From NCBI GenBank assembly GCA_030737835.1, contig CM060849.1, positions 3,968,001 to 4,032,000 of the forward strand: 64,000 nucleotides of DNA. Reading direction: 5' to 3'. Numbering within the stretch: the first letter of the stretch is position 1; the number at the start of each line of letters is the position of its first letter. Positions 1 to 64,000 of this stretch are shown here, piece by piece. This stretch comes from Acorus gramineus. Its lineage: Eukaryota; Streptophyta; Magnoliopsida; Acorales; Acoraceae. Under the pieces are notes generated by a model that did not search any database, had not been told where the DNA came from, and worked only from the letters and a program-made list of their open reading frames with translations. Position numbers and translations under genes: made by a program.

Positions 1-810
1 GATCTGAGTGGATCGTATATGTGTGGATAGGCTGTTTCTGTTCCCTTCGTTGGATCCGTATAGAGACTGCCCCAGCGTTAGACAGGCCTTCCTGACAGAG
101 GGCTCCCATCAGTAGGCACCTCCTGATTTGGGTTCGGACTGTACTGAATTGTGGGAGTGGACCAGACGGCCTACGGAGTGGAGGAGAGACTATCGGTGGA
201 CCAAGGGTGATTAACAGCCTAGTCAGTCCTAATAGCCGTGTCACCTATTTAGAGGGTGAGGGTGTGGTGGGTCGGCGATGTTGCGACCCACTGGATTGTG
301 TATTTCCTACCACTTTCAGGCTTTGAATTATTTGTGGTTAATATAAATTGTGATGCATGGGTTGTGCTATTCACTGAGCGTGTGGCTCACCCCTCGCATA
401 TTTTTCTCCGGTTATCACTGAGTCGGACCGGAAGGAGGAGCTCCCCGAGGGACTTCATCAGTAGCGGAGCAGCGCCACGTCCCACGAGTGTTAGAGGCCA
501 TCAGCATCCCTTTTTGATTGTATGTATTATATTTCCGTGCTTGGGCACCTGTTTGTATTATATTTGGATGTATTTGTGTATATTGGCTCTCACAGGACAG
601 TTGATTATGTATCGAGTCTATAATATGTTTTTGAATTACAGACTCAGTCTTTTAGCTTCCGCTATTTGTGTATATATCATGTCAGCCTTGCTTTTGTCTG
701 TGTTGTCATTTTAGCTGTTGTTTAGAGTATGTTATTGACCTCCTGTATAGACTGCTGATATCATGTATACACTTGCCGCGTCCCGGGGACGGCCGCCCTG
801 GGGCGTGACA
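1..810 (+). repeat. Tekay LTR, 3' portion (5' LTR of element A)
   Basis: The LTR ends in GGGGCGTGACA just before the primer-binding site. The visible part holds the U5-side modules: the G-rich run and hairpin at about 252-291, and the stretch with repeated TATTGGCTCTCACAGGAC-type sequence that all copies share. It resembles the LTRs of element C more than the LTR at 5766-8079. Confidence 0.88.
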
Positions 811-815
811 AAAGT

Positions 816-832
816 TGGTATCAGAGCTTGGT
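816..832 (+). other. Primer-binding site, initiator tRNA-Met type
   Basis: TGGTATCAGAGC begins five bases after the LTR end. It is the usual plant sequence complementary to the 3' end of initiator tRNA-Met, where reverse transcription of the element would be primed. The same motif follows the LTRs at 8079, 29689 and 38914. Confidence 0.9.
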
Positions 833-929
833 CCTGTTAGAGCCAATTGTCTTGTTTTCATAGAGATGAGTCCTATGATTTCTATATGAGTATTCTGATC
901 CTAGTGTCTGGTTTTCTTAGGTTGCTGAT

Positions 930-3900
930 ATGCCTCCTCACAGAGGACGGCGCGGACGTGGTCCCTCTCGACCTTTGGAGGTTTCCGGACCTACCAGAGG
1001 CGAGGATGCTACTGGAGAGTCCTTGGCTGTGAGGCCAGGATCGGCGCAGGAGCCTCCTGCATGGAAGCGCGCGTTCGCTCGGATAACAGATTTGGTGGAG
1101 ACTCAGACGAGGGCACTGGAGGCCCAGGCTAGAGTGTTGGCTGGGAAGACTAGAAAGATTCAGGAGCTGAGGGCGGCCCGTGATGCAGTTCCACAGGTCC
1201 CCTTGGTGGCAGATCCGCCTGTGGTACCCGACGTACCCCCAGTCCCCGTGGTGATTTCGGCGGTGAGAGTTCAGGATCCCCAGGAGAGGGAGGTGGAGCT
1301 AGAGGCTGCAGCGCGAGTGCATCAGAGTGGCCTCAGCGCCTTTCTGAAGCTCCACCCTCCCGAGTTCCATGGCCAGACGACGGATCCCCTTGCCCCAGAG
1401 CGTTGGTTGATGGAGGTGGACACGATCTTCTCGACCATGCATTGCACCGACCGCCAGCGAGTCTCCCTGGCCACCTTCATGCTGAAGGGTAGCGCCGCCG
1501 ACTGGTGGGCTACCCGATCGGTGGACATCCCTGAGGGAGTGGAGTAGCTTCTATGGGTGGGATTTCAGAGGTATTTCGTGGAGGAGTACTTCCCGTTCTC
1601 GACGCGCCAGATCGTGATGCAGGAGTTTGAGCAGCTGACGCAGGGCTCCATGTCTGTCGCTGACTACTCCACGCGTTTCACGAGGCTTTCCAGATTCGCC
1701 CCAGCCTTGGTGATGGATGAGGAGATGCGGTGCCGTCGTTTTGAGCTTGGTCTCAGTAGCGCCATTCGGGTGCATGTCACCTCCCAGGCTTTCACGAGGT
1801 ACTCGGACTTGGTGTCTCGGGCGAAGACAGTCGAGCGAGACCTCGGGATCCTCGTGAGGGTTGCGACCCCTTCTGCAGACCAGAGACCTCCCAGGAGCCA
1901 GGACCAGGGACAGCGCAAGAAGAAGAGGCCCCGCTTTGATCAATTAGCGGCTGCCTCTCCTCCAGCAGATGTGGTGCCAGCGCGAGGTCCAGCACCCATT
2001 GCGGCAGTGCCAGTCCAGGCTAGGCGACCGGAGACGCGGCGCTGTTACCACTGTCAGCGCATCGGGCATATCTTGTATAATTGCCCCGATGCTGGCCGAC
2101 CCCGCGTGCTGCCTCTGCAGCAGCAGCAGCAGTTCCAGCAGCAGCAGCCTCAGCGCCAGCCGCAGCAGCAGCCTCAGCGTCAGCAGCAGCAGCCACAGGG
2201 TGGCCGTGTTGACCAGAGGAGGCAACCAGCGCAGCCGGCGAGGCGTGCCCCTGCTCCTCAGCCGCAGTTTGTTCAGGGCCGAGTGGCAGCGCTTTCGGCA
2301 GAGGAGGCTCAGGCATCAGGCAGCGTGGTCCGAGGTATTGTTCAGATCTCCCAGCTCCTTGCATATGTGTTGTTTGATTCCGGAGCCACACACTCGTTCG
2401 TGTCTCCCGCTTTTGCGAGACGGACGGGCGTGGCGTCCGCCCCTCTTGATGCTATCCTGGAGATATCATTGCCCGTAGGAGACCGTATTCTCCTCCGTTC
2501 TGTGTACCGAGGGTGTACGGTGGTGGTTGCGGAGCATGAGTTTCCAGTGGAGTTGGTGGAGATCACGATGACGGATTTCGATGCCATCCTGGGAATGGAT
2601 TGGCTTTCCGCTAGTCACGCCAGCATCGACTATTTTGCCAAGTCAGTGTCTTTCCACCTTCCGGGTCGGAGGTCCTTCCAGTTTGTGGGCGATCGTGACG
2701 TAGCCCCTCTGGGGTTCGTGTCGTCCATCCAGGCGTGGAGACTCCTTCAGGGAGGATGCGAGGGCTTTCTGGCGTATATTGCTCAGGAGGACGCACCGCT
2801 GCAGGCAGATATCAGTTAGACTCCGATCGTGACAGAATATCCGGAGGTTTTCCCCGATGATCTTCCGGGATTACCGTCGGATCGCGCGATCGAGTTTGAG
2901 ATAAATCTGATTCCGGGGACCGAGCTGATTTTGAGAGCTCCGTACCAGATGGCCCCTGCAGAGCTGAAGGTGCTCAAGGAGCAGTTGGAGGAGTTGCTGG
3001 AGAAGGGCTTCGCACGTCCGAGTGTTTCTCCGTGGGGAGCCCCTGTTCTGTTCGTCTGGAAGAAGGACGGTTCGCTGCGGCTTTGTATCGATTACAGGCA
3101 GCTGAACAAATGGACAGTGAAGAACAAGTATCCCTTGCCGCGGATTGATGATCTGTTTGACCAGCTCCAGGGAGCGCGAGTCTTTTCTAAGATCGATCTC
3201 CGCTCGGGCTACTATCAGCTGAAGATCCGGGAGTCAGACATTCCAAAGACGGCCTTTCGTACCCGTTATGGGCACTACGAGTTCAGAGTACTGCCGTTTG
3301 GGTTGACGAATGCACCGGCAGCCTTCATGGATTTGATGAACCGGGTGTTTCGGCCCTTCCTCGACTCCTTTGTGGTAGTATTCATCGATGACATATTGGT
3401 GTACTCGAGGAGTCTTGAGGAGCACGCTCACCATCTCTGCACTGTCTTGGAAACTTTGGCCCGACATCAGTTGTTCGCCAAGTTCAGCAAGTGCGAGTTC
3501 TGGTTGGAGCGTATGGCCTTTCTGGGCCATGTGATTTCCGGCGAGGGCATATCTGTGGACTCGGACAAGACGCTCGCCGTGTCGAATTGGCGTCGACCAT
3601 CGAACCCCACAGAGATTCGGAGCTTCCTGGGCTTGGCGGGTTATTACAGGAGGTTTGTCAAAGGTTTCTCGAAGATAGCTGTACCTCTTACCCGTCTCAT
3701 TCGGAAGGATGTCAGGTTCGAGTGGTCCCCATCTTGCGAGGAGAGCTTCTAGGAGTTGAAGCGAAGGCTCAACTCAGCGCCAGTTCTCACCCTTTCGTCT
3801 AGGAGTGGTGGGTTCGCAGTTTACTCCGATGCATCGCGGTTGGGTGTGGGTTGCGTCCTGATGCAGCACGGTAAGGTTGTGGCTTACGCGTCGCGTCAGT

Positions 3901-5717
3901 TGAAGCCCCATGAGCAGAATTACCCCACCCACGACCTTGAGTTGGCAGCGATCATCTTTGCGCTGAAGATGTGGAGGCATTACCTCTATGGCGTGGAGTT
4001 CGAGCTCTTTATTGATCATAAGAGCTTGACTTATTTGCAGTCCCAGCTGGAGCTCAACATGCGTCAGAGACGTTGGGTCGAGTTCCTGAAGGACTATGAT
4101 TGTGACATCGCTTACCATCCGGGTAAGGCGAATGTCGTGGCGGATGCTCTCAGTAGGCAGCCCTTGGGCATGGCCGCCCACATGGCTGTACGTCGTTGGA
4201 GGCTTCTGGAGGAGGCCGCTTGCTGGATCAGCGTTCGAGAGACTCCTACGGGTGGCTTTTTGGCCAGGCTAGTGGTGCAGCCAGTTCTTCATGACAAGAT
4301 CCGCACGGCTCGGGGTCAGGATCCGCATTTTATAGTCCTCTTTGAAGGCGTCGCCCAGGGCGAGCGTCCGGACTACCAGATTCATGAGGACGGGATCCTG
4401 CAGTTCAGAGGTCCAGTATGCATTCCTGACGACGCAGAGCTGAAGCAGAAGATCTTGGATGAGGCCCATCGTTCGAGGTACACAGTGCATCCTGGTGGCA
4501 CGAAGATGTACAGGGGCCTTCGTCGTGGCTACTGGTGGCATGGGATGAAGACGGATATTGCCCGTTTCGTTGGCCGATGCTTAGTATGCCAGAATGTGAA
4601 GTCGGAGCATCAGCGCCCTGCGGGGAAGCTGCAGTCCATTGAGATTCCTCAGTGGAAGTGGGAGCAGATCACCATGGACTTTGTCTCGGGTTTGCCGAGG
4701 TCACGTTCGGGTCGCGATGCCATCTGGGTGATCGTCGACCGACTGACGAAGTCTGCTCATTTCCTCCCCATCCGACTCACCGATTCTTTGGACACCCTGG
4801 CGCAGTTGTTTGTCTCCGAGATTGTTCGTCTCCATGGCACTCCCGTCAGCATCATTTCTGATCGAGACGCGCGATTTACTTCGAGGTTCTGGTGTAGCCT
4901 CCAGCACGCCCTTGGTACGAACCTCCACTTCAGTACAGCGTTTCATCCGCAGACGGACGGCCAGTCGGAGAGGACGATTCAGACCCTGGAGGACATGCTG
5001 CGAGCCTGTGTTCTTGATTTTGGGGGCAGTTGGGAGAGGCACCTTCCGTTGGTGGAGTTTGCCTACAACAACAGCTACCACTTGAGTATCCGGATGGCTC
5101 CTTACGAGGCGCTCTATGGCCGCTGCTGTAGGTCCCCCTTGTGTTGGGACGAGGTTGGAGAGCGCCAGTTGGAGGGACCAGAGATCATTCACCAGACCTC
5201 AGAGATGGTGAAGACGATTCACGAGCGTATCCGAGTCGCTTAGAGCCGTCAGAAGAGCTACGCCGACCGTCGTCGCCGTGAGCTCGTCTTCGAGGTTGGT
5301 GACCATGTCTTCTTGAAGGTGTCCCCGATGAAGGGGATCTTCCATTTCGGTGTGCGGGGCAAGCTGAGTCCGCGTTTCATTGGGCCGTTCCTCATCCTCG
5401 AGCGAGTTGGGGAGGTGGCCTATCGCATAGCTCTGCCCCCACAGTTGGCTCAGGCCCATGACGTCTTCCATGTCTCGCAGCTGAGGCGTTATGTCCACGA
5501 TCCTGCTCACGTCATCCCGTTCGAGCCGCTCGTCTTCGAGCCAGACTTGTCATTCGTCGAGCAGCCGATCGAGATCCTGGACCGCCGCGAGAAGAGGCTC
5601 CGCACCAAGACCGTCCGGTTGGTCAAGGTGCGATGGCAGCACCGTTCCGGAGCCGAGGCCACTTGGGAGCTCGAGGACGCCATGCGTGACGCGTATCCGC
5701 ATCTTTTCCCTTCTTAG
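930..5717 (+). pseudogene. gag-pol region of element A
   Basis: Parts in order: gag from about 930, with the capsid-like segment around 1330-1800; a CCHC zinc knuckle (CYHCQRIGH...C) at 2043-2084; a glutamine-rich tract at about 2115-2205; an aspartic protease with a DSGA motif near 2375; reverse transcriptase about 2960-3540 with an FIDD active-site motif near 3381; RNase H about 3800-4160; integrase with an HHCC zinc region about 4465-4595 and a catalytic core to about 5240; and a chromodomain-like C terminus about 5550-5710. Order and motifs are those of Tekay/Del chromoviruses. The region is broken in about four places and is treated as a fossil. Confidence 0.9.
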
Positions 5718-5752
5718 ATGTTCTTGTATTTATTTTGAGGACAAAATTTCCT

Positions 5753-5765
5753 AAGGGGGGAAGAA
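5753..5765 (+). other. Polypurine tract of element A
   Basis: AAGGGGGGAAGAA lies directly before the LTR start TGTTATATATG. It is the expected primer for plus-strand DNA synthesis. Equivalent tracts precede the LTRs at 11333, 34634 and 42034. Confidence 0.85.
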
Positions 5766-8079
5766 TGTTATATATGTGTCACTTTTTACCTTCTGGTAAC
5801 CATTGGACCATTCTGGCAGTTTTTCAGTTTTTTTCGTTTTTCGATCGGAACCGCTAAAATTTTGGACTTTTAGCTATCATCCTAAGTTTGAGGACTCCGA
5901 TTGAAAATCTAACTGCATATTATGTGTCCTGGTGTGATTCCAAGCCACTCACGAAAATTTCATCGAATTCCGGTAACGTTTCAGAATTTCACAGTTTCGA
6001 ATCGTATCCGGGTTTTGACCGAGCGGGAAGTCATTGGGAGACTTGACTTGGTCAAATGTGGGCCCATGACTTCTTCAACTCTTTTGTTTTCTAGTGTGGA
6101 TGGGTTGACCCAAGTCAAAGTGCACCTAAACCTAGCCTAAACCTAATTAATTAGGGCTAAGTTAAGTGGGTGTGAGTGTGTGTGGTGTGTGTGTGAGCAT
6201 AAATAAATCCCACGACAACAAATAGGGCCTCCCCTATTCATCTTCTTCTCCACTCAAGCTCTCTCTCTCTCCCTCTCTTTAATCCCCCCCTTTTGACCTA
6301 GTAGAGGTGGTTAAAATCAAAAACCCTAAGAAGAGAAAAGATAGCTGGGGCGCAGTGCGCGCGGGTGTACCCGGGGCTGGACGCGAGGTGCGCGCGGGCA
6401 CGTGCGGGCGTGCGCGCGAGCGTGCGGTGTGTCTGGGCGTGCGGGCTGGGGCGCGGCAGTGCGCCCGAGGCGCGGGTGTGCGTGCGTGCGTGCGCACCTG
6501 TGCGTGCGCGTGCGGGTGGCCGTGTGCATGGCTGCCCGGGGGTGCGAGAGTGAGTCGGGGCACTCGGACTCGCGTGCGTACGGGCCCGTATCCATGCTTG
6601 TCCGAGTGTTGGGTATTTCTAGCGTATTTTGTATGTATTTAGTATGTGTTTATGTATTTTACTCACCATTTTGGTTTCCCATATCTTGCAGATCTTGATG
6701 GGCGGTCACGCGACGGCCCGGATATTGTGAGTGGGACAATCCAACCCAGTTGGGAGGTGTTCGATGCACGTAGGCGTGCGTTGCCCTCCCCTGGGGCACC
6801 ATAATTGCATATTAGATAGTATTAATGTTAAATTATGCAATGCATGATTATTATGTAATATTAATTGTAAACTATGCATGCTTGATCATTATGTAGTATC
6901 CATGCCACCCTAGGCCTTGCATGTTAGGGATATGCACCCTTATTATGTGTGTAAAGGCCCAAGCATCCTGATACCATGTTTTCATGCTAGGGAAGCCTCG
7001 ACCTACGCATGCGTCCCATTTAGTTTAATTTATTTAAATCAAATGCGAGTTTTGTAATTAGCATGCCTTAGAGAATATTGTAACCTTGTGGTTATGATAT
7101 ATGTCTCCCCGCATCTTAGGGGATTATGTGATTATATAGTTATTAGCATGCCTTAGAGAATATTATAACCTTGTGGTTATAATATATGCTTCCCCACATC
7201 TTAGTTATGGGCCCTGGTGGAATTCTGAAGAATTCATGACATTTGTAGAGTTGAGATCGGTGTCGGCGGATCCAAGTGGATCGTATCCGTGTGGGTAGGC
7301 TGTTTCTCTTCCCTTCATTGGATCCGTGCAGGGACTTCTCAGCGTTAGACAGGCCGTCTTAACAGAGGGCTCCCATCAGTAGGCACCTTCTGATTTGGTT
7401 TCGGATATGCTGAATCGTGGGAGTAGACCAGGTGAGCTACGGTGTGGAGGAGAGGCTATCGGTGGACCAAGGGTGATTAACAGCCTAGTCAATCCCAAAA
7501 AATCATGTCACCAGTTTGAGGGTGAGGTTGAGGGTGTAGTGGGTTGGCGATGAGCGACCCACTGGTTTGTGTAGTTGTTGCCACTTAGAGGCTATAAATG
7601 ATTTGAGGTTAATATGAATTGTGATGCATGGGTTGTGCTATTCACTGAGCGTGTGGCTCACCCCTCGCATATATTTTTCTCCAGTGATATCTGAGTCGGA
7701 TCAGCAGGAGGAGCTCCCCGAGGCACGTCAGCAGTAGCGGAGCAGCGTCACATTCTTCGTGTGAGAGGCCATTCAACATCCCCCTTTGCTTGTATGTATT
7801 GTATTCTGTGCTTGAGCACGCGTTTGTATTAGATTTGGATGTCGTGTATATATTGGCTCTCACAGGACAGTTGATTATGTATCGAGTCTGTAATATGTCT
7901 TTGAATTACAGATTCAGTCTTTTAGCTTCCGCTATTGGTGTATATATCATGTCAGCCTCTTTGTTGTCTATGTTATCATTGTTGATATTGTTTGAGTATA
8001 TTATTGACCTCTTGTATAGATTGCTGATATCATATATACCCTTGCCGCGTCCTGGGGACGACCGCCTTGGGGCTTGATA
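5766..8079 (+). repeat. Central Tekay LTR shared by elements A and B
   Basis: It begins TGTTATATATGTG and ends GGCTTGATA, a degraded form of the usual GGCGTGACA, just before a second primer-binding site. It follows the polypurine tract of A and precedes the gag of B, so it serves as the 3' LTR of one and the 5' LTR of the other. It is shorter than other copies and has a small G+C-rich block (about 6350-6580). Its right half is about 3% different by eye from the B 3' LTR; its left half is more divergent from that copy. A hairpin follows the G-rich run at 7538-7563. Confidence 0.9.
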
Positions 8080-8084
8080 AAAGT

Positions 8085-8100
8085 TGGTATCAGAGCCTAG
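8085..8100 (+). other. Primer-binding site of element B
   Basis: TGGTATCAGAGCC begins five bases after the central LTR, complementary to plant initiator tRNA-Met. Confidence 0.88.
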
Positions 8101-8198
8101 TCCTGTCAGAGCCAATGGTCTTCTTTTCGTAGAGATGAGTCGTAGGATTTCTATATGAGTATTCTGATCCTAGTGTCTGGTTTTCTTAGGTTGCTGAT

Positions 8199-11100
8199 AT
8201 GCCTCCTCGCAGAAGAATGCATGGACGTGGTCCCTCTCGACCTTTGGAGGTTCCCGGACCTACCAGAGGTGAGGATGCTTCTGGAGAGTCCTCGGCTATG
8301 GGGCCAGGATTTGCGCAGGAGCCTCCTGCATTGGAGCGTGCTTACGCTCGGATAGCAGATTTGGTGGAGACTCAGAGGAGATTATTAGAGGCCCAAACAA
8401 GGGCGTTAGCTGAGCAGGCTAGAGAGATACAGGAGCTGAGGGCGGCCCGTGATGCAGTTCCACAGGTCCCCTTAGTGGCAGATCCGCCTGTGGTACCCGA
8501 TGTACCCCCTGCTCCCGTGGTGATCCCAGCGGTGGAGGTTCAGGATCCCCTGGTGAGGGAGGTGGAGCTAGAGGCTGTAGCGCGAGTGCACCAGAGTGGC
8601 CTCACAGCCTTTCTGAAGCTCCACCCTCCCGAGTTCCATGGACAGACGGCGGATCCCCTTGCCCCTGAGAGATGGTTGATGGAGGTGGACAAGATCTTCT
8701 CGACCATGCACTGCACCGATCGCCAGCGTGTCTCCCTGGCCACCTTCATGCTGAAGGGTAGCGCCGCAGACTGGTGGGCTACTCGATCGGTGGACATTCC
8801 CGAGGGTGTACCGTGGCGATTGCGGAGCATGAGTTTCCAGTAGAGTTAGTAGTGTTCATTAAGGGTGATGTCTTCTTCTAGTCTTCCTTCTCTGGATTAA
8901 GGGGCCTTGCGAGGTCAGCATTGAGACCCGGGCTAGGGTACTCCGTGTTCCTTGTTTGGTTGTCGGGATATCCTATATCGGGACCTCATGGTGCCCTCCC
9001 AAGGTTTCTTTTCCCAGTCAAGGAATACCTTGGAAGCATCAAATTGATGGTGGATTAAGTGCGAGTTTTGGTTGGAGCGTTTGGCCTTTCTGGGCCATGT
9101 AATTTCCGACGAGGACATATCGGTGGACCCGGACAGGACGCTCGCCGTGTCAAATTGGCATCGACCGTCGAACCCCTTAGAGATTCGGAGCTTCTTGGGC
9201 TTGGCGGGTTATTATAGGAGGTTTGTCGAGGGTTTCTCGAAGATAGCTGTTCCGCTTACCCGCCTCACTCGGAAGGATGTCCGGTTCTAGTGGTCCTCAG
9301 CTTGCGAGGAGAGCTTGCTAGAGTTGAAGCGAAGGCTCACCTCAGCGCCAGTTCTTACCCTTCCGTCTGGGAGTGGTGGGTTCGCAGTTTACTCCGATGC
9401 ATCACGGTTGGGTGTGGGTTGCATCCTGATGCAGCACGGTAAGGTTGTGGCTTGCACGTCGCGTCAGTTGAAGCCCCATGAGCAGAATTACCCCACCCAC
9501 GAGCTCGAGTTAGCAGCGATCATCTTTGCGCTGAAGATGTGGAGGCATTACCTCTATGGCGAGGAGTTCGAGCTCTTTACTGATCACAAGAGCTTGACTT
9601 ATTTGTAGTCCCAGCCGGAGCTCAACATGCGTCAGAGACGTTGGGTCGAGTTCCTGAAGGACTATGATTGTGACATCGCTTACCATCCGGGTAAGGCGAA
9701 TGTCGTGGCAGATGCTCTCAGCAGGTAGCCCTTGGGCATTGCCACCCACATGGTTGTACGTCGTTGGAGGCTTCTGGAGGGGCCGCTTGCTGGATCAGCG
9801 TTCGAGAGACTCCTGCGGGTGGCTTTTTGGCCAGGCTAGTGGTGCAGCCCGTTCTTCTCGATGAGATCCGCACGGCTCAGGGGCAGGATCCTCACTTTCT
9901 AGTCCTCTCTGAAGGCGTCGCCCGGGGCGAGCGCCCGGACTACCAGATTCGCGAGGACGGGATCCTGCGGTTCAGAGGCCAAGTATGCATTCCTGATGAC
10001 GCAGAGCTGAAGCAGAAGATCTTGGATGAGGCCCATCGTTCGAGGTACGCAGTGCATCCTGGTGGCACGAAGATGTATAGGGGCCTTCGTCGTGGCTACT
10101 GGTGGCGTGGGATGAAGACGGATATTGCCCATTTCGTTGCCCGTTGCTTGGTATGCCAGCAGGTGAAGTCGGAGCATCAGCGTCCTGTGGGGAAGCTGCA
10201 GTCCATTGAGATCCCTCAGTGGAAGTGGGAGCAGATCACCATGGACTTCGTTTCAGGTTTACCAAGGTCACGTTCTGGTCGCGATGCCATCTGGGTAATC
10301 GTCGACCGACTGACGAAGTCCGCTCATTTCCTCCCCATCCGACTCACCGATTCTCTGGACACCCTGGCGCAGTTGTTTGTCTCCGAGATTGTTCGTCTCC
10401 ATGGCACTCCCGTCAGCATCATTTCTGATCGAGACGCGTGATTTACTTCGAGGTTCTGGCGTAGCCTCTAGCACGCCCTTGGTACAAACCTCCACTTCAG
10501 TACAGCGTTTCATCCGCAGACGGACGGCCAGTCGGAGAGGATGTCTCAGACCCTGGAGGACATGCTGCGAGCTTGCGTTCTCAATTTTGGGGGCAGTTGG
10601 GAGAGGCACCTTCCGTTGGTGGAGTTTGCCTACAACAACAGCTACCACTCGAGTATCAGGATGGCCCCATACGAGGCGCTCTATGGCCGCAGCTGCAGGT
10701 CCCCCTTGTGTTGGGACGAGGTCGGAGAGCGCCAGTTGGGGGGACCAGAGATCATCCACCAGACCTCAGAGATGGTCAAGACGATTCGCGAGCGTATCCG
10801 AGTCGCTCAAAGTTGTCAGAAGAGCTACGCCGACCATCGTCGCCGTGAGCTCATTTTTGAGGTTGGTGACCATGTCTTCCTAAAGATGTCCCCGATGAAG
10901 GGCATCTTCTGTTTCGACGTGCGGGGCAAGCTGAGTCCGCGTTTCATTGGGCCGTTCCTCATCCTCGAGCGAGTTGGGGAGGTGGCCTATCGCATAGCTC
11001 TGCCCCCACAGTTGGCTCAGGCCCATGACGTCTTCCATGTCTCGCAGCTGAGGCGTTACGTCCACGATCCTGCTCACGTCATTCCGTTCGAGCCGCTCGT

Positions 11101-11285
11101 CTTCGAGCCAGACTTGTCATTCGTCGAGCAGCAGATCGAGATCCTGGACCGTCGCGAGAAGAGGCTCCGCACCAAGACCGTCCAGTTGGTCAAGGTGCGA
11201 TGGCAGCACCGTTCCGGTGCCGAGGTCACTTGGGAGCTCGAGGACGCCATGCGTGACGCGTATCCGCATCTTTTCCCTTCCTACA
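8199..11285 (+). pseudogene. Rearranged gag-pol region of element B
   Basis: Recognisable parts are the gag N-terminal half (from 8199), a C-terminal reverse-transcriptase segment (from about 9060), RNase H (about 9390-9730), integrase (about 10030-10800) and the chromodomain-like end (about 11120-11280). Between gag and RT lies an LTR-derived filler (about 8860-9058) that also occurs in element D. Protease and most of RT are not recognisable. It is a shortened, broken derivative that could have moved only with proteins supplied by other copies. Confidence 0.85.
8860..9058 (+). repeat. LTR-derived filler inside pol of element B
   Basis: This stretch contains the LTR module reading GGGGCCTTGCGAGGTCAGC followed by a CTCCGTGTTCCTTGTTTGG motif. 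The module is also seen inside LTRs near 13600-13680 (inverted), 18926-19030, 28660-28780 and 36540-36650. Nearly the same filler, with the same right-hand join to the RT segment, occurs in element D at about 41235-41440. Confidence 0.8.
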
Positions 11286-11319
11286 TGTTCTTGTGTTTAT
11301 TTTGCTGACAAAATTTCCT

Positions 11320-11332
11320 AAGGGGGGAAGAA
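11320..11332 (+). other. Polypurine tract of element B
   Basis: AAGGGGGGAAGAA stands immediately before the LTR start at 11333. Confidence 0.85.
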
Positions 11333-12633
11333 TGTTATATATGTGTCACTTTTATCCTTCTGGTCACCATTGGAGCATTCTGGCAGTTTTTCAACTTTTT
11401 CATTTTTCGATCGGAACCGCTAAAATTTCAGACTTTTGGCTATCACCCTGAGTTTGAGAGCTCCGATTAAAAATCTAACTGCATATTATGTGTCCTGGTG
11501 CCATTTCAAGCCACTCACAAAAATTTCATCGAATTCAAGTAACGTTTCAGAATTTCGCAGTTTCGAATCGTATCCGGGTTTTGACCAAGCGAAAAGTCAT
11601 TGGGAGACTTGACTTGGTCAAAGTTGACCCTTGACTTGGTCAATTGGGTTTGTTTTCTAGTGTGGTTGGGTTGACTAGGGTCAAAGCTCACTTAAACCTA
11701 ACCTAACCTAGCTTAACCTATTTTTTTTTCCCTAAGTATAAGTGGTGAGTGTGTGAGTGTGTGTGTGGTTTGTGTGTGTGCCTTAAAGAAGTCCACGCCC
11801 ACCAATAGTGAGCATCCCTATTCATCTTCTTCTCCACCTCTCTCAAGCTCTCACATCCCTCTCTTTAAACCCCCTTTTGATCTAGCTAGAGTGGTTGAAC
11901 AAGAAAACCCTAGAAGGAGAAAAGATAGGTGAGGACCCGATCTATCTTTCTATGGTCTTGGATCTCCATTTCCCCTTGGTTTTCCTCCTCTCTCACCTCC
12001 TTTTCTCCCCTGTTTTCAGCCCTTCTTTGGCTGAGAAGAAGGCTTGGTGGTGGTGGTCTTGGTGGTGGCGAATCGGTGCGCGAAGAGCACCCAATTTCCT
12101 CCCCTTCCCTTCCTCTCCTTGGGTGAGCTTCTATCCTTCCTTTTCTTGTTTAGATGCATGTTTAGGATGTGTTTTTGGGTATGCATGGCACACATGGTGG
12201 TTGGGGTGTTGGGGGGGGGGGGGGGCTGTTGGGGGCTGTGGGGGTGGTGGAGTGGCTCGGGTGCGCGTGCGGGATCATCCCTGCGCGTGCGCGCGGGCCT
12301 GTGCGCGCAGGCAAGCGCGCAGTCGGGCGAGCTGGCGCGTGTGCGCGGGCGTGCGTGCGGGTGCTGCGGAGGGGGCGCAGTGCGCGCGGGGCGAGCGAGC
12401 GTGCGCGCGGGTGCGCGAGGGGGTACTGCGCTGGGGCGCAGTGCGTGCGGGTGTGCGCGCGAGGTGCTGCGCTAGGGCGCAGTGCGCGCAGGTGCACCCG
12501 GGGCTGGACACGCGGTGCGCGTGGGCGTGCGCGCGCGTGTGGGCTGGGGCGCGGCAGTGCGCCCGGGGCGCAGGTGTGCGTGCGCGTGCGGGTGGCCGTG
12601 CGCATGGCTGCCCGGGGGTGCGAGAGTGAGTCG
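11333..12633 (+). repeat. 3' LTR of element B, first segment
   Basis: It starts TGTTATATATGTG. It contains the leader with a splice-donor-like site after a T+C-rich stretch, a run of 15 G (12211-12225), and a G+C-rich block of alternating purine-pyrimidine sequence (about 12250-12630). It is interrupted after AGTCG (12629-12633) by a solo LTR and resumes at 15818. Confidence 0.9.
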
Positions 12634-15600
12634 TGTCACGCCCCAGGGCGGCCGTCCCCTGGACGCGGCAAGCGTATATATGATATCAGCAGTCAATACA
12701 GGAAGTCAATAACACACTCTAACCACATCCAAAATGGCTACACAGACAACAAAGGGGCTGACATTATATATACACAAATAGCGGAAGCTAAAAGACTGAG
12801 TCTGTAACTCAAAGACATATTACAGGCTCGATACACAATCAACTGTCCTGTGAGAGCCAATATATATAATGACATCCAAATATAATACAAACATGTGCCC
12901 AAGCACAGAATACAATACATACAATCAAAAGGGATGCTGATAGCCTCTAAAACTCGCGGAAATGTGGCGTTGCACCGCTACTGCTGAGGTCACTCGGGGA
13001 GCTCCTCCTCCTGATCCGACTCAGATAGCACTGGAGAATAATATTATGCGAGGGGTGAGCCACACGCTCAGTGAGCAGCACAACCCATGCATCACAGTTC
13101 ATATTAACCACAATTTATCATTTAAAAGCCTTAAAGTGGCAAGAACTCCACAATCCAGTGGGTCGCTACATCGCCGACCCACCACACTCTCACCCTCACC
13201 CCCCAATAGGTGACATAGGATATTGGGATTGATTACTGCACAGATCCGGCGGGTCGCTACATCGCCAACCCACCACACCCTCACCCTCACCCCTCAATAG
13301 GTGACATAGGATATTGGGACTGACTAGGCTATTGGTCACCCTTGGTCCACCGATAGTCTCTCCTCCACTCTGTAGGTCGCTTGGCCACTCCCACATTCAG
13401 CACAGTCCGTCCCAAATCAGGAGGTGCCTACTGATGGGAGCCCTCTCATGGGATGACCTTTCTAACGCTGAGGCAGTCTCTACACGGATCCAACGAAGGG
13501 AACAGAACAGCCTATCCATACGCATATGATCCACTCGGATCCGCGACATCCCTTAACTGAAAAAAAAGAAACCTTGGGAGGGCACCATGAGGTCCCAATA
13601 TAGGATACCCCGACAACCAAACAAGGAACACAGAGTACCCTAGCCCGGGTCTCAACGCTGACTTCGCAAGGCCCTTTAATCCAGAGAAGGGAGACACTAC
13701 TGATGTCACGATTCTTCAGAATTCCTCTAGGGCGCATAACCAAGATGCGGGGAACATATATAATAATAACGAGGGTTATAATATTATTGGAAAAAGAAAC
13801 CTTGGGAGGGCAGCATGAGGCCCTGATATAGGATACCCCAACAACCAAACAAGGAACACGGAGTACCCTAGCTCGGGTCTCAACGCTGACCTCGCAAGGC
13901 CCCTCCCTATAATATTTTATAAGGAATGCTAATAATCATATGCTCGTATTTAATTTAATAAATTAAACTAGTAGGACACATGCATAAGTCGAGGCTTCCT
14001 AGCATGCGAACAGGGTGACAGGATGCATGGCTCTTACACATATCCTAAGGTTGCAAGTCCCAAACATACAAAGTCTAGGGTGACATGCATTCTACACATT
14101 AATCATGCTTGCATGGATTACATATTAGACAAGTTAATATTGACCATGGTGCCCTGAGGGAGGGCGGTATACGCCCAAGTGCATATAGCGCCTCCCAACT
14201 GGGTTGGGTTGTCCCACTCACCCTTAACCGGGTCGTCGCGTGATCGTCCGTCCAGATCTGCAAAATAGGGTAATCAACTCGGTGAGTAAAATACACAATT
14301 ATACAAAAAAATACACTAAATTACCCAACACTCGGACAAGCGTACATACGGCCTGTACGCACGCGAGTCCGAGCACCCCGACTCACTCCCGAACCCCCGG
14401 GCAGCCGTACGTGCGGCCACCCGACCCAGGCGCACAGCCGCGCCCCAGCCCGCGCACCTAGGCGCACTGCCGAGCCCAGCCCGCACGCCCGGACACCCTG
14501 CCGAGCCCCCCCCGGTGCACCGCGCGCTCACTGCGCCCCAGCGCAGCAACCCGCACGCACACCCGCACGCCCAGTGCCCCAACGCCGCACCCCGCGTGCA
14601 CCCCGCGCGCACCACCCGCTCGCACCACTCGCTCGTCCTGCCCTGGGTGCACCCGCGCGCACTGCGCCCCAGCGCAGTGCCCCGCACACACTCCCTGCTC
14701 GCCCCGCGCGCACTGCGCCCCCTGCCTGCTCGCCACGCACCCCTGCGCAGCGCTCCGCGCGCACGCCGCGCACTGCGCTTAGCGCGCCCGACCGCACGCG
14801 CCCAGCGAGCCCGACAGCACGCGCCTAGTGCGCCTGCCGGTAGCTCACCCCCCTGCGCCTGCCCGCCTGCGCCTGCCAGCCTGCGCGCGCCGCTGTCCGC
14901 ATGCGCCCGAGCTGAGCTCCACCACTCCAACCGCCACCAACAGCTACCACAACCACTCCCAAACCACCAAGCACCTCTTTCACTCCCAAAAACACACCCT
15001 AACATACATCTAAACAAGAAGTGGAAGGAAAGGAAGCTTACCCTAGGAGAGGAAGAGAAGGGGAGGAAGAACGGGTGCTCCTCGCGCACCGATTCGCCAC
15101 CTCCAAGGCCACCACCACCAAGACCTCCCCTCAGCCAAAGCAAGGCTGAAAACAGAGGAGAAAAGAGGGTATGATAAGGGGTCACACACGTGGGAACTCG
15201 AATTCGAGACCACCGAAAGGTAGATCGGGAGCTCACCTATCTTTTCTCTTCTTAGGGTTTTCGGTTTCAACCTCAAGAACTAGGTCAAAAGGGAGGATTA
15301 AAGAGAGGGAGAGAGAGAGAAATTTCCAAGAAGATGATGAATAGTGGAGGATTTTGTCTTGGTCGTGGGATTTATTTATCCTCACACACACATCACACAC
15401 TCTCACACCCCTTAGATTAGCCCTAATTAGGTTTAGGCTAGATTAGATTAGGTTTAAGTGTGGTTTGACCCTAGTCAACCCAACCACACAAAAATCCAAA
15501 TTCATTTGACCAAGTCAATGGTCAACTTTGACCAAGTCAAGTCTCCCAATGACTTTTCGCTCGGTCAAAACACGGATACGCTTCGAAACTGTGAAATTCT

Positions 15601-15817
15601 AAAACGTCACCGGAATTCGATGAAATTTTCGTGAGCGGCTTGGAATGGCACTAGGACACATAATATGCAACTAGATTCTCAATCGGAGTCCTCAAACTCA
15701 GGGTGATAGCTAAAAGCCCGAAATTTTAGTGGTTCCGATCAAAAAACGAAAAAGGCTGAAAAACTGCCAAAATGTTCCAATGGTGACCAGAAGGTTAAAA
15801 GTGACACATGTATAACA
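12634..15817 (-). mobile_element. Solo Tekay LTR, inverted, with 5-bp target duplication
   Basis: On the plus strand it begins TGTCACGCCCC and ends GTATAACA, the reverse complement of a complete LTR. AGTCG lies directly on both sides (12629-12633 and 15818-15822), the 5-bp duplication expected of gypsy integration. No internal region is present, so it is a solo LTR left by recombination between the two LTRs of an element. It carries a G+C-rich block (about 14350-14900) and two hairpin units (near 13157 and 13244). Long open frames here are compositional. Confidence 0.95.
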
Positions 15818-16925
15818 AGTCGGGGCACTCGGACTCGCGTGCGTACTGGCCCGTATGCATGCTTGTCCTAGTGTTGGGTATTTCTAGCGTATTTTGTATG
15901 TATTTAGTTTGTGTTTATGTATTTTACTCACCATTTTGGTTTCCCATGTCTTGCAGATCTTGACGGGCGGTCACGCGACGACCCGGATATTGTGAGTGGG
16001 ACAATCCAACCCAGTTGGGAGGTGTTCGATGCACGTAGGCGTGCAATGCCCTCTCCTGGGGCACCATAATTGCATATTACATAGTATTAATTGTAAATTA
16101 TGCAATGCATGATTATTATGTAATATTAATTGTAAACTATGCATGCTTGATCATTATGTAGTATCCATGCCACCCTAGGCCTTGCATGTTAGGGATATGC
16201 ACCCTTATTATGTGTGTAAAGGCCCAAGCATCCTGACACCATGTTTTCATGCTAGGGAAGCCTCGACCTACGCATACGTCCCATTTAGTTTAATTTATTT
16301 AAATCAAATGCGAGTTTTGTAATTAGCATGCCTCAGAGAATATTGTAACCTTATGGTTATGATATATGTCTCCCCGCATCTTAGGGGATTATGTGATTAT
16401 ATAGTTATTAGCATGCCTTAGAGAATATTATAACCTTGGGGTTATAATATATGTTTCCCCACATCTTAGTTATGCGCTCTGGAGGAATTCTGAAGAATTC
16501 ATGTCATTTGTAGAGTTGAGATCGGTGTCGGCGGATCCAAGTGGATCGTATCCGTGTGGGTAGGCTGTTTCTCTTCCCTTCGTTGGATCCGTGTAGGGAC
16601 TCCTGAGCGTTAGACAGGCCGTTATGACAGAGGGCTCCCATCAGTAGGCACCTCCTGATTTGGTTTCGGACAGTGCTGAATCGTGGGAGTAGACCAGGCG
16701 AGCTACGGTGTGGAGGAGAGGCTATCGGTGGACCAAGGGTGATTAACAGCCTAGTCAGTCCCAAAAGACCATGTCACCAGTTTGAGGGTGAGGGTGAGGG
16801 TGTAGTGGGTTGGCGATGAGCGACCCACTGGTTTGTGTAGTTGTTGCCACTTAGAGGCTATAAATGATTTAAGGTTGATATGATTTGTGATGCGTAGCTT
16901 GTGCCGTTCACTGAGCGTGTGGCTC
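15818..16925 (+). repeat. 3' LTR of element B, second segment
   Basis: Resumes the host LTR with the AGTCG duplicate (15818-15822) and runs through the TCTTGCAGATCTTGACGG leader motif (about 15950) and the U5 hairpin (about 16805-16835). It is then interrupted after GGCTC (16921-16925) by a second solo LTR. Confidence 0.9.
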
Positions 16926-19900
16926 TGTTATATATGTGTCACTTCTAACCTTCTGGTAACCGTTAGAGCGTTCTGGCAGTTTTAAAAATTTTTAGGGTTT
17001 TTGGTCGGAACCGCATAATTTCAGACTGTTAGCTATCGTCTGAGTTAGAGGACTCCGATTGGAAATCTGACTGCATATTTGGTGTCCTGGCGCCATTTTA
17101 GACCTCTCATGAAAGTTTCATCGAATTCTGGCATCGTTTGCAAAAATTTCACAGTTCCGGGGCGTATCCGGGTATTTTAAGTCGCACATTACATAAATGG
17201 AATCTAAAATTTGAAATCACTATTCATCATCCCCGACCTTGGACTCTCTCTCTCCTCTCCTCCGTTTTTCTTCCGTTTGAGCCCCCTCCACCCTCGAAAT
17301 CGAAAACCCAAAGCACGGGAAGTGTAGATCGGGTCCCGATCTACGCTCCGGTGTCTTCAAATCCAAATTCCGACGACTTTAGCCACTCCGACCTCCCCTC
17401 TCTCTCCTCTGTTTCGAGCCAAATTGAGGGCCGTGATAGATCGAGGCGTGAGAAGGCCTTTGGGAAAGGTTTCGGCGCGCGGAGAGCGTCCGGACTTCGC
17501 TCCCTCCCCTCGGTAAGCCTCTTTTCCTCTCATTTCTTGTCTAGATGATTGCTAGGAGAGGGTTTTGTGGTTGGGAGGTGGTTGGTGGCGGTGGGGGTCG
17601 TCGGAGGGTGGTCGGAGGTGGTCGGAAGTGGTCGGCGGCCGTGGGAGGGGTGGTTGGAGGTGCTCGGGCTGCGGGGGGTGGTCTCGGGCTGCAGGGAGGG
17701 GTCCTCGGGCAGCAGGCAGAGCAGCAGCGGCGCGCAGGCTGGGCGCTCGCGGTCATGCGCGCGTGCGTGCGCGGGCGCGCGGCGCGCGGCGTGCAAGCTG
17801 GCGCGCGCGGGCGGCGTGCTGTGCTGGTCGTGCAGGCGTGCTGGGGGCCTCAGGCAGCGGGCAGCGGGCGCTCGGGCAGGGGCAGGTCGTCCGGGCCAAG
17901 CAGCAGCAGCAGCAGCAGCCCAGGCGGCGCCAGGTCGGGTGCGCGCGGGCAGGCGCGCGTGCGTGCGCAGGCGCGCGTACGCGCGGCGTGCGCGCGAGGG
18001 CGCGCGGGCCTGGTGCAGGGTGCTGGTCGGCCTGGGCGAGCAGGGGCCGGTGCTGGGCGAGCAGAGGCTGGTCTGGGCGGACTGGTGCGCGTGGAACTGA
18101 TCGCGCGGGTGCTCGGCGTGCGCGCGCGAGGAGGTGGCTGAGGCAGCGGAGGTGCGCGCGCGAGGTGCTGGCCGAGGTGCCGGGGCGCGCGCGGAGGAGG
18201 CACGGGGCGCGGGGCAGTGCGCGAGGTGCGTGCGAGGTGCGTGCGAGGTGCGGCAAGGTGTGCGAGGTGCGTGCGAGGTGCGCGCGAGGTGCGGCAAGGT
18301 GGCGGAGGTGCGCGCGGGGTGCGCGCGAGGCGGGGCACTGCGTGTGGGGGCGCGCGGGGTGCTCGCGGACCGGCGCAAGGCGTGCGGGGATTCGCGGCGG
18401 TGCACCCGGGCGGTGGCCGGCCGTGCGGGTGGTTGCCGGGGACCGTGCGGGTGGTTGCCGAAGCCGCGGGCAGTTGTTGGGGAAGTGTTGGATGCTTGTT
18501 GTGGGTTTTGAGGTGTTTAATTATGTACTTAATGATAATTGTGAATTAATACTTACCAAATAATACCTGTCTTGCAGATCTCGACAGACGGTCGCGCGTT
18601 GACCCCGATCACTGGTGAGTGGGACAATCCAACCCAGTCGAGAGGTGTTATACGCACTTGGGCGTATACCGACCTCTCCTGGGGCGTCTTGGATGAATAT
18701 TAACCTGCAATAATATGTATCCATGATTGTATAATTTATGTGTAGAATGCATGTTTCCCTAGTTTTGCATGTTAGGGACTTGCCCCTTAGGATATGCATA
18801 TGAGCCTTGCAGCATGTCCCCTGTTTACATGCTAGGAAACCCGGCCTATGCATGTGTCCTACTAGTTTTATTTATTAAATTAAATGCTGGTATCTGTTAG
18901 ATCGCATGCCTTAGGATAATATTATAGGTCAACGCTGAGACCCGTGTTAGGGTACTCCGTGTTCCTTGTTTGGTTGTCGGGATGTCCTGTATCGGGACCT
19001 CGGGCTGCCCTCCCAAGGTTTCTAGTCCCAATAATATTATAAGTAATGTTGTATGATTAGTATGATTATTAGCATGAGTAGTGAATATTATAGGGGAGGG
19101 ACCTTGCGAGGACAGCGGTGAGACCCGTGTTAGGGTACTCCGTGTTCCTTGTTTGGTTGTCGGGGTATCCTGTATCGGGAACTCACGCCGCCCTCCCGAG
19201 TTTCTTTCCCCCAGTGATATTCCAACACTGCTTTTGATTGTACTGTTTCCCCGCATCGTGGAGATGCATCCGGTTGAATTCAGAGGAATTCATGACATTT
19301 GAGTTGTAGAGATGTAATATCGGCGGATCCGAGTGGATCATATGCGTATGGATAGGCTGTTCTGTTCCCTGCGTTGGATCCGGTGGAGGCTACCCCCAGC
19401 GTTAGACAGGGCCTTCCTGACAGAGGGCTCCCATTAGTAGGCACCTCCTGATGAGGTGACGGACTGTGCTGAATATGGGAGTAGACCAGGCGGCCTACGG
19501 AGTGGAGGGAGAGACTATCGGTGGACTAAGGGTGACCAACAGCCTAGTCAGTCCCAAAATCCTATGTCACCCATGGATGGGTGAGGGTGAGGGTGTGGTG
19601 GGTTGGCGATGAGCGACCTACTGGATTTGTGAATAGATGTTTATCAGTCCCAAAATCCTATGTCACCCATTGATGGGTGAGGGTGAGGGTGTGGTGGTGG
19701 TTCGGCGAAGTACGAACCACTGGATTATGTTGTTATGTAATGATGGCTGGATAAAATAATGGAATATTGGTAAATATTGTCTGTGATGCGTGGGTTGTGC
19801 TGTTCACTGAGCGTGTGGCTCACCCCTCGCACATGTTTTTCCCCAGTGGTCACTGAGCCTGAGCTGGAGCCGGAGCAGCAGTTGGAGCTTTCCGAGGGAT

Positions 19901-20258
19901 TTCTTCAGTAGCGGAGCAACGCTACGTCCGCGAGTACCAGAGGCTGTCAGCATCCCTTTCCTTGGCTGTATGTATTTTATTTCCGTGCTTGGCACGTGTT
20001 GGTATATGTTCAGTTGTGTATTCGTGTATATTGGCTCTCACAGGACGTATGATTGTGTATCGAGTCTGTAGAATGTTTATTCACAGATTCAGTCTTTTGC
20101 TTCCGCTATATTGTATATATATTATGTCAGCCCTATTTGATATGTGTTGTCATTTTATTTGTGGTTTAGAGTATATGCATTTGACCTCCTGTGTAGGTTT
20201 CTGATATGATATATATACCTTTGCCGCGTCCCGGGGTTGGCCGCCCTGGGGCGTGACA
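16926..20258 (+). mobile_element. Solo Tekay LTR, direct orientation, with 5-bp target duplication
   Basis: A complete LTR from TGTTATATATG to GGGGCGTGACA, flanked by GGCTC at 16921-16925 and 20259-20263. It belongs to a different subfamily from its host: its U3 lacks the long GACTTGACTTGGTCA part and resembles element D. Inside are a splice-donor-like GGTAAGCC (about 17513), a G+C-rich block (about 17690-18420), the TCTTGCAGATCTCGAC acceptor-like motif (about 18570) and two U5 hairpin units (about 19590 and 19697-19720). Confidence 0.95.
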
Positions 20259-20683
20259 GGCTCACCCCTCGCATATATTTTTCTCCAGTGATATCTGAGT
20301 CGGATCAGCAGGAGGAGCTCCCCGAGGCACGTCAGCAGTAGCGGAGCAGCGTCACGTTCTTCTAGTGAGAGGCCATTCAGCATCCCCCTTTGCTTGTATG
20401 TATTGTATTCTGTGCTTGAGCACGCGTTTGTATTAGATTTGGATGTCGTGTATATATTGGCTCTCACAGGACAGTTGATTATGTATCGAGTCTGTAATAT
20501 GTCTTTGAATTACAGATTCAGTCTTTTTGCTTCCGCTTTTGGTGTATATATCATGCCAGCCTCTTTGTTGTCTGTGTTATCATTGTTGATATTGTTTGAG
20601 TATATTATTGACCTCTTGTATATACTGGTGATATCATATATACCCTTGCCGCGTCCCGGGGACGGCCGCCCTGGGGCGTGACA
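20259..20683 (+). repeat. 3' LTR of element B, terminal segment
   Basis: Resumes with the GGCTC duplicate and finishes in GGGGCGTGACA at 20683. The following bases (GAGAG...) belong to the Retand backbone. The matching left target copy would lie outside the window. Confidence 0.88.
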
Positions 20684-21160
20684 GAGAGTCTTATGATTCT
20701 ATCATCAGGTGCTAAACACTGGAAATCGCATGAAGGAGGAATAATATTTCTCAAATATTGAGAGTTTTATTCATGGAATTTATTTAGGTAAAGTGCATTC
20801 CACAAACCTGAGACTTCAACTCCTTCGGCATCCACCAAGTGGTAGGCATTCCCGGAGTAGGCATGGGTGATCACATAGGGTCCCTCCCATGTGGGTTGTA
20901 GCTTGCCTTTGGGGTGGGGCTGTCTTGATGGCATGATTTGCTTAAGTACTACCTCCCATATTTTAAATTTTCTTTCTATTACTTTCTTTTCAAATGCCCT
21001 TGCCACCCTCTTATGGTAGGCCTGGGCATGGTCTGCGGCCCTTAACCTCTTTTCGTCTAATAGTTCGAGACGTAGCACAGAAGCGCTTCTCTTCTCTCTT
21101 CAATTTGCAGGTCTTCTTCTAATACTATTCTTAAGGATGGGATAAGAATCTCGTACCCCC
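20684..21160 (-). pseudogene. Tat/Retand gypsy element, 3' pol end (fragment 1)
   Basis: The minus strand encodes the C-terminal end of a gypsy integrase: a basic region with AYHKRVARAFEKKV followed by a WEGPYVI (GPY/F-type) motif at about 20770-21080. Sequence toward 20684 is non-coding tail. No LTR of this element is visible. The rest of its pol continues at 49628, so 28 kb of later insertions separate the parts. This is the oldest layer and is heavily broken. Confidence 0.8.
21158..21160 (+). repeat. 3-bp target duplication (GTA), left
   Basis: GTA precedes CCCCCCGTTTT at the left end of the Harbinger element; another GTA follows ...AAACGGGGGG at the right end (about 49628-49630). A 2-bp TA duplication would fit the same bases. 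Three bases is the PIF/Harbinger habit, though the usual target is TWA. Confidence 0.65.
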
Positions 21161-21265
21161 CGTTTTGGAAGTGGAATTGCGTTATTCAGCCCTGATAGTT
21201 ATACTGGGATAAATATTATTGTTTGGCAGAATAGGCCTATCTGTGTTTGGTTGCATTTTTTGTTA

Positions 21266-22221
21266 GGGTTAAAGACATCTAAGTCTCTACAAACAAGAGA
21301 AAATTTATATAAGTTCCTATTAAAATTAAGACAGACATATGAGTCCCTGAAAACTCAACAAAATCCAATTATCATCCCTGAGTTAAATTTCCATCCAAAC
21401 TTAACGGAATATTCCCAGAATATTCTATCACATATAATTGTGTTGACATTGAAGTCCTTATAAACAGCCATAAAAACAAATTAGTCCCCCGCAAAAGACA
21501 AAATTACCCCTGAAAGACTTTTACATTAAATTGTGTACACATTGCAGTCCCTGTAAATAATCATAAAGACAAATTAGTCCTTGCAAAAGACAAAATTGCC
21601 CTGAAAGATTTTTACATTTAATTGGATAGATATTACAGTCCTTATAAATAATCGGAAAGACAAATTGGTACATGTAAAAGACAAAAATGCCCCTGAAGAA
21701 TTTTTACATTTAATTGTGTAGAAATTGCAGTATTTTAGAGGGTATTTAATTTTTAAATTGCAATGTCTGCACAATTAAATATAAAAATCCTTCAAGGGTA
21801 TTTTTGTCTTTTAGAGGGACCAATTTGTCTTTACGATTGTTTATAAGGACTATAATGTCTATTCAATTATATGTAAAAGTCTTTCAAGGGCAATTTTGTC
21901 TTTTGTGGGGACTAATTTGTCTTTCTGATTATTTATAGCGACTACAATATATACACAATTTAATGTAAAAGTCTTTTAGGGGAAATTTTATCTTTTGCAG
22001 GACTAATTTGTCTTTATGACTGTTTATAAGGACTTTAATGTCTACACAATTATATGTGATGGAATATTCTAGGAATATTCCGTTACATTTGAATGGAAAT
22101 TTAACTCAGGGATGATAATTGGGTTTTTCTGAGTTTTTAGGGACTCGTACGTCTGTCCTAATTTTAGTAGGGACTTATATGGATTTTCCCATGTTTGTAG
22201 GGACTTAGATGTCTTTAACCC
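21266..22221. mobile_element. Hairpin Mutator-type MITE (956 bp) with 9-bp target duplication
   Basis: Starts GGGTTAAAGACATCTAAGTC and ends with its reverse complement. TTTTTGTTA flanks it at 21257-21265 and 22222-22230. Nearly the whole element is one inverted repeat centred near 21745. Each arm carries about three diverged tandem units of roughly 95 bp containing GACAAATTAGTCC and AAAAGACAAAATTGCCC. A 9-bp duplication, G-starting ends and long terminal inverted repeats are typical of Mutator-like non-autonomous elements. There is no coding capacity. Confidence 0.92.
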
Positions 22222-22399
22222 TTTTTGTTATTCTTATTTATTCTTATTGGGAAACGTACAATACAGATTTTTGGTGTTTGGTTGACCTAGAATAAACTGT
22301 GGATAAATGGTTGATAAGGGATGGATAGGGAGTTATTATTTTTAAAATGTCAACTTTGCCCCTGGAATATTTTTATGTTTGGTGTAATTGATGAATATA

Positions 22400-23090
22400 A
22401 ATCAGTCCATCATGAGTGTAATTAAATCTGGACGGTCCATCTTATGTAATATTTTATGGTGGGCCTTTATATATTTTTTACAACTAATCTATGTATTCAT
22501 TGGTGATTCCAAATGCTTTATGGTGATTCTAATTATCTTATATCAATTTAATTATATTTACTCAATGACTTGATCATAAATAGAAAAATATATATAAATC
22601 ATAGGTTGTCCATAAAATTGATAGATTTTATTACACAAGTAACATTGTCAATATTGTTGTTGTACCAAATAACACTAGCATTCTTATATAAGCCTTCATT
22701 TAATTTAATATTGAAATATAAGTTGTTGTTTGGATAACGTTGATAGATATATATCAAGAACATGATGAATGAAATTAAATCTGAACCGTCCATCTTATGT
22801 AATATTTTATGGTAGACCTTCAAATATGTTTTACAATTACTCTATGTATGCTTAGTGTTGATTCCATTTGCTTTGTAATGATTCCAATTATGGGTTATGA
22901 GTTAATTAAATTTACCCAATCAGTTGATCATAAATAATAATAAATTAAAATATTATTCTTATCTAATAAAATGACTTTGAATTATTAACAAATTATATTG
23001 CCAATATCAATCTTTTTCAGTGGGTACCAAATAACCCTAGGCATTTTATACATTGCTTCATTTAATTTGCTTATATGTGTTATATGTCAA
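22400..23090. repeat. Diverged tandem duplication (~353-bp unit) in AT-rich Harbinger DNA
   Basis: The segment around CGGTCCATCTTATGTAAT (22433) recurs 353 bases later (22786), followed in both copies by matching motifs (TTTTATGGT.G.CCTT, TTGATCATAAATA, ACCAAATAAC.CTAG). The copies are clearly diverged. No gene is visible between the MITE and about 23700. Confidence 0.75.
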
Positions 23091-23706
23091 TTTTTATATG
23101 GATTATAATAGGGTCCATTAAGTTATTTATACACCTATATTGTGTATTTTACTTTTATATAAACTAGGTAAATACTTAAATAACAATATATACAGAAATA
23201 TGGTAAGTATTAACCTCTGTAAATATATTGTAAAATATTAGAAAAGGTAAGTTTGCAAAACACATATGACTCACATAAAACAATCACTTCACATAATTTC
23301 AAATATCCCTTCTCATATGGGAAACCATGGTGAACATGAAGATTGGTCATTGACACAGTATATTCAATTGGAACTATGACATCCCTGTGATCAAAGATTA
23401 ACATATATATCTACATTTCATGATCACACACATATCTAAACACATATACACACCATGGTTTAAAAAAGCTATTTTATATAATACTAGACATGAAAGACAA
23501 CATCACAAACATACATTCATAAGTTTATATTCACATTAACCTCCTGTACTGTCGAGGTTAAATGAAAATTAACATCTTGGATAAACAGAATGTGGTGTTT
23601 GAACATCCATACAAACTGAATAATCCACAAAATCTGCCCATAAACTAGTGAGCATCACAAAATAAAAGTATTAAGTTTGTAAGGCTATCCCAACTCCTGC
23701 ATACTA

Positions 23707-24245
23707 TCAATGACGCAGGAACAAAACAAACAACAGAATGAAAATAAGTCCAACAAGCACCACAAGTGATGCAAACAAACCCAGAAACAGTGGCATAACT
23801 GGAATCCCATGAACAGTAACCTCAGACAAGGAAATAGTGGTTCGAATGTCACCTGAAATGGGGCGTGACTATTCTGCACTGTAGGACAACTGGTGGTACA
23901 CTGGCTGTGAGGATTGTGGCAGTATCTCGGTTGGTGTAAGATCTGGAAGATCTGCAGTAGCTGGTGGAGTGTCTGGTAGCAGTGGTCTGTTGATGCCATT
24001 GGTCTCATCTGATGGAGTGGGTGTGGTATCCGACACGATGATGGGTGCATCTGGCTGTAAGCCCTCATTCACAGATGCGATGAACGCGTACCCCTCCTCG
24101 ATGTCTTGAACACCCATGAATGTAGCTCCTCTAAAGCGATACACCTGCGCGTGACAGGCTGCCCAATTATCGTATACCCCGGGCCTCCTTCCCTTCGTGA
24201 CCGCGTAATATGGATAATTTCACATCCGATGGAAACAAGTGCCTG
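23707..24245 (-). pseudogene. Third Harbinger ORF: RNase H1 N-terminal-like domain plus membrane tail
   Basis: Translation of 24219-23872 gives 116 open codons beginning with YYAVTKGRRPGVYDNW and RFRGATFMGVQDIEEG. This matches the small RNA:DNA-hybrid-binding domain at the N terminus of eukaryotic RNase H1 (also called viroplasmin-like, PF01693). A Pro/Thr/Ser-rich linker follows. After one in-frame TAG (23869-23871) the same frame continues 53 codons, ending in a strongly hydrophobic segment (VMPLFLGLFASLVVLVGLIF...) and the stop at 23707-23709, like a tail anchor. A TGA precedes the domain (24220-24222). An acceptor-like TGTAACAG at about 24246 suggests an upstream exon. The gene may be decayed, or the TAG may reflect recent damage. 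Its role is unknown. Confidence 0.6.
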
Positions 24246-24393
24246 TTACATAAATAGAAAATATAATGAGTATCCAATTTTCAAATCACATGGTCAACGA
24301 AATAAATATTGTATGTAACTAAACAAATATCACATAATGCAAAGGGGTGGAGTTCAATACGTTGACAGACCAAACTACCAGAACGCCACCACC

Positions 24394-25894
24394 TTACTGC
24401 CTCTGCAATTAGAAAACCCATATTTAGATGAATAACACATCAAGGATTGTAAAATACATATGTCACGTAATCTGAAGAGACCATTAGAACCTTAACTTAC
24501 ATTCCTACCCCCCCACAATTGACCAGTAATCATTGTTCGCAGTTGAGCCCCTCCAACATTATCCTCGTTTGCGACGTCGGAGTGGATTTCATCTCTCACA
24601 TCCCCAACTCCATCCACTTCATCTTGACTCATATTGAATAAAATGTCTGACCCTTCCTCCCTACGAATGAAGTTATGGAGTACGCAACATGCAAGTGCAA
24701 TTCTAGTCTGGGTTCTGAATGGATAATATGGAGTGCATCTAAGACATTTGAAGCGCATTTTTAGAACACCAAATGCACGCTCAATGACATTCCTCAACTG
24801 TGCATGCCTATGGTTGAAGAGTTCATTTGGACCGCTATATCTATTACCTCTGCCCAAATTAAGAAACTCAGACAAATGATATCTATGAGAACGGTAAGGT
24901 GCAAGAAACTTATCAGTGTTCGCGTATCCAGAGTCAACCAAATAATATTTTCCTGGTAGAAACATTTAGTATTAGTTCAATGCAAATGAATGAACCTACC
25001 ACAAGTTAATAAATTGGTTGAAAATATGTTGAAAGAATATACCTTCTGGGACACTAAAACCCCCACTCTCCAACGCCCATCTGAGGACTCTCATGTCAGC
25101 CGTTGAACCTTCCCAACCCACGGCGACGTATTGGAATTGCAAGTCAAATGAGCAAGCGGCCATCACGTTCTGTGATATCCATCCCTTCCGATTGCGATAT
25201 CGTGTGGCCTTATTTTTTCTGACAAGCGCAGGGATGTGTGTCCCATCAATTGCCCCGACTGCATTCTACAATTGAAGAACACATGTACTTGCATAAGATG
25301 GATATGACATATAAGGAAGAGTAGGAGTACAACATGCTATATTTTATTGTATGAACTCACCTTCAAATACGGGTAAAAGATTTTGTTGTGCCTGACATGA
25401 GGATGGACTTGCACATCATTTTGTGGAAGGTTGATGTACTCTCTTTTTAGGGACACTACTGCTTTGAGGACAGCATTGAAGTGCCTACTTATTGTCTCCC
25501 CAGAATGGTGAAAGCGTTCCGATAACACCCTATTTGACACACCATGGCCGAGAGCATGAAGGAAGATAGCAAGCTGTTCAGTACAAGTGAGGTTTGTAGT
25601 GTCTTTCATGAGACCCTTGTTGATCAAGACATCCCTCAGCTTCAAGAATAATCGAGGAGCCATGCGGAGGTTCTCATATGCCCTAGCCTCATGTCCTTGG
25701 AGCAACTCATGAACGAATATATGGCCTGACAGTGGTCCAGTTCTCATAGGTCGCCTTGTCAATGATTGACTTTCAACCCTATATCTGACATGGTCAAGAA
25801 CATAGGCCATCTCCAAGAACATTGATTCCTCATCCTCTTCAAAGAATTGCCTAAAAAATTCAGACCGACGCCTTTTCCTTGTTGAGGAATCCAT
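24394..25894 (-). CDS. PIF/Harbinger DDE transposase (four predicted exons, ~405 aa)
   Basis: Predicted exons on the minus strand are 25894-25361, 25265-25043, 24952-24501 and 24402-24394, each bounded by GT...AG sites (GTGAGT, GTATAT and GTAAGT donors) with compatible phases and no internal stop. The start is the ATG at 25894, just after an acceptor-like CCAATGCAG, giving MDSSTRKRRR. Motifs of the DDE_Tnp_4 family are present: AIDGTHI (Asp about 185), GWEGSTADMRVL (Asp about 235), YYLVDSGY (Asp about 259) and RNVIERAFG (Glu about 310), followed by CCVLHNFI. The first ~175 residues contain a helix-turn-helix-like region (LTCTEQLAIFLHALGHG...FHHSGETISRHF). It would cut and paste the element together with ORF1 protein. 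About 400 aa is normal for the family, so it looks intact. Confidence 0.85.
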
Positions 25895-26436
25895 AGACTG
25901 CATTGGTCACATGAGAGATTAACACATATACATAAGAACAAAGGAAGAGGGTTATAAATGGATTGTGGATGGCCATTAACTCCACCATAGATGGGTTTAG
26001 AACATGACGAATGACAATCCGTATTAGGAAGATGCATTCATAATGGATGCATTACTTGAAATGAATGGATCAATGACTATGTAAACGTATGACAATCATA
26101 CATAAGACATCATCTCATAAGAACTGGAATGAGTTGTTCATATTAAACGGATGATATAAGAGGTCACATTTGCACATGAAGCTTTCAGACACCACATCAC
26201 CAATACATGTCACTACAGATTATGACAAAGCATCCACATGCTATAAATACTTACAAAATTAGGAGTGTTTTCTACAGTATCCCAAAGTCAGAAGCATTCA
26301 TGTTTATACAAAAAAAAGATGAGAATGCCTTCTGCAATTACATATCCATATTAATAAGTAGTTAGCCTTCCTACTGTAGGTGGCTCAAAATATAATGCAA
26401 GTAATGGAACCATAGAGGGTCATGACTGGGTCCATC
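25895..26436. other. Spacer between Harbinger ORF1 end and transposase
   Basis: AT-rich DNA with no supportable gene. It probably holds the end of ORF1 mRNA and the promoter or 5' leader of the transposase; an acceptor-like site lies just upstream of 25894. Confidence 0.5.
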
Positions 26437-26754
26437 CTAGGGTGCATGTGGAACATATGGTGGTGGCTGGTAGTTTGCTCCTTGTCTCTCAATCCAGTCT
26501 ATCTTCAAGTCATCTGGGAATGCCATAAAAATCGTGCGGTTCGCCTCATCCTTCAGAGCCTCAGCTGCAGCCAACTTACTAGCTGAACTGAGTTGCCTAA
26601 ACATCGCAAGACACTTGATTGCCTGCTCCAAAGTGTACTTCCCCTCATAATCCTTCTCCAAGTACTCCTTTGCAACGTCCACCCTTCACCTCCCAATTTC
26701 AATGAACTCAGCCATGTATCCTTCAGCAGCAATTGAGTTCTCGACCTTCTTACT
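26437..26754 (-). pseudogene. Harbinger ORF1, C-terminal part (split by Tekay insertion)
   Basis: The minus strand reads a segment with DVAKEYLEKDYEGKYTLEQA and ASKLAAAEALKDEANRTIF, ending PPPYVPHAP. This resembles the C-terminal helical part of plant Myb/SANT-like proteins paired with PIF transposases. An in-frame TGA lies at 26686-26688 and the open sequence stops at the Tekay LTR at 26755. The N-terminal exons are at 45105-45736, 18 kb away, so the gene cannot be made whole from this locus. Confidence 0.7.
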
Positions 26755-29689
26755 TGTTATATATGTGTCACTTTTTGCCTTCTGGTAACCATTGGGACAT
26801 TCTGGCAGTTTTTTGGTTTTTTTCGTTTTTCGATCGGAACCGCTAAAATTTTGGACTGTTAGCTATCATCCTAAGTTTGAGGGCTCCGATTGGAAATCTA
26901 ACTGCATATTATATGTCCTGGTGCCATTCCAAGCCACTCACGAAAATTTCATCGAATTCCAGTAACGTTTCAGAATTTCACAGTTCTGAAGCGTATCCGG
27001 GTTTTGACCGAGCGAGAAGTCATTGGGAGACTTGACTTGGTCAAATTTGACCTTTGACTTGGTCAAATGAATTTGGCTTTTTGTGTGGTTGGGTTGACTA
27101 GGGTCAAACCACACTTAAAACCCTCCTAATCCTTGCCTAAACCTAATTAATTAGCCCTAATCAAGTGGTGAGTGTGTGTGGTGTGTGTGTGAGTATAAAG
27201 AAATCCCACGACATCATAAACCCTCCTATTCATCATCTTCTCCAAATTTCTCTCTCTCTCCCTCTCTTTAATCCCCCCATATGATCTAGTAGGCGGTCTT
27301 GAAACCAAAAACCCTAAGAAGAGAAAAGATAGGTGAGCTCCCGATCTACCTTCCGGTGGTCTCGGATTCGAGTTCCCACAAGTGTGACCCCCTCTCATAC
27401 CCTCTTTTCTCCTCTGTTTTCAGCCTTGCTGTGGCTGAGGGGAGATCTTGGTGGTGGTGGTCTTGGAGGTGGCGAATCGGTGCGCGAAGAGCACCCGTTC
27501 TTCCTCCCCTTCTCTTCCTCTCCTAGGGTAAGCTTCCTTTCCTTCCATTTCTTGTTTAGATGTATGTTAGGAGGTGTTTTTGGGGTATGCATGGCTGTTG
27601 GTGGCGGTTGGTGGCTGTTGGTGGCCATTGGTGGCCGTCGGGGAGGTGGTAGGGTTGTCTCGGGTAGGCTGGCAGCGTAGGCAGCGCAGGCAGGCAGGCT
27701 GGCAGGCAGGGCGGGTAGAGCAGGTAGGCAGGGCACGCGCGCGTTCGCGCGGGCATGCGCGCGGGTGGAGCAGGAGTGTGCGGGTGCTGCGCATTATGCG
27801 CCGTGCGGGGGTGTGCGCGCGGAGCGCTGCGCAGAGGCGCAGTGCGTGCTGTGCGTGCGGGTGCTGCGCGCAGGGGGCCGTGCGGGGGCGTGCGCGCAGA
27901 GCGCTGCGCAGAGGCGCAGTGCGTGCTGTGCGCGCACAGTGAGGTGAGCGGGTGGTGCGCGCGGGGTGCGCGCAGGGTGCTGCGCTGGGGCGCAGGGCGT
28001 GCGGGTGTGCGCGTGAGTTGCTACGCTGGGGCGCAGTGAGCGCACGGTGCACCCGGGGGGCTCGGCAGTGGGTCCGGGAATGCGGGCAGGGGCTCGGCAG
28101 TGCGTCTGGGCACGCGGGCTGGGGCGCGGCTGTGCGCCTGGGTCGGGTGGCCGTGCGTATGGCTGCCCGGGGGTTCGGGAGTGAGTCGGGTGCTTGGACC
28201 CGCGGGCGTACAGGCCGTATGTACGCTTGTCCTAGTGTTGTGTATTTTTAATGTATTTTTGTATATATTTGGGTATTTTACTCACCGAGTTGATTACCCT
28301 GTCTTGCAGATCTTGACGGACGGTCGCGCGACGACCCGGTTATTGGTGAGTGGGACAATCCAACCCAGTAGGGAGGCGCTATATGCACTTGGGCGTATAC
28401 CGTCCTCCCGTGGGGCACCATAGTTGAATATTAACTTGTTTAATATGTAATCTATGCAAGCATGATTAATGTGTAGTATGCATGCTACCCTAGACTTTGT
28501 ATGTTAGGGACTTGCACCCTTAGGATATGTGTAAGAGCCATGCATCCTGTTACTCTGTTCTCATGCTAGGAAGCCTCAACCTATGCATGTGTCCTACTAG
28601 TTTAATTTATTAAATTAAATGCGAACTTATGGTATTTTAGCATGCCTTAGGGAATATTAAGGGGCCTTGCGTGGTCAACATTGAGACCCGGGCTAGGGTA
28701 CTCCGTGTTCCTTGTTTGGTTGTCGGGATATCCTATGTCGGGACCTCATGGTGCCCTCCCAAGGTTTCTTTTCCTGATAATATTATAATATATGTTTCCC
28801 CGCATCTTAGTTATGCGCCCTGGAGGAATTCTGAAGAATTCATGACATTTATAAGTTGAGATCGGTGTCGGCGGATCCGAGTGGATCGTATGCGTATGGA
28901 TAGGCTGTTTCTGTTCCCTTCGTTGGATCCGTATAGAGACTGCCCCAGCGTTAGAAAGGTCGTCCCGTAAAAGGGCTCCCATCAGTAGGTACCTCCTGAT
29001 TTTGGATTCGGACTGTGCTGAAGTGTGGGAGTAGGCCAAGCGGCTACGGAGTGGAGGAGAGACTATCGGTGGACCAAGGGTGATTAACAGCCTAGTCAGT
29101 CCCAATATCCTATGTCACCTATTGAGGGGTGAGGGTGAGGGTGTGGTGGGTCGGCGATGTAGCGACCCACTGGATTGTGCAGTTCCTGCCACTTAGAGGC
29201 TTTGATTTAATTGTGGTTAATATAAATTGTGATGCATGGGTTGTGCTATTCACTGAGCGTGTGGCTCACCCCTCGCATAATTTTTCTCCAGTTATCACTG
29301 AGTCGGATCTGAAGGAGGAGCTCCTCGAGAGACTTCATCAGTAGCGGAGCAGCGCCACGTCCCGCGAGTATTAGAGGCCATCAGCATCCTTCCTTTGATT
29401 GTATGTATTATATTTTCGTGCTTGGGCACCGTTTGTATATTATTTGGATGTATGTGTGTATATTGGCTCTCACAGGACAGATGATTATGTATCGAGTCTG
29501 TAGTATGTTTTTGAATTACAGACTCAGTCTTTTAGCTTCCGCTATTTGTGTATATATCATGTCAGCCTTGCTTTTATCTGTGTTGTCATTTTAGCTGTTG
29601 TTAGAGTATGTTATTGATCTCCTGTATAGACTGCTGATATCATGTATACACTTGCCGCGTCCCGGGGACGGCCGCCCTGGGGCGTGACA
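26755..29689 (+). repeat. 5' LTR of element C (2,935 bp)
   Basis: TGTTATATATGTG...GGGGCGTGACA. Landmarks are a TATA-like box at 27194-27200; a donor-like GGTAAGC with GT at 27528; a G+C-rich block at about 27660-28170; the acceptor TCTTGCAG ending 28309; a 36-nt segment, then GTGAGT at 28346; the G-rich run 29126-29150; a hairpin (29146-29153 pairing with 29163-29170); and an acceptor-like TTTCTCCAG ending 29291. It is the cleanest complete LTR in the window. Confidence 0.93.
27194..27200 (+). promoter_or_regulatory. TATA-like box in element C 5' LTR
   Basis: TATAAAG follows a GTGTGTG-rich stretch and precedes the C+T-rich leader by a normal distance. The same box is at 35074-35080 in the 3' LTR. 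It probably marks the U3/R start of transcription. Confidence 0.6.
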
Positions 29690-29694
29690 AAAGT

Positions 29695-29712
29695 TGGTAT
29701 CAGAGCCTGGTC
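29695..29712 (+). other. Primer-binding site of element C
   Basis: TGGTATCAGAGCCTGG begins five bases after the LTR, complementary to initiator tRNA-Met. Confidence 0.9.
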
Positions 29713-29810
29713 CTGTCAGCGCCAATGGTCTTTTTTTCGTAGAGATGAGTCGTAGGATTTCTATATGAGTATTCTGATCCTAGTGTCTGGTTTTCTTAGG
29801 TTGCTGATAT

Positions 29811-32800
29811 GCCTCCTCGCAGAGGACGGCGCGGACGTGGTCCCTCTCGACCTTTGAAGGTTTCCGGACCTGCCAGAGGCGAGGATGCTACTGGAGAGTC
29901 CACGGCTGTGAGGCCAGGATCGGCGCAGGAGCCTCCTGCATGGGAGCGCGCGTTCGCGCGGATAGCGGATTTGGTGGAGACTTAGACCAGGGCACTGGAG
30001 GCCCAGACTAGAGTATTGGCTGAGTAGGCGCTAGAGATTCAGGAGCTGAGGGAGGCCCGTGATGCAGTTCCACAAGTCCCCTTGGTGGCAGATCCGCTAG
30101 TGGTACCCAACGTACCCCCAGTCCCCGTGGTGGTTCCGACGGTGAGAGTTCAGGATCCCCAGGAGAGGGAGGTGGAGCTAGAGGCTGCAGCGCGAGTGCA
30201 TCAGAGTGGCCTCAATGCCTTTCTGAAGCTCCACCCTCTCGAGTTCCATGGCCAGACGGTGGATCCCCTTGCCCCAGAGCGTTGGTTGATGGAGGTGGAT
30301 ACGATCTTCTCGACCATGCAGTGCACCGACCGCCAGCGAGTCTCCCTAGCCACCTTTATGCTGAAGGGTAGCGCTTCCGACTGGTGGGCTACCCGATCAG
30401 TGGACATCCCCGAGGGAGTGGAGCAGCTTCTATGGGCGGGATTCTGGAGGTATTTCCTGGAGGAGTACTTCCCGTTCCCAACGCGCCAGATCGTGATGCA
30501 AGAGTTTGAGCAGCTGACGCAGGGCTCTATGTCTGTCGCTGACTACTCCACGCACTTCACGAGGCTTTCCAGATTCACCCCAGCCTTGGTGATGGATGAG
30601 GAGACGAGGTGCCGTCGTTTTGAGCTTGGTCTCAGTAGCGCCATTCGGGTGCATGTTACCTCCCAGGCTTTCACGAGGTACTCTGACTTGGTGTCTCGGG
30701 TGAAGACAGTCGAGCGAGACCTCGAGATCCTCGTGAGGGTTTCGACCCCTTCGACAGATCAGAGACCACCCAGGAGCCAGGACCAGGGGCAGCGCAAGAA
30801 GAAGAGGCCCCGCTTTGATCAGTTAGCGGCTGCCTCTCCTCTAGCAGATGTGGTGCCAGCGCGAGGTCCAGCACCCATCGCGGTAGTGCCAGTCCAGTCC
30901 AGGCGACCGGAGACGCGGCGCTGTTACCACTGTCAGCGCATCGGGCATATCTTGTATAATTGCCTTGATGCTGGCTGACCCCGCGTGCTGCCTCCGCAGC
31001 AGCAGCAGCAGTTCCAGCAGCAGCAGCCTCAGCGCCAGCCGCAGCAGCAGCCTCAGCGTCAGCAGCAGCAGCCACAGGGTGGCCGTGTTGACCAGAGGAG
31101 GCAGCCAGCGCAGCCGGCGAGGCGTGCCCCTGCTCCTCAGCCGCAGTTTGTTCAGGGCCGAGTGGCAGCGCTTTCAGCAGAGGAGGCTCAGGCATCAGGC
31201 AGCGTGGTCCGAGGTATTGTTCAGATCTCCCAGCTCCCTGCATATGTGTTGTTTGATTCCGGAGCCACACACTTGTTCGTGTCTCCCGCTTTTGCGAGAC
31301 GGACGGGCGTGGCGTCCGCTCCTTTAGATGCTATCCTGGAGATATCATTGCCCGTAGGAGACCGTATTCTCCTCCGTTCTGTGTACCGAGGGTGTACGGT
31401 GGTGGTTGCGGAGCATGAGTTTCCAGTGGAGTTGGTGGAGCTCGCGATGACGAACTTTGATGCCATCTTGGGGATGGATTGGCTTGCAGCTAGTCACGCC
31501 AGCATCGACTGTTTTGCCAAGTCGGTGTCTTTCCACCTTCCGGGTTGGAGGTCCTTCCAGTTCGTGGGCGATCGTGACGTAGCCCCTTTGGGGTTCGTGT
31601 CGTCCATGCAGGCGTGGAGACTCCTTCAGGGAGGATGCGAGGGTTTTCTGGCGTATATTGCTCAAGAGGATGCACCGCTGCGGGCAGATATCAGTCAGAC
31701 TCTGGTCGTGGCAGAGTATCCTGAGGTTTTCCCCAATGATCTTCCGGGATTACCGCCGGATCGCGCGATCGAGTTTGAGATCAATATGATTCTAGGGACC
31801 GAGCCAATTTCGAGAGCTCCGTACCGGATGGCCCCTGTAGAGCTGAGGGTGCTCAAGGAGCAGTTGGAGGAGTTGTTGGAGAAGGGCTTCGCACGTCCGA
31901 GTGTTTCTCCGTGGGGAGCCCCTGTTCTGTTCGTCCGGAAGAAGGACGGTTCGCTGCGGCTTTGTATCGATTACAGGCAGTTGAACAAGCGAACAGTGAA
32001 GAACAAGTATCCCTTACCGCGGATTGATGATCTGTTTGACCAGCTCCAGGGGAGTCTTTTCCAAGATCGATCTCCGCTCGGGCTACTATCAGCTGAAGAT
32101 CCGGGAGTCAGACATTCTGAAGATGGCCTTTCGTACCCGGTATGGGCACTACGAGTTCAGAGTACTGCCGTTCGGGTTGACGAATGCGCTGGCGGCCTTC
32201 ATGGATCTGATGAACCGGGTGTTTCGACCCTTCCTCGACTCCTTTGTGGTAGTATTCATCGATGACATATTGGTGTACTCGAGGAGTCTAGAGGAGCACG
32301 CTCACCATCTCCGCACTGTCTTGGAGACTTTGGCCAGACATCAGTTGTTCGCCAAGTTCAGCAAGTGCGAGTTTTGGTTGGAGCGATGGCCTCTTCTGGG
32401 CCATGTGATTTCCGGTGAGGGCATATCTGTGGACCCGGAGAAGACGCTCGCCGTGTCGAATTGGCGTCGACCGTCGAACCCCACAAAGATTCGGAGCTTC
32501 CTGGGCTTGGCGGGTTATTACAGGAGGTTTGTCGAGGGTTTCTCGAAGATAGCCGTTCCTCTTACCCGCCTCACTCGGAAGGATGTCCGGTTCGAGTGGT
32601 CCCCGTCTTGCGAGGAGAGCTTCCAGGAGTTGAAGCGAAGGCTCACCTCAGCGCCAGTTCTTACCCTTCCGTCTGGGAGTGGTGGGTTCGCAGTTTACAC
32701 CGATGCATCGCAGTTGGGTGTGGGTTGCATCCTGATGCAGCACGGTAAGGTTGTGGCTTACGCGTCGCGTCAGTTGAAGCCCCATGAGCATAATTACCCC

Positions 32801-34590
32801 ACCCACGACCTTGAGTTGGCAGCGATCATCTTTGCGCTGAAGATGTGGAGGCATTACCTCTATGGCGAGGAGTTCGAGCTCTTTACTGATCATAAGAGCT
32901 TGACATATTTGCAGTCCCAGTCGGAGCTCAACAGGTGTCAGAGACGTTGGGTCGAGTTCCTGACGGACTATGATTGTGACATCGCTTACCATCCGGGTAA
33001 GGCGAATGTCGTGGCGGATGCTCTCAGTAGGCAGCCCTTGGGCATGGCCGCCCACATGGTTGTACGTCGTTGGAGGCTTCTGGAGGAGGCCGCTTGCTGG
33101 ATCAGCGTTCGAGAGACTCCTGCGGGTGGCTTTTTGGCCAGGCTAGTGGTGCAGCCAGTTCTTCTCGACGAGATCCGCACGGCTCAGGCTCAGGATCCGC
33201 ATTTTATAGTCCTCTCTGAGGGCGTCGCCCGGGGCGAGCGTCCGGACTACCAGATTCGCGAGGACGGGATCCTGCGGTTCAGAGGCCGAGTATGCATTCC
33301 TGACGCAGAGCTGAAGCAGAAGATTCTGGACGAGGCCCATCGTTCGAGGTACACAGTGCATCCTGGTGGCACGAAGATGTACAGGGGCCTTCGTCGTGGC
33401 TACTGGTGGCGCGGGATGAAGACGGATATTGCCCGTTTCGTTGCCCGATGCTTAGTATGCCAGCAGGTGAAGTCGGAGCATCAGCGCCCTGCGGGGAAGC
33501 TGCAGTCCATTGAGATCCCTCAGTGGAAGTGGGAGCAGATCACCATGGATTTCGTCTCGGGTTTGCCGAGGTCACGTTCGGGTCGCGATGCCATCTGGGT
33601 GATCGTCGACCGGCTGACGAAGTCCGCACATTTCCTCCCCATCCGACTCACCGATTCTCTGGACACCCTGGCGCAGTTGTTCGTCTCAGAGATTGTTCGT
33701 CTCCATGGCACTCCCGTCAGCATCATTTCCGATCGAGACGCGCGTTTTACTTCGAGGTTCTGGCGTAGCCTCCAGCACGCCCTTGGTACGAACCTCCACT
33801 TCAGTACAGCGTTTCATCCGCAGACGGACGGCCAGTCGGAGAGGACGATTCAGACCCTGGAGGACATGCTGCGAGCCTGTGTTCTCGATTTTGGGGGCAG
33901 TTGGGAGAGGCACCTTCCGTTGGTGGAGTTTGCCTACAACAACAGCTACCACTCGAGTATCCGGATGGCTCCTTACGAGGCGCTCTATGGCCGCAGCTGC
34001 AGGTCCCCCTTGTGTTGGGACGAGGTCGGAGAGCGCCAGTTGGAGGGACCAGAGATCGTTCACCAGACCTCAGAGATGGTGAAGACGATTCGCGAGCGTA
34101 TCCGAGTCGCTCAGAGTCGTCAGAAGAGCTACGCCGACCGTCGTCGCCGTGAGCTCGCCTTCGAGGTTGGTGACCATGTCTTCCTGAAGGTGTCCCCGAT
34201 GAAGGGCATCTTCCGTTTCGGTGTGCGGGGCAAGCTGAGTCCGCGTTTCATTGGGCCGTTCCTCATCCTCGAGCGAGTTGGGAGGTGGCCTATCGCATAG
34301 CTCTGCCCCCACAGTTGGCTCAGGCCCATGACGTCTTCCATGTCTCGCAGCTGAGGCGCTATGTCCACGATCCTGCTCACGTCATTCCGTTCGAGCCGCT
34401 CGTCTTCGAGCCGGACTTGTCATTCGTGGAGCAGCTGATTGAAATCATGGACCACCGCGAGAAGAGGCTCCGCACCAAGACCGTCCAGCTGGGCAAGGTG
34501 CGATGGCAGCACCGTTCCGGTGCCGAGGCCACTTGGGAGCTCGAGGACGCCATGCGTGACGCGTATCGCATCTTTTCCCTTCTTAGATGT
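29811..34590 (+). pseudogene. gag-pol region of element C
   Basis: Same order as element A: gag from about 29811; CCHC zinc knuckle about 30921-30962; glutamine-rich tract about 31000-31075; protease (DSGA near 31256); reverse transcriptase about 31850-32420 with FIDD near 32260; RNase H about 32680-33050; integrase zinc region about 33340-33465 and core to about 34110; and a chromodomain-like end about 34430-34590. Content is complete but interrupted in about seven places. It is the closest relative of element A in the window. Confidence 0.9.
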
Positions 34591-34621
34591 TCTTGTATTT
34601 ATTTTGAGGACAAAATTTCCT

Positions 34622-34633
34622 AAGGGGGGAGAA
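34622..34633 (+). other. Polypurine tract of element C
   Basis: AAGGGGGGAGAA stands directly before the 3' LTR start at 34634. Confidence 0.85.
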
Positions 34634-37148
34634 TGTTATATATGTGTCACTTTTAACCTTCTGGTAACCATTGGGACATTTTGGCAGTTTTTCGGTTTTT
34701 TTCATTTTTCGATCGGAACCGCTAAAATTTTGGACTGTTAGCTATCATCCTGAGTTTGAGGGCTCCGATTGAAAATCTAACTGCATATTATGTGTCCTGG
34801 TGCCATTCCAAGCCACTCACGAAAATTTCATCGAATTCCGGTAACGTTTCAGAATTTCACAGTTCCGAAGCGTATCCGGGTTTTGACCGGGCGAGAAGTC
34901 ATTGGGAGACTTGACTTGGTCAAAGTTGACCTTTGACTTGGTCAAATGAATTTGGATTTTTGTGTGGTTGGGTTGACTAGGGTCAAACCACACTTAAACC
35001 TAATCTAATCAAGCCTAAACCTAATTAATTAGCCCTAATCAAGTGGTGTGAGAATGGGTGGTGGGTGTGTGAGTATAAAGAAATCCCACGACATCATAAA
35101 CCCTCCTATTCATCATCTTCTCCAAATTTCTCTCTCTCCCTCTCTTTAATCCCCCCATATGATCTAGTAGGAGGTCTTGAAACCAAAAACCCTAAGAAGA
35201 GAAAAGATAGGTGAGCTCCCGATCTACCTTCCGGTGGTCTCGGATTCGAGTTCCCACATGTGTGACCCCCTCTCATACCCTCTTTTCTCCTCTGTTTTCA
35301 GCCTTGCTTTGGCTGAGGGGAGATCTTGGTGGTGGTGGTCTTGGAGGTGGCGAATCGGTGCGCGAAGAGCACCCGTTCTTCCTCCCCTTCTCTTCCTCTC
35401 CTAGGGTAAGCTTCCTTTCCTTCCTTTTCTTGTTTAGATGTATGTTAGGAAGTGTTTTTGGGGGTATGCATGGCTGTTGGAGGCTGTTGGTGGCCGTTGG
35501 TGGCCATTGGTGGCCGTCGGGGAGGTGGTAGGGTTGTCTCGGGTAGGCTGACAGCGTAGGCAGCGCAGGCAGGCGGGCTGGCAGGCAGGGCGGGAAGAGC
35601 AGGTAGGCAGGGCACGCGCGCGTTCGCACGGGCATGCGCGCGGGTGGAGCAGGAGTGTGCGGGTGCTGCGCATTATGCGCCGTGCGGGGGCGTGCGCGCG
35701 GGGCGCTGCGCAGAGGCGCAGTGCGTGCTGTGCGTGCGGGTGCTGCGCGCAGGGGGCCGTGCGGGGGCGTGCGCGCAGAGCGCTGCGCAGAGGCGCAGTG
35801 CGTGCTGTGCGCGCACAGTGAGGTGAGCGGGTGGTGCGCGCGGGGTGCGCGCAGGGTGCTGCGCTGGGGCGCAGGGCGTGCGGGTGTGCGCGTGAGTTGC
35901 TACGCTGGGGCGCAGTGAGCGCACGGTGCACCCGGGGGGCTCGGCAGTGGGTCCGGGCATGCGGGCAGGGGCTCGGCAGTGCGTCTGGGCGCGCGGGCTG
36001 GGGCGCGGCTGTGCGCGTGGGGCGGGTGGCCGTGCGTACGGCTGCCCGGGGGTTCGGGAGTGAGTCGGGTGCTCGGACTCGCGGGCGTACAGGCCGTATG
36101 TACGGTTGTCCGAGTGTTGTGTATTTTTAATGTATTTTTGTATATATTTGTGTATTTTACTCACCGAGTTGATTACCCTGTCTTGCAGATCTTGACGGAC
36201 GGTCGCGCGACGACCCGGTTATTGGTGAGTGGGACAACCCAACCCAATGGGGAGGCGCTATATGCACTTGGGCGTGTACCGTCCTCCCCTGGGGCACCAT
36301 AGTTTAATATTAACTTGTTTAATATGTAATCTATGCAAGCATGATTAATATTTAGTATGCATGCTACCCTAGACTTTGTATGTTAGGGACTTGCACCCTT
36401 AGGATATGTCTAAGAGCCATGCATCCTGTCACCCTGTTCTCATGCTAGGAAGCCTCGACCTATGCATGTGTCCTACTAGTTTAATTTATTAAATTAAATG
36501 TGAACTTATGGTATTTTAAGCATGCCTTAGGGAATATTAAGGGGCCTTGCGTGGTCAACATTGAGACCCAGACTAGGGTACTCCGTGTTCCTTGTTTGAT
36601 TGTCAGGATATCCTATGTCGGGACCTCATGGTACCCTCCCAAGGTTTCTTTTCCCGATAATATTATAATATATGTTTCCCCGCATCTTAGTTATGCGCCC
36701 TGGAGGAATTCTGAAGAATTCATGACATTTATAAGTTGAGATCGGTGTCGGCGGATCCGAGTGGATCGTATGCGTACGGATAGGCTGTTTCTGTTCCCTT
36801 CGTTGGATCCGTATAGAGACTACCCCGGCGTTGGAAAGGTCGTCCCGTGCAGGGGCTCCCATCAGTAGGTACCTCCTGATTTTGGATTCGGACTATGCTG
36901 AAGTGTGGGAGTAGGCCAAGCGGCTACGGAGTGGAGGAGAGACTATCGGTGGACCAAGGGTGATTAACAGCCTAGTCAGTCCCAATATCCTATGTCACCT
37001 ATTGAGGGGTGAGGGTGAGGGTGTGGTGGGTCGGCGATGTAGCGACCCACTGGATTGTGCAGTTCCTGCCGCTTAGAGGCTTTGATTTAATTGTGGTTAA
37101 TATAAATTGTGATGCATGGGTTGTGCTATTCACTGAGCGTGTGCCTCA
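34634..37148 (+). repeat. 3' LTR of element C (right end missing)
   Basis: Matches the 5' LTR of C along its length, with the TATA-like box at 35074-35080, G+C-rich block about 35540-36050 and U5 hairpin about 37025-37050. It stops after GTGTGCCTCA, where the LTR of element D begins. The remaining LTR tail is not found beyond element D. Confidence 0.88.
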
Positions 37149-38914
37149 TGTTATACTTGTATCACTTTTAGCCTGCTGCTAACCGTTGGAGCGTTCTGGC
37201 AGTTTTTAAAATTTTTAGGGTTTCGATCGGAACCGCTAATTTTTGGACTGTTAGCTATCGTCCTGAGTTAGAGGACTCCGATTGGAAATCTAACTGCATA
37301 TTTGGTGTCCTGGTGCCATTTTAGACCTCTCACAAAAATTTCGTTGAATTCCGGTAACGTTTCCGAAATTTCGCAGTTCCGGGGCGTATCTGAGTTTTTA
37401 AGTCGCTTGGTATATAAGGTGGGTGGGAAAAGTCAATGAGCACTATTCATTGTCTTCCCCAATGATCTCCCTCTCTCCTCTTCTCTCTTTTTCTCCCTTT
37501 TGAGCCCCCTAGACCCCTCAAAGCTTAAAACCCAAAACCTAGGAAGTGTAGATCGGGTCCCGATCTACACTCCGGTGTTTTCAAATCCCAATTCCGGCGA
37601 GTTTTGCCCGTCCGTCCGCCCTCTCTTCGTCCCTGATTTGAGCCATCTCGGCGGTGGAGGTAGATCGGGGCGTAGGAGAGCCTTTGAGAAAGGTTTCGGC
37701 GCGCGGAGAGCCACCGGACTTTCCCTCCTCCCCTTGGTAAGCCCCCTTTCCCTCTTTTTCTTGCATAGATGTATGCTAGGGGGGTGGTTTTGTGGTTGGG
37801 AGGCGGTTGGCGGCGGTGGGTGGCCGTCGGAGGGCTGTGGGAGGCGGTCGGAGGCTGTGGTGGTGGTCGGAGGTGGGTGGTAGAGGAGCTCGGGCTCGGG
37901 CAGGATGGCAGGGCAGCAGCAGCAGGCGCAGCAGCCGCAGGCGCAGCAGGCAGGGCCGCTGGCAGGGCGCGCGCGGGCGTGCGCACGGGCGTGCGCTCGG
38001 GCTGGCGCTGGGCGTGCCTGGTGCTGGGCGTGCAGGGCTAGTCGGGTGCTAGGCTGGCAGGGCTAGCTGGGTAGGCTGGGAGCAGGGCACCAGTTTGCTG
38101 GGCGCGCGAGCGCGTGCGCGCGGGAGCGCGCGCGGGAGTGCGCTCGGGGGGTGCAGGGGCGCTCGGGCATCAGGCGGGCAGTGCCCCGGGCGTGCAGGCG
38201 AGCGGTGCTCGGGCCACTCGGCGACGCGCGCAGGCAGGCAACGCGGGCAGCAGCGCGGGCAAGCTGGCAGGCGCGCTGAGCGCGTGCTGCCAGGCGCGCT
38301 GGGCGCGTGTTGCGCGGGCGTGCGCGTGGACACTGGGTGAGGGTCCCGGGTGCTGGGTGTAGTGGGTTGGCGATTGAGCAACCCACGGCTTTGAGTTGTG
38401 CTATCATTTGTGGATTAAGTAATATGAATTGTGGATTATAAGGATATCTGGTTGTGGTCAATATTGTCTGTGATGCATGGGTTGTGCCGTTCACTGAGCG
38501 TGTGGCTCACCCCTCGCATAATATTTTCTTCAGTGTCATCTGAGTCGGATCTGGAGGAGGAGCTCCCCGAGGGATTTCATCAGTAGCGGAGTAGCGCCAC
38601 GTCCCGCGAGTTGCAGAGGCTATCAGCATCCCTTGTGTTTGTATGTATCATTTTCCGTGCTTGGGCACGCGTTGGTGTTGTATTTGGATGTCTTTGTATG
38701 TATATTGGCTCTCACAGGACATGTGATTATGTATGGAGTCTGTAGTGTGTTTTGATTACAGATTCAGTCTTTAGTTATCCGCATTTGGTGTATATATCAT
38801 GTCAGCCCTGCTTTGTTGTCTGTGTGTCATGTTGTATGATATTATTGACCTCCTGTGTAGATTCTGATATTTTATATACACTTGCCGCGTCTCGGGGACG
38901 CCCGGGGCGTGACA
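37149..38914 (+). repeat. 5' LTR of element D (shortened copy)
   Basis: TGTTATACTTG...GGGGCGTGACA. A TATATAAG box is at 37411-37418 and a donor-like TTGGTAAGCC at about 37735. A G+C-rich block (about 37890-38340) is followed by the tail part of the LTR. It is 1.77 kb, against more than 3 kb for the 3' LTR. Confidence 0.88.
37411..37418 (+). promoter_or_regulatory. TATA box in element D LTR
   Basis: TATATAAG, with TATATAAA at the matching place in the 3' LTR (42297-42304). It lies just upstream of a CACTATTCATTGTCTTCC leader, consistent with the promoter of the element. Confidence 0.7.
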
Positions 38915-38920
38915 AAAAGG

Positions 38921-38938
38921 TGGTATCAGAGCCTGGTC
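38921..38938 (+). other. Primer-binding site of element D
   Basis: TGGTATCAGAGCCTGG, complementary to initiator tRNA-Met, six bases after the LTR end. Confidence 0.9.
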
Positions 38939-39034
38939 CTGTCAGAGCCAATGGTCTTCTTTCGTAGAGATGAGTCCTAGGATTTTGATATGAGTATTCT
39001 GATCCTAGTGTCTGGTTTTCTTAGGATTGCTGAT

Positions 39035-40366
39035 ATGTCTCCTCGTGGAGGACGGCGCGGACATGGTCCCTCTCGACCTTTGGAGGTTTTCGGACCTGCT
39101 AGAGGCGAGGATGCTACTGGAGAGTCCACGGCTGTGAGGCCAGGATCGGCGCAGGAGCCTCCCGCACGGGAACGTGCGTTCGCTCGGATAGCGGATTCGG
39201 TGGAGACTCGGATCAAGGCACTGGAGGCGCAGACCAGAGCGTTGGTAGAGCAGGCGCGGGAGATCCGGGAGCTGAGGGCGGCCCGTGATGCAGTTCCACA
39301 GGTCCCCTTGGCAGCAGATCCGTCTGTGGTACCCGAAGTACCCCCAGTCCCCGTGGTGTTTCCAGCGGCGAGGGTTCAGGATCCCCTGGCGAGGGAGGTG
39401 GGACTAGAGGCTGCAGCGCGGGTGCAGCAGAGTGGCCTCGCAGTTTTTCTAAAGCTCCACCGTCCCGAGTTCTATGGCCAGTTGGCGGATCCCCTTGCCC
39501 CAGAGCAATGGTTGATGGAGGTGGAGGTGATCTTCTCGACCATGCTTTGCACCGATCGCCAGCGAGTCTCTCTGGCCACCTTCATGCTGAAGGGTAGCGC
39601 TGCCGACTGGTGGGCTACCCGAGTGGTGGACATTCCAGAGGGAGTGGAGCGGTTTTCTTGGGCAGGATTCCAGAGGTATTTCCTGGAGGAGTACTTCCCG
39701 TTCTCGGCGCAGCAGATCGTGGTGCAGGAGTTTGAGCGGTTGACGCAAGGCTCTATGTCTGTCGCCGATTACTCCACGCGCTTCACGAGGCTATCCAGGT
39801 TCGCTCCAGCTTTGGTGATGGACGAAGAGGCGCGGTGCCGCCGTTTCGAGCTTGGTCTCTGCAGCGCCATTCGGGTGCATGTCTCCTCCCAGGCTTTCTC
39901 GAGGTTCTCGGACTTGGTGTCTCGGGCGAAGACAGTCGAGCGAGACCTCGGGATCATCGTTGGGGTTCCGACCCCTTCTGCAGATCAGGGTCCTTCCGGG
40001 AGTCGGGACCAGGGGCAGCGCAAGAGGAGGAGGCCCCGTTTCGATCAGTCAGCGGCTGCCTCTCCTCCAGCAGATGCGGTGCCAGAGTGGGATCCAGCAC
40101 CCATTGCGGCAGTGCCCATCCAGTCCTGGCGGCCGGAGAGGCGGCGCTGTTTCCATTGTCAGCGCATCAGGCATATCAGATACAATTGCCCTGATGCTGG
40201 CCGACCCCGAGTGCAACCTCAGCAGCGGCAGCCGGTGAGGCGTGCTCCTGCTCCTCTGCCGCAGTTTGTTCAAGGCGGAGTTGCAGCGCTTTCGGCTGAG
40301 GAGGCGCAGGTTTCGGGCGTCATGGTTCGAGGTAATGTTTTGTTCCCTAGCTCCCTATGAATATAT
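39035..40366 (+). CDS. gag region of element D (open)
   Basis: The frame from ATG at 39035 (MSPRGGRRGHGPSRP) is open to about 40360. It covers a basic N terminus, an Ala/Glu-rich coiled region (about residues 60-110), the retrotransposon capsid-like segment with LKGSAADWWATR, and a CCHC-type knuckle at 40148-40189. Unlike A and C it lacks the long glutamine tract. Gag would form the particle that packages element RNA. Downstream the frame runs into sequence foreign to gag-pol. Confidence 0.82.
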
Positions 40367-41234
40367 GTGTGTCAGTTGCTGTAAGCATGTGTGTGTAATA
40401 TCTCGTTGAGCGGGTAATGAGTGTGGTTGTTCAAGTTAAAGAGGCCGGGTTGTAGCCGTCCTGGCAGGAGGCTCCCATCCGTACCGCCGATGCAGTCGGA
40501 GGGGTACTGAACCTGGGAGTATACCAGGTAGGGGCTAACCCGGAAGAGGATTGATGAATGGTGCCGCGAGCGTGGAATCGCTCTCCCCTTCGTCGGATCC
40601 GCGTAGTACAGCCCCGGCGTTAGACAGGCTCCCGGTCAGAGGACCAGGCGAGCTACGGAGCGGGGAGAGGCTACCGGTGGACCAGGGGTAGAGAGCAGTC
40701 TAAGTCTCTCCCAAAGTCCCAAAATGTCTCCTTTCGGGAGTGAGGGTGTGGATGAGGCGAAGACGGGTCGCTCGTGACCAAATGGTTTATTCGACCATTC
40801 CCGATGATGTTGGGTTCGGTCCTGTAATGGATGATGTCGCGAGTATGGAATCGTTCTCCCCTTCGTTGGACCCGAGTAGGGACTCCTCAGCGTTAGAGAG
40901 GCCTTCCTGACAGAGGGCTCCCCTCAGTAGGCACCTCCTGATTTTGGTTCGGACTGTGCTGAATTGTGGGAGCGGACCAGGCGGCCTACGGTGTGGAGGA
41001 GAGGCTACCGGTGGACCAGGGGTGAAGAACAGTCTAAGTCTCTCCCAAAGTCCCAAAAAGTCTCCTGAAAGGAGTGAGGGTGTGGATGAGACAAAGACGC
41101 GTCGCCTCGTGACTTGGTCGTGGTTCGACCGTTCCCATAGAGGTTGGGTCCGGTCTTGAGAATGGATGTTAAAGGATATCGGTGGGTGATTATCTAGATG
41201 TAGATGATCAAATGCGATGGGTGGTATTCTTAAT
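40367..41234 (+). repeat. LTR-like segments of another Tekay subfamily inside element D
   Basis: Sequence such as GAGGCCGGGTTGTAGC, GGCTCCCATCCGTA and GCGAGCGTGGAATCG repeats modules of the solo LTR at about 55400-55870. At least two successive module sets are visible (from about 40400 and 40830). It contains no protease or RT motifs, so LTR DNA of a different subfamily occupies the place where pol is expected. Confidence 0.75.
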
Positions 41235-41990
41235 GATGTCTTCTTCTAGTGTTCCTTTCTGGATTAAGGGGCCTTGTGAGGTCAGCGTTGGAACCCGGGC
41301 TAGGGTACTTCGTGTTCCTTGTTTGGTTGTCGGGGTATCCTATGTCGGGATTTCATGCTGCTTTCCCGAGGTTTCTTTTCCCAGTCAAGGGATACCCTGG
41401 AAGCATCAGCTGGTGATGGATCAGGTGTGAGTTTGGTTGGTGGTTAAGGCCTTTTGGGCTGGGTGATTTCTGGTGAAGGCATATCTGTGGACCCGGGCAA
41501 GACGCTCGTCGCGTCTTATTGGCGTCGACCGTCGAACCCTGCTAGGATTCGGAGCTTCCCGAGTTTGGCGGGTTATTGCAGGAAGCTTGACGAGGGTCTC
41601 TCGAAGATAGCTGTTCCTCTTAACCGCCTTACTTGGAAGGGTGTCCGGTTCGAGTGGTCCCCTTCTTGCGAGGAGAGCTTCCTGGAGTTTACTCGGAGGC
41701 TCACCTTAGCGCCAAATTCTTGCCTCTCCGTCTTGGAGGGTGGGTTCGCAGTTGGGTAAAGGTGTCCACGATCCTGCTCACGTCATCCCGTTCGAGCCGC
41801 TCGTCTCTGAGCCGGACAGTCATTCGTGGAGCAGTCGATTGAGATCATGGACCGCCGCGTGAGGAGGCTCTGCACCAAGACCGTCCAGTTGGTCGAGGTG
41901 CGATGGCAGCACCGTTCCGGTGTCAAGGACACATGGAAGCTCATGGATGCCAGGTGTGACGCGTATCCGCATCTTTTCTCCTCCTAGATG
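41235..41990 (+). pseudogene. Filler plus pol remnants of element D
   Basis: An LTR-derived filler (about 41235-41440), nearly the same as that in element B, is joined to the end of RT (about 41460-41700), a short piece of RNase H and then the chromodomain-like end (about 41765-41985). It is broken and far from full length. Confidence 0.8.
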
Positions 41991-42020
41991 TTTTTGCATA
42001 TTTTGAGGACAAAATTTCCT

Positions 42021-42033
42021 AAGGGGGGAAGAA
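42021..42033 (+). other. Polypurine tract of element D
   Basis: AAGGGGGGAAGAA immediately before the 3' LTR start. Confidence 0.85.
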
Positions 42034-45000
42034 TGTTATATATGTGTCACTTTTAGCCTGCTGGTAACCGTTGGAGCGTTCTGGCAGTTTTTAAAATTTT
42101 TAGGGTTTTCGATCGGAACCGCTAATTTTTGGACTGTTAGCTATCGTCCTGAGCTAGAGGACTCCGATTGAAAATCTAACTGTATATTTGGTGTCCTGGT
42201 GCCATTTTAGACCTCTCACAAAAATTTTGTTGAATTCCGGTAATGTTTCCGAAATTTCGCAGTTCCGGGGCGTATCTGGGTTTTTAAGTCGCTCACTATA
42301 TAAAGGTGGGTGGGAAAAGTCAATGAGCACTATTCATTGTCTTCCCCAATGATCTCCCTCTCTCCTCTTCTCTCTTTTTCTCCCTTTTGAGCCCCCTAGA
42401 CCTCTCAAAACTTAAAACCTAAAACATAGGAAGTGTAGATCGGGTCCCGATCTACACTCCGGTGTTTTCAAATCCCAATTCCGGCGAGTTTTGCCCGTCC
42501 GTCCGCCCTCTCTTCGTCCCTGATTTGAGCCATCTCGGCGGTGGAGGTAGATCGGGGCGTAGGAGAGCCTTTGAGAAAGGTTTCGGCGCGCGGAGAGCCA
42601 CCGGACTTCCCCTCCTCCCCTTGGTAAGCCCCCTTTCCCTCTTTTTCTTGCATAGATGTATGCTAGGGGGGTGGTTTTGTGGTTGGGAGGCGGTTGGCGG
42701 CGGTGGGTGGCCGTCGGAGGGCTGTGGGAGGCGGTTGGAGGCTGTGGTGGTGGTCGGAGGTGGGTGGTAGAGGAGCTCGGGCTCGGGCAGGATGGCAGGG
42801 CAGCAGCAGCAGGCGCAGCAGCCGCAAGCGCAACAGCCGCAGGCGCAGCAGGCAGGGCCGCTGGCGCAACAGCCGCAGGCGCAACAGTCGCAGGCGCAGC
42901 AGCCGCAGGCGCAACAGCCGCAGGCGCAGCAGGCGCGGGCGTGCGCTCGGCTGGCGCTGGGCGTGCCTGGTGCTGGGCGTGCAGGGCTAGTCGGGTGCTA
43001 GGCTGGCAGGGCTAGCTGGGTAGGCTGGGAGCAGGGCACCAGTTTGCTGGGCGCGCGGGCGCGCGCGCGGGCATGCGCTCGGGGGGTGCAGGGGCGCTCG
43101 GGCATCAGGCGGGCAGTGCCCCGGGCGTGGAGGCGAGCGGTGCTCGGGCCACTCGGCGACGCGCGCAGGCAGGCAACGTGGGCAGCAGCGCGGGCAGGCT
43201 GGCAGGTGCGCTGAGCGCGTGTTGCCAGGCGCGCTGGGCGCGTGTTGCGCGGGCGTGCGCGTGGACACTGGGTGAGGGTCCCGGGTGCTGGGCGCTGAGC
43301 GCTGGGCGCGGGTCGCGGGTACCGGGTGCTGGCCGAGGGTGCTGGGCGTCTGGGCGCTGGCGGGCGCAGTCGCGCGCGGGTGCGTGCGCGCGGGTGCGCG
43401 GGTTCGCGCGGAGCGGGCGCGCGGGTGCGCGCGGGTTCTGGCGTGAGCGGGGGTGTGCGCGGGAGTGCGCGCGGGTGCGCGCGGGGGCGTGCGGGCGTGT
43501 GCGCACGCGCCAGTGCGCCTGGGCAGTGCGCCTGGGCGCTGGGCAGGGAACCAGTGCGCGCGCACGCGTGCATGCGCGTGCGTGCGCGCGCTGGGGCATG
43601 CTGGGGCGTGCTGGGGCAGTGCGCGGGGTGCTGCGCGAGGGGCGCGGGCTGGACGCGCGGTGCACGTGGGCGCGCGCGAGCGTGGGCATGCGTGCGGGTG
43701 CGCGTCTGGGCTCGCGGGCAAGCGCGCGGCAGTGCGCCGATGGTGCCGGGGTGTGTGCGTGAGTGCGCATTCGTGCGTGCGCATGCAGGGGGCCATGCGA
43801 ATGGCTGCCCGAGGGTTCGGGTAGGTGTCGGGGCACTCGGACTCGCGTGCGTACGCGCGTGCTCGCATGCGTGCGAGCCCGTATGCATGCTTATCCGAGT
43901 TTTGGGTATTTCTATGCATTTCTATGTATAAATTGTGTGGTTTCTCACCATATTGAATGTCTGTCTTGCAGATCTAGACGGACGGTCGCGCGACGACCCC
44001 GATCTCTGGTGAGTGGGACAATCCAACCCAGTAGAGAGGTGTTATACGCACTTGGGCGTATACCGACCTCTCCTGGGGCACCATGGATAAATATTGACAT
44101 ATTGTAATGTGTATATCATGCGAGCATGATTAAATTGTAGAATGCATGTTACCCTAGACTTTGCATGTTAGGGACTTGCACCCTTAGGATATGTGTATGA
44201 GCCATGCAGCATGTCCCCTGGTTCCATGTTAGGAAGCCCGACCGATGCATGTGCCCTACTAGTTTATTTATTTAATTAAAAGTAGTATTTTGTTAAATTG
44301 CATGTTATAGTGAATATTATAGGGGAGGGGCCTTGCGAGGACAGCGGTGAGACCCGAGTTAGGGTACACCGTGTTCCTTGTTTGGTTGTCGGGGTGTCCT
44401 ATAACGGGAACTCACGCTGCCCTCCCGAGTTTCTTTCCCCAACGATATTCCACCTTGTTATAACCTTATGCATGTTCCCCGCATCGTAGTTATGCGCCCT
44501 GGTGGGTTCTGAGGAATTCAGAACATTAGTGTTGTTATAATGTGCCGTCTGCGGATCCAAGTGGATCATATGCGATGGGTAGGCTGTTCTGTTCCCTTCG
44601 TTGGATCCGGTAGAGACTACCCCAGCGTTAGACAGGCCTTCCTGACAGAGGGCTCCCATCAGTAGGCACCTCCTGATTTAGGACGGACTGTGCTGAATGT
44701 GGGAGTAGACCAGGCGCCTACGGAGTGGAGGAGAGACTATCGGTGGACCAAGGGTGACCAACAGCCTAGTCAGTCCCAAAATCCTATGTCACCCATTGAA
44801 GGGTGAGGGTGAGGGTGTAGTGGGTTGGCGATGAACGACCCACTGGAGTTGTGATTGGATGCTTGTAAGTCCCAATATCCTATGTCACCCATTGAAGGGT
44901 GAGGGTGAGGGTGTGGCGGGTTGGCGGAAGCGACCCGCTGGTTATGTGTAGCCAGTCCCAATATCCTTTGTCGCCCATTGAAGGGTGAGGGTGAGGGTGT

Positions 45001-45104
45001 AGTGGGTTGGCGATTGAGCAACCCACGGCTTTGAGTTGTGCTATCATTTGTGGATTAAGTAATATGAATTGTGGATTATAAGGATATCTGGTTGTGGTCA
45101 ATAT
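42034..45104 (+). repeat. 3' LTR of element D (right end missing)
   Basis: Starts TGTTATATATG; TATATAAA at 42297-42304; a 15-bp GCGCAACAGCCGCAG-type minisatellite (about 42800-42935); a long G+C-rich block to about 43830; acceptor-like TCTTGCAGATCTAGACGG near 43967; and three tandem units of about 90 bp (44772-45030), each with the G-rich run and hairpin. Homology to the 5' LTR stops at 45104, followed directly by Harbinger ORF1. Confidence 0.88.
44772..45030 (+). repeat. Triplicated U5 unit with hairpins
   Basis: Three head-to-tail units start AGTCCCAA.ATCCT.TGTC (44772, 44866, 44953). Each holds the repeated GGGTGA run followed by a short stem: arms at 44820-44827/44836-44843, 44916-44923/44931-44938 and 45002-45009/45019-45026. 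The arms differ between units but stay complementary. Confidence 0.85.
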
Positions 45105-45736
45105 GCAGTGAGTCGAGCCTATTTTTGTGGGCCTCCATCGAGTCTCCTTCGGTGTCATTATCATCCTCATCCTCATCCTCACTGATGAGGGAGGCATGGG
45201 CATGGAATCCCTTAGATGTGGAGTTCCCACATATCATGGAGAATTCCTTGAACCATATAAAAGGCTTGTCCCGGCATAACCCAAACTTGGTATTGTTCTG
45301 CACAGGATAAGCAGACAATAACTATAATTTAATATCTAATATAAAATGACTATGACAAAACTAAACTATCCTCAACTGCACATACTGATATGACCCTATC
45401 CCAGTCCTGTGCATCTCCCGGTACAGCCATTTTCCTCGCATCATCCCAACCCCATCCTGTTTTGTTGCTAAGTTCTTGGTATAGGTGATAGGTTTGCTTC
45501 AACACTTTCCAACGATTCTTGCAGTGACTCATTTCCAAAGTCATAGCCATTCGATAGTTCAAGGTTGCAGTGATAGTCTTCCAAGAACTGTTTTGAAAGA
45601 CTCCCTTCACGCAATTACCTTGTTGAAATTGATCTACAAGCAACCCCACCAAACAAGCATCCATCGGGTTGGTCCAGTTTCCAATCCGATTCTTATTGGA
45701 TGCCATGCGCAGGGGAAGCTGGCTCATCTTTGACAT
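45105..45736 (-). pseudogene. Harbinger ORF1, Myb/SANT-like N-terminal exons
   Basis: Exon 1 (from about 45736 to 45386) encodes a Myb/SANT-like domain: NWTNPMDACLVGLL, FQNSSWKTITATLNYRMAM, CKNRWKVLKQTYHLYQEL and TGWGWDDARKMAV. A GTATGT donor at 45385 and TGTGCAG acceptor ending at 45298 lead in phase into exon 2 (45297-45105), with KPFIWFKEFSMICG and an acidic run (SEDEDEDDNDTEGD). ORF1 proteins of this kind bind DNA and assist PIF transposase. The gene is cut by the Tekay block; its C-terminal part is at 26437-26754. The likely start is one of the Met codons at 45736-45700. Confidence 0.8.
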
Positions 45737-45784
45737 CTAGACACATTGGACACCGTGAAATGAATTAAGATACCAACAACATTT

Positions 45785-45843
45785 ATATATTCATTGGTCA
45801 TTCACATCTATATTGAAGACTAACTCACATGAACACACACACA

Positions 45844-45884
<41 letters not shown>

Positions 45885-45940
45885 TCATTGGTCATTCACA
45901 TGTATATGATTGCGAATAAGACTAACCCACATGAACACAT
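45785..45940. repeat. (AC)n microsatellite within a short direct duplication
   Basis: An AC run at about 45833-45879 is flanked on both sides by ATATTCATTGGTCATTCACA followed by similar sequence ending in CACATGAACACA. A ~95-bp duplication has the microsatellite at its join. Confidence 0.8.
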
Positions 45941-48723
45941 AAATATATTATTTGGCCATTGATCTCATGTACATGAATGAACATATGTAACTGATGTGTA
46001 AACATCAATATATACTCGGTTATATGTTAGGGTTGGTTATACACAAGAGTAGGATGCACCAATGGGTGTAGAAGGTTTCTATAAATCATTCATTTATCAT
46101 GACATAGTTTCAAAAGATGCAAAAAATAATCTAAAGCATGAAGGTTGAGCTAGGGGCCATTATGCTAGAAAAATGAATACATAATAACACTAAAAAAAAG
46201 CATAAAACATAAAATATAGTAATTAGTCATTGACATCAGATTTCACTCTTAACATAAACCGATCATCATATATATTATTATATGATTCGATTTCAGTGGG
46301 GGTTCATTGTACACATGCAACAATCCGAGGGATGTTTAAGGGGGTTTTAGGTGGAGAAGTAAACATATATGCAACTTATTGGTCATTCAACTACTCTATG
46401 TGTGTATTCACATATGCAAATTATGCCTAAACATTAATAATGTATGCTTGCATGTACATTGGTGTTGGATGGGATATGAATGAGTAGAATATGTAACCAA
46501 ACAATCATTCATTTAGGAATATATCTAGATGGGTGCAAGAGATGCAAAAGGAAATGTTAATGAACCTGGATATACTTAAGAGCCATGCCTAAAATTAAAC
46601 GAATGCTAATAACACTCACTAAGGAGAACAAATACATATATATCTACATTACACAAATAACAAAGCTATTGTTACCGGTTTATAGCATGGTTGGGTAGGC
46701 TAAGGTTTGTCCTCTACATCCTCTCGACCAGGCATCGAATCCGGTATATTAAAAAAAAACCTACTCTATTGTTGACATATACAACAAGAGTTAAATATGG
46801 AACATCAATTGGAGAAGTCATCGACTGTAATGTAAAAAGAAAGAGAGCAAATAACACAACGACCCAATGTTCATTGATAGCCTATTAATTTAACTACAGC
46901 ATATCTAATACAAATATGATCCTCCACTGTCGATAAATTAAAATATATGAAAGCATGCCCCACATATCATTCACATATGAAATATGGTAACAATTTATAT
47001 ATACCATGTCATTCACTTACAGTAAGCCCAAAATCAGATTGTTAAATTCCCATATAACTACTCATTCATATGAAATATTACATAGGAACCTCAGACAATG
47101 GAAAATCCTTAAAATTGACACAGCATCTTGTATGCCAATTTTCATATATAAATATATTATATGAAAGCCCAGTACTCCTCTGGTTCTCACCCTTTAGTTT
47201 CATATCTACCCACACAAACAAATTGGCTGTTCGATGATTCTATTATTTTTCTGTGATTGAAAGGGTTACAATGAATGTGGTGAGAGCTACATACTCCTGT
47301 AACATGAAGGTTCTACGATGCCATATTATGAATTATAGTTAGTGGTTTTCATTAGTGTGTAATTGAATTAGGATTTATAGAGCAAATGATTTTAATGTTT
47401 TACAATTTTTCAGTGGGTTTAAACTCATATTAAAGTATCCAAAAAGGTAAACAAGTGGCTTGTGTAATGACTATTGATGTTTATAGATTCTGTAAAAATA
47501 TAATGCTCTTTATTATTCTTATGAGGACAAACATAATCTATGATGACTAGTGTGAGTGCATTACAAATTGTCCGAAAGACCACCCATAGAGTTGGGCTTG
47601 GATCAGAGAAGTCACTGGTATTGAAGAATAGAATTTCTGCAACAAAAGTGTGTTCCCAAAATTGACCCATGACATTCAATAACAAAAAGCCCATGAAGAA
47701 CACCAATGTGAACTACTCATTCATACCAGACATTACATAGCAAAATCATGCAATAGAACATGATGAAAAATGTTATCCCAGACAAGCATGTAGTTGGTAA
47801 AGTTGGGCAATGATATTGTACTGATGAGTGGTATGGGTTTGTTTAACAGTGAACCCAAATGTTCTGTTTCTAACAATGTTTTAAGTATCAGGTACTGACA
47901 CTCAATCGCATACAATGATGAGACAAACTGTATGAGATGACACGTTTGATACACTTTAGTGCTGATATTATTTTTTCTCATCTAGTATCCTAGTGTAGCC
48001 ACTTCATTAACTTCTACAAGATGTGCATCTCCTAGAGCTTTGTTTTATAGTTTCTAAGCTGGAGTAAGAAATTCAAGGTTAAGCTATTTTAACACTATTT
48101 ACTAACATACAACATAAGTGATCCAGACATTGAAAGGCAAGACAAGAAAGAAGGGCACATATGCTGTATCTAGATCTCATTTACCATGAGGAAAGATGGG
48201 AGTTAAATAATTTTTTCAACTTAAAAATTCTGCTCAGCATCAAATATTGAACAAGGGAATGTAATATATCTAAAATGCACCCGCACCCAAATAACTTTAT
48301 ACAATTTTTTCTTACAACATCTTGTCTTTTCAGGCTTATATGAATTTAACATTTCATATACAGTTATTCTATTTATAACCTTGGCATTCACATTATAAAT
48401 AGATCATAAGAACTACCATGGCATTCACATTCTAAATAAGAAATGATAAAAAAAAGTAACAAACTCATTCCAAACAATCAGTTACTACTGCTCAACTTAC
48501 ATTATATACCTCGGTCATCTATTTCACCAAAAATTTCATGTTACTTACTTAATGAAATACTACTGAAGGTTGATCAACTTTAATAGTAGGTTAGCTATGA
48601 AAGGAATTTTGACCCTACACCACAAATCTCATTAACCATATGAATCCCCAAAATAAACATTAATTTTATTACACAAATAACAAGTTAAGCATAAAATCAT
48701 TGCACATACCATACGGTGGGGTA
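45941..48723. other. AT-rich Harbinger interior without recognisable gene
   Basis: No domain I recognise. Two minus-strand frames (47981-47733 and 47706-47425) are hydrophobic and unsupported. The stretch lies upstream of ORF1 on the minus strand and may be a long leader intron or decayed element DNA. Confidence 0.4.
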
Positions 48724-49190
48724 GCAAATGAGATTATTTACCTCGGTTTGGATCTGCGATGAGGTGGATCCACTTCGTCCGAATGCTTCGCCGCCTCCCC
48801 CCACTGCCGCGCAAATGCCGATCGTCGCAGGCTTGATCAGACACCACAACCGGACGCCGCCCTTCACGAGACGGACACGGTGAAGATCGGTCCAAACAGT
48901 CATAAATAGGGTTTTTACTTTTCAGAGGAGAAGCAGTGAAGAAGATGAAGTCGGTCGCAAATGAGAATATACACACCTCGGTTTGGATCTGCGATGAGGT
49001 GGATCCACTTCGTCCGAATGCTTCGCCGCCTCCCCCCACTGCCGCGCAAATGCCGATCGTTGCAGGCTTGATCGTCGTACAACCGGACGCCGCCCTTCAC
49101 GAGACGGACATGGTGAAGATCGCTCCAAACAGTCGGTAGGGTTTTTTGTTTTCAGAGGAGAAGCAGTGAAGAAGATGAAGTCGGTGGGGA
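48724..49190 (-). repeat. Tandem duplication (~234-bp unit), probable 5' exon/leader of Harbinger
   Basis: Units at about 48724-48956 and 48957-49190 share GCAAATGAGA, CCTCGGTTTGGATCTGCGAT and TTCAGAGGAGAAGCAGTGAA. The block is more G+C-rich than its AT-rich surroundings. On the minus strand each unit ends in a donor-like CCGAG followed by GTAAAT or GTGTGT. This suggests a duplicated leader exon, near the right end of the transposon where the minus-strand promoter should be. Confidence 0.6.
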
Positions 49191-49627
49191 AGAATAGAAA
49201 TTGAAAGTGGGTTTTTGTGTTTCTTTTGATGGGACTAGGAGTACACGTGGCAGCATCCGGTTATTTTGAGTGGGGATTTAGGACGGTCAGGATGAACTGG
49301 CTATTTTTTGTTATTTTGGACGATCGTGATCTATTCTGGATGGAGTGGTCCACTGATTAGATGGTGGAAATATAAGATGGGTATATCATTGGGGTTTGTT
49401 AAAGTAAGTGAGAGAATTTTTTTGTAATGATGGTGAGGGGTATTTTTATTCTCAGGAATAGATAAGCCCTGATAAGCTATTCTCCATTTTATTAGAATTG
49501 TTATCAGGCCTTATGCTAGTTTATCCAGGCATTGCTATCGGGGTTTATCCGCCCCAAACAAACAGCGAATAAGGGCTATTCTACTGTTATTCTCCCCTAT
49601 TCATTGTTTATGTCAGTTGACAAACGG
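49191..49627 (-). repeat. Right terminal region of the Harbinger element
   Basis: Non-coding. Repeated GATAAGCCC/GGATAAAC-type motifs and GCCCCAAACAAACAGCG lead to the terminal AAACGGGGGG. Read inward from the end it loosely mirrors the left terminal region (21161-21260 plus 22231-22330). Confidence 0.65.
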
Positions 49628-52600
49628 GGGGGTACGGTACTACTGCTTCTACCCCGAATGTGAGTGAATATGGGGTCTGGCTGGTGGGCGTTCGGATAGA
49701 GGTTCGGTAGGCCCAGAGAGCATCAACTAACTTGTCTGGCCAGTCAGTAGCATTGTGGGTTTCTACTGTCTTTTATATGATTCTGAGCAAGGTTTTGTTG
49801 GTAGCCACTGCTTGTCCATTTTCTTGGGGGTAATATGGTGTGGAGCGATGGAGTTCTATGTGATGTTTATCACACAGGTCTCGGAATTCTTGGAAAATAA
49901 ATTGTCGGCCATTATTTGTTATGATCATCTTGGGGGTGCCGAACTGTGCGAGGATATGGATGCGGACAAAATGGGCCAAGGTGGAGCTTTTGATCAGTAC
50001 ATAGGACTCGGCTTCGGCCCATTTGGTAAAATATTATGTGGCAATGAGGATAAAAGCCTTCCAAGTGGTATTTTCTACAGTGTCTCGGAATGGTCCAACC
50101 ACATCTAGTGCCCACATAGAAAATAGCCATGGTGAGGTCATGGGGTGCAATGAAGATGCTGGTGCGTGTATTTTGTTGGCGTGAGTTGGACACTAAATAC
50201 AGCGTTGAATGTATTTGTTGCAGTCTCCTTTGAGTGTGGGCCAGTACCAACCCATCCTTGGCACCTTTTTTGCCAGCATTTGAGCGTTGACATGACCCCC
50301 GCATACTCCAGAGTGAGCTTCTTCTACGACGGTGTATGCTTCTTCATCGTCCAGGCATCTGAGTAACTCTCCGTTTAAGGATGCTCGAAAGAGTATTCCT
50401 CCTCGGAGGTAGTATTTGGTTGCTATCCTTTTAACTATCCTTTGATTGCTGTTGGTTGCGTATTTTAGAAATGAACTTTCTTGCAGATAGTTTTTGATAT
50501 CAAAGTACCATGGATTTCCATCATCCATGTCTTCTAGATCAAGAGCTAGTATTTTTGTGGTGCTAATGTTTCTTTCTACTTGGTTTAGAAGATCTTGAGT
50601 CCTATAGTCTCAAAGTTCGGTGGCAGGTACTTCTAGTCTCTGGATAGTAACTGTTTCAGATTTTTTGGATATGGGGAAGGTGAGTGATGAAGCTAATGAG
50701 GCTAAAGTGTCTGCGAGAATATTGCCCGTTCGAGGTATAAAGATGTGAGTGACTTTACAGAATTGTTTCAACAAGACTATGGCCAGCTCCCTGTTTGGCT
50801 TTAATTTTGGGTCCCTATTATGATATTTCCTCAGAGTTTAGCGAATCACCAAAAGTGAGTCTCCAATAATATCTAGATATTTAACTCCTAAGGCTAGAGC
50901 TAATTTTAAACCCGCTATCAGAGCTTCATATTCAGCAATGTTATTAGTGGCGCTAAACGTGAGTTGAAAAGCTCGTGGGATAATGACGCCTTCGGGGGAG
51001 GTTAACGCTATTCCTATCCCTCTCCCTTGTCGATTAATTCTCTGTCGAAGTACAGCGTCCAATTCTTTCTGTCCTTCTCTTCAATGAGTGTAAATATTTC
51101 TTCGTCTAGGAAGTCAGTCTTTACAGGTTCATAATCAGGGAGAGGGAGCTCAGCGAGATGATCGGTGATGGCTTGACCTTTGACAAATTTTTGAGTGGCG
51201 TATGTGATGTCAAACTCATTTAACTGGACTTGCCATAGGGCTAAGCGGCCAGTTAGTACAGCTTTCTCGAATAGGAACCTTACTGGATCCATTTTTGCAA
51301 AATACTTGACTTTGTTGGCAATGAAATAATGGCGTAGTTTCTGGGATGCCCATTCTAAAGCTTAGCAGGTCCTTTTTGTGGGAGGGTATGCCCACTCGTA
51401 TTCGATTAGCGTCTTACTTAGATAGTAGACAGCCTTTTCTTTCCTTCCCATGTCATCAAGTTGTGCAAGCACAGCACCAATGGCCTCTTCGGTTGTAGCT
51501 ACATAAAGAAGCAAGGGTCACCCGGGCACTGGAGTTGAGAGAACCGGGGGTTTAAGCAAGTATTTCTTTAAGTTATCAAAGGCCTGTTGGCATTCACTAT
51601 CCCAGGTAAACTCAACACCTCCTTTTAGTAGTTTGTAAAAGGGGGGACATCGTTCGGCATGCTATGATATGAATCTTCTGATGAATTGCAGCCGACCGAT
51701 GAGTCCTCTTAACTCCTTTATGTTTTGAGGTGGGCGCATTTGGGCAATGGCCTTGGCTTTGGTTGGGTCAACCTCAATTCCTCTCTTGCTTACTATGAAC
51801 CCTAAGAGCTTCCAGGAAGAGACACCGAAGCGACATTTCTTTGGGTTCATCTTAAGTGTGAATTCTCTACACCTATGCAGGACTTGTCTAAGTATGTCTG
51901 CATGTCCTATCTGAGTCCTAGATTTACCTAGGATACCTCCACTAACTTATGCATCATATCATGAAATATTGAACTCATTGCCCTTTGATATGTTGCACCA
52001 GCATTTTTGAGCCCAAAAGGCATTACCACATAACAGTAGGTTCCCCAAGGTGAAAGAAGTTTTCTCTTGGTCTTCTTCTACTAACCGGATCTGGTATTAT
52101 CCATAAAAGAGAGCATTTCATACCCTATCGTGTTATCGACAAGGAGATCAATGTGTGGGAGTGGGAAGTTGTCCTTTGGGCATGCTCGATTGAGGTCCCT
52201 AAAGTTGATGCACACCCGTACTTTGCTGTCTTTTTTGGATACTGGAACGATATTTGCTACCCATTTCGGGTATAAGACTACCAAGATAAACTTAGCCTGG
52301 TGGAGTTTGTCCACCTCATCTTTAATTTTTAAGGCTACCTCCGGATGAAGGCGTCTTAGCTTTTGCTTTCTTGGTTTTGCATTAGGATCTAAATATAATC
52401 GGTGCTCAACCAAAGAGGTGTCGAGTCCGGGCATGTGTTTATAAGACCAAGCAAAGATATCAACATATTCACGCAGTATTTTGACCAGACCTCCTTTTTC
52501 GTCAGGTTTCAACTTTGCGCTGATCATAATGACCTTGGGATTAGCATTAGTTCCAAGGTTTAGCTCTTCTACCTTCTCGTCCGCTTCTTCTGTCTTCGCA

Positions 52601-52892
52601 TCGAATCTTTGGAGACTCTGCTCAAACTCTTCAGAGATGCCTTCTTCTTGTTCGTCGGCTTCATCGCAGATTTCAAAGACTCCTAGACCATCATCTGAGT
52701 TTTCTATGTTGTTTATGTCTGGTTCTTCTATGACCGCTATGGACTCAAATTTTTCTAGGCCAAAGATAGCCCCACTATGTCCTTTTTATGTGGTTAATGA
52801 TATGGTCAGGTATCTAACTCCTAGAGAGCTTGATTGTTTTAAGTGGGGTACTGGGGCTAGAATGTTTGGTTTGGCTAGCCAGGTGCCGCAAG
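49628..52892 (-). pseudogene. Tat/Retand pol: integrase, extra RNase H, RNase H, RT (fragment 2)
   Basis: On the minus strand from high to low coordinates: RT fingers and palm (about 52530-52080, with FRDLNRACPKDNFPLP), RT connection (about 51850-51660, LLGFIVSKRGIEVDP), RNase H end and linker (about 51290-51014), a second archaeal-type RNase H (about 51030-50838, ATNNIAEYEALIAGLKLA), the integrase zinc region (about 50530-50190, EEAHSGVCGGHVNAQM) and integrase core (about 49980-49650). The second RNase H before integrase is the mark of the Tat lineage (Tat/Ogre/Retand). It is badly decayed with many breaks; no age can be given without its LTRs. Confidence 0.85.
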
Positions 52893-55800
52893 TGTTGTGC
52901 CTGTGTCATTTGGAGCGCTCTGTTTGAAAATTTGGGTACATAATTTTTTTTCCTAGAAGTTATGTATTTTCAATTTGGTATTTGGATTTGATTTTGTTAA
53001 AATCCAAGATGAAGAGGTTTAAATATGAGTTTACTATGAGATGTCCAGTTTTGAGTTAGCTTTCGTACAGAAGTGGAATTAGATCAACTGGATTCTTGTA
53101 GTAAAAGTTATGGGTATTTTTCCAAGTATACCCCGGGGAGGGAAATTCTGGCAGCAGCCCTGTTCTATGTTTAGCTCTAATTTCGGATTAGCTAGAGGGA
53201 TTATTTGATCTTGGCATAAACATGAAAGTTGTAGATAATCCTCTTGGCTTTCCAACGGACTTGAAATTGTGCAATTCGGAGCTATATCGAAGAAGTTATG
53301 GCTGTTCCAGTGAAGCATGCGCAGAATTTCAAGTCAAAGGGCGACTAGGTCTTTTCATCCCCCTCTTTAGATATTTATGTGCAAATATCTCTCTCTCTCT
53401 CTCTCCCTCTCACTTCCACGCCATTTTTCTGGTCTCTCTTTCTCTCATTCAAGCCCCCACCAAGTGTTTGGTTTATTTACTCAAAGAGAAGAAGAGAAGG
53501 AGGAGGTGAAGGAAGAAGAGAAGGTTGGTTTATGTGTTGTTGTTGTTTGTTCTCCCCTCTCTCAAGCTCTCTTTGTATGATCTTTCTCCCCCTGTTTTTC
53601 AGCCAAGGAGGAGGCTGAGGAGAGGCGGAGGAGGTGGTGGTGTTGGTGGTGGCGGTTGAGGTGGTCACGGGTGCGTCGAGGGCCCCCGAACCTCCCCCTT
53701 TTGTTCCCCCTCCAAGGTGAGCTTCTCCCCTTCTTTTCTTGGTTTTCATGGCTTAAGGGGATGTTAGGGAGGTCATGCATGTTGGGTAGATGTGTTAGGG
53801 TGTGAGTGAGGGGTTGGGGAGGGTTAAAAAGAGGTTGGGATGGGCTGGGCGCGCGCTGGGCCAGTCTGGCGCGTGCGCAAGCAGGCGCGCGCACAGGCGG
53901 GCGCTGGCAGGCGCAGTCGGGCGCGCAGACGCGCGAGTGCGCGGGTGCGCGCGATTGTGCGTGGGCGCGCGGGGGCGTGCGCGCGAGCGTGCGCGCGCGC
54001 GGGCAGTGCACTTGGGCATGTGCCTGGGCGCGGGGCAGGGGACCAGTGCGCGCGCGTGCGTGCGTGCGCGTGCTGGGGCGTGCGCGGGGTGCTGCGCGAG
54101 GGCTGGACGCACAGTGCGCGCGCGTGCTACAGCGCGTCTGGGCGCGCGGGCAGGCGCACGGCAGTGCGCCGATGGTGCTGGGGTGCGTGCGTGCGTGCGC
54201 ATTCGTGCGTGCGCATGCGGGGGGCCATGCGTGTGGCTGCCCGAGGGTTCTGGTAGGTGTCATGGCACTCGGACTCGCGTGCGTACGTGCGTGCTCGCAT
54301 GCGTGCGAGCCCGTATGCATGCTTGTCCGAGTATTGGGTATTTCTAATGTTTTCTATGTGTAAATTGTGTTGTTTCTCACCAGTTGGATGCCCCTACCTT
54401 GCAGATCTCGTCGGATGGGATGCGCGAGGTCCCGGGTTGTAAGGTGAGTGGTTTGATTCCAATCCCCCCCCCCTCTCTAGGGATGCGCTCGACCCGCATA
54501 GACGCGCGTCGCGCATCGATGGGGCCCCCTAACTAATATGTAGATATTTTGCATGCTAGGGATATACATCCATGTATCGTGTATAGAGGCCCGTACATGC
54601 CTGGACACCATGTCATGTACTTAAAAGCCTTGATCTATGCATGATCAATATGATGTATCCATGCCACATTAGACCTTTTATGCTAGGGAAATGCATCCTG
54701 ACACCATGTTTCATGCTAGGAAAGCCCTGAACCTATGCATGCTCCCATTAGTTTAATTTATTTAAATCAAGATGGGATTATGAGATTATATTGTTGCAAG
54801 CATGCCTTAAATAATATTATAACCTTGTGGTTATAATATGTCTCCCCGCATCTTAGTTATGCGCCCTAGAGGAATTCTTGAGAATTCATGACATTAGAAA
54901 TGTTAGGAAGCGTTGTCGACGGATCCAAGAGGATCGCATGCGTGTGGGTAGGCTGTTCTCTTCCCTTCGTTGGATCCGTGTAGAGACTCCCCAGCGTTAG
55001 ACAGGCTGTCCTGACAGAGGGCTCCCATCTGTAGGTACCTCCGATGCGTCGGACTGTGCTGATCGTGGGAGTAGACCAGGCGAGCTACGGAGTGGAGGAG
55101 AGGCTTTCGGTGGACCAAGGGTGATTAACAGCCTAGTCAGTCCCAAGAGACCATGTCACCCCTTCGAGGGTGAGGGTGAGGGTGTGGTGGGTCGGCGATG
55201 TAACGACAAACTGGCTTGTGTAGTTACTCCCGCTTAGGGACTATGACTACTTGAAGGTTAATATGAGTGTGTTGCGTTGCATAGTTTGTGCCATTCACTG
55301 AGTGTGTGGCACACCCCTCGCATATTCTTCTCCTCCAGAGTGGGAGTTGTTTCCATGGGGTTCGCTTTGCGAACATGGAATGTTCACTCCCAGGGTTGTT
55401 CGAGTTGAAGAGGCCGGGTTGTAGCTGTCCTAACAGAGGGCTCCCATCCGTAGGTACCACCGATGCAGTCGGAGGGGTACTGATCGTGGGAGTATACCAG
55501 GTAGAGGCTACCCGAAAAAGGGTTAACGAATGATATCGCGAGCGTGGAATCATTCTTCCCTTCGTTGGATCCGTGTAGTGACAGCCCCGGCGTTAGACAG
55601 GCTATCCTGACAGAGGGCTCCCATCTGTAGGTACCTCCGATGTGTCCGGACAATGCTAATCGTGGGAGTATACCAGGTAAGCTACGGAGCGGGGAGAGGC
55701 TACCGGTGGACCAGGGGCGTAGAGCAGTCTAAGTCTCTTCCCAAAGTCCCAAGATGTCTCCTTTCAGGAGTGAGGGTGTGGATGAGGCGAAGACACGTCC

Positions 55801-56587
55801 CTCGTGACCCATTCGTTGTTCGACCGTTCCCATAGATGTTGGGTCCGGTCTCGTGATGGATGTTGAAGGACATCGATGGGCGATTATCTAGATGTAGATG
55901 ATCCAGTAGTGTTGAGTAGACCAGTAAATCCGGGTCTCTTCGACCGACGGCATGGTCTCTAGACCAGTAAATCCGGGTCTCTTCGACCGACGGTATGGTC
56001 TCTCCCCATAAGTCCCAAAAGACTCCCTCTGGGAGTAAGGGTGGGGGTGAGGTTGGTCGTGCCACTGCGTGACCCTGTTATCCATTGGGTTTCGACCCAT
56101 GTTTTCTCTTGAAAGGAAATTGATTATGTATTGAACTGTAGATTGGTGATTGGTTTTCAGCCACTCACTGAGCTTGTAGCTCACCCCTCGCATACTGTTT
56201 CTTTTCAGGGGCAATGTTGGGCGTGGAGCTGGAGCTTCCTGTGGCGTGGCCTTATGGGCGTGGAGCGTTCTGCCGGCGGGTGGCGAGTGAGAGGCTGTCA
56301 GCATTCCTAGAGTTATTTTATGCTTTGTAAATCGTGCATGTGGCACAGGTTGTATTTTCTTTGGTCTAGACTTGGCTTTCATAGGACATTGATTGTGTAT
56401 TCGGGTCTGTAATAATGTTTTTGATTTACAGACATTGTTATATATTATGCTTCCGCTTTTCAATAAGTTATCATTATCTTGCTTTGCCACCTTGTGTATT
56501 GTTGTTGGTGTCCTTATTGACCTCAGGTATTGATAGCTGATATTATATTTTATTTTGCCACGTCTCGGGGACGCCTGGGGCGTGATA
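52893..56587 (+). mobile_element. Solo Tekay LTR of a third subfamily, with 5-bp target duplication
   Basis: TGTTGTGCCTGTG...GGGGCGTGATA, flanked by GCAAG at 52888-52892 and 56588-56592, inside Retand. It has a (CT)n run near 53387-53412, donor-like AAGGTGAGC about 53715, G+C-rich block about 53840-54270, CTTGCAGATCTCG acceptor-like site near 54405, and repeated U5 modules at 54900-55850. The U3 is unlike the other subfamilies (GAAAGTTGTAGATAATCC). At 3,695 bp it is the longest complete LTR here. Confidence 0.93.
55917..56003 (+). repeat. 43-bp tandem repeat inside the solo LTR
   Basis: AGACCAGTAAATCCGGGTCT plus about 23 more bases occurs twice in a row. A longer (~118-bp) tandem duplication of related sequence occurs in the inverted LTR at about 59590-59825. 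Confidence 0.8.
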
Positions 56588-56592
56588 GCAAG

Positions 56593-59056
56593 TTGTTTAA
56601 AAGATTAGAGTCAGCACTAAAGGGGTGCCATGCTAGGGTGAAGTCATCCTTGTCATACAAGGACCCTAAAGTTTTAGCTTCCATTTTTTTTTTGTGAAGG
56701 AAAAGACAACTAATATTTACAACTTACTGGATTGATTCAAATGCTTCACCCGACTTTTCTCCAACAGCTGGCACTCCTTTGTTGCGATGCTTGCGCACTG
56801 CGAGGAAAGAGCGATCCATTAGTTGGAGTCTTACCGACTGGTGGTGTGTGTGTTTCTAAAAGTTTATCTGGGTGTGGAAATAACCAATCGAGAGAGCCCA
56901 AAAGATAGTCTGGCTCTCTTTTTTGGACAGGGGTTAAGGGACGAGTGTACGTAGTTTCCTTAACTCGTTCCACAACCGTTCCCTTTACCAAATGTTCGTG
57001 TAATTCCCAATTAGATTTCCCCTTTAAATTAGTATACTGAGTGGATGAGCCAATGCACTTTTTATCCAGCTAGACCGGGAGTTTGATGGGTTCCAAGATC
57101 CCACCTCAAAGCCCTAGCGTCTTTCCTGAGATGTGACCCATGACTTTCATCATATGCCAACCCGGGTTCTTAGGTTTAAGGTGATCTACCTTTATAGTGC
57201 TGGTGAGAGTGCCTTGAAGGTTCATCTAATTGATTGGGAAGTCTAAGATGTGGATGGTGGTTTCTTTTGGCCTTGGGTTGACGGTCTTTACGGTGGTAGT
57301 CTCATAATTAGTGAACTCGGATTTTGGCTCCTTGACTGCGTCTCCCCGTATTTTGATTATTTGATTTCCTAAGGGGAATTTCAAACACTGGTGTAGGGGA
57401 GAAGAGACCCCTTGATTGAGGCTAACCATTTATGTCCTAAGATCATGTTATAATCAGAGTCCATTTCTAAAACATATGCTTTGACGATTGTTTCTAAGGA
57501 CCCTATTTTTAATGGGAAGTCTTTAAAACCAAGAACTGGGTGAGCCGTTTTGTCATAGGAAAATATCCGAGTATCTGTTTCCAGGAGCGTGGTGATATGT
57601 CCACCAATGTGTTCAAAGGTGCGTAGCGACATGAGGTTTACTACTGCACCGGTATAGACCAGTACTTTATCCACCAGATGCCCTTCGATATCAACTGTGA
57701 TGTATAGGGTTGAGGTGTTAATAACTTTATCGCGGACTGCTTCTTTGGGCCTAAATGTTATCATGGGCCCTAGTCCTATAGAGGCTAAGGCTACTAGTAT
57801 GTTTAAGGTGGAGATTTGAGGGTCAACTTGGACTCTCTCTAAAAACATCCTCAGGGCTTGTTGGTGATGTTCTAAGGTTTCGATGAATTCTAGGATGGAA
57901 ATCTTTGCATCGATTCTTCCGTGCTGGTCAAGGATGTCAATCCTATCTCCGATATTTGCCTCCTCGGTCTCTGCTTTAGGTATGGGACGCCTATAGGTGG
58001 GGACAACATTAAAGATTCTTCTGGCCCTAGTTGTATGATGGTTTAGGGTATCAACCGTGGTTTGGGGAAATTGGTTCTTTGAAAGGCTTAAATTTTTGTT
58101 AACTGGTAGGATGGGGCTAAGCCTAGAGGCTGGCCTTACATGAGAGGGGGGGGGGACTTTATGGGGCTTGGGAGGATGAGGAAAGGTGCTAGAAGAATTA
58201 GGCCACCTGGAATGATCCTGGGCAGTCCTCGTGGTTTGTGACCCCTATGGTGTAGATGCTTTCAAAACTCAGGCTTTTCGGTTCTTTTATGAAGGCTTGC
58301 ATGGTTGGTTTTGGGTCTTGTATTTTGGTGTTGACTACAGGATTGGGACTTACTAGGGTCTGGTTTCGTTTGGGTAAGGGGTTTGAGTGGGTTTCTGGTG
58401 GTTTCGTAGTTGGGCCATTTTTGAGTCCCTTGATGGTGGCCCAATCCAGGCGTCTCTCTTCATCGAGGTCATAAACAATGTCTCTGAATGAGAAACATTG
58501 TTCAATGGTGTGACCATGATGTTGATGGTATTGACAGTAACGCATAGTATCGGCACCAAGAGGTGAAGGTCTGGCTATGGGTAAAGAAATACTATTGGTT
58601 TTTACCAAGGACTTGAAGATGTTTGCTAGGGTTTCTGAGAGCGGTGGATAACAATCCCTTCTATTTAACCATCTTGGGCCATAGGAGGAGGGGGGAGTGA
58701 CCTCATTGTAGGGGCCCTATGTAGGCTGCCTGGGAGGTAAATTTTATGCTCTTAGGGGAGCAAAGTAGGCAATAGGGAGTTTGGGATTGACCCTGGCTTT
58801 GCAATTTGGGGTTCTGGAGTGCAGGGCTTCGGATTACTGGGTTTTGTCGTGTCGGCACAGGGGCGGGTACTGATTGGGGAGTAAAGTTTTGATTGGCTTG
58901 CCGAGGCGGCATATATCCGGATGAACAGGGTGTATACTGTCTCAGAGCTGGCCTTTGATCAGGTACTCGCGCTCCGTTTGGGTAGAGTGCCAAGACTTGT
59001 GTGATCCCCTCTACCGTGGGGGTTTGCACCTTTCGTGGCTGCTGTCCAGCCCTATG
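56593..59056 (-). pseudogene. Tat/Retand gag and protease region (fragment 3)
   Basis: Minus-strand parts are a proline/glutamine-rich gag segment (about 59060-58700), a zinc-knuckle-like CQYHQHHGHTIEQC region (about 58550-58500), a lysine/proline-rich linker, and a retropepsin-like domain (about 57850-57380) with ITVDIEGHLVDKVLV and YNMILGHKWL. The order gag-protease here and RT-RNase H-integrase at 49628-52892 fits one element on the minus strand. About 56593-57380 is the linker between protease and RT. Many breaks. Confidence 0.78.
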
Positions 59057-61464
59057 TTTCATGCCCCAGGGTTGCCGTCCCCAAGACGTGGCAATAATGA
59101 AATATCAGCTATCATTACTTGACGTCAATAAAGACTCCAACAACAACACACAAGGTGGCAAAGCAAAGATAATGATAACTGACTGAAAAGCGGAAGCATA
59201 ATAAATAAACAATGTCTGTAAACCAAAAACATTATTACAGACTCGAATACACAATCACTGTCCTGTGAGAGCCAAGTCTAGTCCAAATAAAATACAACCT
59301 GTGCCACATGCACGATTTACAATACATAAAATGACTCTAGGACTGCTGACAACCTCGCACTCACCACCTGCCAGAAGAACGCTCCACGCCCATAAGACCA
59401 CGCCACAGGAAAGCTCCCGCTCCACGCCCAACACTGCCCCTGAAAAGAAACAGTATGCGAGGGGTGAGCTACAAGCTCAGTGAGTGGCTGGAAAACCAAT
59501 CACCATACAACAGTTCAATGCTAACACAATTTCCTTTCAAGGAAAAACATGGGTAGAAACCCAATGGATAACAGGGTCACGTGGCGGCGCGACCAACCTC
59601 ACCCTCACCCTCACTCCCGGAGGAAGACTCTTGGGTCTTTTGGGGAGAGACCATACCGTTGGTCGAGGAGACCCGGGATTACTGGTCCACACAACACTAC
59701 TGGATCACCAACCTCACCCTCACTCCCGGAGGGAGACTCTTGGGTCTCTTGGGGAGAGACCATACCGTTGGTCGACGAGACCCAGAATTACTGGTCTACA
59801 CAACACTACTGGATCATCTACATCAAGATAACTGCCCAACGATGTCTTTGAACATCGATACGCAACCGGACCCAACAACTATGGGAACGGACGAACCACG
59901 AATGGGTCACGCGGCGACGTGTCTTCACCTCATCCTCACCCTCACCCTTTACAGGTGACATAGGACTTTTGGAGAGATTAGACTCCTCTACACCCTTGGT
60001 CCACCGGTAGCCCTTTCCCCGGGTAGTCACTACCTGGTATACTCCCACGATCAGTATGCTTCCGAACGCCACGGTGGTACCTACGGATGGGAGCCCTCTG
60101 TCAGGACAGCTTTTCCAACGCCGGGAAGTTCCTACATCGGATCCAACGAAGGGGAGAAAGATTCCACGCTCGCAATATCATTCGTTAACCCTCTCCCGGG
60201 TAGCCTCTACCTGGTATACTCCCACGATCAGTAGTTTCTGAACGCATAGGTTGTACCTACGATGGGAGCCCACTATCAGGACAGCTTGGGGCCTGCTTCA
60301 ACACGGACGACATTGGGAGGAAACACTCCATGTTCGCAAAGCGAACCCAATGGAAAAACAACTACTCTCGATAATCACATATCGATGATATCGAATACTA
60401 TTGTACTCCCACACGGTTGCGTCGCTCAGACACAAGGGGGTTGCCTCTGCTCTCACGTAGAAATAATCCCAAGGCACATAATCCAACAGGCGGTTCATAT
60501 ATACGCTTAGCACGGGTAGGCCTAGCTTAATGCCACAACTACCGGTTTAACAAAACTGATAAGATAATGAATTCTCCTGAATTCCTAACGAGTGCATCGC
60601 TCGGATGCACGGAGGCGATTACATCGCTAGCGCTCTGACTAATAAGGTACAACCCGACAACTGGTCATACCCACGCCTATTTCAGATAGGCCTAATTAGT
60701 TTTAACATGCACATATATTTTATAGGAGAATTTAATCTTAGTTATGTGCATGAACCATATGCACGATCACATATCAATTAATCATAGGGATACTTCCTAA
60801 TCATAGATTTACATCATAATAAATCATACAACATGCATACATGGTCATTAATCACATAAGCACACAAGGCCTAACTTAAGCATGCGTTGGATATCACAAA
60901 CTTAAAAGGTAAGGGTCAAGCGCGATCTCGCGCACTAACAGGTGCATGCCAATATTCCAAACGAACCTGAGTCGAGTAGAAAATCGCATCTACTTACTCA
61001 GTCCGTGCAGAGGGAGAGGGCGAGAGAGATCATCATCTCATGAAGTTGGTCATAGCTTTGCCCCATTAGCATGGGCGCAACAACTACACCACGCCCTCGA
61101 GTCTTATCGCAAGGGAATATTAGGCAGGTGCCCGTTATTAACCCAGACTTAATTATGCTGGATATTCCAATTAATATGGTGGGAGTAGTATTACAATACT
61201 ACCTAAGGCATGCCATATTCTATACATCAATACACATTACAGCAATACATGCCCATACTAGAGGGGTGCATGCAACACAATCATTCATACATGGATACAA
61301 TACATGTAATATAAGCCTAGCATGCAAGATATCTAACATATTATAGTCTAAGCATGGTCATACTACTTATCTACACAAGTAGTATAGCGAGGACGCCCCA
61401 TCGATGCGCGATGCCCGACTACGCGCGTCGAGCGCATCTAGAGAGGGGGGGGGGGATTGGACCA
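59057..61464 (-). repeat. Inverted Tekay LTR fragment, third subfamily
   Basis: Read on the minus strand it ends at 59057 with a decayed form of the usual GGCGTGACA tail. It carries the U5 modules, a ~118-bp tandem duplication (about 59590-59825) and divergent sequence (about 60380-61440). It closes at a G-run (about 61443-61456) homologous to the one at about 63202-63214, after which a second copy of the tail half begins. Confidence 0.75.
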
Positions 61465-64000
61465 AACCATTATTACAGACCCGAGATACACAATCACTGT
61501 CCTGTGAGAGCCAAGTCTAGACCAAAGAAAATACAACCTGTGCCACATGCACGAATTACAATATATATAATGACTCTAGGAATGCTGACAGCCTCACACT
61601 CGCCACCCGCCGGAAGAACGCTCCACGCCCATAAGACCACGCCACAGGAAAGCTCCAGCTCCATGCCCAACACTGCCCCTGAAAAGAAACAGTATGCGAG
61701 GGGTGAGCTACAAGCTCAGTGAGTGGCTGGAAACCAATCACCATACTACAGTTCAATACTCAAACAATTTCCTCACAAAGAAAACATGGGTGGAAACCCA
61801 TGGATAACAAAGTCACGCGGCGGCGCGACCATCCTCACCCTCACCCTCACTCCCGAAGGAAGACTCTTGGGGAGAGACCATACCGTCGGTCGAAGAGACC
61901 CGGAATTTCTGATCTACACAACACTATTGGATCATCTACATCTAGATAACTGCCCAACGATGTCCTTGAACATCGATTACGAGACCGGACCCAACAACTA
62001 TGGGAACGGTCGAACAACGTATGGGTCACGCGGCGATGTGTCGTCGCCTCACCCTCACCAATATCATTTGTTAACCCTCTCCCGGGTAGCCTCCACCTGG
62101 TATACTCCCACGATCAGTACGCTCCCGAATGCATCGGATGGGAGCCCTCTGTCAGGACAGCTACAACCCGGCCTCTTCAACTCACCGCTCTACACCCTTG
62201 GTCCACCGGTAGCCCTTTCCCCGGGTAGCCTCTACCTGGTATACTCCCATGGTCAGTACGTTCCTGAATGCATCGGTAGTACCTACAGATGGGAGCCCTC
62301 TGTCAGGACAGCTGTAATCCCGAGAAGTTCCTACATCGGATCCAACGAAGGGGAGAACGATCCCATGTTTGCAAAGCGAACCCAATGGAAAACAACTACT
62401 CTCGATAATCACTTATCGAGATATCAAAACACAGGCATAAACAACAATCTATGCAACACAACTCATATTAACCTTAAAATAATTAAAGTCCCTAAACGGG
62501 AGTAACTGTACAAGCTAGTGGGTCGTAACATCGCCGACCCACCCCACCCTCACCCTCACCCTTTAGGGGTGACATGGGCCTTTTGGGACAGACTAGGCTG
62601 CTCTCCACCCTTGGTCCACCAGTAGCCTCTCCCTCACTCCGTAGCCTCTACCTGGTATACTCCCACGATCAGCACCCTCCGACGCATCGGAGGTACCTAC
62701 AGATGGGAGCCCTCTGTCAGGACAGCTTTCCAACGCCGGGGAGTCTCTACTCGGATCCAACGAAGGGGAGAAAATAGCCTACTCACACAGATACGATCCT
62801 CTTGGATCCATCGACAACGATTTCTAACACTACTAATGTCATGAATTCTCAAGAATTCCTCCAGGGCGCATAACTAAGATGCGGGGAAACATATATTATA
62901 ACAACAAGGTTATAATATTCTCTAAGGCATGCTTATACCAATATAATCTCATTTTGATTTAATTAAATTAAACTAAATGGGAAACATGCATAGATCAAGG
63001 CATTTTAAGCACGGGACATAGTGTCTAGCCATGTACGGGCCTCTATACATGATACATGGATGTATATCCCTAGCATACAATGTCTAATATTGTCATGGTT
63101 ACATCATAGTAAAACATGCATTAACATCGTATCTACATATTATAGCTAGGGGGGCCCATCGATACGCGACGCGCATCTACGCACGTCGAGTGCACCCCTA
63201 GAGGGGGGGGGGGGATTGGAATCGAACCACTCACCAATATCCGGGACCTCGCGCATCCCATCCGACGAGATCTACAGGGTAAGGGCATTCAATATGGTGA
63301 GTAAACTACACAAATATACATGAAATTTACTAGAAATACCAAATACTCGGACAAGCATGCATACGGACTCGCACGTACGCACGCGAGTCCGAGTGCCTCG
63401 ACACCTACCCGAACCCTCAAGCAGCCACACGCATGGCCCCCCGCACGCGCACGCACGCATACGCACGCACGCACGCGCCCCAGCACCCTTGGCGCACTAT
63501 CGCGCGCCTGCCCGCACGCCTGTGCGCACTGCGCGTCCAGCCCGCGCGCCCTGCGCGCCCGCACAGAACCCCGCGCATGCCCCAGCAAGCGCACGCACTG
63601 GCCCCCAGCCCCGCGCCCAAGCACATGCCCAGGTGCACTACCCCGCGCGCGCGCACGAACGCGCGCACCCGCGCGCACCCGCGGGCACGCCCGCGCACAC
63701 CCCCGCTCGCGCCAGCGCCCGCGCGCCCGCCTGCCCCTACCAGCGCCCTTCTGCGCAGACTGCCCCCGACGCGCGCCCAGCCTCTCCCAACCTCTTTTTA
63801 ACCCTCCCCAACCCCTCACACACACTCTAACCCCTCTACCTAGCATGCATGACCTCCCCAACCATCCCAACAACCCTAAAAATAAAAAAGAAGAGGAAGA
63901 GGACTTACCAAAAGAGGGAAACAGAAAGGGGGGATGCGGGGCTCTCGACGCGCCCACGGCCACCTCAACCACCACCACCACCTCTTCAGCCTCCTCAGCC
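61465..64000 (-). repeat. Inverted Tekay LTR, continues beyond the window
   Basis: Begins again in the LTR tail half (TTATTACAGACCCGAG) and runs through U5 modules, a U5 hairpin region (about 62515-62545), the GATCTACAGGGTAAGG leader motif (about 63270), the G+C-rich block (about 63420-63790) and the leader, ending at the window edge before U3. Same subfamily as 52893-56587. Whether it is a solo LTR or part of a full element cannot be seen. Confidence 0.8.

Follow-up and report, generated by a model that had tools for sequence, protein, structure and literature searches.

A well-kept hairpin beside a quadruplex motif in an abundant LTR family of Acorus gramineus, with genuine but few compensatory changes

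In a 64,000-nucleotide stretch of Acorus gramineus DNA (contig CM060849.1, positions 3,968,001 to 4,032,000; hereafter the window), copies of a long terminal repeat (LTR) carry a series of G-runs followed at once by a short stem whose arms differ among copies yet stay paired. The locus at 44800-45030 raises the question of whether this pairing is kept by selection and, if so, in which form the sequence acts. We found that at 44800-45030 a ~86-96-bp unit is repeated in tandem, three times within one LTR. Each unit has the order AGTCCCAA..., H1, G-tract, H2, and H1, the G-tract and H2 make up a single unit. H2 is the stem noted in a preliminary description of this DNA, which had overlooked H1 (TCACCC/GGGTGA), an additional hairpin in each unit with a 3' arm that doubles as the first G-run of the G-tract. 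In the first unit H1 occupies 44789..44806 (plus strand; TCACCC-ATTGAA-GGGTGA, the 3' arm being G-run 1), the G-tract GGGTGAGGGTGAGGGTG 44801..44817 (plus strand; three G3 runs, the fourth sitting in the H2 arm), and H2 44820..44843 (plus strand; GTGGGTTG / CGACCCAC), with seven Watson-Crick pairs and one G-T pair. The second unit contains H1 at 44885..44902 and H2 at 44916..44938 (both plus strand; H2 GCGGGTTG / CGACCCGC), where pair 2 is C-G; the arms are paired as described, but one of the pairs is G-T. The third unit contains H1 at 44971..44988 (plus strand; TCGCCC / GGGTGA, with G-T at pair 3) and H2 at 45002..45026 (plus strand; GTGGGTTG / CAACCCAC), where pair 7 is T-A.

H2 has an 8-bp stem and a loop of mostly 7-9 nt that starts with GCG, and is present one to five times per LTR. 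A motif scan found 15 H2 hairpins of the family in the window, 14 of them with eight of eight standard pairs. A looser hairpin pattern matched 17 times against 1.1 expected in shuffles, these matches being related copies of one LTR family, with palindromic places counted on both strands. On the plus strand, the element starting at 26755 carries H2 in its 5' LTR (26755-29689) at 29146..29170 (GTGGGTCG / CGACCCAC) and in its 3' LTR, which is broken off at 37148, at 37026..37050. Further plus-strand copies include one with eight Watson-Crick pairs (267..291), two with seven Watson-Crick pairs and one G-T pair (7539..7562 and 16805..16828), one with two G-T pairs (19598..19621), one with T-A at pair 5 (19697..19720; GTGGTTCG / CGAACCAC), one remaining in a shortened LTR (38362..38386) and one with a damaged 3' arm and six of eight pairs (55187..55211). 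On the minus strand, a solo LTR at 12634-15817 contains two, at 13158..13182 in the unit closer to the LTR end and at 13249..13273 in the other unit, and a more distant subfamily contributes one with eight Watson-Crick pairs (62518..62542). The stem arms previously placed at 267-291, 19697-19720, 29146-29170, 44820-44843, 44916-44938 and 45002-45026 were all located there; a hairpin was also present at the place given as 7538-7563, but its true span is 7539-7562. The preliminary statement of three or four G-runs throughout does not hold for the copy at 254-291, where two runs accompany the one in the arm.

The solo LTR, on the minus strand, is flanked by 5-bp target repeats (CGACT) and has the termini TGTTATA...GTGACA, which sets the LTR length at ~2.9-3.2 kb. 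Measured against it, the LTR proper ends at TGACA (29689), ~520 bp past H2 at 29146-29170, so that the earlier 'U5-side' placement of H2 is only putative. A primer-site-like sequence, TGGTATCAGAGCC, which we take to be an initiator-Met tRNA primer site, lies just 3' of the LTR, and a polypurine tract, AAGGGGGGAGAA, lies 5' of the 3' LTR. Among the element proteins, Pfam Retrotrans_gag, RVP_2, RVT_1, RT_RNaseH and Integrase_H2C2 scored above their cut-offs, while the integrase core rve reached 23.7 of 32.6 bits and Chromo 20.1 and 17.4 bits against a cut-off of 25.1. With these protein domains, TG..CA ends, a target repeat, a primer site and a polypurine tract, the host is a Ty3/gypsy LTR retrotransposon, and this very abundant family may be chromovirus-like. 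The lineage name Tekay is the label of the preliminary description.

The unit closes a conserved module of ~290 nt in the LTR (28880..29176, plus strand), and a TATA-like site lies upstream of the unit at 28785; in four comparisons, similarity between distant LTRs began near this site. The G-tract is found at ~0.8 of the LTR length; in LTR 26755-29689 its three G-runs and the GGG of the H2 arm span 29126-29150. In LTR copies with under 93% similarity to the query, identity over H1-H2 was 0.86-0.89, while nearby sequence reached up to 0.96 and the LTR end 0.99. H1-H2 is thus one of several conserved LTR blocks, and H2 is not the most conserved. Another strongly conserved block spans 28300-28359 (identity 0.94 over 28300-28329) and has a 3'-splice-site-like TTGCAG near its start.

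Diverged copies of the module were also observed elsewhere. Two are internal to the element that begins at 37149, between its LTRs, one 3' of the gag frame (40568..40790, plus strand) and a second at 40840..41140 (plus strand). The gag frame is the sole plus-strand open frame of at least 200 aa between these LTRs and pol is represented by ~0.8 kb of residual DNA similarity, so we call this element apparently non-autonomous. Similar internal modules are present at other loci, and the LTR module seems in its own right to be a building block that recurs. Folding gave no support for H2 within the internal modules (z +1.3, -0.1 and -1.5), and an H1-like stem (CTCC/GGAG) was drawn in two of the three that were folded. 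The diverged module copies at 55553-55806 and 59899-60161 either lie within an element or follow another LTR module.

The G-tract motif, allowing up to three mismatches, was found at 17,535 places (8,616 + 8,919) in the 398.6-Mb genome, whereas the same motif read backwards was found at none. Upstream anchors of two other subfamilies, allowing up to two mismatches, matched at 8,294 and 6,816 places. Each of 94 complete LTR leaders had one or more H2 with no fewer than six pairs. Of 160 leaders collected with an anchor that omits the most distant subfamily, 95 were complete, and removal of a duplicate locus left these 94. A single unit was observed in 53 of the 94 leaders and two or more in 41, and two leaders carried fewer H2 than units. 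The conserved LTR hairpin of the preliminary description is in these respects confirmed, both by the 15 hairpins in the window, 14 of them fully paired, and by its retention in every complete leader. At eight loci (L054, L055, L057, L059, L060, L106, L123, L125), the H2 of the first unit was replaced by TATGGATG-type sequence with H1 and the G-tract retained; these stretches are incomplete and hence fall outside the 94 leaders, and a later H2 was visible in one of the eight.

In a set of 169 units, a count that includes two unalignable ones, pair 2 was T-A in 113, C-G in 45, T-G in 7 and C-A in 1; pair 5 was G-C in 144 and T-A in 23; and pair 7 was T-G in 113, C-G in 37, T-A in 16 and C-A in 1. 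When paired units from the two LTRs of single elements were compared by eye, hardly any stem differences were seen. Tree reconstruction gave one double change each for pair 2 (T-A to C-G), pair 5 (G-C to T-A) and H1 pair 6 (C-G to T-A), with one reverse change at pair 2 when stem columns were left out of tree building. Pair 1 was A-T in one unit, which fits passage via the G-T found in relatives. A second pair-5 double change, to A-T, was rejected as an artefact, since it stems from a single unit that lacks a real H2 and had passed the filter. The matched changes on the two arms are real, but true double changes are few, each amounting to about one event.

Whole-genome counts of the same forms reflect subfamily size and represent copies, not independent events; the patterns match both strands of the inverted repeat, and the listed places were oriented by their loops. 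The pair-5 T-A form (GTGGTTYG/CRAACCAC), in which the arm GGG is lost and the stem is fully paired, occupies 2,264 places, bearing out genome-wide the claim made for 19697 that the hairpin outlasts loss of the arm G-run. One-sided changes at pair 5 were found at 369 places, and the first 100 listed comprised 96 T.C, 3 G.A and 1 unrelated, from which we estimate about 350 places with uncompensated T.C. The T-A form occurs with the loops GCGATGTAA/GCGATGTAG at 247 places. At pair 2, one-sided changes were found at 1,262 places, with 92 T.G and 8 C.A among the first 100 listed, and at pair 7 with the GCGATGTNG loop T.G outnumbered C.A by 344 to 30. The common mismatched T.C form beside the repaired T-A form indicates compensation without strict need. 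CpG decay was rejected as the whole cause of the stem changes, since at pair 5 both arms changed by transversion, and T.G is far commoner than C.A among half-changed pairs.

Covariation was assessed against a tree-based null. The first test (119 distinct units, 4,560 column pairs) gave E values over all column pairs of 5.2 for pair 2 and 4.5 for pair 5. In a larger set of 240 units, taken from 261 distinct units by removing 2 gappy units and 19 with at most four pairs, the corresponding values were 4.2 and 3.1; tested singly, the scores of pairs 2 and 5 were reached by none of 200 nulls, while the other six H2 pairs, pair 7 among them, and all six H1 pairs showed no significant covariation. 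Standard pairs filled 0.980 of 1,916 H2 cells in the 240 units, compared to 0.855 in the nulls (sd 0.054, maximum 0.970 of 200), and at most 0.50 when the H2 partner was slid; scoring the 19 removed units as wholly unpaired lowers the H2 fraction to ~0.91 by arithmetic. The paired fraction of H1, 0.978, was below its null maximum of 0.985.

As the helix was first proposed from the window, a further round of the test excluded all units of the window. In the remaining 227 units, pair 5 was reached by none of 200 nulls and pair 2 by one, by raw score these pairs came 1st and 2nd among 819 variable column pairs (1st and 3rd with the window's units included), and the H2 paired fraction of 0.980 exceeded the maximum of 200 nulls (0.965). 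Over all column pairs, the 227 units gave E values of 3.4 (pair 2) and 2.8 (pair 5). Linked columns that mark subfamilies outside the helix scored nearly as high as the helix pairs, but only 3 of 38 high-scoring pairs outside the helix were 95% complementary. The covariation beyond phylogenetic expectation that had been anticipated is thus found for pairs 5 and 2 of the helix named beforehand, and is lacking over all column pairs (E about 3-5).

At the level of the whole module, covariation analysis of 120 sequences, or 99 from LTRs only, found no pair with E < 0.05. A fold for the 290-nt module was not retained, as RNAalifold gave weak and inconsistent structures for the LTR and mixed alignments, with no significant pairs. 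An Rfam search over 28500-45500 returned seven weak matches, none at gathering score and none on the hairpins. Compared with shuffles, sense-strand folding was mildly better (z -1.1 to -2.9 in six LTR units), antisense folding reached z -3.8 in the single unit folded, and the 371-nt leader gave z -0.56 (sense) and -1.96 (antisense), so that folding leans to the antisense strand, if to either.

Single changes that keep a pair were about as frequent as expected from the non-stem rate (27 seen, 30.3 expected), while those that break a pair fell to a quarter of this baseline (20 seen, 82.4 expected), the baseline containing a fast spacer. Under mutation alone, G-T and A-C should arise equally often because the arms share their context on opposite strands. 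In a sample of 174 of 191 distinct units, changes to sense-strand G-T outnumbered those to A-C by 27 to 8 (p 0.002), or by 20 to 8 (p 0.036) when the GGG pairs were excluded. Adding a second sample gave 33 to 14 (p 0.008; p 0.07 excluding GGG pairs), and the branches leading only to new units, at 5 to 6, did not replicate the bias, perhaps with most of the new changes being recent decay. The G-T polarity is suggestive of sense-strand RNA.

We give about an even chance to the reading that the unit, downstream of the TATA-like site, would be transcribed and act as sense-strand RNA, with H2 pairing kept by weak to moderate selection during the evolution of source elements. The data support selection on pairing with moderate strength, without proving it. 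The HIV-1 LTR forms a G-quadruplex with a duplex part and, like the unit described here, has a G-tract adjoining a hairpin, HIV-1 not being a relative; in the present unit H2 and a quadruplex might coexist or compete. At title and abstract level, in a search of mostly open-access literature, we found no published description of the H1/G-tract/H2 unit. Two published patterns are closer to the family. Plant LTR retrotransposons carry plus-strand potential quadruplex sequences in the 3' half of the LTR (PMC3902901), and the G-tract resembles these in consisting of plus-strand runs of at least three G, downstream of the promoter and in the 3' half of the LTR. Where PMC3902901 presents these motifs it describes no conserved hairpin beside them, unlike H2 here, and its main text does not use the term Tekay. 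In long R regions, residual conservation has been tied to stem-loops favouring both arms (PMC3601003); in contrast to those stem-loops the unit is tandemly repeated and its position in R is putative, and the plant models presented in that paper have short inverted repeats and a TATATA motif.

The established plant pattern (PMC3902901) bears on a different account, in which the G-tract, as a plus-strand quadruplex motif, or another sequence signal is what is conserved, H2 being an old passenger inverted repeat and its few double changes subfamily markers. The G-run columns are indeed constrained (15 G>A events across the run, against 5.1 per G site outside), the wobble bias weakens once GGG pairs are excluded, no covariation is significant once all column pairs are counted, and some column pairs outside the helix come close to the helix pairs in score. 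A passenger stem would sit poorly, however, with the 2,264 places where the arm GGG is absent and the stem is fully paired, with the top ranks of the two helix pairs among 819 (1st and 2nd, or 1st and 3rd), and with the scarcity of complementary pairs among the other high-scoring columns (3 of 38), and we regard this account as rather unlikely.

We consider two further accounts improbable. H2 could be a dyad-symmetric double-stranded site, both half-sites being read by a host protein dimer; such a site would suit the near-perfect inverted repeat, whose symmetry survives where pairs 2 and 5 have changed on both arms, but a DNA dyad predicts no preference between T.G and C.A, contrary to what is seen in copies (344:30, and 92:8 in the first 100 listed) and in events (33:14). 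Alternatively, the arms could be mended in the inverted repeat by template switching or gene conversion, with no selection involved. Template switching is able to create and mend hairpins, a mechanism published for RNA genes (PMC8794818), and the pair-5 lineage differs in the loop and both arms simultaneously. The half-changed forms speak against it: T.C (about 350 places) shares its loop backgrounds with T-A (247 places), and T.G is seen at pair 2, so the path looks stepwise, and by our reasoning template repair predicts no strand bias.

For a sense-strand RNA under selection, our guess is that the unit would serve recognition of the element's own RNA, for packaging or dimerisation, by Gag. 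We favour this mechanism on two grounds, the multiplication of the unit (one to five H2 in each LTR) and the occurrence of related modules within an apparently non-autonomous element. The main alternative would be an R-region role in strand transfer or 3'-end formation. An extended form, to which we give little credence, would make the unit a selfish RNA-recognition cassette, a quadruplex-competing hairpin bound by the Gag of autonomous relatives, multiplied in tandem in the LTR and copied into an apparently non-autonomous element that competes for packaging. If pairing is selected, a single genome offers one LTR RNA structure in thousands of natural variants, half-compensated stems included, and comparing these natural forms would then probe the roles of LTR structures and quadruplex motifs.

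Other inverted repeats were observed near and beyond the unit. A third one in the LTR, TGAGC-GTGTG-GCTCA, lies ~98 nt past H2 and is near invariant, with 81 of 87 loosely matched copies identical. Two related elements have inserted at nearly the same point of homologous LTRs, no more than 1 nt apart (16925/20259 and 37148), both hitting the 3' arm of this repeat; a target repeat, GGCTC, is present at one insertion, and a single junction is seen at the other. In more distant elements, a different inverted repeat, GTGAGTGG/CCAATCAC, is common to 56146-56168, 59480-59503 and 61719-61741.
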